Source of the DNA: Leeuwenhoekiella sp.
GTDB lineage: Bacteria > Bacteroidota > Bacteroidia > Flavobacteriales > Flavobacteriaceae
Direction: 5' to 3'
Assembly (NCBI GenBank): GCA_002708845.1
Contig: PAPI01000039.1
Location: 40,334-104,333, forward strand
DNA: 64,000 nucleotides
In this document: positions 1 to 64,000 of the stretch, one piece after another
Position numbering within the stretch: the stretch's first letter is position 1
Layout of the letters: every line of letters starts with the position of its first letter
The notes under the pieces: generated by a model
What the model was told of the DNA's origin: nothing
Seen by the model: only the letters and a program-made list of their open reading frames with translations
Database searches by the model: none
Translations under genes and position numbers: made by a program

Positions 1-198
1 GTTAAAACAAAGGAAGGAGCAGAAATCGAAATTTCATTTGCTAATTCTGACGAATCTATTGCCAAATTAACCCTCGCAAATAGCACTGATTTTAATATTC
101 AGGATTTTGAACTCGATACGATTAAATCCGGGATTCACGATATAAAAGTCCAGGTTACTTCCGGTACAGCAACAATCGACTGGATTCAATTTAAGTAA
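1..198 (+). CDS. C-terminal end of a secreted carbohydrate-active protein, CBM6-like (partial)
   Basis: The window opens inside a reading frame of 65 codons ending in TAA at 196-198. The visible residues are beta-strand rich and finish with a G-x-H-D-I-K-V followed by I-D-W-I-Q-F pattern. That is how carbohydrate-binding modules of the CBM6 type usually end: a 'GxHdl' strand, then a final 'vdWi.F' strand. The gene lies 69 bp before the CE15 esterase on the same strand, so it is probably the end of a modular xylan- or arabinoxylan-active hydrolase of the same locus. The catalytic domain is outside the window and the family assignment rests only on this short tail. Confidence 0.55.
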   Translation, partial: VKTKEGAEIEISFANSDESIAKLTLANSTDFNIQDFELDTIKSGIHDIKVQVTSGTATIDWIQFK

Positions 199-267
199 GG
201 GTTAAATTCGGTTTTAATTGGCGCTGTAGCTTTTGTTGAATGCCCTTTCAATTCAAAACAAACTACT

Positions 268-1629
268 ATGCACAGACTCGTTTCCATAAGTATCCTTTTT
301 ACAGGACTGGTTTTTTTTAATTCTTATGCCCAAAACACTTCGTCCACTAGAGACAGTATTAATCAGTATACCCAGATCGATTTTCTAGAAATGAAAAAGA
401 CTCTGGAAATTCAGCAGGAAAACAGACCCGGGCCTTCGGGTAACCCCAATGATGCGAACGCAGCTAATTTTGATGAAAATCAAGTGCGTGATTATACTTT
501 GCCCCAGTTAACGACAACCCAATCTGGAATGCCGGTAAACTCGGTGGCAGACTGGGAAAATCGTAAACGCCCTCAGCTTATCGCTGCTTTTGAACAGGAA
601 ATGTATGGTGCATTGCCCGATGAAATACCTGCAGTTTCCTGGACTATCAAATCAGAAAAAGATACGGTCATTGGCGGAATGCCTATAATAGAGCAACACC
701 TGGTGGCTACAGTAGATAATACGATTTACCCTGAATTGAGTGTGTCTATTGAAGCACTTTTGGGTATTCCTAAGACCGAAAATGATTCAGGAATTCCTGT
801 TGTTGTACAGTTCGGGTTTTTGAATTCACCTTTCGGAAAGATTGAAGAACCGCGTAGTTATTTTATTTCGCCGTATGAACCGCGTTTTAAAGAGCAATTG
901 GCACATCAAGGCTGGGGATATGCGATTTTAGACGTTTCTTCGATTCAGGCAGATCACGGTGCTGGTCTCACATCCGGAATTATTGGACTGGTAAACCAGG
1001 GAAAACACAGATCTCCCGGACAGTGGGGCGCTTTACGGGCCTGGGCCTGGGGAGCAAGTACCTTATTAGATTATTTTGAAACCAGGACGGATATAGATGC
1101 TGGCAGAGTAGCAGTGGAAGGAACTTCACGATACGGTAAGGCTGCATTAGTCGCAATGGCTTTTGACACACGATTCACATTGGGCTTTATAGGTTCGTCA
1201 GGAGCCGGTGGGGCTTCTTTATTGAGACGAAATTTTGGCGAAATGCTGGAAAATCTGGCTTCACCGGCAGAATACCATTGGTTTGCCGGTAATTTTCTCA
1301 AGTATGCCAGTATTCAAACCGTTGATGATTTGCCGGTAGATGCACATCAGCTCATTGCCCTTTGTGCGCCAAGACCGGTATTTATAAGTGCAGGTTCTGC
1401 AAAGATTGAAGGGCAGTGGGTAGATGCCAAAGGAATGTTTGAGGCAACTGTTGAGGCTGCACCGGTTTATGAGTTGTACAATCTTCAGGGACTAGGTACG
1501 ACCAATTTTCCGTTTATGGGAACTGCTCTTACTTCAGGTGAACTTGCGTTTAGACAACACGGTGGAGGGCATTCTACCGGTCCCAACTGGAGTACCTGGA
1601 TTGCCTGGGCTCGCAAATACTGGGATTAA
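268..1629 (+). CDS. Glucuronoyl esterase, carbohydrate esterase family 15
   Basis: This enzyme should hydrolyse the ester between 4-O-methyl-glucuronic acid of xylan and lignin alcohols, outside the cytoplasm. Residues 1-21 form a signal peptide ending in Y-A-Q. The nucleophile elbow G-T-S-R-Y-G-K places the catalytic Ser at residue 287, with the Arg next to it that supports the oxyanion in CE15. Farther on are the family blocks E-Y-H-W-F, D-L-P-V-D-A-H and A-P-R-P-V, then the catalytic His in G-G-G-H at residue 435. The 453-aa length is normal for a single-domain bacterial CE15. The gene follows the CBM-containing gene on the same strand, probably in one operon, and converges with the regulator gene across only 6 bp. 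Acetyl xylan esterase is the main alternative name for such proteins, but the His/Ser block pattern favours CE15. Confidence 0.85.
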   Translation: MHRLVSISILFTGLVFFNSYAQNTSSTRDSINQYTQIDFLEMKKTLEIQQENRPGPSGNPNDANAANFDENQVRDYTLPQLTTTQSGMPVNSVADWENRKRPQLIAAFEQEMYGALPDEIPAVSWTIKSEKDTVIGGMPIIEQHLVATVDNTIYPELSVSIEALLGIPKTENDSGIPVVVQFGFLNSPFGKIEEPRSYFISPYEPRFKEQLAHQGWGYAILDVSSIQADHGAGLTSGIIGLVNQGKHRSPGQWGALRAWAWGASTLLDYFETRTDIDAGRVAVEGTSRYGKAALVAMAFDTRFTLGFIGSSGAGGASLLRRNFGEMLENLASPAEYHWFAGNFLKYASIQTVDDLPVDAHQLIALCAPRPVFISAGSAKIEGQWVDAKGMFEATVEAAPVYELYNLQGLGTTNFPFMGTALTSGELAFRQHGGGHSTGPNWSTWIAWARKYWD

Positions 1630-1635
1630 TCGGTT

Positions 1636-4600
1636 TTAATCTTGTTCCTTCAGATGTGTTTCCTGATACTTTTTAGGTGGAATTCCGTAGAGATTTTTAA
1701 AGCTGGTTGAAAATGTAGATAGATTGGAAAAGCCCACCGCATAAGCTACTTCAGCTACGCTAATAGATTTTGAAGACAGCAGATCTGCTGCTTGTTTTAA
1801 GCGAATGTTTTTCATCAAATCACTAGCAGATTGATTGGTCAGTTCCTTCAGCTTACGATACAGGTGTACCCGGCTTATACCTACGGCATTGGCAATCATT
1901 TCTACATTCAGGTTCGGGTTGTCTAAATTATCGTTGATGTACCCCATAACTTTTTTCAAAAGGATTTCGTCAGAACTTTCGAGCTTTACCTGTTTAACCT
2001 TGTCTTCCTGCAGCTGGCTGCCGTCGTAATTATTTTTAAGCAGCTTTCGGTTTTGAATTAGATTTAGTGCTGTCTTCTGTAAAATAGCTACGTCAAATGG
2101 CTTGGGGATGTAGGCATCAGCACCCAGATTTAAACTTTCCAGATTGCGTTCCTGGGTAGACTTTGCTGTGAGCAAAATCACGGGAATGTGATTGATATTG
2201 ATGTTTTTCTTGATGCGTTTGCAAAGTTCAAGACCATCCATTTCGGGCATCATAATATCACTAATGACGAGGTCTGGAGCTTCCTGCAATATATATGCGA
2301 GGGCCTCTTTTCCGTTAACAGCAAGCGCTATTCTAAACTGGTCACTCAATTCTTTTTTGATATACTTTCGTATTTCGAGATCATCATCAACCACCAAAAT
2401 TTTGTTGCCGGTATGCGACACCTCTTTCTCTAAAGCTTCTGATTCATAGTTAGTTAAGGCGGGCGCCTCCTTCTCTGTCTCTTGTTTCAACTCGCTTTGA
2501 TACAGTTGATGAGGGCGTAGGTGTGCATTCCCAAGAGGAATTCGGGTTACAAATTTACAGCCTTTATCGTTTTCATTATTTTCGGCATAAATAGTTCCAT
2601 GATGTAATTCTGCAATAGAACGGGTAAGATTAAGTCCTATACCGGTACCTTCAAGATGGTGAGGCGTTCCTTTGATTTGATAGAAGCGGTCAAAGACAAA
2701 TTTCTCCATTCCTTTTTTGATTCCTATTCCGTTATCAATGACACTCACTTCAAAAAAGCCGGGGTTATCTGGGTTTTGCAAATCTGAAATAGTATCAAGT
2801 ACCACTTTAATGCTTCCACCTTTTGAGACAAACTTTAAAGAATTAGCAACCAAATTTTGAATAATCTTGTCAAAATAATTCGGGTCAACCCAGGCAATAA
2901 GTTTATCCATTTGATGTTTAAACTCAAACTGAATTTCTTTAGCTTCAATCTGATCTTCAAAAATCGCACAGATGTCTGTGATGTATTTAACGAGTTCAAT
3001 CCTTTCAAAATGAAGCTCCAGTTGCCCGCTGTCTATCTTTCTAACATCCAGAAGCTGGTTTGCCAAATGGTAAATACGGTCTGTATTACGCATCATCGTC
3101 TCGTAAGATTTACGCCTTACTGGGTCTGCGTCATTTTTGAGTAATTTCTTTAGGGGGTTGATGACCATCGTAAGCGGTGTGCGTATGTCGTGCGATATGT
3201 TTGTTAGAAACTGTAGCTTGGCCTCATTGATTTGTTTAGATTTTTGATATTCACGAAGGCGGTTTCTACTTTTCTGGCGCTGCTTTAACTCATAGATTAC
3301 AATGGCTGTTACGATCAGAAACAGGAGGAAATAAATGAGTTTTGCTGTAGCAGAGAGATACCAGAGCGGATGTATAATAGCGGTGAAGTTTCGTACTTCT
3401 GAAAACTGGTCGTAGTCTTTAGCTCGTAATTTAAAATCGTAGGTTCCGGCTTCCAGATTATCAAAAGCTACAGTATTAACCCCGGAACTTAGATTGATCC
3501 AGGGTCCGTCATTAATGGAATAGGCATAGGAAATCCGGTTTGGATTTCGGTACTCCATCGAAGAAAACTCGAGGCTGAATGAATTGTCCTGATAGGAGAG
3601 GTTTATAGTGTCTGCTTCAATAATAGCTTTGTTGAGAATTTCATAGGATCCCGATTTCATCCCCTTGCGTACCGGAGTATTCTGCAGATAAACATCAATT
3701 ATATAGATTTCCGGTTGTTTCTCAGTATCTAAAATAGTTTGCGGGTTGAAGTAGGTAACCCCATTCATTCCGCCAAAAATCAATTGATTTTCCTGATGTA
3801 GATAAGAGGCATTTTTGCTAAACTCGTTGCCCTGTAGACCGTCGTTGAAATAATAGTTAAGAAAGCTTTCTTTGTCAGGGTTAAATTCTGAAATACCGTG
3901 ATTGGTACTTACCCAAAGCATCTGATTGCTATCCTGTTCAATGGCACAAATGGTATTGTTGGGCAGGCCGTCTTCAATAGTGTAATGGGCAAGAAGCTTA
4001 AAAACCCGATCGGTTTTTTTTAGTCCGTTTGCAGTTCCTAACCACAGGTTATCCTCGGTATCACTATGAATGGTGTAAATGATTTCTCCGTCAAATTTGC
4101 GGATGCCGTTTGTATAGCTTATAAATTTTTGATCTTCTAAATCAAATTTGCTTATACCGTCGTAGGAAGCCACGTATAAAAGTCTGCGGGATCGATCAAG
4201 CAAAAGGTTGTTAATCCATTTATTGTTGAAAAATTTAGGGCCTTCGGGGCCGTCTGCAATCTCAACATTACACGCCGTAATTGCATTGGTTTCCAGGTTA
4301 AGTTTAAAAAGACCTGATCCCATAGATCCAAGCCATAAATTTGATCTGTCGTCTTCGACAATGGTATAAATACTTTTAACAGGATTTCCCAGCTCATCAA
4401 CCAGATTGCTGATAAACTGAATTTGACTGGCATCTTCTTCAAGTTTTGCAAGGCCGTTAAGATAGGTTCCCACCCAAATCGTATTGCGACTATCCTCAAA
4501 GATGGAGACTACTGTGTTTAATTTGCTTCCCAGATAATTTTGGTCTTTATAATGCCTAATGACTTTATTTTCGGGTGAAATGGCATATAAACCATCACCA

Positions 4601-5700
4601 TCTGTCCCCACCCATAAAATATCTTTAGAGTCTTTAAAGACAGACATTACACAGTTAGAACCTATGATATCAAGTTCACTTGATTCATAGCCTATATAAT
4701 TGAAATTATTGATTTTCTTGGGAAGCAGAACCACTCCTTTTTGGTAGAGTCCTAGCCAGGTATTGCCTGAGTCATCTTCAACAATATCATGGACCTTTGA
4801 CTTTGAAGAATCAAAGCTGGAAACCATAATAGGGTAGGGAGAAAGCGTTTGCGTAGACGGGTCAAACCTGAATAGGCCATCACCATCTGTACCTACGAGC
4901 ATTTCGTTTTCCGAATTTAAAAACAGGCTGTGAATGACCAGGTGTTTGGTGTTGGGAATGGATTCAAAAACCGAATCATTAGAATTAAATTTAAATAAGC
5001 CTTGCGTATAGCTGGCGGCATAGATGTTTCCGGCTTCATCTTCGCCTATTGCAGAAAGTGAAGCTCGTGTGTTACCCTCCTGAAAGAAGGGGGTGATTTC
5101 ATTCTTTTGATTCACTAAAAATAAGCCTGTCTCGGGCGTAATAAACCAAAGATTGTGCTTGCTGTCCTGATAGATATGATCTACAAAAGCCGTAGGCAAA
5201 AATTCAGGAAGGTTTTCAGCTAGAAAATCATCTCCGTTTTTTTGAAGCCTGAAAACGCCCCGCCCAGATGTGCCTATAAGAATCTCACCAGTTTTACGCT
5301 GGGTTATATTAGTTACGTGAGCATCATAGGTGTATTCTTCATTAATAGAAAGAGGAATTTGTTTGAAAGAATCTGTAGCGTGATCGTAGATTTGAAGCCC
5401 GTTGAAAAAGCCAAAATACAGGTTGTTTTTGTCGTCTTCAAAAATACTTTTTACATAATTATTTAATAGAGAAGTGGAGTCCTGAGCATTCTTTTTATAG
5501 GTGACAAATTTAGCTCCGTCGTATTTGTTAAGTCCGTCTTCAGTGGCAATCCAGATATAACCTTTATGATCCTGATAAATAGCATTGATTAAACTACTGG
5601 ACAATTCTGAATCTGAGGAGAAAATCCTTCCATTTTGAGCTGAAACACTCAGAACGAAAAGAAGGTGCAGCAGTATGAAAAATTTTAATCTTAGATTCAA
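1636..5700 (-). CDS. Hybrid two-component system regulator (HTCS) of the glucuronoxylan locus
   Basis: This single-chain sensor and transcription factor is of the kind that controls Bacteroidota polysaccharide loci. It has a signal peptide (1-21). About fourteen two-component propeller repeats of the I-x-E-D-x-x-G-x-x-W-x-G-T type follow (about 25-690). A Y_Y_Y domain (about 715-780) and a membrane segment (783-805) come next. The kinase has an H-box with His837 (N-I-S-H-D-I-R-T-P) and an ATPase domain with D-N-G-I-G-I. The receiver carries the phospho-acceptor Asp1148 (I-S-D-I-M-M-P). An AraC-type helix-turn-helix (about 1245-1345) ends the protein. Known HTCS sensors bind an oligosaccharide in the periplasm and activate their own locus. 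Here the ligand is inferred to be a glucuronoxylan oligosaccharide from the flanking CE15, GH115 and GH67 genes. It is last in the minus-strand series, 152 bp after GH115, so it may have its own promoter. Confidence 0.95.
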   Translation of the reverse strand: MNLRLKFFILLHLLFVLSVSAQNGRIFSSDSELSSSLINAIYQDHKGYIWIATEDGLNKYDGAKFVTYKKNAQDSTSLLNNYVKSIFEDDKNNLYFGFFNGLQIYDHATDSFKQIPLSINEEYTYDAHVTNITQRKTGEILIGTSGRGVFRLQKNGDDFLAENLPEFLPTAFVDHIYQDSKHNLWFITPETGLFLVNQKNEITPFFQEGNTRASLSAIGEDEAGNIYAASYTQGLFKFNSNDSVFESIPNTKHLVIHSLFLNSENEMLVGTDGDGLFRFDPSTQTLSPYPIMVSSFDSSKSKVHDIVEDDSGNTWLGLYQKGVVLLPKKINNFNYIGYESSELDIIGSNCVMSVFKDSKDILWVGTDGDGLYAISPENKVIRHYKDQNYLGSKLNTVVSIFEDSRNTIWVGTYLNGLAKLEEDASQIQFISNLVDELGNPVKSIYTIVEDDRSNLWLGSMGSGLFKLNLETNAITACNVEIADGPEGPKFFNNKWINNLLLDRSRRLLYVASYDGISKFDLEDQKFISYTNGIRKFDGEIIYTIHSDTEDNLWLGTANGLKKTDRVFKLLAHYTIEDGLPNNTICAIEQDSNQMLWVSTNHGISEFNPDKESFLNYYFNDGLQGNEFSKNASYLHQENQLIFGGMNGVTYFNPQTILDTEKQPEIYIIDVYLQNTPVRKGMKSGSYEILNKAIIEADTINLSYQDNSFSLEFSSMEYRNPNRISYAYSINDGPWINLSSGVNTVAFDNLEAGTYDFKLRAKDYDQFSEVRNFTAIIHPLWYLSATAKLIYFLLFLIVTAIVIYELKQRQKSRNRLREYQKSKQINEAKLQFLTNISHDIRTPLTMVINPLKKLLKNDADPVRRKSYETMMRNTDRIYHLANQLLDVRKIDSGQLELHFERIELVKYITDICAIFEDQIEAKEIQFEFKHQMDKLIAWVDPNYFDKIIQNLVANSLKFVSKGGSIKVVLDTISDLQNPDNPGFFEVSVIDNGIGIKKGMEKFVFDRFYQIKGTPHHLEGTGIGLNLTRSIAELHHGTIYAENNENDKGCKFVTRIPLGNAHLRPHQLYQSELKQETEKEAPALTNYESEALEKEVSHTGNKILVVDDDLEIRKYIKKELSDQFRIALAVNGKEALAYILQEAPDLVISDIMMPEMDGLELCKRIKKNININHIPVILLTAKSTQERNLESLNLGADAYIPKPFDVAILQKTALNLIQNRKLLKNNYDGSQLQEDKVKQVKLESSDEILLKKVMGYINDNLDNPNLNVEMIANAVGISRVHLYRKLKELTNQSASDLMKNIRLKQAADLLSSKSISVAEVAYAVGFSNLSTFSTSFKNLYGIPPKKYQETHLKEQD

Positions 5701-5852
5701 GATAAACAGTTTATAATGTGATTACGCGCTTTGCAAGCCGATATTCATTTAGGCTGTCAGAACTTGATTGGTGTTTGTAATTTCTGATAACAAGATATCG
5801 ATTTGCTCGCTATATGCTAAGTTTTTTAGGAACTGAAATCAGTAGCCATAAG

Positions 5853-8657
5853 TTAGTCTTTTAATCTCGCAATCGTTACAGGAGCCAGATAAAAAGGCTG
5901 GTTATTTTCTTCCGCTTTTAGGATTATATTTTGCAAAACAATCCCCGGGTCTACACCGTAAATTTTTAAGGTGTGCTGGCCTGCTTTTATACTTACCGGC
6001 GCAACAACGCGTGTTGCGTTATTCGCAACGCTGCTGTTCCAGTTATCTGGCGTGTCTTTATGGATGTTGAGCGTTTGTACGGGCTCATCATCAATCTGAT
6101 ACTGAAACTGCAGCCCACCCTGATTTTTAAAATCGAGGGTTGGAGATAGGTTAAAAGTAATACTTCCGTCAATCGTCTCGTTAGCGTAGAGCTCGTATGT
6201 AAGAGTAGTATTCTGAGGTGTAATATCTTTTGAAAATTTAATCTCAGGTCTCAACGCTACGTCCTGTCTGCCGAGATCGGGAATCTGCTCCCAGCCTGTA
6301 TTTTTTGCAAAATCGGTTGCGGGTATGCTAATCATTCCTGCATAAGACACCGTGCCTTTGGCATCAGCGGGATAGGGATTGTAGCTTACTTGTAGCGTTG
6401 CAGTCCCATTGTCAGATTGAATACTGATGATATCTTCCTGACTCGAAGCCGGTAATTTTCCGGGTATCAAACTTAGGCTAAGTTGCTTTTCCGATTCTAC
6501 TTCGCCTTTTTTCTGATCTGCTTTGAGCCATTTCGGTAATTTCTTGATTTTATAATCAACCGCTTCCTTACCAGTATTAAAAAGGGTGAGCTGCTGTGTT
6601 TGATGAGCCTGGTCAAAGGGGAGTACATTCAGCACCTGATCTTTTGGGAAGTACGCATCAGTACCGGGTATCGCAATTCCTAAATTTCCTTCCTGCGGAA
6701 TTTGAATTTGCCTGGTCTCCGGAATTACGTTTTGTCGGGGTTCCTGCCAGTAGGTGTAGCCTATATGGGTTTGATCCATAAAATGATTCCATTTTGAATC
6801 ATTCAGGCTGTGATAGGCATTGGTAAGTTTTTTGTCTTTTTCAAAAAAGTAAGCTACACTGTCAGCATAAATATTAGCGGTATTCCGTTCCTGTTCAGCA
6901 TACAAATGGTTTTTTGCCGTTGCAATATACAGTCTGTTGAGGTTTGCCATGGCTTCAATAGGAAACAAAACCAATTGATAATACGCCGACTGATAGGAAT
7001 TATCGAGTTGTTCCTGAATTTTTTTCGCCTTCTGCTCAAGCGCATTATATTCCTGCAAAATGCGTTCTGCTTCATTAAAATGAATCAGGCTGAAAGTCTT
7101 AGCACTCAGAAGCTCGGGTTTGCGACGGCTGGCCAAGGTGCTGTACGTCTGGATCAAATCTGCAATTTCAGAAGCGTAAGTAGTACCAAATTGGGCTGCA
7201 GCCCAATTTTCAGGGTAATTCTTCAAATCATCAATACTGAAAGTTTCCGGATTCCAGGCATAGTCCAGAAAGAAGCTGACGGGATATTCCATTGGTTTAA
7301 TGTCACCCACGTTTACAATCCAGATTTTGCGTGCGTTGTAATCATAGGCCAGAGACATTTGCTCGTACACACGACCGATTTGATTGGTGTTCAGCCATTT
7401 GTAGTTGCGCGGTCCCCCAACATAATCGAAGTGATAATAAATACCGTAACCTCCTGCTCGTTCAGCATCGTCGGGATTGGGTAATTTGCGAATATTTCCC
7501 CAGTTGTCATCAGCCAAGAGCAGGGTTACGTCGTCGGGTACGCGCATACCCTGATCGTAATAATCCTGCACTTCCTTGTATAAAGCCCAGATTTGTGGAG
7601 TTTTGCTTGCAGGCTCTCCGGTAACGTTTGCGATAATTTCTCGTTGATCTTTTACAATCCCTTCTAGAAGTTCAATAGCGGTTCCTTGAGTCATTGGTTC
7701 GTCACCATCTCCACGCATTCCCACCGTTACGATACTTTCATTATCACCCATACGCTCAATTCCCGCTTTCCAAAAATCCTTTAAGACTTTGGGATTTGTG
7801 GCATAGTTCCAGTCGCCCTTGCCATAGCGGTCCCATTCTACGTGAGCCCGCATCAAGGGTTCATGATGTGAGGTACCTATTACCACTCCGTATTTTTCAG
7901 CCTGTACCGCGTTTTCAGGATCATCATCATAAAAAGCGCGTCCCCACATTGCGGGCCAGAGGTAATTGCCTTTAAGTCTTAAAATCAATTCAAATACGTG
8001 CTCGTAAAACTCGTGGTTAAAGCTTCCGAAGTTTTCACCTACCCAGCCTGATAGCGCAGGAGCTTCATCATTAATGAAAATACCACGATATTGAACTTTA
8101 GATCCCGGGTTTGTATAAACTTTTGAATTCACATATAGTTCTTCCGATTTTTTGACCGGTACGTCTGCCCACCAATACCAGGGAGATACACCTATAGCTT
8201 CAGAAAGGGTGTAAATACCGTAGATAGTTCCGCGTTTATCACTACCTGCAATAACCAGATTATCGCCTACCTGTTGTATGCTAAAGGCTTCCCATTTATT
8301 TTCAATAGCGGAAACGTTTAAGTTACCGGTTTGCGCCAGCGAATCCATAAAACTACTTCTTCCAAGTGTTCCAATAATCAATTGTGGTTTAGCCGAAAGC
8401 TTATTTAAAACTTCCGGTTTTTTGCCGGTAACCCGCTCCAGATCGAGCTGCAGGTTTTTAGCGGCGATATGTACACCATCATAATCTGCAGCATCGACAA
8501 TCAGGTTTGCGATGGTTTCAGAATCACTCAGCGTAAACGAATCATTCACTGGCGCGGTCGATACCAATTGCTCCTGGGCAAAGTTAGTTGTGATCGTACC
8601 GATTGCTAACAGTAGTGCCAGTGTTTGAAGTTTCAGCTTAAATGATTTTAAAAACAT
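5853..8657 (-). CDS. GH115 xylan alpha-1,2-glucuronidase
   Basis: The 934-aa protein should remove (4-O-methyl)glucuronic acid from internal as well as terminal xylose units of xylan. Residues 1-27 are a signal peptide ending in F-A-Q, so it acts in the periplasm or outside. The GH115 signature region spans about 190-480. It includes Y-R-G-I-F-I-N-D-E, N-Y-L-W-P-A-M-W, G-T-S-H-H-E-P-M-like, G-M-R-G-D-G-D-E and L-L-A-D-D-N-W-G-N. The last 150 residues form the beta-sandwich tail usual in this family. The gene lies 37 bp after uxuA and is probably cotranscribed with it. With GH67 upstream and CE15 downstream, the locus covers the different ways glucuronic acid is linked in xylan. Length and motifs are typical and no key block is missing. 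Confidence 0.92.
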   Translation of the reverse strand: MFLKSFKLKLQTLALLLAIGTITTNFAQEQLVSTAPVNDSFTLSDSETIANLIVDAADYDGVHIAAKNLQLDLERVTGKKPEVLNKLSAKPQLIIGTLGRSSFMDSLAQTGNLNVSAIENKWEAFSIQQVGDNLVIAGSDKRGTIYGIYTLSEAIGVSPWYWWADVPVKKSEELYVNSKVYTNPGSKVQYRGIFINDEAPALSGWVGENFGSFNHEFYEHVFELILRLKGNYLWPAMWGRAFYDDDPENAVQAEKYGVVIGTSHHEPLMRAHVEWDRYGKGDWNYATNPKVLKDFWKAGIERMGDNESIVTVGMRGDGDEPMTQGTAIELLEGIVKDQREIIANVTGEPASKTPQIWALYKEVQDYYDQGMRVPDDVTLLLADDNWGNIRKLPNPDDAERAGGYGIYYHFDYVGGPRNYKWLNTNQIGRVYEQMSLAYDYNARKIWIVNVGDIKPMEYPVSFFLDYAWNPETFSIDDLKNYPENWAAAQFGTTYASEIADLIQTYSTLASRRKPELLSAKTFSLIHFNEAERILQEYNALEQKAKKIQEQLDNSYQSAYYQLVLFPIEAMANLNRLYIATAKNHLYAEQERNTANIYADSVAYFFEKDKKLTNAYHSLNDSKWNHFMDQTHIGYTYWQEPRQNVIPETRQIQIPQEGNLGIAIPGTDAYFPKDQVLNVLPFDQAHQTQQLTLFNTGKEAVDYKIKKLPKWLKADQKKGEVESEKQLSLSLIPGKLPASSQEDIISIQSDNGTATLQVSYNPYPADAKGTVSYAGMISIPATDFAKNTGWEQIPDLGRQDVALRPEIKFSKDITPQNTTLTYELYANETIDGSITFNLSPTLDFKNQGGLQFQYQIDDEPVQTLNIHKDTPDNWNSSVANNATRVVAPVSIKAGQHTLKIYGVDPGIVLQNIILKAEENNQPFYLAPVTIARLKD

Positions 8658-8694
8658 AATTTAAATTTTGCGGGTCTTCCAACCCGGTTTGGAT

Positions 8695-9861
8695 TTAATT
8701 TTTCTGCAATCCCAGTTCAAGGCCGGTAAGTTCAGCCAGCCCTTTCAACCTTCCTATAAATGAATACCCCACATAATACGGCTTGTGTTTTTCCAAAGCG
8801 TGCAAATATCCGTGGTCAGGGCGCATCGGGATTTTTTTACCGTTTGCTGTAGTGTAATCGATGATTTGTCGCATCACCTGCTTCATAGGCACATCGCCGT
8901 CCAGATGGTCTGATTCATAAAATGAACCGTCTTCAAACTTCTGTACGTTGCGGAGATGTAGAAAGTGTACCCGCTCTTTATGCGTGTTGAAAATTCCGGG
9001 CAAATCATTTGCCGGATTGGCACCCAGCGAACCGGTGCAATAACAAAGTCCGCAGGAAGTTGATTCAATTTGCGAAAAGATAGCGTCAAGATCATCTGCC
9101 GTGCTAACAATACGGGGCAGTCCCAATACCGAAAACGGTGGGTCATCCGGGTGAATGGCCAGTTTTGCACCAATAGCATCAGCAGTAGGCGTAACGGCTT
9201 TCAGGAACAGAACCAGATGCTCACGCAGTTTGGTTTCATCAATGTCTTTATATTCGGCAAGTTGATTTAGGAGATCTTCAGTAGTAAAATCTACCGTGCT
9301 GCCGGGTAGACCCAGCATCACACTCTTTTTGAGCACGTCGCGTTCCTCTTCGCTTAGCGAATCGTATTTCGCTTTGGCTTCTGTGATCTGAGCTTCGGTA
9401 TAATCACTTTCGGCTCCGGGTCTCTTCAGAATAAACAGGTCAAACGCCTTAAATTTTACGGGGTCGTATTTTAGAATTTCGGCACCTACTGCATTTTTAA
9501 AACGGTGATCGGTGCGTACCCAGTCGAGAATAGGCATAAAGTTATATGTGATGGTATAGATGCCCTGATCTGCCAGATTTTTCAGACTGACTTTGTAATT
9601 TTCGATGAGTTCCTCGTAGTTTCCGGTGCGCTTTTTAATGTTTTCGTGCACGGGTAAACTCTCGACCACATCCCAGGTCATCCCGGCTGCTTCTATTTTA
9701 TCTTTGGTTTTTTTAATTTCTTCGGGAGACCAAATATCCCCAACCGGAATATGATGTAAAGCAGTTACAATACCTGTAATACCTGCCTGAAGTAAATCTT
9801 CCAGACTTAATAAATCACGCTCTCCATACCAGCGCATGGTTTTAATAATCGTTGTATTCAT
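8695..9861 (-). CDS. uxuA: Mannonate dehydratase
   Basis: UxuA converts D-mannonate to 2-keto-3-deoxy-D-gluconate in the cytoplasm, a step of hexuronate breakdown. The 388-aa length matches the family. The metal-binding set is visible: His237 in I-H-P-D-D-P-P, the Cys of G-L-C-Y-C-T-G-S-L-G (C273/C275), His302 in F-L-H-L-R-N, and Asp349-His350 in R-P-D-H-G. The start lies 2 bp after the stop of the preceding SDR gene, so the two are translationally close and surely one operon. The enzyme handles the glucuronate released by GH67 and GH115. The uronate isomerase (UxaC) and the KDG kinase and aldolase are not in this window. Confidence 0.95.
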   Translation of the reverse strand: MNTTIIKTMRWYGERDLLSLEDLLQAGITGIVTALHHIPVGDIWSPEEIKKTKDKIEAAGMTWDVVESLPVHENIKKRTGNYEELIENYKVSLKNLADQGIYTITYNFMPILDWVRTDHRFKNAVGAEILKYDPVKFKAFDLFILKRPGAESDYTEAQITEAKAKYDSLSEEERDVLKKSVMLGLPGSTVDFTTEDLLNQLAEYKDIDETKLREHLVLFLKAVTPTADAIGAKLAIHPDDPPFSVLGLPRIVSTADDLDAIFSQIESTSCGLCYCTGSLGANPANDLPGIFNTHKERVHFLHLRNVQKFEDGSFYESDHLDGDVPMKQVMRQIIDYTTANGKKIPMRPDHGYLHALEKHKPYYVGYSFIGRLKGLAELTGLELGLQKN

Positions 9862-9863
9862 TT

Positions 9864-10604
9864 TTAAAATCCTATTGAGTTTCCACCGTCAACACAGAGA
9901 ACGGTGCCTGTTGTAAATTTAGAAAGATCCGAAGCATAATAATAAACAGTATCCCCAATATCTGCGGGTTCTCCCAATTTACCCATCGGAGTTCGCCCAA
10001 GCACTTTATTCTTGCGTTCGGGGTCGCTGTCAAGGGCTTTACTTGACATATTGGTTTTGATAAAACCGGGGGCCACGCAGTTTACGCGGATACCAAAAGG
10101 AGCAAGGTCGACCGCCATGGAGCGCGTCATCCCCTCGATAGCCGATTTGCTGGCCGTATAGGCCACCACCTTTGGAATGCCGTACTGAGCAGCCATCGAA
10201 CTGATGTTGATGATGCTACCCGAGTTTTGACTTTTCATCACTTTGGTCACTTCGCGGCTCACGACAAAAACACTGGTCAGGTTGGTGTGAATGATGCGTT
10301 GAAATTCTTCGTCAGTAACCTCGAGAAAGTTTTTTTTCATATTGATTCCCGCATTGTTGACCAGAATATCAATGCTGCCGGCTTCTTTTGCGATATGGGC
10401 GATTGTCTGCGGAATTTTATCAAGCTCGGCCAGATCAAGAATATACGTCCGGGCGTTTGGCCCCAGTTCTTGCCGGGCCTGTTCTGTTTTTTCCGGATTG
10501 CGGCCTATGATGTAGGTGATGATGTTTTCATCACAGAGTTTTTTTGCGGTTGCGAAACCTAAACCGGCATTGCCACCGGTAACCAGGGCTACTTTTTGTT
10601 TCAT
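9864..10604 (-). CDS. SDR oxidoreductase, probable D-mannonate oxidoreductase (fructuronate reductase)
   Basis: This 246-aa protein is a classical short-chain dehydrogenase. The nucleotide-binding T-G-G-N-A-G-L-G begins at residue 9, N-N-A-G is at 83-86, and the catalytic Ser135/136, Tyr149 and Lys153 are all present. The substrate cannot be read from the sequence. However, it sits 1 bp after the GH67 gene and 2 bp before uxuA, exactly where the fructuronate-to-mannonate reductase is needed, and SDR-type UxuB enzymes are known (for example in Bacillus). No long-chain-dehydrogenase UxuB is seen in the window. A gluconate 5-dehydrogenase-like activity is the main alternative. Confidence 0.8.
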   Translation of the reverse strand: MKQKVALVTGGNAGLGFATAKKLCDENIITYIIGRNPEKTEQARQELGPNARTYILDLAELDKIPQTIAHIAKEAGSIDILVNNAGINMKKNFLEVTDEEFQRIIHTNLTSVFVVSREVTKVMKSQNSGSIINISSMAAQYGIPKVVAYTASKSAIEGMTRSMAVDLAPFGIRVNCVAPGFIKTNMSSKALDSDPERKNKVLGRTPMGKLGEPADIGDTVYYYASDLSKFTTGTVLCVDGGNSIGF

Positions 10605-10605
10605 A

Positions 10606-12756
10606 TTAATCCCAGGAGGGTTTTATACCCGGAGCATAAGGGTCCCGGATGGATTCATAATAATCAAGATTGTTTTTGGCTTGCGGAATAAATTCCAGCA
10701 TTTTTTTGTTTGAAAACTGCTGAAAGTACAGCAGGCAAGAGTCGCGCCACCATTGGGCTTCCTCAAGCTGAATGCTTAACAGCATACGGGTCTTTTCATA
10801 AACCTGATCACCCACATAAGGCTTCATGTCTTTCCAAGTATTAATCATTGCTTCAACCTCTTCTACACCGTCCTGGTATTTTCGTGCCAGATTGTACCAG
10901 AGTGTCTGGCCATTTTCGAGTTTATAGTCCCATGGTACGTGGTGAAACCAAAGCAGGTATTTCTGCGGCGTGGTTTCTATTTTTTCATAAGCTTTTTCAA
11001 TTTCAGGAGCATATTGAGCAAGCGCATCGCTTCCGGAGGAAGTGCGGTCAAAACCAATTCCCAGGCTGTCTGCCTTATGATAATAGACCGAAGTCCAGTC
11101 TTCACGGCCCAAATCTTTTACCCAGGGGCCCGGGCCCTGGTGATGCCCTTCGGCCATAATGTGGTGTAATCCCAACGGAGTCATATAGTTTACAACAGCT
11201 TCCCTCGAATCGAGCAGGAGGGAGGTCATAGGCTTAACGAACTCGGGATTGGGAGTAAACGTCTGTCCCAGCCATTCTTGTGCGATTGTTTTTGCACTTA
11301 ATTCGGGATTCCAGGCCAGGCGGCCAAAGCCATACCAGTTTGCCTGTGCAAAGGGGTGCCCGGTCCAATTGCGCGCGTTACCAATGTTTGACACACCGGC
11401 CATCCCGGTAAGTTCCTTTTGGTTTAGGCTACCATCTACAACCTTAGCTACAGTGCTTCCCGTACCTTTGGCATAGGTATCTCCCTGCAGGGTTTCTTCA
11501 AAAAGTTTAGGTAAAAATACCAGATGCGACATGCCCCCTAGGTATTCCTGAGTGATTTGAAATTCCATCATTAACGGAGTTTCAGGCATTGCGCCAAATA
11601 AGGGATGAAAAGGCTCACGCGGCTGAAAATCGATAGCTCCATTTTTTACCTGAACCAGTACATTATCTTTAAATTTTCCGTCAAAAGGAACAAACTCGCT
11701 GTAGGCTTGCTTCGCCCGGTCTTCGGGCTTTTCATCGGAATAGACGAAGGCGCGCCACATTACAATTCCGCCGTAAGGCGCAACCGCATCAGCCAGCATA
11801 TTTGCTCCGTCTACGTGAGATCTGCCGTAATTGTTGGGTCCCGGTTGCCCTTCCGAATTGGCTTTGACCAAAAACCCGCCAAAATCAGGAATCAGCTCAT
11901 AAATTTCCTTAGCTTTTTCATTCCACCACTTTTGAACTTCGGTATTAAGCGGGTCAGCAGTTTTGAGTCCGCCGATTTCTATGGGTGCCGAAAACCGAGC
12001 GGTGAGATATACCTGAATCCCGTAAGGTCTAAAGGCGTCTGCAAGCGCTTTTACTTTTTGCAGATAATCGTCCTGAAGGATATAGGCGCTGGCGTTCACG
12101 TTATTTAAAACCGTCCCGTTTATCCCTATTGAAGCATTGGCGCGGGCATAATCTATATATTCTTCCTTGATGAGATTGGGTAACAAATGCCAGTCCCAGA
12201 TCGAGAAACCCGCATACCCGCGTTCGATCGTGCGATCCAGGTTGTCCCAATGGTTTAAAAGTCTTTTTTTGATTTTAGAAGCATCGGTAATGTCCAATTT
12301 TGAGAGGTCTTTATGAAGTTGCATTTCTCTGAGGTATGCAAAAGTCCCATAGAGCAAGCCTTTTTCTGAAGCTGAACTGATGACGATAACATCACGTTTA
12401 TCACTGCGCATCGTTAGTATTTTATACCCATCTTCGGGAAGCTCACTGAGTTCATCAAATTCTTTTTTCAGGTTTTGAGGAAGGGCCGAATATTTCAAAA
12501 TGACCAGCGTGGGCTGTTCTGAACTTAATACAGCTTGCTGAGCCAGCATACCACCTAAAGCCAGATTAAGTTCGTTATGTATAACGGTTCCGGTAGCGGT
12601 GGTGGTGTCAAGCTGTACCTTGGTATTGTATTTTTTATACTGTTCAACCACTTTTGGATTATCAACTTCAGCATACTGAAGCCAGAGTTTGTAACCATCC
12701 TGGGCCATAAGTAACTGGCTAAACCCTATTAAAATAAGCGTTATAAGTTGTTTCAT
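10606..12756 (-). CDS. GH67 alpha-glucuronidase
   Basis: This enzyme removes (4-O-methyl)glucuronic acid from the non-reducing terminal xylose of short xylo-oligosaccharides. It has a signal peptide (residues 1-18, ending L-M-A-Q) and 716 residues, the usual GH67 size. Family blocks include L-L-N-H-W-D-N, G-Y-A-G-x-S-I-W, N-G-x-V-L-N-N-V-N and F-L-V-K-A-N-S-E-G-Q-P-G-P. The Glu in that last block, residue 302, is the likely general acid. It is the first enzyme gene of the minus-strand operon. The 118 bp before it contain two identical palindromes that should be LacI-family operators. Its product feeds the SDR and UxuA encoded directly downstream. Confidence 0.95.
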   Translation of the reverse strand: MKQLITLILIGFSQLLMAQDGYKLWLQYAEVDNPKVVEQYKKYNTKVQLDTTTATGTVIHNELNLALGGMLAQQAVLSSEQPTLVILKYSALPQNLKKEFDELSELPEDGYKILTMRSDKRDVIVISSASEKGLLYGTFAYLREMQLHKDLSKLDITDASKIKKRLLNHWDNLDRTIERGYAGFSIWDWHLLPNLIKEEYIDYARANASIGINGTVLNNVNASAYILQDDYLQKVKALADAFRPYGIQVYLTARFSAPIEIGGLKTADPLNTEVQKWWNEKAKEIYELIPDFGGFLVKANSEGQPGPNNYGRSHVDGANMLADAVAPYGGIVMWRAFVYSDEKPEDRAKQAYSEFVPFDGKFKDNVLVQVKNGAIDFQPREPFHPLFGAMPETPLMMEFQITQEYLGGMSHLVFLPKLFEETLQGDTYAKGTGSTVAKVVDGSLNQKELTGMAGVSNIGNARNWTGHPFAQANWYGFGRLAWNPELSAKTIAQEWLGQTFTPNPEFVKPMTSLLLDSREAVVNYMTPLGLHHIMAEGHHQGPGPWVKDLGREDWTSVYYHKADSLGIGFDRTSSGSDALAQYAPEIEKAYEKIETTPQKYLLWFHHVPWDYKLENGQTLWYNLARKYQDGVEEVEAMINTWKDMKPYVGDQVYEKTRMLLSIQLEEAQWWRDSCLLYFQQFSNKKMLEFIPQAKNNLDYYESIRDPYAPGIKPSWD

Positions 12757-12778
12757 AAATTATGGGAGTCTTTATTCT

Positions 12779-12788
12779 CAATCGATTG
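12779..12788. promoter_or_regulatory. LacI-family operator candidate, proximal copy
   Basis: The 10-bp perfect palindrome CAATCGATTG has the central CG typical of LacI-family sites. It lies 23 bp before the GH67 start codon and is followed by C, giving a TCAATCGATTGC core. The same 10 bp recur 48 bp upstream. A binding site for the LacI regulator encoded next door is the natural reading, but binding is inferred. Confidence 0.65.
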
Positions 12789-12826
12789 CAACGGCAATCA
12801 AAAACGGAAATTTAGTGAAAATTAAA

Positions 12827-12836
12827 CAATCGATTG
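12827..12836. promoter_or_regulatory. LacI-family operator candidate, distal copy
   Basis: This is the second identical CAATCGATTG palindrome, with flanks A and CG. It lies between the lacI-type stop codon and the first copy. The centre-to-centre distance of 48 bp is about 4.6 helical turns. The GH67 promoter should lie between or over the two copies, although no clean TAnnTTTG element was found there. Confidence 0.65.
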
Positions 12837-12874
12837 CGTTAAATTGAAAAGTATTTCAACTCAAAAAAGTTTTT

Positions 12875-13912
12875 TTACGCGTTTTTACGCGTACTGGATG
12901 CTCTGATTATGAGATGCGTATCGAGCACGCTGCGTTCAGCAATTTTAGGGGTATCATCTTTTTTAAGAACGTGCTGCAAGATGCGCTGGGTACACAATTC
13001 GCCCATCTCAATGGCCGGGTGAGATACGGTAGAAAGCGCCGGCTCTACAATAGAGGATATGGGATCGTCATTAAAGCCAATCACTGCCACTTCTTCAGGT
13101 ATTTTGATACCCATCTTCTTCAGGGTTAAAATCGCACTAACAGCCGTGGTATCGTTAGAACAAAAAATTCCGTCTGGCGGTGTTGCGGCCTGCATCAGTC
13201 GGGTAGTGGCAGTCTCACCTTCTTCGGAGCTCAGGGTTTTCATAGTAATAATCAACGATTCATCTACAGCTATTCCATTCTCAATCAGGGCATCGGTATA
13301 TCCTTTTTTTCGATCCTGATACACGTTGAGGTGCTGCGCCCCTGCAAAATGCGCAATGCGTTTGCAACCCTGTTCTATCAAATGTGTAGTAGCATTAAAT
13401 GCCGCAGTATAATTATCAATGACAACGGTATAACTTTTAAAATCTGCTGGTACGCGGTCAACAAAAACCACCGGAATATTCATTTTTGAGAACTGTTTGA
13501 AATGGTTGATGCTCTCGGTTTCCATTCCCAGCGAAGCAATGATGCCACAAACCCTACTGTCAAAAAGTGCTTTTGCGCTGGCTACCTCATTTTTATAAAT
13601 ATCGTTAGACTGACTGATCAGGATGTTGTAGCCTTCCTTGCTGGCCGCATTTTCAATGCCGCTGATCAGTGATGAGATAAACGGACGGTTAATACGGGTT
13701 ACCAAAACTCCAATAGTCTTACTTTGGTTATTTCGCAGACTGGCCGCCAGAATGTTTGGACGATAGCCTTCTTCTTCAGCAGCTTTTTTTACGATTTTGA
13801 TCGTTTTTTCGCTAATGCTGTGGTGATTCTTTAATGCCCGTGAAATCGTACTTGGAGAATAATTGAGTTTACGCGCAAGGTCGTAAATGGTAAAGGATTT
13901 CTTTTTTTCCAT
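12875..13912 (-). CDS. LacI-family transcriptional regulator of glucuronate utilisation
   Basis: The 345-aa protein starts with a LacI helix-turn-helix (residues about 6-28: T-I-Y-D-L-A-R-K-L-N-Y-S then S-T-I-S-R-A-L). The hinge helix I-L-A-A-S-L-R-N-N-Q-S precedes a periplasmic-binding-like sensor domain with the G-V-L-V-T-R-I-N-R-P-F and D-R-V-P blocks. Members such as this bind a sugar acid or its metabolite and repress or activate the adjacent genes. It is immediately upstream of GH67 on the same strand, with two palindromic sites between them. It would thus sense an intracellular intermediate, while the HTCS senses a periplasmic oligosaccharide. The true inducer is unknown. Confidence 0.9.
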   Translation of the reverse strand: MEKKKSFTIYDLARKLNYSPSTISRALKNHHSISEKTIKIVKKAAEEEGYRPNILAASLRNNQSKTIGVLVTRINRPFISSLISGIENAASKEGYNILISQSNDIYKNEVASAKALFDSRVCGIIASLGMETESINHFKQFSKMNIPVVFVDRVPADFKSYTVVIDNYTAAFNATTHLIEQGCKRIAHFAGAQHLNVYQDRKKGYTDALIENGIAVDESLIITMKTLSSEEGETATTRLMQAATPPDGIFCSNDTTAVSAILTLKKMGIKIPEEVAVIGFNDDPISSIVEPALSTVSHPAIEMGELCTQRILQHVLKKDDTPKIAERSVLDTHLIIRASSTRKNA

Positions 13913-13931
13913 TTGATTAGGGTTGGTAAAA

Positions 13932-13939
13932 CAAATATA
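13932..13939 (-). promoter_or_regulatory. Promoter -7 element of the LacI-type gene
   Basis: On the minus strand this reads TATATTTG, a perfect match to the Bacteroidota -7 consensus TAnnTTTG, 20 bp before the ATG at 13912. No TTG was found at the usual 19-bp distance, so the -33 part is weak. Confidence 0.5.
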
Positions 13940-14036
13940 GCTTTTTAAGGGTTTATTATTGAAAAACCAAAAAAGGCTTGTTTTTTTACAGAATTTCTCG
14001 GGCTAAAGGAAATGCAAAGGTTTACGTTTTATAGAT

Positions 14037-17000
14037 TCAATACTTAAAAACAGAAAGAGGCCGATCGTTGTTAGTCACAAGCAGATATTTTTCAGTATTT
14101 ACGAAAAATGGATGAATGTAGCGGGTGTTTGCGCCTGTGTAAAAATTACGGTCTTTGTACGGCTTAAAATTCCCCTTAGTATCATTCAACAAAATATAGC
14201 CCACATTGGCATCGTAGCGTACGGTCTCTACTTCGGCTTCATAAATGCCTCCTGCACCCACCACATCTGTAAAACCATCAGCATTGACATCAACAAAGGC
14301 AAAAGACATCGTGGGACCCAGCTGGGCTATTGCCGGTAAATACTTTAGGCTGAAGTTTCCGTTTCCGGTGTTTTCTAAATACACCGACCTAAACTCAACC
14401 ACCTCCTGCCGGTAGGAATTGGAAAGCTCTACAGTACCGTAAATATCTTCCATTGAAGAGTTTGCAAATTCTTTAAAGGTTTTGATTTTTTCGCTTACGA
14501 AAGCATTCTGCGCCGTAGAGCATTCTTTTCCGCGCACGGGCACCAAATTACCCTGATAGGTTTTACTGAGCACCATATCATAGGTTTTGTCGTCGTCAAA
14601 GTTGCTGCCAAAAATGAAAAGCGGTTTTTCCGGAGTAGGATGAAATTTATTATTTCCGCCCAGATTACCCACAAAGTAATCGAGGTCGCCGTCACCGTCA
14701 AAATCGGTTTCGGCAATGGTATTCCACCAACCGGAAGTATTCTTCAGCGCGTCAATTTCTTTTTTTACAAATTTTGAATCTTTAAAATCAAAAAAATGAA
14801 TGGACATCCACTCGCCAACCGCAATTAATTCGCCTTGACCATCGCCGTCATAATCGCTGATTAGAAGCTCATTTACTATGCCTAAATTTTCAAATTGGGG
14901 TGCTATCTCTGGCGTGACGTCTGTGAATCTTCCGTTATTATTTTTTAGAATGTAAGAACGTGCGCTCAGGGGATATTTGCCCGGAACCACATGACCGCCT
15001 ACAATTAAATCCTGATCGCCATCTGCATCGTAATCGTAAGCTACTACGGCTTTTGTGTTTGTCAACATCTCAGGCAGGATATTGGTTTTTGAAAAATTGC
15101 CGCTGCCATCATTCAGGTACAATCGGTCCTGAAGCAGGGTATCATTTTCGTCAAATTCATAAGCGCCACTGGTTACATAGAGGTCGAGATCGCCATCCTT
15201 ATCGGCATCAAAAAATACAGCGCCCTGATCTTCATGCTTTTTATCAGCTTCTAATGCGGGCTGTGATACAGTCTTAAAAGCACCCGATTGTTCCCGAAAA
15301 TAAATAATCCCCGCCTGATCGCGTGCTCCGCCAATAAACCAGTCTTCCAGACCATCATTATTGAGATCAGCAGCTGCAAATGCAGGTCCTTTTTGCGATT
15401 GTTTTTGAGGAAGAAGTACCTGCCGGTCAAAGTCGTTGTAGTACTTTTCGCGATGTGCGTAATTGAGCCCCAGGCTTTTAGGATTTACAGATTTCCACGC
15501 AGCCGGTAAGGATTGATCCTGGGCTTTACTCATTGGATTGGAATCGGCATAATTGATTTCCAGAAACTGGTTAGCATCGAGGTATTCTTCGGTATATACC
15601 TTGCCATCACCCCAGGCTACTTCAATTCTGTTAATCTGTTCTTCAGGACCGAGACCAAAAACAAGCGTTGGCGATACTGAAGATTGAAAGCCTCTTGAAA
15701 GATACAGCTGTTGTTCCTGTTGAAGGCTGTCTGTATAAATGCGAACGGTAGCACCTAAGGCTGAACTGTTTTTACCGGGCCCTGTAAGTTTTACAGAAAG
15801 GAAGTTTGCAGTTGAGTTGTTACGATATACCGAAGCTTCAGCATCCATATTGTTAAGTACCAAATCCAGATCACCATCATTATCCAAATCGCTGTAAGCG
15901 GCACCGTTAGAATTAACAGCTTCTTCAAATCCCCAGGCTGTAATTGCATTTTCAAAAGCAAGCTGGCTTTTATTTCTATAGGCGTAATTCTTCAGTTTAT
16001 TGCTGGGCAGTTGCTCTAAAATCTTAGCAATAGGCGTTTCACCCACATTAAATTTACCCGAATTGTGAATGAGATTTCCAAAATCCTGATTTCCGAGTTC
16101 GCGCTTGATTCCGTTACTGATAAAAATGTCTTTATACCCGTCCTGATCAAAATCGGCTAAAAGTGGCGCCCAACTCCAGTCGGTCTTGGCGACCCCGGCG
16201 TATTGCGCGATGTCACTGAAGTACCCATTACCGTTATTGAGGTTGAGTACATTAGACATATAGGCATAATGATAACCGGAAAGGGCGGTTTTCAAGAACC
16301 CGTTTGTGTCCATACTTGGCATATTCTGCTTGCCGCGCTGGTGATCTTCCGCAGACATATCGAGTACCAAAAGATCAGGTAGAAAATCATTGTTGATATC
16401 TGCATAATCAGAGCCCATACTGCTGTAGGAGGTATGTTTTACCCGGGTATTGATTTGATTGCTAAAGGTGCCATCCCGTTTGTTTAGGTATAATTTATCT
16501 GGCGTAATAAAATCATTAGCCACAAAGATGTCGGGCCAGCCGTCGTTATTAAAATCACCTATAGAAGCACTCAGGCTGTATTCTTTGTTTATGATGCCGC
16601 TCTCAAGGGTGACATCGGTGAAGAAAGTCCCATCATTGCGGTACAAATGGTCTGAAGTCTGCGGAAAATAATCTTTATCGGCCAGGAGTGCGTCAAGATC
16701 AATAGAGTTGAAAAAATCATCCCGGTGATTAATCAGGAATAAATCGAGATCACCATCCTTATCGTAATCCAAAAAATAGGATTGTACCGAAAAGCCATCA
16801 TCGTGAATTCCCCATCGGGTTGCTTCTTCCTTAAAGGTGCCGTTTTGCTGATTGACAAACAACAGGTTTTTACGGAGTTCGGGTTCATTTCGCGAAGCTG
16901 ATTTACACACATACAGGTCTAGCCAGCCGTCGTCATTGATATCAATCATAGACACGCCTGTAGTCCATCCCTGAGCGTCGGTCACTCCGGCTTTGTCTGT

Positions 17001-17324
17001 AATATCCTCAAATTGCAGGTCGCCTTTATTGAGGTAAAGTTTGTTTGATGTTTGATTGGCTGTGAAATAGATATCATCTAAACCGTCGTTGTTGATATCG
17101 CCAATCGCCACGCCGCCGCCGTTGTAGATGTAGGGGTAGTTAAACGGATGAAAATCTTCGGTTTCTTTTACTGTATTGATAAACTTTATACCGGTTAGTT
17201 CTGCCGGAATTTTGGTAAAAAGCGTATCATAAGCTTCCTGGTTCTCTTTGGTTTTAGTATTCTCACACGATATGTTAGTTAGCAGGGCTAAAATGATCAG
17301 AAGGGTAGAGGACTTATATTTCAT
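14037..17324 (-). CDS. FG-GAP/ASPIC-UnbV (CRTAC1-like) lipoprotein
   Basis: This 1095-aa protein has a lipoprotein signal with the lipobox I-S-C near residue 20. It then carries two long runs of FG-GAP/VCBS repeats (about 60-450 and 640-1090), shown by many D-x-D-x-D-G-x-x-D calcium-binding loops. An ASPIC/UnbV domain lies between them (about 505-580; L-G-A-T-V-R-I, then a G-x-G-P-E-E-Q-I-N region). Such proteins are common in Bacteroidota polysaccharide loci and are thought to fold as surface beta-propellers that bind glycans or proteins, but no enzyme activity is proven. It is not tightly linked to the LacI operon (124 bp gap) and follows the propeller lipoprotein on the same strand. Confidence 0.88.
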   Translation of the reverse strand: MKYKSSTLLIILALLTNISCENTKTKENQEAYDTLFTKIPAELTGIKFINTVKETEDFHPFNYPYIYNGGGVAIGDINNDGLDDIYFTANQTSNKLYLNKGDLQFEDITDKAGVTDAQGWTTGVSMIDINDDGWLDLYVCKSASRNEPELRKNLLFVNQQNGTFKEEATRWGIHDDGFSVQSYFLDYDKDGDLDLFLINHRDDFFNSIDLDALLADKDYFPQTSDHLYRNDGTFFTDVTLESGIINKEYSLSASIGDFNNDGWPDIFVANDFITPDKLYLNKRDGTFSNQINTRVKHTSYSSMGSDYADINNDFLPDLLVLDMSAEDHQRGKQNMPSMDTNGFLKTALSGYHYAYMSNVLNLNNGNGYFSDIAQYAGVAKTDWSWAPLLADFDQDGYKDIFISNGIKRELGNQDFGNLIHNSGKFNVGETPIAKILEQLPSNKLKNYAYRNKSQLAFENAITAWGFEEAVNSNGAAYSDLDNDGDLDLVLNNMDAEASVYRNNSTANFLSVKLTGPGKNSSALGATVRIYTDSLQQEQQLYLSRGFQSSVSPTLVFGLGPEEQINRIEVAWGDGKVYTEEYLDANQFLEINYADSNPMSKAQDQSLPAAWKSVNPKSLGLNYAHREKYYNDFDRQVLLPQKQSQKGPAFAAADLNNDGLEDWFIGGARDQAGIIYFREQSGAFKTVSQPALEADKKHEDQGAVFFDADKDGDLDLYVTSGAYEFDENDTLLQDRLYLNDGSGNFSKTNILPEMLTNTKAVVAYDYDADGDQDLIVGGHVVPGKYPLSARSYILKNNNGRFTDVTPEIAPQFENLGIVNELLISDYDGDGQGELIAVGEWMSIHFFDFKDSKFVKKEIDALKNTSGWWNTIAETDFDGDGDLDYFVGNLGGNNKFHPTPEKPLFIFGSNFDDDKTYDMVLSKTYQGNLVPVRGKECSTAQNAFVSEKIKTFKEFANSSMEDIYGTVELSNSYRQEVVEFRSVYLENTGNGNFSLKYLPAIAQLGPTMSFAFVDVNADGFTDVVGAGGIYEAEVETVRYDANVGYILLNDTKGNFKPYKDRNFYTGANTRYIHPFFVNTEKYLLVTNNDRPLSVFKY

Positions 17325-17340
17325 AGCTTTTTTACGGAAC

Positions 17341-17386
17341 TCGATATACTAATAGTCGAATATACTATAATTACTTTTGTAGACAA
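17341..17386 (-). promoter_or_regulatory. Promoter and direct repeat before the FG-GAP lipoprotein gene
   Basis: On the minus strand TTG (17386-17384) is followed after exactly 19 bp by TATATTCG (17364-17357), one mismatch from the Bacteroidota TAnnTTTG consensus. The segment also holds a near-perfect direct repeat on the plus strand, TCGATATACTA at 17341 and TCGAATATACTA at 17356. One copy overlaps the -7 element and could bind a regulator. Confidence 0.5.
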
Positions 17387-17441
17387 AAAAGCTTTTGATA
17401 TTGAGTGGTTTTCAAGAAAAATAATGCTAAACGTTCAGCGT

Positions 17442-18545
17442 TTAAAATTGTTTTTCGAATGTCTTTCCGTTATAGGTAAAAACGCTTCCGTCATTCATCC
17501 CAAACCATAAAACGCCGTCTTGATCCTTATAGATAGCAAGTGCATGGTCATTGGTTAGTCCATCCTTAACGGTGAAGTTTTTCAGGCTGTCACCATCATA
17601 CTTCCAGATTCCGGCATCCCTATCTCCCAACCAAATGTTTCCATCGCCATCTTCCGCAATCGTAAATACATGTTCTAAAGTACCCGGGGGAGATTTATCG
17701 CCTTTCTTTTTACTATTTGGGTGAATCAGGTTATTTTTTTCTGAAAAATTTACAATAGAATCTCCGTCTTTCAACAATACACCAATACCATTATTGCCCA
17801 GCCAAAGTCGGCCTTTAGAATCTTCTAAAATACTGCGAATGTGCAATTGCTCAATGGTTCTGTCGAAGCCCATGCTTTTGTCATTAATGATTGCGAAATC
17901 ACGGCCATCATAGCCAAAAACCCCCGCATAGGTAGCAAACCAAATCGTGTTTTTCCCTTTTGAAATATCGGTAACCGCAAACAGGTTATCATACAGATTC
18001 AAAACCTGATGAGGCGGAAATGCTAGATACTGAAGGTTCTGCCCATCGTATCTATAGACGCCTTCTTTAGTGCCGGCCCCAAACCACAAATCACTGTCAG
18101 TCTTCGTCCAGACGGCCTGCTGAGAAGCCACGCTCGGTTTTGGAAAAGTCTCATAAGCCGGTGTATTTTGCGACGCGGTGTGATTGGTTATTTTTTTACC
18201 GTTATAACTACTAATACCATCCTGGGTATCAAACCAGATGATCCCATTTTGATCTTCCTGAATCGAATGAATTTGGTTGTCAGACAGCCCTTCTTTAATG
18301 GTAAAATAGGTAAAGGATTTCCCGTCAAATACTGCTGCTCCTTCCTGCAGACTACCAAACCAAAAACGGCCTTTACTATCCTGAAAAATTGAGCGAATTC
18401 CTGAGGTGAATTTGAGGGTGTCCGTTTTTAAAGGATGAACTAATTCTGCTGTATCGGTTTGTAGCTGGGATGTTTTCTTTTTGGTACACGATAGGCTAAG
18501 TGTAAGCAGCAGTGCCATGAAAAAGAAATTTGTTTTGGGAGTCAT
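17442..18545 (-). CDS. Free-standing two-component-regulator propeller lipoprotein
   Basis: The product has seven repeats of the type I-x-x-I-x-x-D-x-x-G-x-x-W-F-G-x-x-x-G-(V/I)-x-x-Y-D-G. This is enough for one closed seven-bladed propeller like those in HTCS sensors, but there is no membrane helix, kinase or DNA-binding part. I chose the start at 18545 (M-T-P-K-T-N-F-F-F) because it gives a clean lipoprotein signal ending in L-S-L-S-C. An upstream ATG at 18584 would add 13 residues with no sense as a signal. The protein should be anchored in an envelope membrane. It lies 117 bp upstream of the FG-GAP lipoprotein gene and may be cotranscribed with it. Its ligand is unknown. Confidence 0.82.
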   Translation of the reverse strand: MTPKTNFFFMALLLTLSLSCTKKKTSQLQTDTAELVHPLKTDTLKFTSGIRSIFQDSKGRFWFGSLQEGAAVFDGKSFTYFTIKEGLSDNQIHSIQEDQNGIIWFDTQDGISSYNGKKITNHTASQNTPAYETFPKPSVASQQAVWTKTDSDLWFGAGTKEGVYRYDGQNLQYLAFPPHQVLNLYDNLFAVTDISKGKNTIWFATYAGVFGYDGRDFAIINDKSMGFDRTIEQLHIRSILEDSKGRLWLGNNGIGVLLKDGDSIVNFSEKNNLIHPNSKKKGDKSPPGTLEHVFTIAEDGDGNIWLGDRDAGIWKYDGDSLKNFTVKDGLTNDHALAIYKDQDGVLWFGMNDGSVFTYNGKTFEKQF

Positions 18546-18744
18546 TGTTTTCAGTAGATTGTAAAAATGTGGGTGAAATTTCAATTTCTTGAATGCATTA
18601 AAATACTACTTTATTCAATGATCTTTTTAGGTGATTCTACATCTTTCGCCCGATTGAGGAATTCCTTAAAATTTTTTAAAATCAATGCCTTAACTTACCA
18701 ATCGCATCAGTATTTTTTCTAGACACGAGTAAAAATTCATTTTA

Positions 18745-19281
18745 ATGAAAAAGATAGTACTTCAAATCTTTTTAGTAATCTCCTTATTTGCTTGCAAAAA
18801 CGATGATGATAATGCCAATAAGAATCCTTTATCTCAATTACCACCTAAAACGCAGACTGGTGAGAATACGTTTGGTTGTCTTTTGGATGGAGAGCCTTTT
18901 ATACCTGGTGGTAGAATAAATCCATTAGATTGTTTTTACCAATTTTTGGATGGAGAGTATTATTTTTCTGTACAAGGGAGTAATAGGGATAGAGATGGTA
19001 TTAATCGTAGAATATCAATTGGAACTGAGAATTTAGAGTTAAGTGAAGGTACGACATACCCTCTATTGGAACAGGAAGATGGTAAGGCAAATGGCACTTT
19101 CTTTTATGGCACTTTCAATAGCGACACTTCAATAAATAATACTGGTGAGTTGACTATCACGAGGCTTGATACAGAAAATCAAATCATTTCTGGGACATTT
19201 TGGTTCGATGTAATTCATCCATATACAAACGAGATAGCAAAAATACGAGAAGGTCGTTTTGATATGCAATACAGTAGATAA
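18745..19281 (+). CDS. Surface lipoprotein, tandem family copy 1
   Basis: The 178-aa product has a lipoprotein signal (I-S-L-F-A-C) followed by K-N-D-D-D. An acidic stretch just after the lipid-bearing Cys is the export signal that sends lipoproteins to the cell surface in Bacteroidota. The mature part begins with T-Q-T-G-E-N-T-F-G-C-L and has a second conserved Cys about 25 residues later. It ends in S-G-T-F-W-F ... E-G-R-F-D-M. The same layout is found in the three following genes, so this is the first of four tandem paralogues in one operon (12-bp gap to the next). I know this motif pattern from flavobacterial hypothetical proteins but not a function. Confidence 0.8.
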   Translation: MKKIVLQIFLVISLFACKNDDDNANKNPLSQLPPKTQTGENTFGCLLDGEPFIPGGRINPLDCFYQFLDGEYYFSVQGSNRDRDGINRRISIGTENLELSEGTTYPLLEQEDGKANGTFFYGTFNSDTSINNTGELTITRLDTENQIISGTFWFDVIHPYTNEIAKIREGRFDMQYSR

Positions 19282-19293
19282 GTTAAAACTGCT

Positions 19294-19839
19294 ATGAAAA
19301 AGACAATTTTCCTCTTATTCTGTATGTTTTTTATAATCTCCTGCAAAAGCGATGATGATAGTAATCTTTCCCCTATCGAACAACTTCCTTCAGAGAGTAC
19401 CATCGGGGCGAACACAGCAGGCTGTTTGGTAAATGGGAAAGTTTTGATACCAAAGGGAAATGCAAATGAATCTACACTAAGATGTCAATATGCTAAAAGA
19501 GGAGATGAATATACATTTATACTATTTATAAACGAAAATACTAATCCATCCAAATCTGTTCGACTTCTTTATAGTCAAAATTATCCTTTGACAGAAAATA
19601 AAGCGATCCCCTTAACAATTCCAAATGTCAAACAATCGAGTTGGGGAGATTATTTAATCTCTGCTGGTTCACTTGGTAGATTCTCTACTAATGAGAATTA
19701 TAAGGGACAACTGCTAATTCTGGCTTTGGATGAGAAAAGACGAATTATTTCCGGCACATTCTCATTTAAAGCAGTCAATGATCAGGGTGAAATCGTCGAG
19801 GTCTCCGATGGCCGCTTTGATATGCGCTATATTCCTTAA
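19294..19839 (+). CDS. Surface lipoprotein, tandem family copy 2
   Basis: This 181-aa paralogue has the lipobox I-I-S-C followed by K-S-D-D-D. It is the most divergent of the four in the central part. The conserved N-terminal motif has changed to I-G-A-N-T-A-G-C-L-V-N-G, but the paired Cys residues and the C-terminal I-I-S-G-T-F-S-F ... D-G-R-F-D-M are kept. It lies 12 bp after copy 1 and 16 bp before copy 3. No function can be assigned. It is a small beta-rich extracytoplasmic protein by composition. Confidence 0.8.
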   Translation: MKKTIFLLFCMFFIISCKSDDDSNLSPIEQLPSESTIGANTAGCLVNGKVLIPKGNANESTLRCQYAKRGDEYTFILFINENTNPSKSVRLLYSQNYPLTENKAIPLTIPNVKQSSWGDYLISAGSLGRFSTNENYKGQLLILALDEKRRIISGTFSFKAVNDQGEIVEVSDGRFDMRYIP

Positions 19840-19855
19840 TTTATAATCCTATTAA

Positions 19856-20383
19856 ATGAAAAAAGCGGTTTTCTTCTTATTCTATATGTTTTTAATAGTC
19901 TCCTGCAATAAGGATGACGATGGCTGTAGGGGAGTAGATTGTTTACCACCTAAAACACAGACTGGTGAAAATACGTTTGGCTGTCTTTTAGATGGTAAGC
20001 CTTTCATTCTTAAAGGAGGAGTAAACCCTCTTGATTGTGTATATCAATTAATTGATGGTAAATGGTATTTTCAACTGCAAGGAAACAATGAAGATGAAAA
20101 CTTTTTAGGAAGAGCAATCATAATCAATACTATTGATAAAGAAATAGAGGAAGGTGCTTCCTATGATTTAGTTGAAGAGAAAGCTGGCAACGCTTATGCA
20201 ATATTCAGTAACAATACCATTTTTTCATTTACAAGCAGTGAAAATCCAGGCGAATTGTATATCTCAAAGTTAGATATGTCAAATCAAATAGTATCTGGAA
20301 CATTTTCATTTGAAATAGTTGATAATGAGGGCAATTTGCGCCGGATAACCGAAGGAAGATTTGATATGAGATTTACACGATAA
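19856..20383 (+). CDS. Surface lipoprotein, tandem family copy 3
   Basis: The 175-aa product has the lipobox I-V-S-C, then N-K-D-D-D-G-C. Its 5' end is a mosaic. A 43-bp block around the lipobox (19899-19941) is identical to copy 4. The next 53 bp (19943-19995) differ from copy 1 at only four positions, all silent. The rest is diverged from both. It keeps the Cys pair and the C-terminal S-G-T-F-S-F ... E-G-R-F-D-M motif. It is cotranscribed with its neighbours by spacing. Function unknown. Confidence 0.8.
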   Translation: MKKAVFFLFYMFLIVSCNKDDDGCRGVDCLPPKTQTGENTFGCLLDGKPFILKGGVNPLDCVYQLIDGKWYFQLQGNNEDENFLGRAIIINTIDKEIEEGASYDLVEEKAGNAYAIFSNNTIFSFTSSENPGELYISKLDMSNQIVSGTFSFEIVDNEGNLRRITEGRFDMRFTR

Positions 20384-20480
20384 AATATTATAAAATGAAA
20401 TGGAAAATTTTCCTCATTATCTTTACCTGTTTCCTAATCTCCTGCAATAAGGATGACGATGGCTGTAGGGGAGTAGATTG
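19899..20480 (+). repeat. 43-bp identical direct repeat in lipoprotein copies 3 and 4
   Basis: Positions 19899-19941 and 20438-20480 are identical over 43 bp, covering the lipobox and the N-K-D-D-D-G-C-R-G-V-D-C segment. The flanking coding sequence is clearly diverged, which suggests gene conversion or a recent unequal exchange rather than simple duplication. Confidence 0.85.
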
Positions 20481-20922
20481 CTTACCTATCGCGACGCAAA
20501 CGGGAGCAGGTACTTTTGGGTGTTTGGTGAATGGGGAACCTTTTGTGGATAATAGTGGAAGATTTAATTGTTTTTATCAGCTAGTTGACAATAAATATTA
20601 TTTTAATATCTCTCCAACATTCAAAAGTAAAAAACTTGTCGAGCTTGATTTGGGTAGCATAGGAATCGATTTGGAAAAAATAAAAAAATTTTCATTAAAT
20701 GATTTTTCTAGTGGCGAAGGTGGTGGTGCGGCCTTTTTTATATCAGGTGAAGGTCGAAATATTTCAACCAATTCAAATTATACTGGAAATTGCATCATTA
20801 ATAAATTTGATAACGAAAACAATATTGTTTCAGGAACTTTTGAATTTCAGGTGTTTGACGAAATTACGCAAACCTTATACACAATTACCGAAGGCCGCTT
20901 TGACGCCAAATTCACGGAGTAA
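20395..20922 (+). CDS. Surface lipoprotein, tandem family copy 4
   Basis: This 175-aa product is the last of the tandem family and lies 11 bp after copy 3. It has lipobox L-I-S-C followed by N-K-D-D-D-G-C, the T-Q-T-G-A-G-T-F-G-C-L motif, the second Cys in C-F-Y-Q, and a C-terminal V-S-G-T-F-E-F ... E-G-R-F-D-A. A Gly/Ser-rich loop with G-E-G-G-G near residue 107 is peculiar to this copy. Local base composition is AT-rich compared with the xylan locus to the left. Function unknown. Confidence 0.8.
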   Translation: MKWKIFLIIFTCFLISCNKDDDGCRGVDCLPIATQTGAGTFGCLVNGEPFVDNSGRFNCFYQLVDNKYYFNISPTFKSKKLVELDLGSIGIDLEKIKKFSLNDFSSGEGGGAAFFISGEGRNISTNSNYTGNCIINKFDNENNIVSGTFEFQVFDEITQTLYTITEGRFDAKFTE

Positions 20923-21028
20923 TTTTTAAGAAATTTATATTTAGTTAATAAGAATCAGCTACTCAGATATAACTTATACATAAGAATAAGTCAGTTTATT
21001 GAGCTGAAACTAAATTTGTTTCGAGCAT

Positions 21029-21062
21029 AAAAAAAAGCAGTTGTAACTTAATACAACTGCTT
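21029..21062 (-). terminator. Rho-independent terminator of pckA
   Basis: A 9-bp stem (AGCAGTTGT with ACAACTGCT, 8-nt loop) at 21036-21061 is followed, in the minus direction, by a run of T (21035-21029). It lies about 75 bp after the pckA stop codon. Confidence 0.8.
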
Positions 21063-21135
21063 CATTGAAAATGGAGTGAGGGAACTATAATCACTCGATC
21101 TCTGGGCAGGGAAAACCAAAAAGGAATAAAATCAA

Positions 21136-22755
21136 TTAAAAATCAAAACGCTGTGGACCTCCTCGCCGAATGTCTTCATTAGCGTAAGATTCAAATTTTT
21201 CAAAGTTTTTACGGAACGCATTTGACAGTTTAAACGCGGCCTTGTAATATGCTGCATCATCATCCCAGGTTTTACGTGGACTCAATACCTCATCAGGAAC
21301 TCCGGGGCAGGTTCTGGGTTGCGCAACTCCAAATACGGAATGAATATGGTAGTTTTCATATTTATATTCAGGATCAATGCTTCCATCAAGAATTGCATTA
21401 ATCATAGCTCTTGTATATTTAAGTTTTATACGTGTACCTACGCCGTAAGCACCTCCGGTCCATCCGGTATTGATCAACCATACAAGAGCACCGCTGCGCT
21501 TGATTTTCTCATTTAACATTTCGGCATACTTGGTGGGGTGTAAAGGCATAAAAGGGGCTCCGAAACAAGCTGAAAATGAGGGGAGGGGTTCTACAATTCC
21601 TGCTTCGGTACCGCCAAGTTTTGATGTGTATCCTGAAATAAAGTGATAGGCAGCCTGACTTGCAGTCAGTTTTGAAACGGGCGGTAATACGCCAAAAGCA
21701 TCTGCGGTAAGGAAAAAGATATTTTTTGGGGTGCCTGCTACAGAGGGGATCTGTATATTGTCAATATGGTTAATGGGATAACTTACCCGGGTATTTTGAG
21801 TAATCGAGGTATCTTCAAAATCGACTACCCCATTTTCATCCATAATTACGTTTTCTAAAATAGCACCTTTCTTAATCGCGCCATAAATTTCGGGTTCCTG
21901 CTCTTCAGAAAGATTGATCACTTTTGCATAGCAACCGCCTTCAAAATTAAAAACACCGTTTTCTGAAGTCCAGCCGTGCTCATCATCACCGATTAGCTTC
22001 CGATTTTGGTCTGTAGAAAGCGTTGTCTTACCGGTGCCCGAAAGGCCAAAAAAGATTGCGGTATCGCCATCCTCTCCCACATTTGCAGAACAATGCATGG
22101 GCAGTGCATCCCTGTAAACGGGTAAGATAAAATTCAATGCTGAGAAAATACCTTTTTTGATTTCGCCGGTATACCCGGTTCCTCCTATTAGTGCAATTTT
22201 CTTTGTGAAATTTAATATTGCAAAATTATGTTGTCTGGTACCATCTACTTCCGCATCAGCCATAAAGCCGGGAGCATTGATAACCGTCCACTCCGGGGTA
22301 AAATCTTTAAGCTCATCTTCAGTAGGTCTTAAAAACATATTATAGGCAAACATGTTAGACCAGGGGTATTCATTGATTACCCTTATGTTCAAACGATACT
22401 CTTTTTCTGCACATGCATAAGCATCCCTAACATAAAGTTCCTTATCATTCAGATATTCAATTACCTTATCATAAAGCGCATCAAAAGCATCACTTTCAAA
22501 AGGAATATTAATGTTACCCCACCATACTCTATTTGCAGTAATATCATCTTTTACGATAAAACGATCCATAGGTGACCTGCCGGTGAACTCTCCCGTATTT
22601 ACAGCAAGAGCTCCAAGGGAGGATTCTTTGCCCATGCCTTTGTCAATTGTGATTTCATGCAATTGCTCAGGACTTAACTGATAGTGTATGTTTTGGTGTG
22701 TAATTCCGTATTCAATTAAAGATGGAGATTTGTCTGATTTGACCTGATCTATCAT
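21136..22755 (-). CDS. pckA: ATP-dependent phosphoenolpyruvate carboxykinase
   Basis: PckA converts oxaloacetate and ATP to phosphoenolpyruvate and CO2 in the cytoplasm, opening gluconeogenesis. The 539-aa length is typical. The kinase-1a/P-loop G-L-S-G-T-G-K-T-T-L-S has Lys243, and the following L-I-G-D-D-E-H-G-W is the kinase-2/metal block. The early R-S-P-x-D-R-F substrate site (T-G-R-S-P-M-D-R) is present. The gene ends in a clear hairpin terminator. It lies 273 bp after the tartrate/D-malate dehydrogenase gene on the same strand, so C4 or C3 acids from that pathway could be turned into sugar precursors here. It may well be a core gene with its own promoter, although no perfect promoter was found. 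Confidence 0.97.
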   Translation of the reverse strand: MIDQVKSDKSPSLIEYGITHQNIHYQLSPEQLHEITIDKGMGKESSLGALAVNTGEFTGRSPMDRFIVKDDITANRVWWGNINIPFESDAFDALYDKVIEYLNDKELYVRDAYACAEKEYRLNIRVINEYPWSNMFAYNMFLRPTEDELKDFTPEWTVINAPGFMADAEVDGTRQHNFAILNFTKKIALIGGTGYTGEIKKGIFSALNFILPVYRDALPMHCSANVGEDGDTAIFFGLSGTGKTTLSTDQNRKLIGDDEHGWTSENGVFNFEGGCYAKVINLSEEQEPEIYGAIKKGAILENVIMDENGVVDFEDTSITQNTRVSYPINHIDNIQIPSVAGTPKNIFFLTADAFGVLPPVSKLTASQAAYHFISGYTSKLGGTEAGIVEPLPSFSACFGAPFMPLHPTKYAEMLNEKIKRSGALVWLINTGWTGGAYGVGTRIKLKYTRAMINAILDGSIDPEYKYENYHIHSVFGVAQPRTCPGVPDEVLSPRKTWDDDAAYYKAAFKLSNAFRKNFEKFESYANEDIRRGGPQRFDF

Positions 22756-23028
22756 AAGAAGTGTTTTTAGTTATTTTAGGTGTAGCTGATAAGCGAAAAC
22801 GTTTGCTAAACCCAATATTCTTTTAATCTCTTTATTATAGGATGCAGGTTTTGGTAAATACCCCTATCCATTTTGGAATGAATCTCGAAGTAAAGCTTCC
22901 GGAAACGTTAACAGCCAGACGGATTTTTACGGTCTCTAACAACACTAAATCAGTATCAATACGTTACTACAGCACAAAATTCAGGTCGTTTTCAGGATCT
23001 TTCTTGCAAAAAGTCCGTTTGTCAACCC

Positions 23029-24087
23029 TTATTTGGTTTTTATGTTTTGAATTAAAGCATCTGTTACGCCTACAGTTGAAGCATTTCCGCCTAAATCTGG
23101 CGTTAAAACTTTACCCTCACCCGTAAGTTTCTCAATGGCATTTTCTATCAGTTCAGCAGCTTCATGTTCACCAAAATGCGTCAACATCATCGCCGCAGTC
23201 CAAACAGAAGCGATGGGATTTGCAACATTCTTACCAGCAATATCTGGTGCGCTGCCGTGTACGGGTTCAAACATGCTCGGAAACTCTTTTTCCAGGTTTA
23301 AATTGGCCCCAGGGGCAATACCCATACCACCTATTACAGCAGGCCCCAAATCGGAAAGGATATCACCAAAAAGATTGCTTGCTACAACTACATCAAATTC
23401 GTGAGGTCTTGTTACAAAATGAGCGGTCAGAATATCTATGTGAAACTGAGATTGTACTACGTCTGGATACAATTTACCTATGGCCTTAAATCGCTCGTCC
23501 CAATAGGGCATGGTGTGAATGATACCATTGGATTTGGTTGCACTCGTCAACTTCTTATTTCTTTTGTTTGCCAATTCGTACGCATACTTCATTACCCGGT
23601 CAACCCCTCGTTTTGTAAATATGCTCTCCTGCACGACCAACTCATGTTCAGTACCTTCATTCAACCTTCCCCCGATTGACGAATACTCGCCCTCGTTATT
23701 CTCTCGAACAATGTAGAAATCTATGTTTCCAGGGTTCTTCAACGGAGAGTCAACTCCCTTAAGCAGTTTTACAGGTCTGAGGTTCACATATTGCTGAAAG
23801 GTTCTTCTGATAGGAACAAGTAAGCCCCAAAGGGAAACGTGGTCCGGAACTCCGGGATAACCAACAGCCCCAAGAAAGATACCATCACTATCTCTCAGTT
23901 TTTTCAGGCCGTCATCATCCATCATTTTTCCGTGGTTTTTATAGTATTCACACGAATAGTCATAGTGTTTATATGAAATTTCAAAACCACACTCAACCGC
24001 TACGGTATTGAGAAGCCTTATTGATTCAGGTACAACCTCTTTTCCTATTCCGTCTCCCGGTATTACTGCAACTTCATACTTTTTCAT
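23029..24087 (-). CDS. Tartrate dehydrogenase / D-malate dehydrogenase (decarboxylating)
   Basis: The 352-aa enzyme belongs to the isocitrate/isopropylmalate dehydrogenase family (G-D-G-I-G-K-E near residue 11). The subgroup is shown by D-H-V-S-L-W-G-L-L-V-P-I-R-R, Y-V-N-L-R-P-V, E-N-N-E-G-E-Y-S-S-I-G-G-R and S-A-T-K-S-N-G, which match TtuC/DmlA-type enzymes rather than LeuB. Members oxidise tartrate or D-malate with NAD, often with decarboxylation to pyruvate or glycerate, using Mn or Mg held by the N-L-F-G-D-I-L-S-D Asp residues. It follows the hydrolase gene by 1 bp, so the two form one operon. Which hydroxy acid is the real substrate cannot be told from sequence. Confidence 0.88.
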   Translation of the reverse strand: MKKYEVAVIPGDGIGKEVVPESIRLLNTVAVECGFEISYKHYDYSCEYYKNHGKMMDDDGLKKLRDSDGIFLGAVGYPGVPDHVSLWGLLVPIRRTFQQYVNLRPVKLLKGVDSPLKNPGNIDFYIVRENNEGEYSSIGGRLNEGTEHELVVQESIFTKRGVDRVMKYAYELANKRNKKLTSATKSNGIIHTMPYWDERFKAIGKLYPDVVQSQFHIDILTAHFVTRPHEFDVVVASNLFGDILSDLGPAVIGGMGIAPGANLNLEKEFPSMFEPVHGSAPDIAGKNVANPIASVWTAAMMLTHFGEHEAAELIENAIEKLTGEGKVLTPDLGGNASTVGVTDALIQNIKTK

Positions 24088-24088
24088 T

Positions 24089-24982
24089 CTAATTTTTCGG
24101 TTTTAAAGGTTTAAAAAAATCAATTAAAGCTTCGGTTGTTTCAGTAGGAGCTTCTTCCGGTAAATAATGCCCGCAGGGCAACCCCAATCCAGTCACATCA
24201 TCAGACCAGATTTTCCATTCTTCAATAACATTATATTTTCGTCCAACAAACGCTTTTTCGCCCCAAAGGCAGAGAACAGGACAGGCTAATTTTTTACCGG
24301 TATCAATATCAAACTGGTCTAACTCCAGGTCTATTGTTGCAGAAGCTCTATAGTCTTCACAACTGGAATGTATAGTCTCAGGATTAAAGCAGCGTAAATA
24401 GTGTTGTCTTGCTTCTTGAGTTATTGCGTTGTCATCCCTGCCCCATTGCCCCAATTTTTTGTTCAGGAAATATTCCGGGTCTGCACCTATCATTTTTTCC
24501 GGAATATCATAAGGTTGAATGAGGAAAAACCAATGATAATAGGCCGTTGCAAATCCCATATCGGTTGTTTTGTACATCGTGTAAGTAGGAGCGATGTCCA
24601 GAACTGCCAATTTCAAAATAACTTCAGGGTAATCTAAAGCCATACGGTGGCCCACTCTGCCACCCCGGTCATGACCGGCCAAATAGAATTGATCAAACCC
24701 AAGAGATTGCATCAATAAAATTTGATCCTTACCCATTTCGCGTTTTGAATAGGGGGAATGATCGGCGTCGGTGGGTGGATTACCACTATCTCCATAACCT
24801 CTTAAATCTGAAGCTACAACCGTAAACGATTCTGCAAGTTGGTCTGCTATTTTATGCCAGATAAAGTATGTCTGTGGATAGCCGTGTAATAAAAGTAGGG
24901 GAGGACCACTACCACCAATAACGTAGTTTATTTCAACGCTGTTAACCTGTTTAATATGATTTTTAAATGCTTTGAAAATCAT
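24089..24982 (-). CDS. Alpha/beta hydrolase, fluoroacetate dehalogenase-like
   Basis: The 297-aa protein resembles the Rhodopseudomonas fluoroacetate dehalogenase (RPA1163). Its active site lines up fully with what I know of that enzyme: nucleophile Asp105 in G-H-D-R-G-G-R, carboxylate-binding Arg106 and Arg109, acid Asp129, halide pocket His150, Trp151 and Tyr211 (C-E-D-Y-R-A), and the base His272. Epoxide hydrolases share the Asp nucleophile but not this H-W plus double-Arg pattern. The expected reaction replaces a halogen alpha to a carboxylate with hydroxyl, with inversion. The gene sits between a dicarboxylate transporter and a hydroxy-acid dehydrogenase. Real activity on halogenated acids is inferred. 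Other carboxylate-bearing esters or epoxides remain possible. Confidence 0.82.
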   Translation of the reverse strand: MIFKAFKNHIKQVNSVEINYVIGGSGPPLLLLHGYPQTYFIWHKIADQLAESFTVVASDLRGYGDSGNPPTDADHSPYSKREMGKDQILLMQSLGFDQFYLAGHDRGGRVGHRMALDYPEVILKLAVLDIAPTYTMYKTTDMGFATAYYHWFFLIQPYDIPEKMIGADPEYFLNKKLGQWGRDDNAITQEARQHYLRCFNPETIHSSCEDYRASATIDLELDQFDIDTGKKLACPVLCLWGEKAFVGRKYNVIEEWKIWSDDVTGLGLPCGHYLPEEAPTETTEALIDFFKPLKPKN

Positions 24983-24988
24983 AACTTT

Positions 24989-26458
24989 TTATTTCTTCAA
25001 ATGCTTAGGGAAACTATCTATTGCCATGTCCCATAATTCCGGAAGCAGGAAATAAACAAATAGAGTGAGTACAACTATAGAGATTATATTCATTAAAAAG
25101 CCTTTGTTCACCATATCGGGTATTCTCAGATATCCCGAACCAAATACTACCGCATTAGGCGGTGTGGCAACGGGCAACATAAATGCACAGGACGCTGCAA
25201 CAGCCGCACCTACCATGAGAACAAAAGGATGTACATCTATATTTAACGCCATTGGTGCCAAAACGGGTAACAACATGGCTGTGGTAGCCAGGTTTGAAGT
25301 AATCTCGGTTAAAAAATTGACAGCCGCTATCAGGATGAGCAACAGTAAAAATAGATGAAGCCCTGAGAGACTTCCCATTTGAGAACCTATCCATATTGCT
25401 AAACCACTGGACTCAAAACCTTGTGCGAGAGCCATTCCACCTCCAAAAAGTAAGATGATTCCCCAGGGCATTTTTACAGCTTCATCCCAATTAATCAAAG
25501 TTCTCGTCCTTTTCTTATTGGGGATAAGAAATAATAAAATGGAAAAAAATACCGCTATAATTGTATCATCAAGAGCAGGGAAAATCGCTTGTAACAGATA
25601 AGATCTTGTAATCCAGCAAAAAGCGGTCAACCCAAAAACCAGGGCGACCATTTTTTCTTCATAACTGATCTTTCCTAAATTGTTCAACAAGCGTTTAATT
25701 TCTGCTTTACCTCCCGGGAACTCCTTTTGCTTAAATGTAAATGCAGACCGGGTAAGATATGCCCAACAAATAAATAAGAGTATTAGGGAAATAGGCAAAC
25801 CAAACATAAACCACTGCATAAACGTAATTTCATAGCCATAGGTATCAGAAATTACCCCGGCCAACACTAAATTGGGAGGAGTACCTATGAGTGTCGCAAC
25901 ACCACCAATTGATGCACTGTACGCGATGGCGAGCATAAGCGCCTTGCCAAAAGTCTGGTTTTCATCTTCAACAGTATCGGGGTTATCCTGTAATTGTTTT
26001 ATGATGGCAACCCCTATAGGCAACATCATAACCGATGTTGCTGTATTGGAAATCCACATAGATAAAAATGCCGTTGCACACATAAATCCCAAAATGATCA
26101 TACGCACGTTTGAGCCTATGATGTTGATGATATTGAGTGCAATACGCTTGTGAAGATTCCATTTTTCAATAGCGATGGCAATAATAAAGCCACCCATATA
26201 CAGGAATATATATTTATGTCCAAAGGAAGCTGCCGTGGTTTCCAGATCCAATCCGCCAGACAACGGAAACAGTACCAGGGGTAGCAAGGCAGTAATTGAA
26301 ATGGGTAAAGCTTCGGTTATCCACCAGATGGCGACCCAGGCAGTACCAGCCAAAATCGCAACACCTTCTTCAGAGAGTCCTTTAGGATGGATAAATAAAT
26401 AAATCAGAAAAAAGGCAAGTGGTCCCAGAATGAGTCCGATTATTTTCTTTGTATTCAT
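24989..26458 (-). CDS. DASS-family sodium:dicarboxylate symporter
   Basis: This 489-aa inner-membrane protein has about eleven to twelve hydrophobic segments. It carries the two Ser-Asn-Thr-type substrate loops of the divalent anion:sodium symporters (VcINDY type): S-N-T-A at 137-140, and T-S-N-L-A-T near residue 387. The L-P-V-A-T-P-P-N-A-V block near the C-terminus is also typical. Known members import succinate, malate, tartrate or citrate. It lies 6 bp before the hydrolase gene and 1 bp after the AEC transporter gene, so uptake and breakdown of an acid are encoded together. Confidence 0.9.
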   Translation of the reverse strand: MNTKKIIGLILGPLAFFLIYLFIHPKGLSEEGVAILAGTAWVAIWWITEALPISITALLPLVLFPLSGGLDLETTAASFGHKYIFLYMGGFIIAIAIEKWNLHKRIALNIINIIGSNVRMIILGFMCATAFLSMWISNTATSVMMLPIGVAIIKQLQDNPDTVEDENQTFGKALMLAIAYSASIGGVATLIGTPPNLVLAGVISDTYGYEITFMQWFMFGLPISLILLFICWAYLTRSAFTFKQKEFPGGKAEIKRLLNNLGKISYEEKMVALVFGLTAFCWITRSYLLQAIFPALDDTIIAVFFSILLFLIPNKKRTRTLINWDEAVKMPWGIILLFGGGMALAQGFESSGLAIWIGSQMGSLSGLHLFLLLLILIAAVNFLTEITSNLATTAMLLPVLAPMALNIDVHPFVLMVGAAVAASCAFMLPVATPPNAVVFGSGYLRIPDMVNKGFLMNIISIVVLTLFVYFLLPELWDMAIDSFPKHLKK

Positions 26459-26459
26459 A

Positions 26460-27365
26460 TCAATAGATTATAAAATAAATTAGAATTACGGTCAAAATAG
26501 ATATAGGTATTCCCAGGCCGGGCATTAAAAATGATAAATCAGGTTTTAGACCCAGTTCTGCCGCAACGATCGCAATGGTATTCATAGAACCAAGGCCGGC
26601 ACCAAGCACACATACCTTTGCAACTAACGAATTATGTTCTCCCATAAAAAGGAAAAGTAAAAATATAAGAAGTGGTGCTATTATAAGTTTATAAGATTGT
26701 CCCAAAAGGAAATTTTTTTTATTGCTTTTTACAGATTTCATACTGATGTTAAGGCCTATGGTAAATAACGCCAGAAATGAAAATGGTTTTGCCAGTATGG
26801 CAAGTATCTCATTTATAGAGTCAGGAAATTTGGTATTGGTAAATAGGAATATAAATGCCAGCCCCATGGCTAAGAACGGAGGAAATACAATAATATCCTT
26901 TATAAGCCTGAGGGGACTCGTTTGCTTTTGGGCATACCAAAAACCAGTAAAGACACCTACCGTGTTACAGACGACAAACGTACCTGCGAGGGAAAGAATA
27001 ATACCCATAGCAAGACCTTTTGATCCTAAAAACATCTCAAAAATGGGAAAACCCGCAAATGAAACACTCCCTATTCCTGAGGTCATAATGAGTACGGCTC
27101 GTGTTTTTCTTTCAATAGGTTTTATCAAATTAACCAGTTCAAAGAAAAGAAAGGAAAAGCCATAAATAATCCACGGTGATACTATTAACCAGATATGTTT
27201 CTTAGAAAATTCAATCTCCGGGAGATAGCGTAGGGTTAGAATTGGGATGAAAAAATTAATAAGTAGTTTGTTGAGTTTTCCGCCTAAGCCTTCGGGCGTA
27301 ATGCTGTATCGTTTACAGAATACGCCTAACAGTAAAAACGCAAAAAGTGCTACTGTTTTTTCCAT
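26460..27365 (-). CDS. AEC-family transporter (auxin efflux carrier superfamily)
   Basis: The 301-aa protein has ten predicted membrane segments with a cytoplasmic loop in the middle, as in AEC transporters, some of which carry malate or malonate. I chose the ATG at 27365 (M-E-K-T-V-A-L-F). The next upstream in-frame start at 27410 would translate a stable RNA hairpin and give a non-hydrophobic N-terminus. The gene is 1 bp before the DASS gene and follows the TonB receptor gene by 72 bp. Direction of transport is not evident. With DASS next to it, one could act as importer and the other as exchanger. Confidence 0.82.
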   Translation of the reverse strand: MEKTVALFAFLLLGVFCKRYSITPEGLGGKLNKLLINFFIPILTLRYLPEIEFSKKHIWLIVSPWIIYGFSFLFFELVNLIKPIERKTRAVLIMTSGIGSVSFAGFPIFEMFLGSKGLAMGIILSLAGTFVVCNTVGVFTGFWYAQKQTSPLRLIKDIIVFPPFLAMGLAFIFLFTNTKFPDSINEILAILAKPFSFLALFTIGLNISMKSVKSNKKNFLLGQSYKLIIAPLLIFLLFLFMGEHNSLVAKVCVLGAGLGSMNTIAIVAAELGLKPDLSFLMPGLGIPISILTVILIYFIIY

Positions 27366-27378
27366 AACTTTAAAAGAA

Positions 27379-27398
27379 GTGGCTCCCGTAGGAGCCAC
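27379..27398 (-). promoter_or_regulatory. Stable C(UACG)G tetraloop hairpin between receptor and transporter genes
   Basis: On the minus strand GTGGCTCC-TACG-GGAGCCAC forms a perfect 8-bp stem closed by a UNCG-type loop, one of the most stable RNA tetraloops. It is followed by TTCTTTT. It lies 39 bp after the receptor stop codon and 13 bp before the AEC start. It may act as a partial terminator, an mRNA-end stabiliser or a processing site that sets unequal expression. Confidence 0.7.
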
Positions 27399-27437
27399 AA
27401 CCAGAAACAATCTAACTCAAACAACGCAATTAGATTC

Positions 27438-30400
27438 TTAAAAATTAATATTCAAACTTGTATAGTAGTAGGCTCCATTAAACCCAAATTGATTTGAGTT
27501 TCTTGAATAAGGAATCTGACCACTTGAATAGTTAGAGGCTTGACCTACAGCACCATCTCTTGTGTTATTCCACTTATCTGGGTACGTATCAAAAATATTG
27601 TTGCTACCTATAGACCATGTGAAATTGTCACTGAATCTAAAGGAGATTGATAAATCAACAAGGGCTTTATCACTAAATACCTGTACGAGTCTATCTCCAG
27701 AATCACTTTCGATTACGTTAGAATCCTCAAGGGATAAACCACCACTTGCTGCCTGAACTTCTCCAAAGTGTGTCATACGACCTATAAATCCAAATCTTCC
27801 TGTAGTATAATTAAGGCTGGCCAGAAGTTTGTATCGAGGCTGTGCAACTTCGATTAGCTGGGTTGCAACCTCACCCAATAATTTAAAATCTGGATCACCG
27901 CCAGCGGTAAGTTCAGCAGGCGCAGCTTGTTGACTTACTACCTCCGTTTGGTTTAAGGTCAAAGCGAGACTACCTGAGAAATTACTTTTCTCAGAAAATC
28001 GTTCCTTATAAGCGGCAACGATATCTAAACCTGTAGTTTTGGTACTAATCGCATTTGTGAAAAAACGTATCTCTCTTGCTTCTGGAAACAGCGCAGCAAC
28101 TGCTGGAAAATCACCTGTATCCAATCTTTCGGTAATAACAATTCGATCATTAATATCTATACGGAAAGCATCTGCGGTAAATAATAATTTACCACCTAAT
28201 AATTTTGCAGTAACACCCAGATTATAATTATTTGAAATTTCTGCCTCTGGATCTTTAACACCTAATTGAGCCAATCTAGGGTCGTCACTAGATACTTGCT
28301 TAGTAATTACAATGACATCATTTTGTACCGTTGAAGTATTTACCCGGTTACCTATTTGCGCTACAGATGGCGCTCTAAAACCTCTGTTGTAAGAACCTCT
28401 TAATGCAAGGTTTTCAGTTAATTTATAACGCCCTGCCAGTTTACCGGATAAGTTACCTCCAAAGTCACTGTAATTTTCATAACGTACAGCTGCTGCAACT
28501 AATAACTTTTCAGAAAAATCTTTTTCGACGTCAACATACATAGCAAAATTGCTTCTTGACAAATCATTTTCGTCAATATCAGCGATACCTGGTCTTGCAC
28601 TGGATCCTATTGCCTTGCCTTCTGTAGCTAATGGTCCAACTTCAAAAGATTCTGGAGAACCTTGCTTTAATAAAAATCTATCTGTACGATACTGTGTTCC
28701 AAAGGCTAAATTGAAGGTTTCACTAAGGGCTTTAGACATGTTGAACTCTCCTATCGTTTGTCTAAAGTCATATCTACCCACCTTAAATTCTGTAGGAGAT
28801 GCACTACCTAGAGAAGGGTTTACCGTGTTGTTAGCAAAAAGATCCAGATAGTTTCTACCGTAACTAAGGCTTAAGTCATAGTTCCAACCTTCTCGTGTAA
28901 TTCTATCCACACCTACCACGGTTGAAACATCTACAGAAGAACCTGGAAGTTCTGGTACAAAACCATCAGGAAAAATACCTAAAGCTGAATTTCCATAATT
29001 TGAAGGTGCTCTGAAAAAGCCGTAGGCTAAAATATCTTTTCGTGATACCCCTCCAAAACTGTATAACTTCCAGCCTTTTTCACCTATCGGCAATCCGGCG
29101 TTGTAAAATGCCTGATAGGTGTCATTCTCATTTGCACCATAATTACCTACAACAACATCTCCCTGAGGGTAATAACCTCTGTCTTCTCTTGGATTAGCTG
29201 TATCATAAGGGAATTCTGGAGTAGGACCGGTTTGATCGTAGTCCTCTGGTGCTACAGGATATATTCTTCCTGTATAGGTATCAGACCTGTTAGTTCCTGA
29301 AAAAGTAAACATTTCCAGAGTTGTGTTAAAATAACTGCCCTCTTTACCTAAGCCAAAACCATAATTGATACTGTGTTTAAAGGTTATACCATCGCCTTCT
29401 TTATGAATACCTGCTGTACCGATATAGGTGCCTTCTCCTACGGTTTTCTTTAAGTCTAAATTGATAATACCTGATATCGCGTCTGAACCGTACTGTGCAG
29501 CACCACCGTCACGCAATACCTCAATTCTGCTAAGTGCACCTGATGGGATGGAGTTTATATCTGTAACTATGGTACCTAAACCTGGAGAAACATTTAAATT
29601 CAGGGTTGAAAATTGATGTCTTCTTTTACCATTGATTAATACTAAGGATTGGTCAGGAGACATCCCTTTTAGCGTCGCAGGTTCTGCATAGTTTGTAGTA
29701 CCGTTAACGCCATATTTTGCAGAGTTAAAGGATGGGGAGGAGAACTGAATTTGCTGTCCCAAGTCTGTTTGACCTGTAAGCGCCAATTCTTTTGCCTCTA
29801 CCACGTCTACAGGTACCGGACGGTTAACATCTGTTCTGGGTTTACCTCTTGATCCAACAAGAACCACATCGTCAAGTTGCGCGGCAGCAGCTTCTAATTG
29901 CACATCAATAGTATCTTTACCGGTAATGTCTATTTCAGCAGTTTTAAAGCCTACATAGGATATGACCAGAATATTCTTATCCGCAGGGACTTCAATTGTA
30001 AAATTTCCATCAAAATCTGTCGTAGCTCCAATGGTGGTTCCTTTTACCAGGATATTTGCTCCAGGCAACGGGTACCCTCCATCGTCTTTAATTATTCCCG
30101 TTACAACAGTTTGTACTATTACCCGATTGGGTTTTTCCTTTTTGGTAAGGACAATTTGTTTCCCATTGATGACAAAATTAAAATGAGCTATATCAGAAAG
30201 TTTTTCAAGCACTTTTTCAACGGTCTCCTTATTAGCCGAAAAAGAAATTCTCTGAACTACATCGATTTCGTTCACATTATAAAAAAAACGGTAATCAGTT
30301 TGTGATTCAATCTCACCCAGTATTTTATTCAATTGGACCTCTTTGACGTCAAATTCAATTTTTACCTGGGAGAAAACTGTATTAGCTGATAACTGAAATA

Positions 30401-30500
30401 AAGCAAAAAATGCTATGACGAGACTGATCTTCATTTTAAAGTCCATTTTTTTTCCTTGCTCCTCTTTTTGAAGAGCAAGGTTTCTTCCATGATTTTTCAT
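27438..30500 (-). CDS. TonB-dependent outer membrane receptor with STN domain
   Basis: The 1020-aa receptor has a signal peptide (about 20-44, ending V-F-S-Q) and an STN signalling domain (about 46-118) that should contact the FecR protein encoded upstream. A carboxypeptidase-regulatory-like domain (about 130-215; G-A-N-I-L-V-K-G-T), a plug (about 225-345; I-E-V-L-R-D-G-G-A-A-Q-Y-G-S) and a beta-barrel ending in aromatic residues follow. There is no SusD partner next to it, so it resembles FecA-like trans-signalling receptors more than polysaccharide SusC proteins. An alternative start at 30446 would remove 18 charged residues and place the ATG just after a hairpin. The ligand is unknown. The downstream operon suggests an organic acid or conjugate. 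Confidence 0.9.
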   Translation of the reverse strand: MKNHGRNLALQKEEQGKKMDFKMKISLVIAFFALFQLSANTVFSQVKIEFDVKEVQLNKILGEIESQTDYRFFYNVNEIDVVQRISFSANKETVEKVLEKLSDIAHFNFVINGKQIVLTKKEKPNRVIVQTVVTGIIKDDGGYPLPGANILVKGTTIGATTDFDGNFTIEVPADKNILVISYVGFKTAEIDITGKDTIDVQLEAAAAQLDDVVLVGSRGKPRTDVNRPVPVDVVEAKELALTGQTDLGQQIQFSSPSFNSAKYGVNGTTNYAEPATLKGMSPDQSLVLINGKRRHQFSTLNLNVSPGLGTIVTDINSIPSGALSRIEVLRDGGAAQYGSDAISGIINLDLKKTVGEGTYIGTAGIHKEGDGITFKHSINYGFGLGKEGSYFNTTLEMFTFSGTNRSDTYTGRIYPVAPEDYDQTGPTPEFPYDTANPREDRGYYPQGDVVVGNYGANENDTYQAFYNAGLPIGEKGWKLYSFGGVSRKDILAYGFFRAPSNYGNSALGIFPDGFVPELPGSSVDVSTVVGVDRITREGWNYDLSLSYGRNYLDLFANNTVNPSLGSASPTEFKVGRYDFRQTIGEFNMSKALSETFNLAFGTQYRTDRFLLKQGSPESFEVGPLATEGKAIGSSARPGIADIDENDLSRSNFAMYVDVEKDFSEKLLVAAAVRYENYSDFGGNLSGKLAGRYKLTENLALRGSYNRGFRAPSVAQIGNRVNTSTVQNDVIVITKQVSSDDPRLAQLGVKDPEAEISNNYNLGVTAKLLGGKLLFTADAFRIDINDRIVITERLDTGDFPAVAALFPEAREIRFFTNAISTKTTGLDIVAAYKERFSEKSNFSGSLALTLNQTEVVSQQAAPAELTAGGDPDFKLLGEVATQLIEVAQPRYKLLASLNYTTGRFGFIGRMTHFGEVQAASGGLSLEDSNVIESDSGDRLVQVFSDKALVDLSISFRFSDNFTWSIGSNNIFDTYPDKWNNTRDGAVGQASNYSSGQIPYSRNSNQFGFNGAYYYTSLNINF
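30454..30480 (-). promoter_or_regulatory. Hairpin at the 5' end of the receptor gene
   Basis: On the minus strand CCTTGCTC and GAGCAAGG pair around an 11-nt A-rich loop. The right arm (GGAGCAAGG) is the only Shine-Dalgarno-like sequence before the alternative ATG at 30446, so the structure could hide that start. If translation begins at 30500, the hairpin lies inside codons 7-16. Confidence 0.5.
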
Positions 30501-30548
30501 AATTTTAGTTGTGTTTAGATTGTTAGAATTATTACTGATGATCTAGTA

Positions 30549-30581
30549 TAAAAAAGGGGGTGTTCGCAGCACTTCCTTTTT
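30549..30581 (-). terminator. Possible attenuator between the FecR and receptor genes
   Basis: On the minus strand an imperfect hairpin pairs AAAAAGG with CCTTTTT, with a short inner GTG/CAC helix. It ends in a T-run about 10-40 bp after the FecR stop codon. It would lower read-through into the receptor gene. The inner mismatches make it a weaker terminator than the others in the window. Confidence 0.45.
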
Positions 30582-30585
30582 CTTT

Positions 30586-31749
30586 TTAATTAGAAATTGT
30601 TATTATGTTATTGTTTTTTTCGTAAGTGAATGGCGTGCTTAAGGCAATAGTTTTTAAAATTGTTTCTAAGTTTTCGTTATCAAATTCTCCTTTAAAAACT
30701 TCGTCGTTCAGATTGTTAGCTTTATTAATGAATTTCACATCGTAAAGGCGCTCAAGCTTTATGAGGATTTCTGAAAATTTTAGATTATTTACAATCAGTT
30801 TATCCTGCATCCAGGCGGTGTAAATTTCTGTATCAACCAAGGCCTTATTGAGTTTGCCATCTTTTTTACTATAAGAAGCCTGATAGTTAGGGGTTAGTTT
30901 CATTTCTTCTTCCGGTGAGCTATTGTTATAAACACTTACGGCTCCCTCTACCAAAGTTGCAGTTACAGACTCGTTAGTATCATAGGAGGAAACATTGAAT
31001 TTGGTACCTAAAACCTTTACATCTATATCATTCGCATTAACAATGAAAGGCTTTTTGGCGTTTTTGGTTACTTCAAAGAAGCCTTCGCCCTCGAGAAATA
31101 CTTTTCGCTCTGCTGTTGAACTCACAAATTGCTGCGGAAATCGCAACTTAGAGCCAGAGTTCAGATACACTGTCGTGCCGTCTGACAAGATGATCTTAAA
31201 TTTTTCTCCGTAGGGAATATATATTTCGTTATAGACTAATTTTGCTGAAGCTGAAGATTCGTTTGATACGAATGAAAGGGAATTATTGTTATTCTTAGCA
31301 ATAACGGTTCCGTCTTTATCTTTAATCTGGTTGTCATCTTTAGTACTGAGTACTTTTTTGGAACCATCAGCAAGGGTTATAACAATTTGATCTGTTGTAT
31401 CAAGAACCTTTTCTTGTGTCACGACCTGTTCATTTACAAAGCCATCGTTAGTGTACTTATTCACCTGATACCCTATAGTAAATAAAAGGGCAAAAACTGC
31501 AGCGTACTTGAGTAATTGATACCCTAACCTGTGAGTTTGCTTCTTAGCTTTTGTAGCTGTTATAAATTTCTGATAAGCTTTTTCGGTATCAAAATTTATC
31601 GAGCTATCGGGATTGTATTTTTTTATTTCCTTTTTAAAGAGCTCTAAATTAGCAGGATCTTCCTGAACCCAATTTTTCAATTCAAGCTTTTCCTTACTGG
31701 AAATGGTTCCTTTTAAGAACTTATCAATAAGTGTTAATTCAACCTTCAT
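30586..31749 (-). CDS. FecR-family anti-sigma/sigma-regulator
   Basis: The 387-aa protein has a short cytoplasmic N-terminal segment that would hold the sigma factor (residues 1-77), one membrane helix (about 78-97), and a periplasmic FecR domain (about 180-285; L-S-D-G-T-T-V-Y-L-N-S-G-S and G-E-G-F-F-E-V). A C-terminal STN-like/DUF4974 domain (about 310-385; F-S-E-I-L-I-K-L-E-R) ends it. It relays the receptor's ligand-bound state to the sigma factor encoded divergently 99 bp away. It lies upstream of the receptor gene on the same strand. The full sigma, FecR, STN-receptor set makes a self-contained cell-surface signalling unit. Confidence 0.93.
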   Translation of the reverse strand: MKVELTLIDKFLKGTISSKEKLELKNWVQEDPANLELFKKEIKKYNPDSSINFDTEKAYQKFITATKAKKQTHRLGYQLLKYAAVFALLFTIGYQVNKYTNDGFVNEQVVTQEKVLDTTDQIVITLADGSKKVLSTKDDNQIKDKDGTVIAKNNNNSLSFVSNESSASAKLVYNEIYIPYGEKFKIILSDGTTVYLNSGSKLRFPQQFVSSTAERKVFLEGEGFFEVTKNAKKPFIVNANDIDVKVLGTKFNVSSYDTNESVTATLVEGAVSVYNNSSPEEEMKLTPNYQASYSKKDGKLNKALVDTEIYTAWMQDKLIVNNLKFSEILIKLERLYDVKFINKANNLNDEVFKGEFDNENLETILKTIALSTPFTYEKNNNIITISN

Positions 31750-31848
31750 TTATAGATATACTAAGTTTATTTACTCTATGATACAATTTTGATAAAAAAC
31801 CCCTATCTATTTTTAATTTTTATTAATTTAGAATTTCTGATATACTAA

Positions 31849-32385
31849 ATGGAGGACAAAAAATTATTAAAAAAGTTAAGGAAAGGAGATACCGCTGCGT
31901 ATAGATATTTGTTCTCAACATATTATACCTGGTTGTGTAATTATGTCTTAAAACTTTGTAATGATCCCAGTCTGGCAGAGGATATTGTGCAAGAGACGAT
32001 GGTTAACTTTTGGGAGAAACGAGACTCAATTTTAATAACGACGTCCTTGAAAAGCTACTTATTCCGTTCTTGTCACAACCAATTCTTACAACACATAAGA
32101 AAACAAAAAATAAAGTTTGATTTTTTGGATAATATACGATGGGAAGTCATCGCAAGTGCTCAGGAGGAATATAATACAACCAGAGATCGCGATTTAGAAA
32201 AATTAAATAGTCTTATAGATAAGCTGCCACCACGTTGTAAAGAGATTTTTATTAAAAATAAAATTCAGAAACAAAAGTATAAAGACATTGCTGTAGATAT
32301 GGGGATTTCAATTAAGACTGTTGAAAACCAAATGTCTAAAGCTCTTCATTTTCTAAAAGAGAATGCCAATTCATTCCTTCTTTAG
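31849..32385 (+). CDS. ECF sigma factor, FecI-like (Bacteroidota type)
   Basis: This 178-aa protein has sigma region 2 (about 20-70; A-E-D-I-V-Q-E-T-M-V-N-F-W-E) and region 4 (about 120-170; L-P-P-R-C-K-E-I-F ... K-D-I-A-V-D-M-G-I-S-I-K-T-V-E-N-Q). This is the typical layout for the sigma partner of FecR. It is transcribed away from FecR, from a shared 99-bp intergenic region. It probably drives the receptor and acid-utilisation operon, but the ECF promoter sequence could not be identified. Confidence 0.92.
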   Translation: MEDKKLLKKLRKGDTAAYRYLFSTYYTWLCNYVLKLCNDPSLAEDIVQETMVNFWEKRDSILITTSLKSYLFRSCHNQFLQHIRKQKIKFDFLDNIRWEVIASAQEEYNTTRDRDLEKLNSLIDKLPPRCKEIFIKNKIQKQKYKDIAVDMGISIKTVENQMSKALHFLKENANSFLL

Positions 32386-32682
32386 CCGGTGCCTTACCAT
32401 ACCAATCCATTACTCACACGACTGCCACCAGATTCTCTCTAAAGACTTTCATAAATACTATTTCTGAAGGTTTGAATTTGAGTTTCGGGTTCCTGCCAAT
32501 GAAAAAAGCTGATAATAAACGGAGTTCTTATCGATTTAAAATTTATTACTTAAATTCTTTAAGCTAATTAGTTCTGCTGAATTTTAAAATATTCATCTAA
32601 TGAAACTAGTTGACAAGCAGCTTTTTTAGTGTTCAAAGTTTTAAGTAGGGGAGTAAGCTGAAAAATTATTCAATTTTCAGCA
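32386..32682. other. Intergenic stretch without a recognised feature
   Basis: These 297 bp lie between the end of the sigma factor gene and the terminator of tRNA-Met. Both strands were read. No open frame of useful length, tRNA-like fold or long repeat was seen. Confidence 0.6.
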
Positions 32683-32719
32683 TAAAAAAAGCAGCTACAT
32701 AGCTATGCAACTGCTTTCT
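32683..32719 (-). terminator. Terminator downstream of tRNA-Met
   Basis: AAAGCAG and CTGCTTT (32688-32694 and 32711-32717) pair around a 16-nt loop. In the minus direction a run of T follows. It lies about 10 bp past the tRNA 3' end. Confidence 0.65.
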
Positions 32720-32728
32720 TAAAAATTG

Positions 32729-32802
32729 TAGCGAGAGGGGGGCACGATCCCCCGACCTCCGGGTTATGAATCCGACGCTCTAACCAGCTGAGCTACCTCG
32801 CC
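32729..32802 (-). tRNA. tRNA-Met (CAT), elongator type
   Basis: Read on the minus strand, 74 nt fold as a cloverleaf. The acceptor stem begins GGCGAGG (G1 pairs U72), the D arm is GCTC/GAGC, the anticodon loop is TTCATAA, the variable loop is AGGTC, and the T stem is GGGGG/CCCCC. The discriminator is A73 and no CCA is encoded. G2-C71 and C3-G70 are elongator Met identity pairs, and the Y11-R24 D-stem pair argues against an initiator. Oddities are an A31-C39 mismatch at the top of the anticodon stem and a T loop reading ATCGTGC. Confidence 0.92.
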
Positions 32803-32839
32803 AAAATGTAAAACTGCTCAGGCCTTGCCTAAGCGGGTG

Positions 32840-32869
32840 CAAATATAAAAACATTTGTTTAGCTGGCAA
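32840..32869 (-). promoter_or_regulatory. Promoter of tRNA-Met
   Basis: On the minus strand TTG (32869-32867) is followed after exactly 19 bp by TATATTTG (32847-32840). This is a perfect Bacteroidota housekeeping promoter, about 38 bp before the tRNA 5' end. Confidence 0.85.
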
Positions 32870-32958
32870 GCATGATAATTATAAAATAAAAAAATACAGC
32901 TAATCTTTTTTACTGTACAATTAATATTTATATTGGCGACCCAACCGAATTAATTACC

Positions 32959-33351
32959 ATGGAAGAAAAAGTAAAATTTGAAATAGAGTTTCCTATACAG
33001 GCTTCACCGTCTTTATTGTATCAATATATGTCCTCTCCCTCAGGTATGTCTGAGTGGTTTGCAGATAACGTAAACTCACGCGGCGAATACTATACCTTTA
33101 TCTGGAACGGCAGCGAAGAGAAAGCAAAGCTCTTGGGTAAAAAGAGTGATGAGCGCATTAAGTTCCGTTGGATGGACGATGTAGAGGATGAGAACCTGTA
33201 CTTCTTTGAACTACGTATTGTTGTTGATGAGATTACTAAGGACGTCTCGCTTATCGTAACCGATTTTGCAGAGCCGGATGAAGTGGATGAAGGAAAAATG
33301 TTTTGGGAAAATCAAATTTCAGAACTGAAACACATCATAGGTTCTAACTAG
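32959..33351 (+). CDS. START-like domain protein
   Basis: This 130-aa cytoplasmic protein has the alpha/beta helix-grip pattern of SRPBCC/START-like proteins. It begins with an acidic-basic strand (V-K-F-E-I-E-F-P-I-Q), then S-P-S-L-L-Y-Q-Y and the S-E-W-F-A-D-N-V turn, and ends with a long C-terminal helix. It matches the conserved Bacteroidota START-like family, in which a hydrophobic cavity binds an unknown ligand. The start is the only ATG in range, and the gene ends just before a terminator. The neighbouring aminotransferase gene has its own promoter. Confidence 0.8.
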   Translation: MEEKVKFEIEFPIQASPSLLYQYMSSPSGMSEWFADNVNSRGEYYTFIWNGSEEKAKLLGKKSDERIKFRWMDDVEDENLYFFELRIVVDEITKDVSLIVTDFAEPDEVDEGKMFWENQISELKHIIGSN

Positions 33352-33369
33352 AAAGCAGTACATAAAACG

Positions 33370-33404
33370 TATATTTGTCCCTTCTTAAAAAAGGGACTTT
33401 TTTT
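33370..33404 (+). promoter_or_regulatory. Overlapping terminator and promoter between two genes
   Basis: GTCCCTT (33377-33383) pairs with AAGGGAC (33391-33397), followed by seven T (33398-33404). This is a textbook terminator for the START-like gene. Its T-run touches the ATG of the next gene at 33405. A perfect TATATTTG -7 element (33370-33377) overlaps the left arm, so transcripts started there would lack part of the arm and escape termination. Confidence 0.75.
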
Positions 33405-34244
33405 ATGGTTAATTTTAATGGAACGCTTACTGAAAACCCGCAATTTTCACCCAATAACCGGGGTATGTTCTATGGGGACGCTGTGTTTGAAACCTTGCGT
33501 TATACGGGAGATAAGATTGCATTTTGGGAAGATCATTACTTCAGACTGATGGCTTCCATGCGTATTTTACGTATGCAGATACCTATGCACTTTACACCAG
33601 AGTATTTTCAGGATGAACTTTTAAAACTGCTGGAAGCCTGCGATTTAGTCGGAAGTCCCGCGCGTTTACGCCTTACCGTTATTAGAAACGAAGGTGGTAC
33701 TTATTTGCCTGAAGATAAGGGTGTTTTTTATTATGCACTGGCAAGTAAACTTGATAATGCCTTTTATATACTTAATGATGCGCCTTACGAGGTAGAGCTG
33801 TATAAAGACCACTATTTGAATGCCGATTTGCTGTCTACCTTAAAAACTGCAAATAAACTGATTAACGTTACCGGGAGTATTTTTGCAGAAGAAAACGGTT
33901 TTCAAAATTGTTTATTACTTAATACCAATAAGTCTGTAGCCGAAGCTCTGAATGGAAACCTTTTTTTGGTAAAAGGGAAAACAATAAAAACGCCGCCACT
34001 TAGCGACGGGTGTTTACGGGGTATTGTTCGTAAACAGCTCATTGAGATTATTGAGAAGCTGGAAAACTATACGCTTGAAGAAAGCCCTATTTCACCTTTT
34101 GAACTTCAAAAGGCCGATGAGTTGTTTATAACCAATACGATTACCGGCATTCAGCCCATAACTAAATACCGCAAAAAGAGCTATACAAATACGGTAGCTA
34201 AAGATTTACTGGGTAAGCTAAATGCTAAAGTACGTTTAGGCTAG
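33405..34244 (+). CDS. PLP-dependent aminotransferase, class IV
   Basis: The 279-aa enzyme belongs to the branched-chain aminotransferase / aminodeoxychorismate lyase fold. It shows the early G-M-F-Y-G-D-A-V-F-E-T-L-R block. The lysine for PLP is within L-S-T-L-K-T-A-N-K-L, and N-G-x-L-F and N-T-I-T-G-I-Q-P near the end complete the family pattern. I placed the start at 33405. The frame stays open to an ATG at 33375, but that codon would lie in the terminator hairpin of the upstream gene. Which substrate it uses (branched-chain amino acid, D-amino acid or aminodeoxychorismate) is not clear. The size suits the lyase subgroup. It converges with the yqgE-type gene over 4 bp. Confidence 0.82.
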   Translation: MVNFNGTLTENPQFSPNNRGMFYGDAVFETLRYTGDKIAFWEDHYFRLMASMRILRMQIPMHFTPEYFQDELLKLLEACDLVGSPARLRLTVIRNEGGTYLPEDKGVFYYALASKLDNAFYILNDAPYEVELYKDHYLNADLLSTLKTANKLINVTGSIFAEENGFQNCLLLNTNKSVAEALNGNLFLVKGKTIKTPPLSDGCLRGIVRKQLIEIIEKLENYTLEESPISPFELQKADELFITNTITGIQPITKYRKKSYTNTVAKDLLGKLNAKVRLG

Positions 34245-34248
34245 CGTA

Positions 34249-34809
34249 TTAATTGTAGCTGGGATTTTCAGGTGCATTTGACCAGATTAAATATTCACCG
34301 CCAAGCTCGATCATTTTTTCTTTCCAAAAATCGGGAAAACACTTGTTGATGATTTCTTTATGGTAATTGTTTTCTGCGACGATCCAGGCATTTTCATTTA
34401 GTTCGTGCTCCAGTTGATCGCTGTCCCAACCGGAATATCCCAGAAAAAACCGAATCTGATCTTCAGAGAGTTTTTTAGAGGAGATCAGGTCAATCACAGT
34501 GTCAAAGTTACCACCCCAGTAAATCCCGCTTGAGATCTCAATACTGTCAGGAATCAATTCGGGCACCTTGTGTATAAAATACAGGTTGTCCTGCTCAACA
34601 GGCCCACCATTGTAGATCTGCATTTCCACTTCAACCTCGGGTATGAGTTCGTCAAGTGTAAAATTGAGAGGCTTATTGAGGATGAAGCCTACTGAGCCAT
34701 CCTCATTGTGGTTGGCTAATAAGATCACAGAACGATTGAATGAGATATCCCCAATGATCGCAGGTTCTGCAATAAGTAAATGTCCTTTCTGAGGTTTGTT
34801 TGTAGTCAT
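34249..34809 (-). CDS. YqgE/AlgH family protein
   Basis: The 186-aa protein has the family pattern: K-G-x-L-L-I-A-E-P at the N-terminus, F-x-R-S-V-I-L-L, G-S-V-G-F-I-L-N-K-P, Y-N-G-G-P-V, and L-G-Y-S-G-W-D-x-x-Q-L-E in the second half. The family is widespread and its biochemical role is unclear, although some members were linked to transcriptional control. It is monocistronic, 69 bp downstream of the HU terminator. Confidence 0.92.
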   Translation of the reverse strand: MTTNKPQKGHLLIAEPAIIGDISFNRSVILLANHNEDGSVGFILNKPLNFTLDELIPEVEVEMQIYNGGPVEQDNLYFIHKVPELIPDSIEISSGIYWGGNFDTVIDLISSKKLSEDQIRFFLGYSGWDSDQLEHELNENAWIVAENNYHKEIINKCFPDFWKEKMIELGGEYLIWSNAPENPSYN

Positions 34810-34873
34810 GGGGAAACAATTTCTTCTAAACTAAGCTATTTTTTGATATTAACAAAAAAATAACAAGCATAAA

Positions 34874-34897
34874 AAAAGCCCTCGTAAGAGGGCTTTT
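34874..34897 (-). terminator. Terminator of the HU gene
   Basis: The 10-bp stem AAAAGCCCTC / GAGGGCTTTT with a GTAA loop lies about 20 bp after the HU stop codon. A-rich and T-rich arms on both sides allow termination from either strand. Confidence 0.88.
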
Positions 34898-34917
34898 CAA
34901 TAGTATAGGCAGAAAAA

Positions 34918-35190
34918 TTAGTTTACTGCATCTGATAATTCAGAACCTGCTTTAAACTTAACTACGTTTTTAGCTGCGATTTGAATGGTTTTTCCGGTTT
35001 GTGGGTTTCTTCCTTCACGAGCTGCACGTTTAGATACAGACCAAGAACCAAAACCTACTAGAGAAACACGGTCACCATTTTTAAGTGATTTCTCAACATT
35101 TCCTAAGAAAGATTCTAAGGCTTTTTTAGCTGCTGCTTTAGTAATACCAGCATGTTCTGCCATTGCGTCGATTAAATCTGATTTGTTCAT
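34918..35190 (-). CDS. HU-family DNA-binding protein
   Basis: This 90-aa protein is a normal HU. It starts [11 protein letters not shown], has the G-F-G-S-W block, and the DNA-gripping arm R-x-G-R-N-P-Q-T-G-K (about 58-67) includes the intercalating Pro. It packs and bends chromosomal DNA as a dimer. It has a strong predicted promoter and a strong terminator, consistent with high expression as a single gene. Confidence 0.97.
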
Positions 35191-35245
35191 AATGTAATAA
35201 AATTAAAAAATTAATTGTCGGTTAAACTTTTGTTTATTGTTTGAA

Positions 35246-35275
35246 CAAATTTAGACGGATAATTCATCCACGCAA
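35246..35275 (-). promoter_or_regulatory. Promoter of the HU gene
   Basis: On the minus strand TTG (35275-35273) is followed after 19 bp by TAAATTTG (35253-35246), a perfect Bacteroidota housekeeping promoter. The start of transcription would be about 50 bp before the ATG. Confidence 0.82.
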
Positions 35276-35379
35276 GCAATAGCGCAGGAAATAGGGTATT
35301 ATGTTGATAACTTTAACATTTTGTTGATAACGATTGCGTATTTTAACAAAATTTAAACCAGCCTAGTATTGATGCGGTC

Positions 35380-36336
35380 TTAGATAACTTTCGCCTTTTC
35401 GTGAAAACTAAATCCATTTAATAAATCTTTGACCGGCATTTTGCGCTTCCCGGGAAGCTGAATTTCCTCCAATTGAAGTCGGGCATTTTTTAAAGGGATA
35501 TACAGTTTGTCGCCATTTACAATTAGTTTGCCGATGTGTTCTGAGTTTTGCGTACCCGTTTCCTCCAAAGAGGCTTTATAAATCTTAAGTTGCTGCTCTT
35601 TAGCATCTCCATTCGTAAAAAGCGTCCAGGCAACGGGATACGGACTCAGACCACGTATGAGATTATAAATCGCTTTCGCAGGTTTGTCCCAATTGATTCG
35701 GGTGTTGTCACGATTCAGTTTGTATGCGGTACTAAGTTCTTTGTCGTCGGTCTGTTTTTGGGTTTTGGCGGTTCCTGCTTCAATCTGTTCTACGGTTTCT
35801 AAAATAAGTTCACTACCTAAGTGCATCAGACGGTCGTGCAGGCTTCCGGCATTTTCATGGGGTTTGATTTCGGTCTCTTTTTGAAGCACTATAGCGCCCG
35901 TATCAATCTTTTCATCGATAAAAAATGTTGTAACTCCTGTTTTAGTCTCTCCGTTTATAATTGCCCAGTTTATAGGCGCAGCACCACGGTAATCTGGTAG
36001 GAGTGAGGCGTGGAGGTTAAATGTGCCGTATTCGGGCATCTTCCACACCGCTTCAGGCAGCATTCTAAATGCTACCACGATTTGCAAATTGGCGTTAAGC
36101 GACCTTAATTCTTCTAAAAAGGCCGGGTCTTTCAAATTAGTAGGTTGTAAAACCTTTAGTTCAAGACTTACCGCAAATTGCTTTACTGCACTTTCATTGA
36201 GTTTTTGACCCCTCCCAGCGGGACGATCAGGTGCGGTAATCACGCCTACCACTTTGTATTTTTCTTCTAATAGTTTCTGCAGACCGGCCACGGCAAATTC
36301 GGGCGTTCCCATAAATACAATGCGTAAATCTCTCAT
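35380..36336 (-). CDS. fmt: Methionyl-tRNA formyltransferase
   Basis: Fmt formylates Met on initiator tRNA using 10-formyl-tetrahydrofolate. The 318-aa protein starts with R-I-V-F-M-G-T-P-E-F-A. It has N-L-H-A-S-L-L-P-x-Y-R-G-A-A-P-I (the catalytic Asn/His region, about 107-122), then the T-T-F-F-I-D-x-x-x-D-T-G block and a C-terminal OB-like domain. The start codon overlaps the recQ stop codon by 4 bp, so translation is coupled. Confidence 0.97.
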   Translation of the reverse strand: MRDLRIVFMGTPEFAVAGLQKLLEEKYKVVGVITAPDRPAGRGQKLNESAVKQFAVSLELKVLQPTNLKDPAFLEELRSLNANLQIVVAFRMLPEAVWKMPEYGTFNLHASLLPDYRGAAPINWAIINGETKTGVTTFFIDEKIDTGAIVLQKETEIKPHENAGSLHDRLMHLGSELILETVEQIEAGTAKTQKQTDDKELSTAYKLNRDNTRINWDKPAKAIYNLIRGLSPYPVAWTLFTNGDAKEQQLKIYKASLEETGTQNSEHIGKLIVNGDKLYIPLKNARLQLEEIQLPGKRKMPVKDLLNGFSFHEKAKVI

Positions 36337-38237
36337 AATATAGTATATCGGTTAGTTGGGGTTAATCGTATGTGTTTTTGGTTGAGCAGATCTTTTAAAA
36401 TGCAGATGATTTCTTTTTCGGTATAATCACCAAGCTTTTCACAAAGCTCACGTGACGAATATTCTCGCTCTTTAAGCAACAAAAGTAGGTGTTCTTTTAA
36501 ATCTGAACCTTTTCGCTCATTTTTATCTTTTTTACGGGAAAGACATACATCACAAATACCGCAGGGCTTCTTCTGAACTTCTTCAAAATAGGCTAACAAT
36601 TGTTTGCTTCTGCACTGCTCGTGATTTTTCACGTAGCCCAAAATCGCCTGAACCTGTTGCAGTTTTCGGGTGTTTTGAGCTTTAATAGCGGGAGCAACCG
36701 GGTTAATGGTCAATTCATCTTCGCGCTGTACCAAAAAGGTAATCGCGGTATCAAATTGCGTATGATCGTAAATGGCAAGCTCGTCTTTTTCCAGTTGCAG
36801 AAAAGCTTCGTGAACTTGTGGAAGCGGTACGCCGGCTTTTTTGGAAATCAAAACATGATCTACAGCCAGCGGTTGGTCATAAATACCACCATAGGTTCTA
36901 AGCACACTCTTGACGACGCTTTCTAAACCGGGATTTTGAATAAGGTAATAGGTAAGCTGAACAGGAGAAACCTGTAATTGCAGAGTTGCCTTGCGGTAGA
37001 ATTCCTGCGAAAGTATAACAATGCTGTTGCGGTCTAAAAGCTGCAGGGCATTATAGGTAATCAGCGTGTTCAAGCTGTAGGTTTTGCAAAACGAGCTGAA
37101 ATCGAAGCGGAAGGTTTCCTGCTCGCCACCACCATAGGGTATCTGGAAAAAGCTGTTGAGTTTTTTGTAAACTTTTTTGACAAATGAGACCGAAGGCAAA
37201 ACATTTAAAAACTGATTAGCCAGGCGGGATTCGTCAGAAGGGTTGACAAGAATAAGACTTTGGGCAGGTTGCCCGTCGCGCCCTGCACGTCCCGCTTCCT
37301 GAAAATAGCTTTCCATACTTTCGGGTAGTTCTACGTGAATAACTGTGGAGACATCGGCTTTGTCTATACCCATCCCAAAGGCACTGGTAGCAACCATAAC
37401 CTGAGCTTTATTGGCAGACCAGGCTTCAAAGCGCACCTGGCGTTCCCCGCTGCTTAGCCCGCCGTGGTAGTATGCCGCAGAGATCCCGCTGTGTTGCAGG
37501 AAGGCTGCATAATCCATAGCGGTTTTGCGGCTGCGCACATAAACAATTCCGCTTCCCGAAACGCGTTTAAATACCTGAACCAGCCGGTTGCGTTTATCTT
37601 CTTCCCACAAAACCCGGTACGCCAGATTTTTCCGTTCAAATGAATTTTTATATACCGCAGGGTCGTTCAGCTGCAATTGATCTACGATATCTTCCTGAAC
37701 CTTTCGCGTTGCTGTTGCCGTAAGTGCAATACAATTGACCTCTGGAAGGTTTTCGCGAAAGCGTGAAATAGAGCGATAGGCCGGTCTGAAATCATGTCCC
37801 CATTGCGATATACAATGTGCCTCGTCTACCGCAATTAAGGATACATTCATTTGCTTGATGCGCTCCAGTACAAGCTCGCTTTGCAGACGTTCGGGGGAGA
37901 GGTAGAGCAGTTTGTAATTGCCGTAAATACAATTGTCCAGCAGCGTGTCGAGTTCGTTATAAGGTATTCCACCGGGAATATATAAAGCTTTGATGTTTCG
38001 CTTTTGCAACTGCATAACCTGATCGCGCATAAGCGAGAGCAAAGGTGAGATCACTAGCGTAATCCCTTCTTTGAGCAGGGCGGGTATTTGATAACACACC
38101 GATTTACCACCACCAGTAGGCAATAAAGCAAAAGTATCACGCCCGTTGATTACGGCATCGATTAGTTCCTTTTGGCCCGGCCTAAATGAATCGTAACCCC
38201 AATAGGTTTTGAGCACATCCTGGGGTGATAGTTTCAT
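36333..38237 (-). CDS. recQ: ATP-dependent DNA helicase RecQ
   Basis: The 634-aa helicase unwinds DNA 3' to 5' in recombination and repair. Seen in order are F-R-P-G-Q, Walker A T-G-G-G-K-S, Walker B D-E-A-H, S-Q-W-G-H-D-F-R-P, helicase motif V/VI with Q-E-A-G-R-A-G-R-D-G, and a zinc-binding set of four Cys (C-R-S-K and C-G-I-C-D-V-C) leading to a winged-helix region. No HRDC domain is apparent, but a short winged-helix-like tail ends the protein. It overlaps fmt and the upstream AAA ATPase gene by 4 bp each, forming a three-gene operon. Confidence 0.96.
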   Translation of the reverse strand: MKLSPQDVLKTYWGYDSFRPGQKELIDAVINGRDTFALLPTGGGKSVCYQIPALLKEGITLVISPLLSLMRDQVMQLQKRNIKALYIPGGIPYNELDTLLDNCIYGNYKLLYLSPERLQSELVLERIKQMNVSLIAVDEAHCISQWGHDFRPAYRSISRFRENLPEVNCIALTATATRKVQEDIVDQLQLNDPAVYKNSFERKNLAYRVLWEEDKRNRLVQVFKRVSGSGIVYVRSRKTAMDYAAFLQHSGISAAYYHGGLSSGERQVRFEAWSANKAQVMVATSAFGMGIDKADVSTVIHVELPESMESYFQEAGRAGRDGQPAQSLILVNPSDESRLANQFLNVLPSVSFVKKVYKKLNSFFQIPYGGGEQETFRFDFSSFCKTYSLNTLITYNALQLLDRNSIVILSQEFYRKATLQLQVSPVQLTYYLIQNPGLESVVKSVLRTYGGIYDQPLAVDHVLISKKAGVPLPQVHEAFLQLEKDELAIYDHTQFDTAITFLVQREDELTINPVAPAIKAQNTRKLQQVQAILGYVKNHEQCRSKQLLAYFEEVQKKPCGICDVCLSRKKDKNERKGSDLKEHLLLLLKEREYSSRELCEKLGDYTEKEIICILKDLLNQKHIRLTPTNRYTIL

Positions 38238-38773
38238 GGATTGAGTTCTTGTAAAATGAAATTTACACGATTTTCTACCGAAGTTTTTGGCACTTCTATC
38301 AGCTCATAACCCAGGTCTGTATAGGTTTTGACGAGTTCGTTCTGTATTTTCTTTGCTTCGTCAAGACTCTCATAACGCTCTTCATCCGTTTCGTGAATTT
38401 CATCCCAAATGGGTAACAGAAAAATGTGATCGTAGCGGTAATTGGCATTAGCCTGCGTAAAGCGTTCGGGGTATTGCTGACCAATAAAATCCATATAGGC
38501 GCTTACGTCCGGGATGCCTCGATCTATAAACACAAAATTAGATTTCATGCCTGCGGCCTCAAAGTACTGCTTGATACGGCTCTCAAGCAATTTATCGCTA
38601 AAAAGCAGCGGCTCGGTCAAAAAAAGCTGTTCAACACCTTCTTGCTGTGCTGCCTGGGTAACCTGTCGCGAAACCTCTTCCAGGCATTGGTAACCTCTGC
38701 TTTTCAGCGCATTTAAAAGAGTTGTTTTGCCGGTAGCCGGGCCTCCAATCAGGACTATGCGTTTTGGTATCAA
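38234..38773 (-). CDS. AAA-type ATPase / NTP-binding kinase-like protein
   Basis: The 179-aa protein has a P-loop G-G-P-A-T-G-K-T-T (10-18), then E-E-V-S-R-Q-V and a Walker-B-like F-V-F-I-D-R-G-I-P-D. This is the pattern of the AAA_28 group (NadR-like kinases). The substrate is unknown. It opens the operon with recQ and fmt and shares an ATGA overlap with recQ. Confidence 0.8.
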   Translation of the reverse strand: MIPKRIVLIGGPATGKTTLLNALKSRGYQCLEEVSRQVTQAAQQEGVEQLFLTEPLLFSDKLLESRIKQYFEAAGMKSNFVFIDRGIPDVSAYMDFIGQQYPERFTQANANYRYDHIFLLPIWDEIHETDEERYESLDEAKKIQNELVKTYTDLGYELIEVPKTSVENRVNFILQELNP

Positions 38774-38891
38774 ATTGTTGTGACTTTAGTTTTTTGGGCA
38801 AACGGGATACACAAGTGAAAAGTATTTATGCTCCAGATTGCCGGTAAAAATACTCAAATAGCTTTCGATTCAAAAATTAGCCGGAGAATGG

Positions 38892-38899
38892 TATCTTTG
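38892..38899 (+). promoter_or_regulatory. Promoter -7 element before the DUF493 gene
   Basis: TATCTTTG matches the TAnnTTTG consensus and lies 17 bp before the ATG at 38917. There is no TTG at the 19-bp position, so the -33 half is weak. Confidence 0.5.
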
Positions 38900-38916
38900 T
38901 GCCCTAAAATTATGCT

Positions 38917-39210
38917 ATGAGCACCGATAAGAATCCGGAAGAGTTTTATACCAAATTAAAGGGAAGATTAGAAGAAACCACCACAAGCTGGCCTGCTGAT
39001 TACCTGTATAAATTTATTGTTCCTTCTGATAATCAAAAAATTGCAGAGATCGAAGCGATTTTCGATAATATGGGAGCTGTAATCAATACCAAAGCTTCGA
39101 GCAAAGGCACCTACACCAGCGTATCCATCCACGTGAAAATGGAAAATCCGGATGCAGTAATTACTAAATATAAGGAAGTATCGGTTGTAGAAGGCGTTAT
39201 TTCGTTATAA
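38917..39210 (+). CDS. DUF493 (YbeD-like) family protein
   Basis: This 97-aa cytoplasmic protein has the ferredoxin-like ACT-type pattern of the DUF493/YbeD family: W-P-A-D-Y-L-Y-K-F-I-V-P, a middle acidic helix, S-S-K-G-T-Y-T-S-V-S-I-H, and a C-terminal V-x-x-V-E-G-V-I-S-L. The role is not well established. E. coli YbeD lies next to lipoate genes, but no such genes are here. It is transcribed away from the recQ operon. Confidence 0.88.
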   Translation: MSTDKNPEEFYTKLKGRLEETTTSWPADYLYKFIVPSDNQKIAEIEAIFDNMGAVINTKASSKGTYTSVSIHVKMENPDAVITKYKEVSVVEGVISL

Positions 39211-39390
39211 GAAGTCTAAAATGCTTTCCCGGTGTGGGGTTTTACACAATTTTTAGTACTTTGCTAAATGTTTCTTTGTGAAACGTACTTCACTCGAATA
39301 TCGAGATTAAAAGCTCGGTGGCTCGCCCCGAACTGATTAAGTTTTATATATGGTGAGCTTTACCGATGTAATTCATTTAAAATTTTACAA

Positions 39391-40035
39391 TTGATAGATC
39401 AATTAGAATACAATACCGAGCGTGAAAAGCTCATTATACCTGAATATGGCCGTCATCTTCAAAAAATGGTCAATCAGGCAATAGCCGAAGAAGACGATAA
39501 AAAACGCAATATCATTGCCCGAAGTATTATCGCGGTTATGGGCAACCTGCAACCGCATTTACGGGATGTGCCTGATTTTCAGCACAAGCTTTGGGATCAA
39601 CTCTTTATTATCAGCGACTTTAAACTTGATGTGGTTTCGCCTTACGAAAAACCGTCACGCGAAAAGCTTGAAGAACATCCTGAACCTCTGGATTACCCGC
39701 AAAACCACCCTAAATATCGCTTTTACGGAAATAACATCAAGCGTATGATAGATGTGGCCGTGCAGTGGGAAAAAGGCCAGAAGCGTGAAGCACTCGAGTT
39801 TACGATCGCCAATCATATGAAAAAATGTTTCCTGAATTGGAACAAAGACACCGTTGACGATGAGGTGATTTTTAAGCACTTGTTTGAATTGAGTGACGGC
39901 CAGATCAATCTGGCTAAAAAGGATGAGGACCTCAAAGAAGCGCAAAAACTAATGCGTGGGAAAAAGTCGGGTAAATCCAATTCGGGTAAATCAAACTACC
40001 GTAAAAAATCAGGACGCAGCAAAAAGCGTTACTAA
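39391..40035 (+). CDS. DUF4290 family protein, TTG start
   Basis: The 214-aa protein contains the family blocks Q-L-E-Y-N-T-E-R-E, I-I-P-E-Y-G-R-H, M-G-N-L-Q-P-H-L-R-D, and N-H-M-K-K-C-F-L-N-W-N-K. A Lys/Ser-rich basic tail of about 30 residues (G-K-S-G-K-S-N-S-G-K type repeats) could bind nucleic acid. The start must be TTG at 39391. Going upstream in frame, there is no ATG or GTG before the TGA at 39334. It is followed by murA after 19 bp, the usual gene order in this phylum, and both are probably cotranscribed. Function unknown. Confidence 0.87.
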   Translation: MIDQLEYNTEREKLIIPEYGRHLQKMVNQAIAEEDDKKRNIIARSIIAVMGNLQPHLRDVPDFQHKLWDQLFIISDFKLDVVSPYEKPSREKLEEHPEPLDYPQNHPKYRFYGNNIKRMIDVAVQWEKGQKREALEFTIANHMKKCFLNWNKDTVDDEVIFKHLFELSDGQINLAKKDEDLKEAQKLMRGKKSGKSNSGKSNYRKKSGRSKKRY

Positions 40036-40054
40036 TCGCTAGTATTACTATTTC

Positions 40055-41368
40055 ATGGGAACATTTCAGATAGAAGGAGGGCATCAGCTTAAAGGATCCA
40101 TCCAGCCTCAGGGCGCAAAAAATGAAGCTTTACAGATTCTCTGTGCGGTATTGCTAACCCCGGAGAAAGTGATTATTAACAACATTCCCGATATCGTTGA
40201 CGTAAATAAGCTCATCGATATTCTCAGCAATCTGGGAGTCAAAATACAGAAGCTGGGTAAAGGGAAATATTCGTTTATAAGTGATGAACTCAACCTGGAC
40301 TATCTGGAAAGTGAGCGTTTTAAGAAAGAAGGCGGAGGTCTGCGCGGATCGATTATGATTGTTGGTCCTTTGCTGGCTCGTTTTGGTAAAGGCTACATTC
40401 CACGTCCCGGTGGAGATAAAATAGGTCGCCGCCGTCTGGATACCCATTTTGAGGGAATGATTAAGCTCGGGGCGAAATTTCGCTATAACAAAGAAGAGCG
40501 ATTTTATGGAGTAGAAGCTCCGGAAGGTCTTCGCGGCACCTTCATGTTACTTGATGAGGCTTCGGTTACGGGAACCGCAAATATCCTTATGGCAGCAGTT
40601 ATGGCTAAAGGAGAAACTACTGTCTACAACGCGGCTTGTGAACCGTATTTGCAACAGCTTTGTAAAATGCTCAATATGATGGGCGCGAAAATTAGCGGCG
40701 TAGGTTCAAATATGCTTAAGATTGAAGGGGTTGAAAGCTTGAACGGTTGTGAGCATACTGTCCTGCCAGATATGATCGAAATCGGCTCCTGGATAGGTTT
40801 GGCAGCGATGACCCGTAGTGAGATCACCATCAAGAATGTAAGTTGGAATGATCTGGGACTTATTCCCGCGACTTTTAGAAAGTTGGGAATCACTATAGAG
40901 AAAAAAGGTGATGATATCTTTATCCCGGCGCATAAAGACGGTTATGAGATCGAAACCTTTATTGATGGTTCTTTTATGACCATTAGCGATGCACCCTGGC
41001 CCGGTTTTACACCAGATTTATTGAGTATTATACTTGTCGTGGCAACTCAGGCAAAAGGAGAAGTCCTGGTACATCAAAAAATGTTTGAAAGCCGTTTGTT
41101 CTTTGTGGATAAACTTATTGATATGGGGGCTAAAATTATTTTGTGCGATCCACACCGTGCCACCGTAATTGGGCATAATTTTAAATCTACTTTAAAGGCT
41201 ACTACAATGACCTCACCAGATATTCGGGCCGGTATTTCGCTTTTAATTGCAGCTTTGAGCGCTAAAGGAACTTCAACCATTCACAATATCGAACAGATAG
41301 ATCGCGGTTATGAGAATATCGATGAACGTTTGCGCGCTATAGGTGCTAAAATCATACGTACTTCTTAA
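40055..41368 (+). CDS. murA: UDP-N-acetylglucosamine 1-carboxyvinyltransferase, Asp-type active site
   Basis: MurA makes the first committed step of peptidoglycan synthesis, adding enolpyruvate from PEP to UDP-GlcNAc. The 437-aa protein has the early Q-G-A-K-N-E-A-L substrate block, L-L-A-R-F-G-K-G, and the active loop R-P-G-G-D-K-I-G-R-R-R. Residue 121 in that loop is Asp. In E. coli the equivalent residue is Cys115, the target of fosfomycin. Enzymes with Asp there are active and resist the drug, so intrinsic resistance at the target level is expected. The gene ends in a strong hairpin terminator. Confidence 0.96.
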   Translation: MGTFQIEGGHQLKGSIQPQGAKNEALQILCAVLLTPEKVIINNIPDIVDVNKLIDILSNLGVKIQKLGKGKYSFISDELNLDYLESERFKKEGGGLRGSIMIVGPLLARFGKGYIPRPGGDKIGRRRLDTHFEGMIKLGAKFRYNKEERFYGVEAPEGLRGTFMLLDEASVTGTANILMAAVMAKGETTVYNAACEPYLQQLCKMLNMMGAKISGVGSNMLKIEGVESLNGCEHTVLPDMIEIGSWIGLAAMTRSEITIKNVSWNDLGLIPATFRKLGITIEKKGDDIFIPAHKDGYEIETFIDGSFMTISDAPWPGFTPDLLSIILVVATQAKGEVLVHQKMFESRLFFVDKLIDMGAKIILCDPHRATVIGHNFKSTLKATTMTSPDIRAGISLLIAALSAKGTSTIHNIEQIDRGYENIDERLRAIGAKIIRTS

Positions 41369-41391
41369 GAAATCGTAGTTATAAATTATAT

Positions 41392-41428
41392 AACCCTCAC
41401 AGATTTTTAAAGCCTGTGAGGGTTTTTT
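41392..41428 (+). terminator. Terminator of murA
   Basis: An 11-bp stem (AACCCTCACAG / CTGTGAGGGTT) with an 11-nt loop is followed by a T-run. It begins 24 bp after the murA stop codon. Confidence 0.9.
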
Positions 41429-41479
41429 ATGCTCGAATGCGTAAGCGACAAAGCTCTTATTCCAGAAAATAAAGAGGGC

Positions 41480-42001
41480 TTATAATAACATTTTCGCAAT
41501 ATCCTCCCAGGTATCTGCACGGTCAAAGCCTTTGGTATGTACGTTATGCGGTGAAGTAAATTGAATTCCACGTCCGTCGAAAGCTTTAAGATTATACGAG
41601 CGGTCATCGATTAGGATATCTCCATTGAGAATGTGCTTGTGTCCACATAGGATTCGGTTTTGCCAGGGTATAAACGGAAAATGCGAATCAAGCCAATCGG
41701 CTTTTTCTTCGAGGCTGGTTTTAAACTGCATAGCAGCTGATGCGATATACACCTCATACTTATCCTGTAAGGCACGTAAAACGTCCTGGCTGTCTTTCAT
41801 CACCTCCAGATCGATAAAGAAACCGCGTTCGTTGGCGTGATTACGCACATAGTGCTGATGCTCCTCAGGTACCATTTGCCAGACTTCAGAACCTATACAA
41901 TCTTCTTTTTTAAGGTTGGCTTTATATTTTTTGTTGTACAAATCGATGTGTGCCTGATACGTGTCTGCGATTACCTCGTCCATATCTACAAATAGGGTCA
42001 T
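41480..42001 (-). CDS. 5'(3')-deoxyribonucleotidase-like HAD phosphatase
   Basis: The 173-aa protein begins with the HAD nucleophile motif D-M-D-E-V-I-A-D (6-13), where the first Asp forms the phospho-intermediate. It has a middle Y-I-A-S-A-A-M motif II and I-L-I-D-D-R-S motif IV, which together match the NT5C family that removes phosphate from deoxyribonucleotides. It is a single gene on the minus strand facing the murA terminator. The true substrate is not certain. Confidence 0.86.
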   Translation of the reverse strand: MTLFVDMDEVIADTYQAHIDLYNKKYKANLKKEDCIGSEVWQMVPEEHQHYVRNHANERGFFIDLEVMKDSQDVLRALQDKYEVYIASAAMQFKTSLEEKADWLDSHFPFIPWQNRILCGHKHILNGDILIDDRSYNLKAFDGRGIQFTSPHNVHTKGFDRADTWEDIAKMLL

Positions 42002-42134
42002 AATATTAAGAGTTTAGCTAAGACGCCAAAATACATTTTTGAATTGAAACCAATTTTAAATTCTCCTTAAAAATCGCTTAGATTGTCCTTGTAGGCATCT
42101 TAAATTGGGTATTTTTAGAACTCTGACCAGACTA

Positions 42135-42431
42135 ATGATCAATTTTTATAAAGATATAACGTTTTATGCCCTGCTTTTTGCCGTAGTCAGCACCCCGCTG
42201 GCGGGATTATACGGGGCTGTAATTGTATTTGGTATTTTTGGGACACCTGTAGGCTTATTGATGTACAACTATTTTCACAAGCACGAGTTTTACGGGTATT
42301 ACAACCGCGGCTTTACCAAGCGATATTTGATTCTAAGGACGTGGCTGGTTAATTTTTTGGTGAGTCCGGCGTTGCTTTTAGTTGCTTTTTTAATATTAAA
42401 ACTGATTGGTCTTGGCGCTCTTAAAGGTTAA
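42135..42431 (+). CDS. Small integral membrane protein next to an ABC ATPase
   Basis: The product of about 98 aa has three hydrophobic segments (about 8-28, 30-45 and 75-95), with an aromatic and basic loop H-K-H-E-F-Y-G-Y-Y between. I start it at the ATG at 42135. A TTG at 42105 would add ten non-hydrophobic residues. The last 26 bp overlap the ABC ATPase gene, so the two are probably translated together and this may be a small membrane partner of that ATPase. No known family was recognised. Confidence 0.68.
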   Translation: MINFYKDITFYALLFAVVSTPLAGLYGAVIVFGIFGTPVGLLMYNYFHKHEFYGYYNRGFTKRYLILRTWLVNFLVSPALLLVAFLILKLIGLGALKG

Positions 42432-43098
42432 TGGAATACGTAAAAGTTTTGGTGCTAAATCAATACTCGAAACAGTAGATTTTGACTTACAAACCGGTGA
42501 GATCCTGGGGGTTTTTGGGCGAAATGGTTCGGGAAAGAGTACCCTTCTAAAAATCATTTTTGGTACCCAAACCGCTGAAGCAGGAACGCTCAAGATTAAT
42601 GAAAGCCTCTATCCCGTTCGTAAAAAACTCTGGCACAAATCACAAATCATTAAAAGTCAGTGTATAGGTTATTTGCCCCAGTTTAGTTTCCTTCCGCAGG
42701 GAGCAAAGGTATGGGATGTGATACCGCAATATCTTAAGGGGCAGGAACAGGATTTGGTGTTTCAGGCGCCGCGTATGCCTAAAATTGCAAGCAGAAAAGT
42801 AGGCGAACTTTCAATGGGAGAACGGCGTTATCTGGAGGTGTTACTCATAGGGAATTTGGATCATCCCTTTTTGTTGCTCGACGAACCCTTTTCGATGGTT
42901 GAACCGTTGTTTAAAGATCTGATTCACGAGTTTTTAATTTCGCTGAAAGCTAAAAAGGGTATTTTGGTAACCGATCATTATTATCAGGATGTATGGGAAC
43001 TATCTGATAGAAAAATGGTGTTGACTAACGGAAAACTTACTTCTGTTACTGAATTGAATGAATTGATAGAAGCCGGATATTTGCGATCTATAAATTAA
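42406..43098 (+). CDS. ABC transporter ATP-binding protein
   Basis: The protein of about 230 aa has Walker A G-R-N-G-S-G-K-S-T (40-48), a Q-loop region with L-P-Q, a signature L-S-M-G-E in place of L-S-G-G-Q, and Walker B F-L-L-L-D-E-P-F-S. The frame has no ATG near the expected N-terminus. TTG at 42406 or 42412 fits best and lies inside the upstream membrane-protein gene. No permease of normal size is nearby, so the partner is either the small membrane protein or encoded elsewhere. A role in export or lipoprotein release cannot be told from the sequence. Confidence 0.85.
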   Translation: MVLALLKVNGIRKSFGAKSILETVDFDLQTGEILGVFGRNGSGKSTLLKIIFGTQTAEAGTLKINESLYPVRKKLWHKSQIIKSQCIGYLPQFSFLPQGAKVWDVIPQYLKGQEQDLVFQAPRMPKIASRKVGELSMGERRYLEVLLIGNLDHPFLLLDEPFSMVEPLFKDLIHEFLISLKAKKGILVTDHYYQDVWELSDRKMVLTNGKLTSVTELNELIEAGYLRSIN

Positions 43099-43102
43099 AA
43101 AA

Positions 43103-43861
43103 ATGAAAGACAACTTCTCCAATCACGCAGCAGATTATGCGAAATACCGCCCGGTCTATCCCGAGGCACTGTATGAACACCTTCTAAGTTTGGTAGCACA
43201 TAAAAATGCGGCCTGGGACGTTGCTACGGGAAACGCTCAGGTTGCCACGGTTTTATCTAAAACCTTTAATCGGGTTTTGGCCACAGATCTTAGTGAACAA
43301 CAACTCAAGCAGGCATCTCAAATTCCCAATATAGAATATCGTGTACAAACCGCTGAAGAAGATTTTAATCAAACCGAGCAGTTTGATTTGATCACTGTGG
43401 CACAGGCCATTCACTGGTTTGATTTTGATACATTTTATAAGCAGGTTTATCAGCACTTAAACCCTGAGGGAATTCTGGCGGTAATTGGATATTCAGTCTT
43501 GAAAACCAGAGGAAAACTCAATGAAGTTATTCAGCATTTTTATACTGAAATTACAAACGACTACTGGGATCCTGAGCGGAAGTATCTGGATGATCACTAT
43601 CAAAGTATTCCGTTTCCCTTTGAAGAGCTGGAAATGCCAAAAATGCATATTCAGGTTAACTGGACACAGGATCAACTGCTTAATTATCTCAACACCTGGT
43701 CTGCAGTTAAGCATTTTGAAAAAAAGCAGGGGAGTAATCCGGTTGAATTAATACGTGATGCGGTAAAAGAAAACTGGGGATCTGACGAATATAGGATTTT
43801 TGAGTTTCCGTTATTATTACGCGTAGGCAAACCGCTAAAATCAAAAATCCCGACCAAATAG
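43103..43861 (+). CDS. Class I SAM-dependent methyltransferase
   Basis: The 252-aa protein has the motif I variant W-D-V-A-T-G-N-A-Q (about 39-47), an acidic loop V-L-A-T-D-L-S, and the post-motif D-L-I-T-V-A-Q-A-I-H-W-F-D. This places it in the Methyltransf_11-type group near trans-aconitate/ubiquinone-like methyltransferases. The N-terminal F-S-N-H-A-A-D-Y-A-K-Y-R-P-x-Y-P is shared by that group. The substrate is unknown. It follows the ABC ATPase gene by 4 bp, so the three genes are one transcript. Confidence 0.87.
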   Translation: MKDNFSNHAADYAKYRPVYPEALYEHLLSLVAHKNAAWDVATGNAQVATVLSKTFNRVLATDLSEQQLKQASQIPNIEYRVQTAEEDFNQTEQFDLITVAQAIHWFDFDTFYKQVYQHLNPEGILAVIGYSVLKTRGKLNEVIQHFYTEITNDYWDPERKYLDDHYQSIPFPFEELEMPKMHIQVNWTQDQLLNYLNTWSAVKHFEKKQGSNPVELIRDAVKENWGSDEYRIFEFPLLLRVGKPLKSKIPTK

Positions 43862-43869
43862 TCGGGATT
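43843..43869 (-). terminator. Hairpin terminator overlapping the methyltransferase stop codon
   Basis: AATCCCGAC and GTCGGGATT form a 9-bp stem around a 6-nt loop at 43846-43869. The A-tract on the left gives a T-run for minus-strand transcripts, so it mainly ends the broken lipoprotein gene and possibly photolyase transcripts. It may also serve the plus strand. Confidence 0.7.
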
Positions 43870-43890
43870 GTATTTAGTATTTAAAGGATT

Positions 43891-44088
43891 CTAATTTCTC
43901 TTATTTTTCTTGCGTTTCTTTTGTTGACCGGGAGCAAAAGCTTTAGCGCTTTGTACTCCGTAATATTTCTTTACCTGTCCGGGTGCAGCGTTAGTTCTGT
44001 TTGTTCAATGTACTCCGTAAGTACTGGAGCACGAAATACCGGTTAACAGAAAACCACCCAAACTCAGCATTATCATTAATCTTCTCAT
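43891..44088 (-). pseudogene. Small lipoprotein gene broken by an in-frame TGA
   Basis: Read on the minus strand, the frame starts at 44088 with M-R-R-L-M-I-M-L-S and has a lipobox L-T-G-I-S-C-S-S. It meets TGA at codon 28 (44007-44005) and then stays open in the same frame to TAG at 43891. The part after the stop is still protein-like (A-P-G-Q-V-K-K-Y-Y-G ... S-A-K-A-F-A-P-G-Q-Q-K-K). It matches the tail of short flavobacterial lipoproteins ending in a 'SAK-x-APGQQKK' and poly-Lys motif. The nonsense codon could be a true mutation or a sequencing error. A 27-residue truncated product might still be made. Confidence 0.78.
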
Positions 44089-44175
44089 AGCATTTCATTT
44101 AACAAGTTAAAATTACTATGCTGCAAAGAAGATGCCGAGCTAATTAAGTAAAGCTTAGAAGAACTTTAGCAGGTT

Positions 44176-45480
44176 TTAAGAAACCGCAGCCTTATAGGTC
44201 TTTAAACAACGCTCACGGGCTTCTTTATGGTCTACCATTTTATCCGGATAATCATCGGTATCATACTCCGGTACAAATTCTTTAATGTACTTTTTATCTT
44301 TATCAAATTTATCTACCTGTGTCATCGGGTTAAAAATCCGGAAATAGGGCGCTGCATCTACACCGCTACCTGCTGCCCATTGCCAGTTGCCTACATTACT
44401 AGACTGCTCATAGTCCAGCAATTTTTCGGCAAAATAAGCTTCGCCCCAACGCCAATCAATTAATAAATGTTTGCACAGAAAACTGGCGACGAGCATACGT
44501 ACGCGATTGTGCATATATCCGGTTTTGTTAAGCTCTCGCATCCCGGCGTCGACTAATAAAAAGCCGGTTTCTCCTTTTTTCCACTTTTCAAATTCAGCTT
44601 CATTATTGCGCCACTCAATACGATCGTATTTTTTTCGAAAAGCATTATCAACAGTTTCCGGATAATGATACAGAATCTGCATAAAAAACTCCCGCCAGAT
44701 CAGTTCACTCCAAAAAGTTTCATTTTTTTCAGCAATTGCTTTTTTTACCATTTTGCGTACGCTTACCGTACCAAAGCGCAAGTGCGGACCTAAGCGCGAA
44801 GTACCCTCCTGAGCCGGAAAGTTTCGGGTGTCTTCATAATTTTGAATTAGAGTAGGGGTAACATCGTAGTCAGGCACTTTTAGACTTGATTTTTTGAAAC
44901 CCATGTCGCTGAGTTCAAGATTGGGAAGACGGGTGTTTTCAATTAAGTTATCGAGGTGCTGACTGGTGTAGTGAATGTTTAGATGCTTGTCTTCATCAAA
45001 GTTTTCCTTCCACTTATTTTTATAGGGCGTGTAGACAACGTAGGGGTCTCCATCATTTTTAACGACTTCATCCTTTTCAAATATCACCTGATCTTTGAAA
45101 GTTTTGAATTCAATGTCGTGCTCTTGTAGTAATTTCTCGATGGTTTCATCACGTTCTTTGGCGTAGGGTTCATAATCCCTGTTGGTAAAGACGCTCTTAA
45201 CTTCGTAATCTTTGAGTATCTGTTTCCAAATATCTTCGGGCTTGCCGTAATACATAGCCAGTGAACTCCCGTGTTCATCCTGAAGCGTTTTACGCATTTT
45301 TTGAAGGGTTTCGTAGATAAAAGTTACCCGGGCATCATCCTGAGGAAGTTTATCAAGAATTTTTTTATCAAAAATGAAAATGGGTAAAACTGAATTATCG
45401 CTTTTTAAAGCCTCGAGAAAACCCACGTTATCGTCTAATCTCAGATCTCTTCGAAACCAAAATATGTTTACAGTACTCAT
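44176..45480 (-). CDS. phrB: Deoxyribodipyrimidine photolyase (class I)
   Basis: The 434-aa flavoprotein should repair cyclobutane pyrimidine dimers using blue light. The N-terminal antenna domain starts I-F-W-F-R-R-D-L-R-L-D-D-N. The FAD domain has the S-R-L-G-P-H-L-R-F-G-T-V-S block, W-R-E-F-F-M-Q-I-L, and G-M-R-E-L-N-K-T-G-Y-M-H-N-R-V-R-M. The last block, S-N-V-G-N-W-Q-W-A-A-G-S-G-V-D-A-A-P-Y-F-R, carries the electron-transfer Trp. It ends the operon with the SDR and SRPBCC genes upstream, a typical light-response group. Confidence 0.95.
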   Translation of the reverse strand: MSTVNIFWFRRDLRLDDNVGFLEALKSDNSVLPIFIFDKKILDKLPQDDARVTFIYETLQKMRKTLQDEHGSSLAMYYGKPEDIWKQILKDYEVKSVFTNRDYEPYAKERDETIEKLLQEHDIEFKTFKDQVIFEKDEVVKNDGDPYVVYTPYKNKWKENFDEDKHLNIHYTSQHLDNLIENTRLPNLELSDMGFKKSSLKVPDYDVTPTLIQNYEDTRNFPAQEGTSRLGPHLRFGTVSVRKMVKKAIAEKNETFWSELIWREFFMQILYHYPETVDNAFRKKYDRIEWRNNEAEFEKWKKGETGFLLVDAGMRELNKTGYMHNRVRMLVASFLCKHLLIDWRWGEAYFAEKLLDYEQSSNVGNWQWAAGSGVDAAPYFRIFNPMTQVDKFDKDKKYIKEFVPEYDTDDYPDKMVDHKEARERCLKTYKAAVS

Positions 45481-45535
45481 GCTTTTAAAATATCGGTTGG
45501 TTAGGTTGATTTAGATCGGGTTTAGGGACACCTTT

Positions 45536-46234
45536 CTAATTTACGTTTAAGGTAGACATACCACCATCAACACCCAGGATTTGGCCAGTAACCCAGCTGC
45601 TGTCATCGCTGAGTAAAAAGCTTGCGATTTTCGCTATATCTTGAGGTGTTCCTACTCGTTTGAGTGGATGGCGTTCATCCATTTTCTCCCGTTTTTTATC
45701 ATTCCCCAAAAGCTTTTCAGCCAAAGGGGTATCGGTAAGGGATGGTGCAATTACGTTTACTCTAAAATTAGGTGCATATTCCGCAGCAAGAGCTTTGGCA
45801 AAACCTTCAATAGCTCCTTTTGATGCAGCAACACTAGTATGAAAAGGCATTCCTATCTTTACGGCAACTGTACTGAAGAATACCAAACTGGCCTGCTCTG
45901 ATTTCTTCAGGCGGTCTGTTACCGTTTTAAGTGATTTAATGAGTCCAAAAAAGTTGAGCTGCATATCTTCTTCAAAGGTTTCTTCACTCAACATATTAAA
46001 AGGCTTAAGATTTATAGTACCCGGGCAGTATACAAAGCCATCAAGCGTATCTGGTAAATCTGCCGTATCTAGACTACCACTGTTTACATCATATTCTATA
46101 TGGGTTACTTCGAGATCTTGAAGATCATCGTTTGTGCGTGATGCAACAAATAGATTGTGGTCTTCATTAAGGCTTTCAACGATCGCACGGCCTATACCGT
46201 GTGAACCGCCAATTAGTAAAATATTCTTTTTCAT
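45536..46234 (-). CDS. SDR-family protein lacking the catalytic Tyr
   Basis: The 232-aa protein has an SDR Rossmann start (I-G-G-S-H-G-I-G-R-A-I, 8-18) and the C-terminal P-L-K-R-V-G-T-P and V-D-G-G-M blocks. The active site is altered. In the T-S-V-A-A-S-K-G segment Val135 stands where the catalytic Tyr should be, while Lys139 remains. The usual N-N-A-G is replaced by Y-C-P-G-T (69-73). Either it is not an oxidoreductase or it uses a different acid/base. It lies between the SRPBCC and photolyase genes in a probable light-induced operon. Confidence 0.88.
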   Translation of the reverse strand: MKKNILLIGGSHGIGRAIVESLNEDHNLFVASRTNDDLQDLEVTHIEYDVNSGSLDTADLPDTLDGFVYCPGTINLKPFNMLSEETFEEDMQLNFFGLIKSLKTVTDRLKKSEQASLVFFSTVAVKIGMPFHTSVAASKGAIEGFAKALAAEYAPNFRVNVIAPSLTDTPLAEKLLGNDKKREKMDERHPLKRVGTPQDIAKIASFLLSDDSSWVTGQILGVDGGMSTLNVN

Positions 46235-46239
46235 AATAA

Positions 46240-46752
46240 TTAATTTAAAATGTCGTGACGGGTAATTCCGTCTTCGGCAAGTTGCTTTTCAGTGTAGATA
46301 CCAAAAAGTTCTGTCAACTTTTTCTTTCGGTATTCAAAAATTTCCTGAAGCTTTGGTTTTACCAAAAAAGGATGAGCCCATTGGCCCAATATGCCCATAG
46401 GTAATTTGTAATCTACAATATCTTCCATCTCAACCCCACCCGGTATTTCTTTGATGAAATGTTTATGGTGCCAAAGTGAGTACGGACCAAAGCGTTGCTC
46501 GTCTACAAAAAACTCAAGATGTTGCACGTGTGTAATTTCCGTAACCCATTTGGTCTTAATACCGGCAATTGGAGTAACAATATATTGTATAAGTTGCCCT
46601 GCATACATAGGGCGATCTGCTCCGGAAAGAATCTCAAAGCCCATATAATCTGGGGTTATGGTTTTTAAGTTAGCGGGATTAGACAAAAAATCCCAGGCTT
46701 CTTTTAGGCTTATGGGTAATTTCTGTTTCTCGTGCAGGGTGTAAATTTTCAT
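46240..46752 (-). CDS. SRPBCC family protein
   Basis: The 170-aa protein has the START-like helix-grip pattern of SRPBCC/cyclase-type proteins: S-L-K-E-A-W-D-F-L-S-N-P at the start, then I-T-P-D-Y-M-G-F, T-K-W-V-T-E-I and a long terminal helix. Photolyase-linked SRPBCC proteins of this type occur in many bacteria and are thought to bind a hydrophobic ligand. It is the first gene of the operon with the SDR (5-bp gap) and photolyase. The 292 bp before it hold no other gene. Confidence 0.85.
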   Translation of the reverse strand: MKIYTLHEKQKLPISLKEAWDFLSNPANLKTITPDYMGFEILSGADRPMYAGQLIQYIVTPIAGIKTKWVTEITHVQHLEFFVDEQRFGPYSLWHHKHFIKEIPGGVEMEDIVDYKLPMGILGQWAHPFLVKPKLQEIFEYRKKKLTELFGIYTEKQLAEDGITRHDILN

Positions 46753-47044
46753 AAATTTTAATTCTTAAGTAAGACAACCCGCTTTCTAAGAGCAAGTTTT
46801 GTAAAGATAGGAGCAGTTTTGTCTAAGGTAAAATCAGAAAAGTTAAACAAAATCTAAAGTTCCGTAGTTAGTTGTAAAAATATTAGGACATTAGCACACT
46901 TCCATCGGAGTTTCATTCGACTTTATACCTCTGAATTAAATACGATTATTAAGAATCTATTAACTTAAATTGACTGCAGATGAGGTATATTCAAAAACAT
47001 TTTTTTAATTTAACTATATTCTGATAATCAAATACTTATTACAA

Positions 47045-47884
47045 ATGAAACGAATTTTTTTAGCGGGCTTATTATTCTTTGCATTGAAAATTAACGCCCA
47101 GGTTCAAACGCCGGCAGCTAGCCCGCATGCCGAGTTAGAACAAGTGGTAGGCCTTACCGAAGTTAAAGTGGATTACTCCAGACCTAATATGCGCGGTCGT
47201 GAAATTTTTGGAGACCTGGTTCCTTACGGTTCGATCTGGCGTACCGGAGCAAACGCTACAACCAAATTTATCATCGACAAGCCGGTAATGATTTCAGGAA
47301 AGGAATTAAAGCCAGGTACCTACAGTTTGTATACTGTGCCGGGTGAAGATATGTGGGAAGTGGTTTTTTATACCGATGATTCAAACCCTTTAATTACTGA
47401 ATTTGAAGATGATAAAGTAGCTTTACGCACAATGGTAGAGCCGATGGAAATGCCCATGAACATGGAAACCTTTACCATTCTTATTGACGAGGTAATGGCA
47501 GATAGTGCTGTTTTGAATTTTTTATGGTCAGACACTGTTGTTCCGTTAAAGTTTAATGTTATGACTGATGAAGAAGTTATGAAAAGCATCGATATGGCTC
47601 TGGCAGGACCAAGCGCTGGAGATTATTATAACGCGGCTGTTTATTACTTAAATTCAGGCAAAGACATCGAGAAAGCTAAAATGTGGATGAATAAGGCTAT
47701 GGATATGACTGAAAAGCCAGGCTTTTGGCAATACCGTCAGCAGTCTTTAATTCTTGCTAAGGCAGGAGATAAGAAGGCTGCAATTGAAGCTGCTAAAAAA
47801 TCCCTTGAAGGAGCAAAAGCTTATGGCAATGCAGACTATATCAAAATGAATACCGACTCACTAAAAGAGTGGGGAGCGATGTAA
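47045..47884 (+). CDS. DUF2911 domain secreted protein
   Basis: This 279-aa protein has a signal peptide (1-18, ending I-N-A-Q) and a DUF2911 domain. The domain is recognised by V-D-Y-S-R-P-N-M-R-G-R-E-I-F-G, V-P-Y-G-x-I-W-R-T-G-A-N and L-K-P-G-T-Y-S-L-Y-T-V-P-G. The C-terminal third is helical and TPR-like (A-A-V-Y-Y-L-N-S-G-K-D-I-E-K-A). The family is common in Bacteroidota and has no proven role. It is monocistronic and ends with a strong hairpin. Confidence 0.88.
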   Translation: MKRIFLAGLLFFALKINAQVQTPAASPHAELEQVVGLTEVKVDYSRPNMRGREIFGDLVPYGSIWRTGANATTKFIIDKPVMISGKELKPGTYSLYTVPGEDMWEVVFYTDDSNPLITEFEDDKVALRTMVEPMEMPMNMETFTILIDEVMADSAVLNFLWSDTVVPLKFNVMTDEEVMKSIDMALAGPSAGDYYNAAVYYLNSGKDIEKAKMWMNKAMDMTEKPGFWQYRQQSLILAKAGDKKAAIEAAKKSLEGAKAYGNADYIKMNTDSLKEWGAM

Positions 47885-47904
47885 TCGTATTTCTCTAAAA
47901 AAAC

Positions 47905-47940
47905 AAAACCGCCTTTCACATCGTGATCAGGCGGTTTTTT
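47905..47940. terminator. Bidirectional terminator between DUF2911 and Gfo/Idh genes
   Basis: A 10-bp stem (AAAACCGCCT / AGGCGGTTTT) with a 14-nt loop is flanked by A-rich and T-rich tracts. It sits between two convergent genes, 20 bp after the DUF2911 stop and 24 bp after the oxidoreductase stop, and should end transcription from both sides. Confidence 0.88.
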
Positions 47941-47963
47941 ATGCGTAAAAAGAATACTTGCTT

Positions 47964-48944
47964 TTAGCCTTTGACGTCGTATTCCAGACCTATCAATTCC
48001 CGTACGTTGTCTAAAGTCTTTATCAACAAACGGCTGAAATCATAAGTCATAATCGGGCTTTCCTTTTTATCTGCTCTTAAAAGATTTGCGAAGTGCATGA
48101 TCTCAAAATGATAGCCTTTTGCTTTATAGCCAAAATCGTGATTTACCTTTACACCGTCCTGCACCGTGGTTACCTTATCTTTCATATGAAATTGACCCTG
48201 CATTATGATCATTCCATTTTCACATACAAAGGTCGCAAGTGATGGGGTTTTTATTTTAATACTCGAAGCCAGATGAGCTTTAGTGCCGGAAGCGTAGGTA
48301 AAGGTCATCTCCGTTTCTTCATCAACACCAGTTTTTCCTATTTTGGCTTTCGCCGAAATAGCCTCAGGTTTGCCAAGCATAGCCAAAGCCAAAAAGGCCG
48401 GATAAATACCAATATCGAGCAACGAGCCACCGCCCAAATCTTTGTTGTATAATCTTCCGTCGGGATTAACAGGGGCATCAAAGCAAAAATCTGCAGTAAG
48501 CGTTTTAACTGCTCCGTATTTTCCGCTTGCCAGTTCTTCCTGCACAAATTTGAAGTGCGGCATAAAACGCGTCCATAAGGCTTCCATCAGCAAGACATTA
48601 TGCTGTTTTGCAGTTGCGATCATTTCTTCAACCTGAGAAAGATTCATAGCAAAAGGCTTTTCGCACAAAACAGCTTTACCGTGTTTGAGACAAAGCAAAG
48701 TATCCTGATGATGCCGCACGTGAGGTGTCGCAATGTAAACAGCATCTACATTGGGATCTTGAGCTAGTTTCTCGTAGCTGTCGTAGCAATTTGTAGCTTT
48801 ATATTGTGCACCAAATTCATCTGCTTTTTCCTGTGAGCGCGAGGCCACGGCATAGACCTCAGAGCCTTCTACAATCTGCATATCTTTAGCAAAACTGTTT
48901 GCAATTTTTCCTAGCCCGAGAATTCCCCAGCGTATCGTTTTCAT
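47964..48944 (-). CDS. Gfo/Idh/MocA-family oxidoreductase
   Basis: The 326-aa protein has the N-terminal nucleotide-binding motif G-I-L-G-L-G-K-I-A (8-16), the Y-I-A-T-P-H-V-R-H-H block and the catalytic E-K-P-F-A-M-N. In this family these hold NAD(P) and the Lys of the active site. Members act on sugars, inositols or sugar acids. It is the last gene of the operon with the PIG-L deacetylase, the 36-aa peptide and the symporter (18 bp after the symporter), which suggests a sugar taken up by that symporter as substrate. Confidence 0.9.
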   Translation of the reverse strand: MKTIRWGILGLGKIANSFAKDMQIVEGSEVYAVASRSQEKADEFGAQYKATNCYDSYEKLAQDPNVDAVYIATPHVRHHQDTLLCLKHGKAVLCEKPFAMNLSQVEEMIATAKQHNVLLMEALWTRFMPHFKFVQEELASGKYGAVKTLTADFCFDAPVNPDGRLYNKDLGGGSLLDIGIYPAFLALAMLGKPEAISAKAKIGKTGVDEETEMTFTYASGTKAHLASSIKIKTPSLATFVCENGMIIMQGQFHMKDKVTTVQDGVKVNHDFGYKAKGYHFEIMHFANLLRADKKESPIMTYDFSRLLIKTLDNVRELIGLEYDVKG

Positions 48945-48962
48945 CGTAATATAAATGTTTGA

Positions 48963-50690
48963 TTAATTTGTTAGTTGTTTTTCTTCGGAGCCCATCGAGG
49001 TTTGTACTAGTAGCCCGAGTAAAATAACCAGACCGCATCCAACAAAATTAAGCCACAAATAAGGCAATCTGATCAGCTCAAAATAGTCCAGACCAAAAAG
49101 TAAAATAACAACACATTGTGTGATTAGGGCCGAAGTGAAAACTGCTTTAGATTTAATTTTTTTAATGAAAAAAGCACTCATAAATATTCCCAGAATGGTT
49201 CCGTAGAAAATAGAGCCAATGATGTTTACCAACTGAATAAGGTTGTCAAAGAGGTTTGCGGTACAGGCAATTAAAATGGCTAAAATTCCCCAGCTTAAGG
49301 TAAACCACTTGGTCGCTCCTACAAAATGTGCTTCGTCTTTTTCCTCGTCAAGATTACGCTTGTAAAAATCAACCGTTGTCGTGGCGGCAAGGGCATTAAG
49401 CTCTGAAGCTGTAGAAGACATCGCAGCAGAAAGAATCACAGCGAGTAAAAGGCCAATAAGACCGCGGGGAAGATTATTCAGTATAAAGTGGATGAAGACG
49501 TAATCTTTGTCATTAGTCTCTACATTTTTATCAGCCTGACTGATTACCATGCGCGCTTTTTCGCGAACAGCATTTTCTTTTTTGTTGATTTCCCGTAGGG
49601 CTTCAGCAACCGAAACTTCGCTGCCGTTTTTTTGACTGATACGACTTTCAGGGGCTGTAACCACTTTATGGCTAAGTTCAGATTTGTCTGAACGCAATTC
49701 ATTAAGCTCATTTTGAAGCAGGTTGTATTCTTTCTCAAAAGGGGTACCCTGCACAGCTTGTGTAGCAGCAGGATTAAAGTTAAGTGGTGTGGGATTAAAT
49801 TGATAAAACACAAAAACCATAACTCCTACAAGCAGAATAAAGAACTGCATGGGTACTTTTAGGATGCCGTTAAAAATCATACCCAACTGCATCTCGCGCA
49901 TAGATTTACCACTCAGGTAGCGTTGCACCTGGCTTTGATCGGTTCCAAAATAGGAAAGCATCAAGAAAGTACCACCTAAAATTCCGCTCCATACCGTATA
50001 GCGGTTATCAAAGTCAAATGAAAAGTCGAGAATATTCATCTTATCGCTTGCGCCGGCAATTTCCAGAGCATTTGCAAAATTGATGTCTTGCGGCAGATAA
50101 CTGATGATGAGAAAAAAGGCAACAAACATCCCTAAAAAGATAACTGCCATTTGTTGCTTTTGCGTAACGGTAACGGCTTTTGTTCCTCCCGAAATGGTAT
50201 AAATCACAACCAGCGAACCGATGATGATGTTGAGGGTGTTGAGGTCCCAGCCCAAAACGGCTGATAAAATTATTGACGGTGCAAATATGGTTATCCCGGC
50301 AGCCAGACCACGAGAAAGTAGAAACAAGCCCGAAGCCAGAGAACGCGTGCGTTGGTCAAAGCGATTTTCTAAATATTCATATGCCGTGTAGACATTGAGC
50401 CTGTGATAAATAGGAATAAAAAACAGGCAGATGATGACCATAGCAATGGGTAGCCCAAAATAGAATTGAACAAAGCCCATCCCATCATTGTAGGCCTGCC
50501 CGGGTGTGCTCAAAAAGGTAATCGCACTGGCCTGAGTTGCCATTACCGAAAGGCCTACCGTCCACCATTTAGACTCATTACCACCGCGTATATAATCCTG
50601 AACATTTTTACGCCCACGAGTTTTAAAAACCCCGTAGATCACGATAAAGGCTAGTGTAGCAACAAGAACAATCCAGTCTATATCTTGCAT
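48963..50690 (-). CDS. Sodium:solute symporter (SSS family) with a coiled-coil insert
   Basis: The 575-aa inner-membrane protein shows the SSS pattern: V-Q-D-Y-I-R-G-G-N early on, G-L-S-V-M-A-T-Q-A-S-A-I-T-F-L-S-T-P-G, and a Y-E-Y-L-E-N-R-F block. Thirteen or so membrane segments are expected. Unlike short SSS proteins it has a hydrophilic insert of about 80 residues near 305-395, rich in Glu, Lys and Leu and likely coiled-coil, between two membrane segments. It follows a 36-aa membrane peptide gene by 1 bp and precedes the oxidoreductase gene. Likely substrate: a sugar or sugar derivative. Confidence 0.9.
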   Translation of the reverse strand: MQDIDWIVLVATLAFIVIYGVFKTRGRKNVQDYIRGGNESKWWTVGLSVMATQASAITFLSTPGQAYNDGMGFVQFYFGLPIAMVIICLFFIPIYHRLNVYTAYEYLENRFDQRTRSLASGLFLLSRGLAAGITIFAPSIILSAVLGWDLNTLNIIIGSLVVIYTISGGTKAVTVTQKQQMAVIFLGMFVAFFLIISYLPQDINFANALEIAGASDKMNILDFSFDFDNRYTVWSGILGGTFLMLSYFGTDQSQVQRYLSGKSMREMQLGMIFNGILKVPMQFFILLVGVMVFVFYQFNPTPLNFNPAATQAVQGTPFEKEYNLLQNELNELRSDKSELSHKVVTAPESRISQKNGSEVSVAEALREINKKENAVREKARMVISQADKNVETNDKDYVFIHFILNNLPRGLIGLLLAVILSAAMSSTASELNALAATTTVDFYKRNLDEEKDEAHFVGATKWFTLSWGILAILIACTANLFDNLIQLVNIIGSIFYGTILGIFMSAFFIKKIKSKAVFTSALITQCVVILLFGLDYFELIRLPYLWLNFVGCGLVILLGLLVQTSMGSEEKQLTN

Positions 50691-50691
50691 A

Positions 50692-50802
50692 TCAGGAGGC
50701 GTAAGTATTCATTAGTATAAAAAACACAATGATATACACGACATTGAGGACAAGGACCAGTGTGTAAAAATTAGACCAACCTTCTCGTTTCGGTTCTATC
50801 AT
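50692..50802 (-). CDS. 36-aa single-span membrane peptide
   Basis: Read on the minus strand, this short gene starts with ATG at 50802-50800, overlapping the PIG-L stop codon as ATGA, and ends with TGA at 50694-50692. The symporter ATG follows after 1 bp. The peptide begins M-I-E-P-K-R-E-G-W-S-N-F-Y and continues as one hydrophobic helix of about 22 residues (L-V-L-V-L-N-V-V-Y-I-I-V). The perfect coupling on both sides and the membrane helix argue that it is real, perhaps a small subunit or chaperone of the symporter. Confidence 0.75.
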   Translation of the reverse strand: MIEPKREGWSNFYTLVLVLNVVYIIVFFILMNTYAS

Positions 50803-53297
50803 TTTTTGATTTTTTGATCGTTCTTCCCTAGCGAAAGCATATTGGCAAAAAGCCGGTACGCTCCCGAAACCCCGGCCGGTAATTCCCTAAAAAAGCTGAG
50901 GCCGGTATAAATATAATGACCTTCTCCGTATTTAGCTATTAGCAAACTGCCTTCACTGGGTTTTTCGCCCTGATCTCCGATGGAAATCACGGGCTTGTAA
51001 GCGGCATCATAGCTGTCAGGAAAATAGAGGCCACGCTCCTGTACCCAGCCTTCAAAATCGTCTTGAGTTATTTTGTTTGGGTAATTTAAGATTTCTGCAT
51101 CGGGATCAAGAACCGTCACTTTTGCAGTCTCATCGGTAACCCGGTCGCTGCTTAGCTTAAGCGGGTAGGGACCCAGATTGGGGAAATTAAAACCTCGTGC
51201 GGTGTTGTATTGTGCAATCATAGTTCCGCCATTTTTTACGTAATCGAGCAAAACCGGTTGCTTATACCGTAATTCTTCAACCACATTGTATGCCCGTACG
51301 CCCATCACTACAGCATCAAATTCCGCCAGATTTTCAGCAGTAATTTGTGCGGGATCAACGGTCACAACGGTGTAACCTATTTGTTGTAAACTTTCAGGGA
51401 TAACGTCACCGGCGCCGGCGATATAGCCAATATAACTTCCTTTTTTGGTGATGTCAAGCCGTACAAGTTTATTAGTTGACGGTAAAACCAATGTTTGTAG
51501 AGGAATATGACCGTAGTCAATTGTTACCGTTTTGGTCGTGATTGTATTTCCGTTGATTTGCAGTTGAGGTTTAAGTTCGCCCTCGCTGGCGTTTGCCGGC
51601 GGAGTAACGGTAAAATCAACTCCTTTAGTTTCTCCTTTTTGGGCAATACTAACCTGTTGAGGTGCGCTTACCTGCCAGCCTTTTGGTACCTCAAGAGCAA
51701 CCTGAGCAGTTAGATTTGCTGTGTAGGCGGTCACTTCAGCAGTAATGGTTTTGGGTTGCGCATTCGCGAAAATGATAACGGGATCTTTAACAGCTACCGA
51801 AGCTTCCGGAACGATCTCGAAAGGTTCATATACTTCACCATCTACACGATCGTTGTATTTATAAACCAGGTCAGTCTCTATGGGGATGATTTGATCTCCC
51901 ATTTGCAGATTAAAAACCGCTTTGAATTCACGTGGTGTTTCCGGTAGACCGATGAGTTTTTGATCGGTAACCTTATACATGCCTACCGAACCTTCTTCTT
52001 TCAGCCAATAAGCTGTGGTTAAATCAGCTGAGCCGGTATTGATTTCTACCTGTTTTTTAAAGTCGCTATTAAATGCCAAGGCCTCTGTAATCGGAATTTT
52101 TTCGCCGGAAGGCATAAGAACCACGCTTTTTAATTCTACCGGAAAATCACTGCGGTTAATAGCCTCCAGATTTAATGTCAGGGTTTCGTTTGCCACAGCG
52201 GTTTGCTGGCCTGTCGCGGCTTCGACATAGAGTCCGGCACAGGCTTTTATGAGTTGTGTGAGTTGTTTGGTCTTGAGATCACGCCAGTGTGCATCCTCCA
52301 GATTTTGAATAAGCGGATAGGCCTTAAGCAGCCCCGGTAAACTGGCAGCCGGATTCTTAAAATCATAGTTAGCGGCAACCTCATTGAGAATTTTCCCAAT
52401 TGTTGCTCCGCCTTTTACACGATTCCAGGAAGTGTCGATACCATCAAACAGGTTTCCATTTGAAGGAAGGTCACCCTTTAGGAGTTCGAGATATTCTACC
52501 TGCTCACCGCGCGATCCGGTATTACCAAAGCCTTGTGATTTATGCTGACTGCGGCTAAGTGCCGAAATTTCGGTATTACTGAGTCCATAAGCGGGGTAAT
52601 AGCTGCCTACGTCTACAGATACCAGATTGTCTTTATTGGCTTCTTCAAAAGCTTCGCGACTGCCGTAAAACCACCACGAGGTGTTGAAAAATAGGCGTTT
52701 GGGTTGCCAGGTTTCAGTATATTTTAATTGATTAGGAAAAACCGAAGCATCACCCACCAGATCAAAAGCCTGTACACTTAGCATTGCCGAAAGGGTGTGA
52801 TGCCCGTGTGTACTTCCGGGAGAACGATGGTCAAACCGGTTGATAATCACATCGGGCTTAAAATTGCGAATGGCCCAAACCACATCACTCAGCACTTCGT
52901 CTTTTTCCCAAAATTCTAGTGTTTCTTTCGGGTTTTTTGAATATCCAAAATCATTTGCTCGTGTAAAGCGTTGTTCACCGCCATCAGTGCGGCGTGCAGC
53001 CAGTAATTCCTGAGTACGAATGACACCCAAGAGTTCACGTATTTCAGGACCTATAAGATTTTGACCGCCATCACCACGCGTAAGTGCGAGGTAACCGGTA
53101 CGGGCGTGAACGTCATTGACTAAATAAGAAATAAGAGCGGTATTTTCATCATCAGGATGTGCGGCAAGGTATAAGGCGGTGCCTAAAAAGTTGAGCTGCT
53201 GTAGCTGTTCATAGATTTCTGAAGACGATGGCTTTTTGGGTTTTTGAGCGTGTAGCTGTAACGAAACACAACAGAGCAGAACGATTAAAAAGCGCAT
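50799..53297 (-). CDS. Secreted PIG-L family deacetylase, large form
   Basis: The 832-aa protein has a signal peptide (1-17, L-H-A-Q) and an N-terminal PIG-L/LmbE domain with the zinc motif A-A-H-P-D-D-E (H47, D50) and a second metal block S-T-H-G-H-H (164-167). Such enzymes remove N-acetyl groups from GlcNAc-containing glycans or conjugates. The remaining 550 residues are beta-rich, with an NPCBM/NEW3-like region (P-K-G-W-Q-V) and a flavodoxin-like glutamine amidotransferase-type end (V-M-G-V-R-A-Y). It heads an operon with the 36-aa peptide, symporter and oxidoreductase, pointing to extracellular processing and uptake of an amino-sugar compound. Confidence 0.87.
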   Translation of the reverse strand: MRFLIVLLCCVSLQLHAQKPKKPSSSEIYEQLQQLNFLGTALYLAAHPDDENTALISYLVNDVHARTGYLALTRGDGGQNLIGPEIRELLGVIRTQELLAARRTDGGEQRFTRANDFGYSKNPKETLEFWEKDEVLSDVVWAIRNFKPDVIINRFDHRSPGSTHGHHTLSAMLSVQAFDLVGDASVFPNQLKYTETWQPKRLFFNTSWWFYGSREAFEEANKDNLVSVDVGSYYPAYGLSNTEISALSRSQHKSQGFGNTGSRGEQVEYLELLKGDLPSNGNLFDGIDTSWNRVKGGATIGKILNEVAANYDFKNPAASLPGLLKAYPLIQNLEDAHWRDLKTKQLTQLIKACAGLYVEAATGQQTAVANETLTLNLEAINRSDFPVELKSVVLMPSGEKIPITEALAFNSDFKKQVEINTGSADLTTAYWLKEEGSVGMYKVTDQKLIGLPETPREFKAVFNLQMGDQIIPIETDLVYKYNDRVDGEVYEPFEIVPEASVAVKDPVIIFANAQPKTITAEVTAYTANLTAQVALEVPKGWQVSAPQQVSIAQKGETKGVDFTVTPPANASEGELKPQLQINGNTITTKTVTIDYGHIPLQTLVLPSTNKLVRLDITKKGSYIGYIAGAGDVIPESLQQIGYTVVTVDPAQITAENLAEFDAVVMGVRAYNVVEELRYKQPVLLDYVKNGGTMIAQYNTARGFNFPNLGPYPLKLSSDRVTDETAKVTVLDPDAEILNYPNKITQDDFEGWVQERGLYFPDSYDAAYKPVISIGDQGEKPSEGSLLIAKYGEGHYIYTGLSFFRELPAGVSGAYRLFANMLSLGKNDQKIKK

Positions 53298-53333
53298 GAT
53301 TTGGATAGGTTAAATGATTTTATGAGATGCTCT

Positions 53334-53341
53334 CAAAGATA
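53334..53341 (-). promoter_or_regulatory. Promoter -7 element of the PIG-L operon
   Basis: On the minus strand this reads TATCTTTG, matching TAnnTTTG, 37 bp before the ATG. A TTG at the normal distance is lacking. Confidence 0.45.
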
Positions 53342-53388
53342 GTTAAAACGCTACCTAAGCCTATTCTATTAAAGCTTCTTTAACAATT

Positions 53389-54282
53389 CTAGAGACCAAG
53401 ACTATCGCGTAAGGAAACGAATTTTTCAGCATTCTGTTTCCAGTAGGGCGTTTTAAGAGATTTGATGCGTGAAGCAGTAGCCGTCATCTCCTTATTCCCG
53501 CTCGGAAAACGCTCAGTCCAACCCGTAATTGCATAGGGAAAAGCAGTCTCAAAATTTATCGTCAGGGTTCGATTTAACTCAGGATATGCTATGCTGTAGC
53601 TTACATTTGACAGGGTACAGATTGCTTTGTAGGGTTTGAGTTCCAAATGATGCAGGCGCAGGTATTCTATAGATGGAATGATTTTCTTTTCTCCACTTGG
53701 TAATTCATTGGGATCCACCCGAAGTAATGCCCATATTTCATCTTCGACAGTACCGCGCGGTAAGGTGAATTTTTGGTCTGCCTCACCTTCAAAATAGGTG
53801 TGTGATTCTACGTAATATTCCCCACGATTATTGAGCTGGGTATACATTTGACCACACCATTCCTGAATGCTGTTTGTTACCTTGATGGCGTGATTTTTTG
53901 TGGTCAAAGGTAAAAACGCACTGTTCATAATGGAGTAGGGGTAAATGCCAGTCAGGTAATTCTTGGTGGTATTTAGTTTTAAAACCGGGATATTGTCCGG
54001 GTTTTGAGCATTTGCCTTTACCTGAACTTTAGGCAGGAAATCTTCGGTTACAAAAATTAAAACGGCACTACCGCTGCGCAATTCACCATAACGAGGTTGC
54101 TCCAGTTGGTATGAAGTGATTTCGGCTTCGCCGGAATACCAGTAATCTTTAAACTCCTGGGACAAATCCCGGGGCTTGGCACGTGCGACGGACTCGAAGT
54201 TCTCCTGATCTTTACAAGAAAGTAGAAGTACAGAAAGCCCAAATATGGCTAAATAACTGAATGAAAGCAGCTTAGTTTGCAT
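53389..54282 (-). CDS. Conserved lipoprotein of unknown function
   Basis: The 297-aa protein has a lipoprotein signal (L-L-L-S-C near residue 23) and begins its mature part with K-D-Q-E-N-F. The rest is mixed alpha/beta, with Y-W-Y-S-G-E-A-E-I, R-Y-G-E-L-R-S-G-S-A-V-L, and W-C-G-Q-M-Y. I have seen such proteins next to maf in other flavobacteria but know no domain name. The gene begins 32 bp after maf, probably in the same transcript. Confidence 0.72.
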   Translation of the reverse strand: MQTKLLSFSYLAIFGLSVLLLSCKDQENFESVARAKPRDLSQEFKDYWYSGEAEITSYQLEQPRYGELRSGSAVLIFVTEDFLPKVQVKANAQNPDNIPVLKLNTTKNYLTGIYPYSIMNSAFLPLTTKNHAIKVTNSIQEWCGQMYTQLNNRGEYYVESHTYFEGEADQKFTLPRGTVEDEIWALLRVDPNELPSGEKKIIPSIEYLRLHHLELKPYKAICTLSNVSYSIAYPELNRTLTINFETAFPYAITGWTERFPSGNKEMTATASRIKSLKTPYWKQNAEKFVSLRDSLGL

Positions 54283-54314
54283 GGTGTAATTTTTATCTAA
54301 AGTACTAAAAGTCT

Positions 54315-54908
54315 TTAATCTACAGCCTTATTTAGTAAATCATACAGCAGATGTGTGGGAAGCCCCATAACCGTGTTGTAAGAACCTTCCAGTTTTTGAA
54401 GGGCTACGTGACCTATCCATTCCTGAATGCCGTAGGCGCCGGCCTTATCAAAGGGCTTGTAGGTGTTGATGTAATGTTGAATCTCGGCATCTGAGAAAAC
54501 TCTGAAGTGTACCAAAGCTTTGTCGTGTGCGATTAGTTGCTGCTCTATTGTAGTTACGCAAACTGATGAAATAACGCTGTGACTGCTTCCGCTTAACAGC
54601 TGAAGCATTTGGATTGCTTCCCGCTCATCTTTGGGTTTGCCCAAAGCTTTACTTCCTTTAAAAACCAAGGTGTCTCCTGTGATCAGGATTTCGTTCGGTT
54701 TCAGGTCTTCTTTAAAGGCCGCTGCTTTTTTCTTAGCGATGTATTCGGCAATTTCAAAAGGTTGCAGTCCGTCAGGAAAAGATTCGTCAACCGGTTTTAA
54801 ACGCACTTCAAAATCGACTTCCAGCGCTTTAAGCAATTCCTGCCTTCTGGGGGATTGGGAAGCGAGAATGAGTTTTTTAGATTTTAGGAGGTTTTGGAGC
54901 ATATTCAA
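54315..54908 (-). CDS. maf: Maf-family nucleotide pyrophosphatase
   Basis: The 197-aa protein has the N-terminal L-I-L-A-S-Q-S-P-R-R-Q-E-L-L motif, the I-L-I-T-G-D-T-L-V block, and the D-K-A-G-A-Y-G-I-Q-E-W segment that defines the Maf/HAM1-like fold. Family members hydrolyse dTTP, UTP or modified nucleotides. It follows the 171-aa membrane protein gene by 19 bp. Confidence 0.94.
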   Translation of the reverse strand: MNMLQNLLKSKKLILASQSPRRQELLKALEVDFEVRLKPVDESFPDGLQPFEIAEYIAKKKAAAFKEDLKPNEILITGDTLVFKGSKALGKPKDEREAIQMLQLLSGSSHSVISSVCVTTIEQQLIAHDKALVHFRVFSDAEIQHYINTYKPFDKAGAYGIQEWIGHVALQKLEGSYNTVMGLPTHLLYDLLNKAVD

Positions 54909-54927
54909 TATTTATATGTCTTTCAAT

Positions 54928-55443
54928 CTATTCTACTTTTTTTATAAAAACTAGTTTATTTATTTTCTGAAATCTATCCCGATTGAAGATGTCGAATGAA
55001 ATTTCACATTTTTCTTCATAAGAGTTTGGCCTGGCGTATTTTAATAAATTATCGTTCTCACTGAGAAATTCAAACGTACCATCTACGCCACCAGTTCTCC
55101 AATTTCCTGTTTTGTGGAGTCCCAACTTGTCAGAACCATCATAACTGTATGTTCCATTTTCATACAAAAACAGAGTAACGGTTTCAGTAGATTTATTACT
55201 GTTCTCTAAAACATATTCGCCTGAGAAATCCTTCATTTTATTTGCATTAAACCAAGGTACAATCAATGAGTACCAGAGTGGTATGAGGGAAAAGAAAAAT
55301 GTTGCAATAAGAGCACATTCAAGTGCTATCTTTCTCAGTCTTTTAGACTTTTTAGCTAGGCCTAGAAGGAGAAAAACAATAGCTAGAATTAAAGAGATTC
55401 CGACAGAAATTACAATTAGTATGAAAATTAAACTTTCAAGCAT
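54928..55443 (-). CDS. Hypothetical membrane protein
   Basis: The 171-aa protein starts with two hydrophobic segments (about 5-28 and 42-66) followed by a hydrophilic domain with strands such as G-E-Y-V-L-E-N, G-T-Y-S-Y-D-G-S-D and G-N-W-R-T-G-G-V-D-G-T-F-E-F. This suggests a lipocalin-like beta domain outside the membrane. It lies between the UbiA gene and maf and is noticeably AT-rich compared with both, so it may be a later insertion into this gene pair. No known family was recognised. Confidence 0.7.
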   Translation of the reverse strand: MLESLIFILIVISVGISLILAIVFLLLGLAKKSKRLRKIALECALIATFFFSLIPLWYSLIVPWFNANKMKDFSGEYVLENSNKSTETVTLFLYENGTYSYDGSDKLGLHKTGNWRTGGVDGTFEFLSENDNLLKYARPNSYEEKCEISFDIFNRDRFQKINKLVFIKKVE

Positions 55444-55452
55444 ACTTGTTAA

Positions 55453-56364
55453 TTAAAATTTAAGCGTCAAAGTCAAAACACCCAAACTTAAAATCCCCAG
55501 AAGCATAATCAGTTTTAGAACAGTAGAAAGATGTGCATAATGTGCTTGCTTATCGGCGTATCGGGCTTTGATGCAAAAATAGACCAGCGGAACCACCACT
55601 GCTGCGACTAGATAGATCGAAGTCCACACATTAGTTTTTAGATACAGGTACATATAACCCAGAATAGTAAAAATATAAACCACAGCGATATAGGCTGAAA
55701 GTTTAGCAGTACGTTCTAAACCTAATGCGATAGGCAATGATTGTATGCCTACTGCATAATCGCCATTCGCATCCTCGATATCTTTGACGATTTCTCGAAG
55801 AAAATTAAGCATCAGCGCAAAAAGGGCATAGTCTCTCAATACAGAAATAGGCGTTACAAGTTCCTCCTTATACTGATTGAGCAAAGGCAGCATATCGTAA
55901 AGAATCAAAATAAAAATGGAAGCTGCTACAGCAAGACTCACGACGAGATTTCCTACTACAATAACGCGTTTTAAAAAGTTTGCATACACATAAAGCAGAG
56001 CTGAAATGAGTACAAATACCGTAGCAAAATTGGTTAAGCCCATCTGGTAGCTCAACAAAAATCCAAGACCTACGCCGCTGATGTTGAAGATGAGGTACAG
56101 GTTAAAAGCAGCAGACTCTGAAAAGGGTTTCGGGATGAGGGTTTGAGAAGGTTTGTTGATGCGGTCACTATCAATATCGTTTATGTCGTTAATAATATAG
56201 CCGGCAGCGGCAATGCATAGTGTAGCAAGAACTAAAATCCAAAATTGTAAATCATTCAGAGCCGTTGGAATAGCTAAGGCTTTTAAAAAACCGTAATGCA
56301 CCAATACCTGTGTGAGTAGAATCATCAACAGGTTTTTAAAGCGTATAAAATGTAAAAATGCCAA
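55453..56364 (-). CDS. Geranylgeranylglycerol-phosphate geranylgeranyltransferase-type UbiA prenyltransferase
   Basis: The 303-aa protein has eight to nine membrane segments and the two aspartate-rich motifs of UbiA enzymes: N-D-I-N-D-I-D-S-D-R (about 60-69) and D-I-E-D-A-N-G-D-Y (about 196-204). They bind the prenyl diphosphate through Mg. The subgroup name comes from similarity to flavobacterial proteins so annotated. Making an archaeal-like ether lipid is not proven for them. A TATATTTG -7 element lies 22 bp before the start codon. Confidence 0.82.
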   Translation of the reverse strand: MAFLHFIRFKNLLMILLTQVLVHYGFLKALAIPTALNDLQFWILVLATLCIAAAGYIINDINDIDSDRINKPSQTLIPKPFSESAAFNLYLIFNISGVGLGFLLSYQMGLTNFATVFVLISALLYVYANFLKRVIVVGNLVVSLAVAASIFILILYDMLPLLNQYKEELVTPISVLRDYALFALMLNFLREIVKDIEDANGDYAVGIQSLPIALGLERTAKLSAYIAVVYIFTILGYMYLYLKTNVWTSIYLVAAVVVPLVYFCIKARYADKQAHYAHLSTVLKLIMLLGILSLGVLTLTLKF

Positions 56365-56385
56365 GTGTAGGTATTAGGAAAAATC

Positions 56386-56393
56386 CAAATATA
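56386..56393 (-). promoter_or_regulatory. Promoter -7 element of the UbiA operon
   Basis: Read on the minus strand the sequence is TATATTTG, a perfect TAnnTTTG. No TTG lies at the 19-bp distance. Confidence 0.5.
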
Positions 56394-56460
56394 GCAATTT
56401 AGGCAAGGTGACGGTAAACAGGCTTTGTATTTGTGAGGTTTACCACATTAAACAAAAAGA

Positions 56461-56489
56461 AAAACCGCCTTAGCATATAAGGCGGTTTT
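56461..56489 (-). terminator. Terminator of the PadR-PspC-GIN operon
   Basis: A 12-bp perfect stem (AAAACCGCCTTA / TAAGGCGGTTTT) with a 5-nt loop lies 31 bp after the GIN-domain gene. It is followed in the minus direction by TCTTTTTGTT. Confidence 0.9.
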
Positions 56490-56519
56490 CCCTGATTGAT
56501 TTTTGATTGATGAACTTGT

Positions 56520-57254
56520 TTATTGCTTGCTCACGTCACCTCCGGAGCTTTCAGTAACCGCAACTTTTTCAGGTTCGCCCCAATAGTTGATGCCGCCACC
56601 GCTTGAAGCCTGACTTTCGAGCTCTTTGGTTACATAAATTTTTATAGTGCCTGCACTCGAAGCCTGTGCATTACAAACCTGTGCTTTTAGATCCTTGGCA
56701 TTGATGGTACCTGCGGAGCTGGCTTCAAACTTGAGACTTTGAGCCTCACCATTAAGGTTGAGTGTGCCTGCGCTGCTGGCTTCAGCAGTGATCTCACGTA
56801 TTTCAACCGGTATCTTAATTGTACCTGCACTTGAGACATCAAGATCTATATGACTTCCGGTTAAAGTATTCTCAGACACTATTGTTGAAGCGCTGCTGGC
56901 TTTTAAACTTTCAAGAGTTTCAGCATACGTTACATATATTTTGCGTGAAGTCGCATTACCTATGTTGGAGTTGTCTGTGGTCTCAATACGCAAGGTGTTT
57001 CCTTCATAATGCACATCCAGATGCTCAAAAAGATTCTCATCAAGTTCTGCGGTTACCGAAGGAGAACTCCCTTTTTGAAGGACTACATCCCAGCCATTAC
57101 TGCTGTGTACTTTTGAGAATGCCTGAGACATGTTTAGATCTTTGGTCTTTACATTACCTGTACCTTCAATTTGACCCATTTCAAAGCTGAAATTACACGA
57201 GGTCATAAATACTGCGGTTAGGGCAGTGACAATAATTTTGATTAGTGTTGTCAT
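56520..57254 (-). CDS. GIN/DUF2807-domain lipoprotein (head-like beta-helix)
   Basis: The 244-aa protein has a lipobox M-T-S-C at residue 20, then a DUF2807 head domain. The domain is rich in repeated S-S-A-G-T-I and A-S-S-A-G-T motifs, as in a right-handed beta-helix. The start of the mature domain has G-T-G-N-V and V-H-S-S-N-G-W-D-V-V-L. DUF2807 proteins often sit with PspC and PadR genes, as here. The function is unproven but likely in envelope homeostasis. Confidence 0.88.
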   Translation of the reverse strand: MTTLIKIIVTALTAVFMTSCNFSFEMGQIEGTGNVKTKDLNMSQAFSKVHSSNGWDVVLQKGSSPSVTAELDENLFEHLDVHYEGNTLRIETTDNSNIGNATSRKIYVTYAETLESLKASSASTIVSENTLTGSHIDLDVSSAGTIKIPVEIREITAEASSAGTLNLNGEAQSLKFEASSAGTINAKDLKAQVCNAQASSAGTIKIYVTKELESQASSGGGINYWGEPEKVAVTESSGGDVSKQ

Positions 57255-57293
57255 TTATTTGATTTTTTTGGTTGATGAAATTTGTTTGATTCT

Positions 57294-59018
57294 TTAGTCT
57301 ATAGAATCCTGTTTCGTTACGGTTTCCTGAACCTGAACTGCATCGCGATCAGGAGCTATTTCTTCTTTATACTCCGCCGGATTGTTTGTTACTGAAGAAT
57401 CTTCAACAGTTTCAGAATACTCCCAGTCATTAGAATCTTCTTCAATTTCCTCCGGTGGACACGTAGTACAGATCAATTTAGAATTCTGCATCAGTGTGTA
57501 TTGCCCAATGAATTTCCGATCCATTAAATCTGCATACCATGCGCGGTGATAGCTAATGATATTCTCATCAGTAAATACCGTCATCCCCTCGGGAACTGCA
57601 ACAATTAAATCTATCTGTTGATCTCTAAATTTATTTTTCAGTTCGGTTACAAAAAAGTTGTCGAGAAGTAAGGTGTTATCTTTAATTTCAAAATTGTATA
57701 TAACATTCTCGGCACGTTCCTGAGCATCATCGTAAGAGCTTCCCTGAGCTATTTTTTTAACGATCAGTTTGGCTTCAGGAGAATCGCTTTTTTGAAAACT
57801 TAAATCCACATCGCGATTATAAATTACTTTATTTCCAGAAGCATCAGTGCGTATTTTCCAACTGTGGCTGCGATACCTTTCGGCTCCATATTTGTTTTGT
57901 GTTTTCATCCTTACGGTTAGGGTATCGTTAGGCTGAATTTGTAACACTTCGGTGGTGACAGACTCTCCTTCCATAGCTGTAGAAATGCCTTGACGTACAC
58001 CTAAGACGGCAATTGTAATTAAGGCGACCAGCCAAATCCCAAGCAGGCTTAATTTCGCCGTTAGGCTTAATCTTTTCAAGGTATTTACCAGAATACGTAA
58101 GCCCAGATAGAACAACATAAAAAATGGAATCCCTACAGCAACAAAGGTGAGTATAACCAAGAACCAAAAAGGCGCTCCTGAAGTATTTGCCATCTCTACG
58201 TAGTCAGCGACACTGCCCCCAAAGAAGTCCAGACTTCCTGCCGTGAATAATCCTACAAAAAGAGCAATTAGGGTACTACCACCAATAAGGATTAGCAAAA
58301 TCCCGATGAATTTGACAAAGACTTTTAGGATGAATCTGATCATCCTGCCCAGCGTACCGGCAACAGAACCTGCTCCTTCCCGAGCTTTATTCCCATACTT
58401 AACATAGTCAACATTTTTTACCGATTCGGCAACTGAGTCAAAACCTTCTTTGACTTTACGCTGAATATTGTCTATGTTGACGGGCTTTCCCCGCATTTCC
58501 AGTATTTCTGAGGTGGTACGTGCTTCAGGCACAAAAATCCAGAAGGCGATATAAATCAGTATAAAGCCACCCCATGAGAAAATGGTGAGCAGAATAAGTG
58601 CGATGCGTAACCAGATTGCATCAATTTGAAAGTAATGACCCAGACCGGCACAGACTCCTCCTATATAGGATTTTTCAGTATCCCGATACAGTTTTTTGCC
58701 AGAATCACGTGTGTAGGTTTGTTTTTTGGCCGGTTCGTCTTCAAACAATTCTTCGTCCAGACGGTAATCTTCGGGCTGCCCCATGATGTTGATGATTTCA
58801 TCTACATCAGCCAGACCAATAACCTGACGTTCGGTCTTTATACGTTCGGTAAAAAGCTCGGCAATGCGGGCTTCAATATCCTGTATGATCTCGTCGCGAC
58901 CCTGTGCATCCGTAAACGAGCGTTTTATGGCTTCAAGATAGCGCTGCAATTTGGCGTATGCGTTTTCGTCAATATGAAAAAACAAGCCTGCTAGATTAAT
59001 ATTTATTGTCTTATTCAT
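57294..59018 (-). CDS. PspC-domain membrane protein
   Basis: The 574-aa protein begins with a cytoplasmic domain that has I-I-Q-D-I-E-A-R-I-A-E-L-F, and then a PspC domain (about 108-170; Y-I-G-G-V-C-A-G-L-G-H-Y-F). Several membrane segments and a C-terminal extracytoplasmic DUF4097-like part with a Glu-rich tail complete it. PspC-type proteins sense membrane stress in other bacteria. The PadR regulator gene overlaps its start by 8 bp, and the GIN lipoprotein gene lies 39 bp downstream, so one operon is likely. Confidence 0.9.
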   Translation of the reverse strand: MNKTININLAGLFFHIDENAYAKLQRYLEAIKRSFTDAQGRDEIIQDIEARIAELFTERIKTERQVIGLADVDEIINIMGQPEDYRLDEELFEDEPAKKQTYTRDSGKKLYRDTEKSYIGGVCAGLGHYFQIDAIWLRIALILLTIFSWGGFILIYIAFWIFVPEARTTSEILEMRGKPVNIDNIQRKVKEGFDSVAESVKNVDYVKYGNKAREGAGSVAGTLGRMIRFILKVFVKFIGILLILIGGSTLIALFVGLFTAGSLDFFGGSVADYVEMANTSGAPFWFLVILTFVAVGIPFFMLFYLGLRILVNTLKRLSLTAKLSLLGIWLVALITIAVLGVRQGISTAMEGESVTTEVLQIQPNDTLTVRMKTQNKYGAERYRSHSWKIRTDASGNKVIYNRDVDLSFQKSDSPEAKLIVKKIAQGSSYDDAQERAENVIYNFEIKDNTLLLDNFFVTELKNKFRDQQIDLIVAVPEGMTVFTDENIISYHRAWYADLMDRKFIGQYTLMQNSKLICTTCPPEEIEEDSNDWEYSETVEDSSVTNNPAEYKEEIAPDRDAVQVQETVTKQDSID

Positions 59019-59355
59019 TGTTTTTAGCTTTTTGATTGGTTACCAGGGTTACGGCCTTTTGAAGGTCATCCCAGGTTGATGATAGTTCATTTAAGAAGAG
59101 CTTGCCGGTATCGGTGAGTCCGTAATATTTACGAGGCGGCCCGCTGGTTGATTCTTCCCAGCGGTAGTTGAGTAAACCGGCATTCTTAAGACGGGTAAGA
59201 AGGGGGTAAATAGTACCCTCAACTACCAGTAGCTTGGCGTCTTTAAGCGTGTCTAGTATTTCGGCTACGTAAGCATCTTCATCTTTTAAGATAGAAAGAA
59301 TGCAGTACTCCAAAACACCTTTACGCATCTGCGCCTTTGTGTTTTCAATCTTCAT
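59011..59355 (-). CDS. PadR-family transcriptional regulator
   Basis: The 114-aa protein is a winged-helix PadR regulator: G-V-L-E-Y-C-I-L-S-I-L-K-D, the recognition part G-T-I-Y-P-L-L-T-R-L-K-N-A-G-L-L, and P-R-K-Y-Y-G-L-T-D-T-G-K. It is the first gene of the PspC operon, overlapping it by 8 bp, and should repress its own promoter. Its inducer is unknown. Confidence 0.95.
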   Translation of the reverse strand: MKIENTKAQMRKGVLEYCILSILKDEDAYVAEILDTLKDAKLLVVEGTIYPLLTRLKNAGLLNYRWEESTSGPPRKYYGLTDTGKLFLNELSSTWDDLQKAVTLVTNQKAKNNE

Positions 59356-59444
59356 AGATTCTCATTGTTAAGCGATTAATAACTGTTCGTTTTTATTCCG
59401 CAAGGCGGAAATTGATTGATGATTGTTGCTTAAACTTCAGTTGA

Positions 59445-59942
59445 TTAGGCTGAAGTGATTTCTTGTTCAGAAGTCGTAAGCGGTTTTAAAAAATTAATGC
59501 AAAGCGGGTATTTATATTCTTCTCCGTTGCTGGCGCTTACAGCGGCCGAAATGACAGAGAATAATGTGATTACAAACAAGGCAAGTAGGAGCACAGCAAA
59601 TACTAGCGCGGTAATGATGAGTCCGCTGGCCTGTCCCGGAAAAACAATGTTTTCAAAAGTTTCCTCGCTGATGTAGCCCTGTTCTCCGGCAGCTATTAGC
59701 CCTTGCCAAACTAAAAAAGGAATAGCTATTAGCACTAAACCTATAGCGTATAGAAAAGTACTCATCTGAAAATTTAAAGCCCGTCTCCCGTGATTATCTA
59801 CAAAAAGCGAATCGCGTTTTAGCGCTGCCCAGATAATGAGTGGGGCAATAAAATTTCCTAAAGGAAAAAGGAACTGACTAAACACCGAAAGGTGTATAAA
59901 AGTAGCTGTGTTTTTTTGACTTGTAGTAATGCTAGTTTCCAT
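59445..59942 (-). CDS. DUF4870 membrane protein
   Basis: The 165-aa protein has a hydrophilic start and three membrane segments (about 20-42, 60-85 and 105-135). The DUF4870 block is H-L-S-V-F-S-Q-F-L-F-P-L-G-N-F-I-A-P-L-I-I-W followed by V-D-N-H-G-R-R-A-L-N-F-Q. It lies 89 bp before the PadR gene on the same strand and is preceded by a TATATTTG element. Role unknown; a link to the PspC operon is by position only. Confidence 0.88.
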   Translation of the reverse strand: METSITTSQKNTATFIHLSVFSQFLFPLGNFIAPLIIWAALKRDSLFVDNHGRRALNFQMSTFLYAIGLVLIAIPFLVWQGLIAAGEQGYISEETFENIVFPGQASGLIITALVFAVLLLALFVITLFSVISAAVSASNGEEYKYPLCINFLKPLTTSEQEITSA

Positions 59943-59961
59943 TGCTTATTAATTTCTTATG

Positions 59962-59993
59962 CAAATATATATCTAAAAAAAGGTATTATGCAA
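59962..59993 (-). promoter_or_regulatory. Promoter of the DUF4870 gene
   Basis: On the minus strand TTG (59993-59991) is separated by 21 bp from TATATTTG (59969-59962), which lies 20 bp before the ATG. The -7 element is perfect and the spacing is slightly long. Confidence 0.55.
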
Positions 59994-60088
59994 TGCAAAG
60001 TACTAAAAATTAACTTTTACTTAACGTTTTAAAAAAGTGTGGAAAGTCATTTGTTAAGTCTATTTTTGAGGAAATAAAACTTTAAAAT

Positions 60089-60544
60089 ATGGCTGTTACA
60101 CCCGGTAAATTCAATAGTTTTTTGATGTTTAAGCTTCCGTCAGCCTGGCTTTGTGGGGTACGCGTACGCGAAATCTCTACTACCAGTTGTACTACTACAG
60201 TCACGCATCGGTGGATTAATCAAAACCCGTTTAATTCCATGTTTTGGGCCGTGCAGGGAATGGCGGCAGAGCTGAGTACAGGCACTATGGTCATCGATCA
60301 GATACGCAATAGCGGACATAAAATCTCGATGTTGGTGGCCAACAACAAAGCCTCATTTACTAAAAAAGCTACCGGAAAAATCACTTTTGTTTGCAAGGAT
60401 GGTCATAAGATTGAAGAAGCCATACAGAAAACTGTTGAGACGGGAGAAGGGCAGACCTTCTGGATGCAAAGTGTGGGGACTAATAAAGAGGGAGTAGTGG
60501 TTAGTATTTTTGATTTTGAATGGACAGTTAGGGTTAAAAAATAA
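60089..60544 (+). CDS. DUF4442 hotdog-fold protein
   Basis: The 151-aa protein has the hotdog thioesterase-like layout: an N-terminal helix K-L-P-S-A-W, a beta strand with T-H-R-W-I-N-Q-N-P-F-N-S-M-F-W-A-V-Q-G-M-A-A-E, and a C-terminal sheet G-V-V-V-S-I-F-D-F-E-W. This matches DUF4442. Such proteins may hydrolyse acyl-CoA, but no catalytic residue can be named with certainty. Confidence 0.78.
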   Translation: MAVTPGKFNSFLMFKLPSAWLCGVRVREISTTSCTTTVTHRWINQNPFNSMFWAVQGMAAELSTGTMVIDQIRNSGHKISMLVANNKASFTKKATGKITFVCKDGHKIEEAIQKTVETGEGQTFWMQSVGTNKEGVVVSIFDFEWTVRVKK

Positions 60545-60749
60545 GAATCCACGTCTTAGAATTAATACCTGTTTTTGAAAAGCTATTATCCTATGATTTG
60601 AGATTACTACTTTTTCTGTTATCATTTTTTTTGAAGAGATCTCCGCTAAATAATTTAGATTTTTGACTTCGGAATTTGTTTTTGATGTAACAAAGATTGA
60701 ATTCTTACTACCTATCTACACAATCAATCCAATCAAAAAACATTACGAA

Positions 60750-61550
60750 ATGGAATCACACGAGATAGACTACCAGATTTTTGGTGAAGAAATGCAATAT
60801 GTGGAGATCGAACTTGATCCACAGGAAGGTGTAATTGCAGAGGCCGGTACTTTTATGATGATGGAAGATGGTATCAATATGGAAACCATCTTTGGCGATG
60901 GCTCTAAAAACGACACCGGCCTACTTAATAAAATCTTTGGTGCCGGAAAACGCCTGCTTACGGGTGAAAGCATGTTTATGACCGTTTACTACAATACCGT
61001 TATGGGTAAAAAGCGAGTAAGTTTTGCTTCTCCCTATCCCGGTAAAATAATTCCTATTGACCTCTCTAAAAACGGAGGTCGTTTTATTTGTCAGAAAGAT
61101 GCCTTTTTATGCGCAGCTAAAGGCGTATCAATAGGTGTCGAGTTTTCCAGAAAGCTTGGCCGCGGTCTTTTTGGCGGAGAAGGTTTTATTATGCAAAGAC
61201 TTGATGGCGACGGGATGGCGTTTGTTCACGCCGGGGGTACTACTTTTAAAAAAGAATTGCATCCGGGTGAAAAACTAAAAGTGGATACCGGCTGTATCAT
61301 AGGTTTTGATCACACGGTAAACTACGATATAGAATTCATAGGCGGTATTAAGAACACCCTCTTTGGTGGTGAAGGCGTGTTTTTTGCAACCTTAACCGGT
61401 CCCGGAACTGTTTATGTGCAATCGCTGCCTTTTAGTCGTTTGGCTAAACGCGTTTGGGCAGCGGCACCTCAGGGCGGAGGAAAAGAGAAAGGTGAAGGCA
61501 GTATCCTTGGAGGGCTTGGAGATTTAATTGATGGCGATAATCGATTTTAA
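60750..61550 (+). CDS. AIM24/TIGR00266 family protein
   Basis: The protein of about 266 aa consists of the double beta-sandwich with G-V-I-A-E-A-G-T-F-M-M-M, G-E-S-M-F-M-T-V-Y-Y-N, H-P-G-E-K-L-K-V-D-T-G-C-I-I-G-F and V-Y-V-Q-S-L-P-F-S-R-L-A. I start it at ATG 60750 (M-E-S-H-E-I-D-Y-Q-I-F-G). A TTG at 60663 would add 29 residues with no family similarity. Function unknown; the family includes mitochondrial AIM24. Confidence 0.9.
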   Translation: MESHEIDYQIFGEEMQYVEIELDPQEGVIAEAGTFMMMEDGINMETIFGDGSKNDTGLLNKIFGAGKRLLTGESMFMTVYYNTVMGKKRVSFASPYPGKIIPIDLSKNGGRFICQKDAFLCAAKGVSIGVEFSRKLGRGLFGGEGFIMQRLDGDGMAFVHAGGTTFKKELHPGEKLKVDTGCIIGFDHTVNYDIEFIGGIKNTLFGGEGVFFATLTGPGTVYVQSLPFSRLAKRVWAAAPQGGGKEKGEGSILGGLGDLIDGDNRF

Positions 61551-61693
61551 TCCCCATTTAGTTGATAGGTTTTTTTGATTTTAACAATTTGGTACGAATT
61601 AAAAAACTATTTTTAAGAGTCTTTAAAATTAAAACCAAATCCTATTTGACCTAAAACTACTTAAACAATACTTTAACCAAAAACAATTCAAAT

Positions 61694-61891
61694 ATGGCAA
61701 GAGCAATGTTTGAGTACACCAAAACTGTTCTAAAAAAAGTAAGTTTTGATAGTGTGCTTTTTTGCAAGGAATTACAGAAAGCTGCAAAACGTTTACTTCC
61801 TTATGAAATTGAGGAATTACGAGTTTGGATTCAGGACCTGACCAAGGCAAATCCAGAATTAAATCAATGTATCATTTATCTTAATGCATAA
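61694..61891 (+). CDS. Conserved small protein of 65 aa
   Basis: The short basic protein starts M-A-R-A-M-F-E-Y-T-K-T-V-L-K-K-V-S-F-D and is mainly helical (F-C-K-E-L-Q-K-A-A-K-R-L-L-P-Y-E-I-E-E-L). I recall near-identical starts in other flavobacteria, so it is a real gene. It has its own terminator shared with oxyR. No function is known. Confidence 0.8.
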   Translation: MARAMFEYTKTVLKKVSFDSVLFCKELQKAAKRLLPYEIEELRVWIQDLTKANPELNQCIIYLNA

Positions 61892-61893
61892 TT

Positions 61894-61925
61894 AAAAAAG
61901 GCTTCTCAATTGAGAAGCCTTTTTT
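61894..61925. terminator. Bidirectional terminator between the 65-aa gene and oxyR
   Basis: The 32-bp segment is a perfect palindrome centred at 61909/61910, with A6 and T6 ends and a GGCTTCTC/GAGAAGCC core. It starts 2 bp after the stop codon of the plus-strand gene and overlaps the oxyR stop codon at 61924-61926. Confidence 0.92.
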
Positions 61926-62877
61926 AATTCTTTTGTTTAGCCTGCGGCAGCGGACTAATGATTTGTACATTTTGAAAGGTAATTGCTCCCTTAACCACAC
62001 CGGCAATGGTGTTACGCAGGGCTTCGATGATTTGCATCTTCAGCTCGCTTTTGTGGTATAATAGACTTACTTCACGTGCCGGAGCAGGGTCTTTGAAATG
62101 GTACAGATATTTTTGTTCTGCTTCCTTAATCTCTAATGTATGCAGGTAGGGGAGTAGGGTCATTCCCAATCCCTCATTAGCCAACTTCACAAGGGTTTCA
62201 AAACTTCCGCTTTCAAGAGAAAACGTTTCGTCTTCATAATTTCTATTTGCTTTACATAGATTTATCACGCCATCTCTAAAGCAATGTCCATCTTCCAGTA
62301 ATAGCATATGATCAAGATCCAGGCTAGAAACATCTATTTTCTCATTAACCTCCAGATCCCGATTTTCGGGGATGTATGCGACAAAGGGTTCATAATATAG
62401 CGGACGCTCTTTTATGTTTTGAAGCATTAATGGTGTGGCCGCGATGGCAGCATCCAGATGTCCTTCTTCCAGACGTTCAATAATAGTTTCAGTAGGCAGC
62501 TCCTCAATCTTCAGTTTCACCTTGGGATACTTTTTAATAAAGTTCCTCAAGAACATCGGTAGGAGCGTGGGCATAACAGTAGGAATTACGCCCAACTTAA
62601 ATTCTCCACCTATATATCCTTTTTGTTGATCAACTATATCGCTAATACGATTGGCTTCATTAACAATATTTCGAGCCTGCGTGACAATCTTTTGGCCGAC
62701 ATCGGTAAGCTCAATAGGTTTTTTGCTTCGGTCAAATATTAAAACGTCCAGTTCATCTTCTAGCTTTTGAATCTGCATACTTAGAGTAGGCTGGGTGACA
62801 AAAGTTTTTTCGGCTGCTTTGGTGAAATTTTGATTTTCGGCAACGGCCAAAACATATTTTAGTTGCGTTATGGTCAT
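61924..62877 (-). CDS. oxyR: LysR-type hydrogen peroxide regulator OxyR
   Basis: The 317-aa regulator has an N-terminal winged helix-turn-helix (Y-V-L-A-V-A-E-N-Q-N-F-T-K-A-A through T-L-S-M-Q-I-Q-K-L-E). The sensing pair is Cys199 and Cys208 (D-G-H-C-F-R-D-G-V-I-N-L-C), at the very positions that form the regulatory disulfide in E. coli OxyR. It should activate catalase and other peroxide-defence genes, none of which are in the window. An inverted repeat lies just before the start codon. Confidence 0.94.
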   Translation of the reverse strand: MTITQLKYVLAVAENQNFTKAAEKTFVTQPTLSMQIQKLEDELDVLIFDRSKKPIELTDVGQKIVTQARNIVNEANRISDIVDQQKGYIGGEFKLGVIPTVMPTLLPMFLRNFIKKYPKVKLKIEELPTETIIERLEEGHLDAAIAATPLMLQNIKERPLYYEPFVAYIPENRDLEVNEKIDVSSLDLDHMLLLEDGHCFRDGVINLCKANRNYEDETFSLESGSFETLVKLANEGLGMTLLPYLHTLEIKEAEQKYLYHFKDPAPAREVSLLYHKSELKMQIIEALRNTIAGVVKGAITFQNVQIISPLPQAKQKN

Positions 62878-62891
62878 ACATATATATTATA

Positions 62892-62910
62892 GGTCAAAAA
62901 TAGAATGACC
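62892..62910 (-). promoter_or_regulatory. Inverted repeat overlapping the oxyR promoter
   Basis: GGTCA (62892-62896) and TGACC (62906-62910) form a perfect 5-bp inverted repeat with a 9-bp spacer, 15 bp before the oxyR start codon. A TATTTTTG -7 element on the minus strand (62902-62895) overlaps it. LysR-type proteins commonly repress their own gene through such a site. This is an inference. Confidence 0.5.
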
Positions 62911-62987
62911 ATTTGACTTTTTAATGAAAAAACAAAAGGAAAATAAAATCTAGGCTATTTTAAATTTTATTGGGTGAGATCTTCTGC

Positions 62988-63398
62988 CTAAAATCTGATC
63001 TCAATAGAAGTAGACTCTTTCCCGATTTCAAATTTACTATCATCCCAATTGGGCGGTCCCATAGACATGATATTATTTGAAGTGCCATATGATTCTTTAG
63101 GCATTCCGTTTGTTTCAAAATCCATCTTTTTATTACCATTGGCATCGTGAAACGAAATTACAGCATAGGTTCCCGGTTTTAGGTTTTCAAATACTACAGT
63201 AGCTTTTCCGTCTTTAATGGTGCTACTCGCACTTTTTAAAGGAGGTGCTGTCATAAAGTTTTCTTGTGAATACAGACCAAATTCAACAGTGCCTTCATCA
63301 TTTGTAGCATTAGTGACGGAAACCTCAAGGTTTACGCCTTCCTGAGAAAAAGCACCAAAGCTTAAAGCTAGTAGACAAACAGTAAAAAGAGTTTTCAT
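62988..63398 (-). CDS. DUF2141 secreted protein
   Basis: The 136-aa protein has a signal peptide (1-18, F-G-A-F-S-Q) and a DUF2141 beta-sandwich: L-E-V-S-V-T-N, G-T-V-E-F-G-L-Y, F-E-N-L-K-P-G-T-Y-A-V-I-S-F-H-D-A-N-G-N-K-K-M-D, and S-Y-G-T-S-N. The D-A-N-G-N-K-K-M-D loop looks like a calcium site. Function unknown. Confidence 0.9.
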   Translation of the reverse strand: MKTLFTVCLLALSFGAFSQEGVNLEVSVTNATNDEGTVEFGLYSQENFMTAPPLKSASSTIKDGKATVVFENLKPGTYAVISFHDANGNKKMDFETNGMPKESYGTSNNIMSMGPPNWDDSKFEIGKESTSIEIRF

Positions 63399-63960
63399 AA
63401 TAATGATGTTTAAGTGAATAGTAGGGCTAAGCTAAAGAGGTTTAATCGCGGTAAGAATTATATAGTACTCAATTGTCATATATATAGTATGAATTGTAAT
63501 TGGTGTATTTCGGTCTGGTTTGGAATTTCTTTCTTTAGTTTTTTTGGGCTTTGGTTGCGTTTGCAACCACCGCGCTTTCGCTACTCGCTTTTTTCTGCAC
63601 CTGGCGGTTTAAAAAAGAGCTCAAACAAGCCGCTCAATCGCTAAGCCGTTAATTTGGTTTTGGTATTAAGGCCTGAATTTTAATTTTCAGTTCGCCTTTT
63701 TACACTGCTTAGACGTTTTTTGGGTGTTTAAAAGCTGCTCCATATAGCTTTAGCATAAAAAAGGAGTTGTTTAGTCTATTATATGGTTTTTGCATTTCAA
63801 CGTTTATTTCAGGAAATATCCAGGCTTTTGCTGTTTTGAGAAGGGATAGAGAATGGAGTGAGAGCAGTGTGGGGGATTAATTTTAGAAATATTTAAAATT
63901 ATTTTGGGGTGTAAGTAATTGGCTAGTAGGACTTAGGTAAAAAGATTAAAAAAAAGTTCA
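63399..63960. other. Long gene-free stretch before the right-edge promoter
   Basis: No credible protein gene was found here. A GGTTGC-GTTT-GCAACC hairpin lies at 63553-63568, next to a GC-rich stretch unlike its surroundings. The last 100 bp are A-rich (A-runs around 63940-63960), like an UP-element region before a strong stable-RNA promoter. Confidence 0.55.
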
Positions 63961-63969
63961 GAAAAGTGC

Positions 63970-63999
63970 TTGCGGGGTTTAGAAATCGTTCTATATTTG
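63970..63999 (+). promoter_or_regulatory. Strong promoter reading out of the window, probably of an rRNA or tRNA operon
   Basis: TTG (63970-63972) is followed after exactly 19 bp by TATATTTG (63992-63999), a perfect match to the Bacteroidota housekeeping promoter and the same layout as the tRNA-Met promoter of this window. The A-rich DNA upstream and the long gene-free leader region are what one sees before ribosomal RNA operons. Confidence 0.72.
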
Positions 64000-64000
64000 C

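Follow-up and report, generated by a model that had tools for sequence, protein, structure and literature searches.

A candidate surface-sensed operon for C4 dicarboxylate catabolism, possibly of an epoxysuccinate, in Leeuwenhoekiella

The window, a stretch of 64,000 nucleotides from a Leeuwenhoekiella sp. contig (PAPI01000039.1), carries a run of eight genes (Table 1), all found in the order that an earlier note on this DNA had described, with a sigma factor gene divergent from the rest; the protein families named there were also confirmed with Pfam and NCBIfam models. The four genes said to be spaced by 1–6 bp are indeed tightly packed, with gaps of 1 bp (TTC/HYD), 6 bp (HYD/DASS) and 1 bp (DASS/AEC), and the remaining spacings are 27 bp (AEC/receptor), 85 bp (receptor/FecR) and 273 bp (PEPCK/TTC). 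A motif scan of positions 22500–32500 was uninformative, with 24 promoter-like sites where 29.5 were expected and 9 terminator-like sites where 7.3 were expected.

Table 1. Genes of the locus, with positions in the window and the basis of each assignment.
Gene	Position	Strand	Basis
PEPCK (ATP-type PEP carboxykinase)	21136-22755	-	Pfam, NCBIfam
TTC, tartrate/D-malate dehydrogenase (decarboxylating) family	23029-24087	-	TIGR02089, PRK08194, 3FLK
HYD, Asp-nucleophile alpha/beta hydrolase, fluoroacetate dehalogenase family	24089-24982	-	active-site residues, similarity
DASS, Na+/dicarboxylate-type symporter	24989-26458	-	TIGR00785
AEC-type membrane transport protein	26460-27410	-	PF03547
TonB-dependent receptor (CarbopepD_reg_2, plug, barrel, borderline STN)	27438-30500	-	Pfam
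FecR anti-sigma factor	30586-31749	-	FecR, FecR_C (Pfam)
ECF sigma factor, Bacteroidota type, divergent from operon	31849-32385	+	TIGR02985

The sigma factor scored 147.8 bits on TIGR02985 (cut-off 126.4) and the FecR protein 59.0 and 61.1 bits on FecR and FecR_C, both above the Pfam cut-offs; the STN domain of the receptor, at 27.7 bits, fell just below Pfam's 28.4. A SusCD reading of the receptor was rejected, as its score on OMP_RagA_SusC was 134.2 bits (cut-off 368.25) and no SusD-sized ORF lies beside it, the minus-strand ORFs of at least 100 aa between TTC and FecR all being the unit's own. DASS scored 312.6 bits on TIGR00785 (cut-off 198.6), with SLC13A2 and Na(+)/dicarboxylate cotransporter 3 as its best solved matches, and in related loci its first motif is SNT and its second SNL or SNV (6/6). 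AEC reached 39.3 bits on PF03547 (cut-off 25.7) and had no relative among solved structures, where its one match was due to chance (E 0.53); these structures gave no useful clue to the ligand of either the receptor or AEC. Judged by gene content, the unit appears equipped to sense a C4 acid at the cell surface, take it up and break it down, as the earlier note had proposed.

TTC passes the curated cut-offs for tartrate dehydrogenase (535.9 against 470.4 bits on TIGR02089 and 532.1 against 501 on PRK08194), and its best solved match is 3FLK, a tartrate dehydrogenase/decarboxylase (E 9.8e-126), in keeping with its proposed place in the tartrate/D-malate dehydrogenase family. Enzymes of this family also use D-malate. 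The possibility had been raised that TTC is specific for 3-isopropylmalate; a check of the sequence argued against this, and a LeuB identity was rejected, since TTC scored 242.4 bits on TIGR00169 (cut-off 353.2) and a separate LeuB-like paralogue is found on contig C1, within a run read as leuA-leuC-leuD-leuB. Given this paralogue, the cell does not have to rely on TTC as its 3-isopropylmalate dehydrogenase.

HYD is an alpha/beta hydrolase with a cap, the fold of the fluoroacetate dehalogenases (DehH1 of pUO1, RPA1163, FAc-DEX FA1 and Alr0039/NOS0089), with which it shares the catalytic Asp-His-Asp, and its numbering matches that of DehH1 at D105 and H272. The two arginines and the His/Trp/Tyr halide pocket are likewise common to HYD and these enzymes as they are described in PMC11022551. 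The complete active site that had been claimed for HYD is present, comprising an Asp nucleophile, a His base, an Asp, two Arg and the His/Trp/Tyr pocket (D105, R106, R109, D129, H150, W151, Y211 and H272); all eight residues are kept between HYD and the assayed defluorinase Alr0039, at 58% identity, and they support HYD as an Asp hydrolase of the fluoroacetate dehalogenase type. The structure model of HYD was good when based on an alignment, and one predicted from the single sequence was of no use (pLDDT 30.5). On a tree whose rows included Alr0039, and not DehH1, RPA1163 or FAc-DEX FA1, the HYDs linked to TTC formed one clade apart from Alr0039 (25/28 rows, support 98/94), and the linkage label required 4 changes, compared with 21.6 in shuffles. 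We know of no assayed member of this clade. The eight catalytic positions were invariant in the alignment, in 25/25 linked and 57/57 unlinked rows, and being identical in both they do not allow an epoxide role to be read from the site. Residues specific to the linked HYDs (e.g. S58, S214, M142, Q179 and Y273, each in 25/25) are confounded with ancestry.

The conservation of the gene order, which the earlier note had made a point to look for, was found in a set of 80 loci (L036–L115, with 3015 ORFs, each 80 aa or longer): seven genes (sigma factor, FecR, receptor, AEC, DASS, HYD and TTC) recur in identical order and orientation in five of them (L036, L037, L038, L039 and L050), the sigma factor gene being at the corresponding place in 5/80, and as it recurs in this way the arrangement exceeds chance. 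HYD lies next to TTC in 24/80 loci, with gaps of −19 to 131 bp (median 7.5), and a dicarboxylate-type carrier accompanies the pair in six of these 24. In the Saprospiraceae sample, HYD was present in 11 of the 12 TTC-positive genomes. The divergences of HYD and TTC were correlated, with r 0.84 uncorrected for shared ancestry (231 pairs; of the 24 linked loci 22 were used, L059 having been left out and one more lost to a length filter). Taken together, HYD and TTC almost certainly serve one pathway. There are exceptions to this pairing: no TTC adjoins HYD in L041, L057 and L065, three rows of its clade, the two genes lie on separate contigs in one genome (G745), and in another (G714) TTC occurs without HYD, amid genes of plant-polysaccharide type. 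Three Saprospiraceae loci with HYD relatives of 50–53% identity (L172, L173 and L174) had no TTC in the stretch examined, and a phylum sample of 395 genomes gave HYD at E <= 1e-60 in no genome but the one from which the window comes. TTC relatives of about 50% identity, seen in 7 of 184 sampled Flavobacteriaceae, were rejected as members of the unit, the three that were inspected sitting in a different operon.

PEPCK had been drawn into the pathway, and this part of the proposal found no support. The gene is a second genome copy, 69% identical to that on contig C9, and it follows the unit in Leeuwenhoekiella only (the window, L036 and L037); no PEPCK occurs in the 8.9 kb past the unit of L050, the sole fair test outside Leeuwenhoekiella, as in L038 and L039 the contig stops within about 1 kb of TTC. 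PEPCK was therefore rejected as a conserved pathway member. The adjoining second copy in Leeuwenhoekiella would make more sense if the product were pyruvate or oxaloacetate than if it were glycerate.

Glycerate kinase, which a tartrate product would call for and a D-malate product would not, adjoins HYD-TTC in 2/24 linked loci compared with 0/56 others, and this adjacency favours a tartrate route over one through D-malate. In one locus (L043) the kinase and a TetR-type regulator are divergent from HYD-TTC-DASS, and in the other (L046) a truncated kinase gene directly follows TTC; the chance expectation for that much flank is about 0.09 (P about 0.004), if kinases are assumed to occur at 1.1 per 4.5 Mb. 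Among the HYD-TTC genomes, 21/24 have a kinase (one, G699, as fragments only) and none was detected in three (G686, G693 and G702). The kinase was found in 136/299 Flavobacteriaceae and in 5/5 that were HYD-positive, of which one has its HYD truncated (p 0.019), and in 186/298 Saprospiraceae and 16/17 that were HYD-positive (p 0.003), by Fisher tests that take no account of kinship or of genome size. In the genome of the window the kinase is on another contig, beside a permease read as GntP-type; this, the small number of linked loci with a kinase, the truncated copy and the three genomes without one weigh against the tartrate route.

Conversion of a halosuccinate to D-malate and of an epoxysuccinate to tartrate had been put forward as equals; with the kinase found in two relatives the tartrate route gained support, and the halosuccinate route is the less well supported. 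In the latter, imported 2-halosuccinate would lose its halide through HYD, with inversion, and TTC would decarboxylate the resulting D-malate to pyruvate, a scheme consistent with the intact dehalogenase residues, with the second PEPCK in Leeuwenhoekiella and with the assayed activity of the closest solved relative of HYD, Alr0039/NOS0089, a defluorinase (PMC11022551). However, it leaves the glycerate kinase at L043 and L046 and the kinase enrichment unexplained, and the unit holds no halide-related family except HYD's own. We regard this scheme as unlikely, and it also counts against it that we are aware of no natural origin for 2-halosuccinate. The possibility that HYD opens another C4 acid, such as the halohydrin 3-halomalate, to tartrate, with TTC and the kinase acting as in the tartrate route, would leave the dehalogenase chemistry unaltered and draw on the same gene evidence for its product, but no abundant natural 3-halomalate is known to us and we consider it quite improbable. 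DehH1 on pUO1 has a fluoroacetyl-CoA thioesterase (FlK) and the fluoride exporter CrcB as neighbours, whereas those of HYD are TTC and DASS; phmmer searches with the pUO1 proteins, one reference context and not a strict family trait, found no homologue of CrcB or the thioesterase at E 0.01 or E 10 among the 3015 ORFs, in which a DehH1 query gave 82 matches, and no fluoride-resistance context for HYD was found. That HYD detoxifies fluoroacetate or haloacetate and stands by chance beside an operon for tartrate or malate breakdown with which it has nothing to do is very unlikely, given these missing neighbours, the 24 loci in which HYD adjoins TTC, the single clade of such HYDs, and the fact that glycolate, the product of fluoroacetate hydrolysis, is not to our knowledge a TTC substrate.

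The reading that we prefer, plausible from the sequences if just short of probable, is that the unit works as an inducible operon that breaks down an unusual C4 dicarboxylate, an epoxysuccinate being the likeliest, with tartrate formed from it; the best candidate is trans-epoxysuccinate of fungal origin. The TonB receptor would bind the acid or its complex and import it to the periplasm, signalling by way of FecR to the divergently encoded sigma factor, and the dianion would enter the cytoplasm via DASS, perhaps with help from AEC. R106 and R109 of HYD may then hold one carboxylate while D105 makes an inverting attack on the carbon next to it; H150, W151 and Y211 would steady the leaving oxygen (the halide in known enzymes), and water activated by H272 and D129 would free the product, meso-tartrate in the case of trans-epoxysuccinate. 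TTC is predicted to oxidise and decarboxylate the tartrate to D-glycerate, which glycerate kinase could pass to glycolysis; the kinase gene adjoins the pair in two relatives and lies elsewhere in this genome. The sensing genes resemble FecIRA-type signalling in having a sigma factor, FecR and a TonB receptor, here with a borderline STN domain, but unlike FecIRA they stand with catabolic enzymes and a carrier of dicarboxylate type. So small an acid is an unusual ligand for a TonB receptor, which counts against the epoxysuccinate reading.

A trans-epoxysuccinate hydrolase (EC 3.3.2.4) converts trans-epoxysuccinate to meso-tartrate, the step proposed for HYD. Older work in J. Bacteriol. is said to describe trans-epoxysuccinate use by a Flavobacterium and a tartrate epoxidase. 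Our literature search, which may have missed a relevant paper, found none on a trans-epoxysuccinate hydrolase, and none on epoxysuccinate and tartrate in Flavobacterium, on haloacetate dehalogenase together with tartrate dehydrogenase, or on tartrate dehydrogenase and haloacids in Flavobacteria. TTC is alike in family to the tartrate dehydrogenase/decarboxylase (3FLK; TIGR02089) and differs in its partner, a dehalogenase-family hydrolase, which we do not know as the neighbour of any other tartrate dehydrogenase. The cis-epoxysuccinate hydrolases CESH[L] and CESH[D] turn epoxysuccinate into tartrate, chemistry akin to that proposed for HYD. L-2-haloacid dehalogenases are HAD-fold enzymes with no relationship to HYD. 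CESH[L] resembles L-2-haloacid dehalogenases at about 30% identity (PMC6429283). Other papers state that fungi accumulate trans-epoxysuccinate, which is listed for biotransformation to meso-tartaric acid (PMC8230503), that fungi make (2S,3S)-trans-epoxysuccinate from fumarate (PMC12568646) and that whole bacterial cells for making L- and meso-tartaric acid were described in 1969 (PMC10138715); in PMC8244358, the tartrate beside a fluoroacetate dehalogenase is a crystallisation salt.

We tentatively extend this proposal to the HYD clade across Bacteroidota, whose members may be epoxysuccinate hydrolases that, with TTC and glycerate kinase, make up a full pathway from epoxysuccinate through meso-tartrate to D-glycerate, placed in Leeuwenhoekiella and Aquimarina under a dedicated surface-sensing TonB receptor. 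Similarity alone is a poor ground for annotating proteins of this kind as haloacetate dehalogenases. If the proposal is true, an enzyme family studied for defluorination would be tied to a conserved natural pathway, and the role of a 'dehalogenase' clade would be explained where organofluorine is absent. It would also name genes for the bacterial use of a fungal overflow acid, provide new enzymes for producing meso-tartrate and add a TonB/FecR-sensed small-acid system to the Bacteroidota.

All eight genes that the earlier note had listed were found at the positions it gave, their family assignments were upheld, and the short gaps it claimed were confirmed at 1 bp between the tartrate/D-malate dehydrogenase (TTC) and the Asp-nucleophile alpha/beta hydrolase (HYD), 6 bp between HYD and the Na+/dicarboxylate-type symporter (DASS) and 1 bp between DASS and the membrane transport protein AEC. 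The genome carrying them is 4.35 Mb in 39 contigs; among the matches listed, its nearest named relatives are Leeuwenhoekiella aestuarii (L036, HYD 95% identical) and L. polynyae (L037, 90%).

Location of features in and around the gene unit
Feature	Position	Strand	Observation
ORF of 1095 aa	window 14037-17324	-	Read as holding many DxDxDG-like repeats; equal in length to an ORF beyond the PEP carboxykinase gene in L036 and L037
Four tandem ORFs, 175-181 aa	window 18745-20922		N-termini read as lipoprotein-like; direct DNA repeats between them of 79 nt (62-85% identity), 147 nt (74%) and 40 nt (65-70%)
ATP-type PEP carboxykinase	window 21136-22755		Beside the unit
Second ATP-type PEP carboxykinase	G000:C9:15057-16454		69% identical to the first
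tRNA-Met (anticodon cat)	window 32728-32802	-	Downstream of the sigma factor gene
Truncated HYD adjoining DASS	L123 (G052) 6580-8333

Conservation was assessed in the loci of the best 80 of 571 HYD relatives from a scan of genome contigs. TTC adjoined HYD in 24 of the 80 (gap −19 to 131 bp, median 7.5) and was not found in the other 56 by tblastn at E 1e-40; the pairing is frequent, yet not strict. Twenty-three linked loci were Bacteroidota-like and one came from a Deinococcales MAG (L064); the 23 include L051, labelled Gammaproteobacteria, which is probably misbinned because it is nearly identical to L048. In L048, HYD-TTC is followed by genes for a DUF819 membrane protein, an amidohydrolase, an alpha-amylase, a luciferase-like monooxygenase and a sodium:solute symporter, and L051 has the same series, as judged from gene clusters. 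The full unit (divergent sigma factor, FecR, TonB receptor, AEC, DASS, HYD and TTC) was present in 5/80 loci (L036, L037, L038, L039 and L050). In a tree of 82 HYD rows, 25 linked rows and three unlinked ones (L041, L057 and L065, from Saprospiraceae or Lewinellaceae) formed one group with support of 98/94, apart from the other 54 rows, which included the assayed defluorinase Alr0039. The pair in L123 looks like a decaying copy or an assembly error, since its HYD is truncated and TTC was not found in that stretch.

Full-length HYD (at least 67% identity) occurred in 4/299 sampled Flavobacteriaceae genomes, with one further truncated copy. HYD at E <= 1e-60 occurred in 17/298 Saprospiraceae (the family of the L040 genome) and in 1/395 genomes across the phylum, the window's own. 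TTC, sought at E <= 1e-110, was present in 12 of 184 Saprospiraceae genomes. Eleven of these also have HYD, and in the remaining one (G714) TTC sits among genes of plant-polysaccharide type; G745 carries HYD and TTC on separate contigs. Of the nine positives among 184 Flavobacteriaceae, two were the window and G144 (96%), and the other seven stood at about 50%. A second TTC family, about 50% identical, lies in Flavobacteriaceae operons (L197, L198 and L199); its neighbours in L197 are a GntR regulator, a cyclase-family protein, a four-carbon acid sugar kinase-type protein and an MFS carrier, and L198 and L199 have genes of similar size.

TTC passed both NCBIfam tartrate dehydrogenase models, with 3FLK as top match. 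It need not serve leucine synthesis, because a LeuB-like paralogue (33% identity) sits in a gene run read as leuA, leuC, leuD, leuB. The Pseudomonas putida enzyme reportedly converts meso-tartrate to D-glycerate, (+)-tartrate to oxaloglycolate and D-malate to pyruvate. Decarboxylation of tartrate gives glycerate, whereas that of D-malate does not. In L043, where DASS is also present after TTC, a TetR-type regulator and a glycerate kinase gene lie divergently to HYD-TTC-DASS; in L046 a truncated glycerate kinase gene directly follows TTC. By chance 0.09 kinases would be expected in 377,570 bases (P ~0.004, assuming a density of 1.1 per 4.5 Mb). A tblastn search with the window genome's kinase (E 1e-3) gave no hit in the remaining 22 linked loci or in the 56 unlinked ones. 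The kinase was commoner in HYD-positive genomes than in their families, in tests that ignore relatedness and genome size: 5/5 (one HYD truncated) versus 131/294 other Flavobacteriaceae, and 16/17 versus 170/281 other Saprospiraceae, the seventeenth (G699) having fragments only.

Among proteins of solved structure, DASS comes closest to SLC13A2 and Na(+)/dicarboxylate cotransporter 3, which makes a C4 dicarboxylate the probable imported acid. A HYD that makes tartrate from such an acid by Asp attack points to epoxysuccinate or halomalate as substrate, and anti opening of a trans epoxide gives meso-tartrate. Several observations weigh against a tartrate route, however: the HYD catalytic residues fit epoxide and halide leaving groups alike, HYD probably retains some haloacid activity, the pairing with TTC is incomplete, the kinase adjoins HYD-TTC in two loci only, and the window genome's own kinase lies on another contig, beside a gene read as a GntP-type permease. 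The second-copy PEP carboxykinase beside the unit in Leeuwenhoekiella is also a better fit to pyruvate, the end product of the earlier scheme in which 2-halosuccinate is converted to D-malate; the data gave no support for the carboxykinase itself as a conserved member of the unit. The general idea of an acid pathway holds, but the kinase link makes the tartrate route likelier than the halosuccinate scheme. A fluoroacetate role for HYD is less likely than before, because the fluoroacetyl-CoA thioesterase (FlK) and CrcB that neighbour the fluoroacetate dehalogenase DehH1 on pUO1 had no homologue among 3015 ORFs of L036-L115 (phmmer, E 0.01 and E 10), whereas DehH1 gave 82 matches in the same run.

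No account of the conserved unit was found in the literature searched, in which trans-epoxysuccinate was covered in part. Two papers describe trans-epoxysuccinate as accumulated by fungi (PMC8230503) and the fungal (2S,3S)-trans-epoxysuccinate as made from fumarate (PMC12568646). The unit is real and conserved. On the tartrate route, HYD would open trans-epoxysuccinate to meso-tartrate, from which TTC would then yield glycerate for glycerate kinase.
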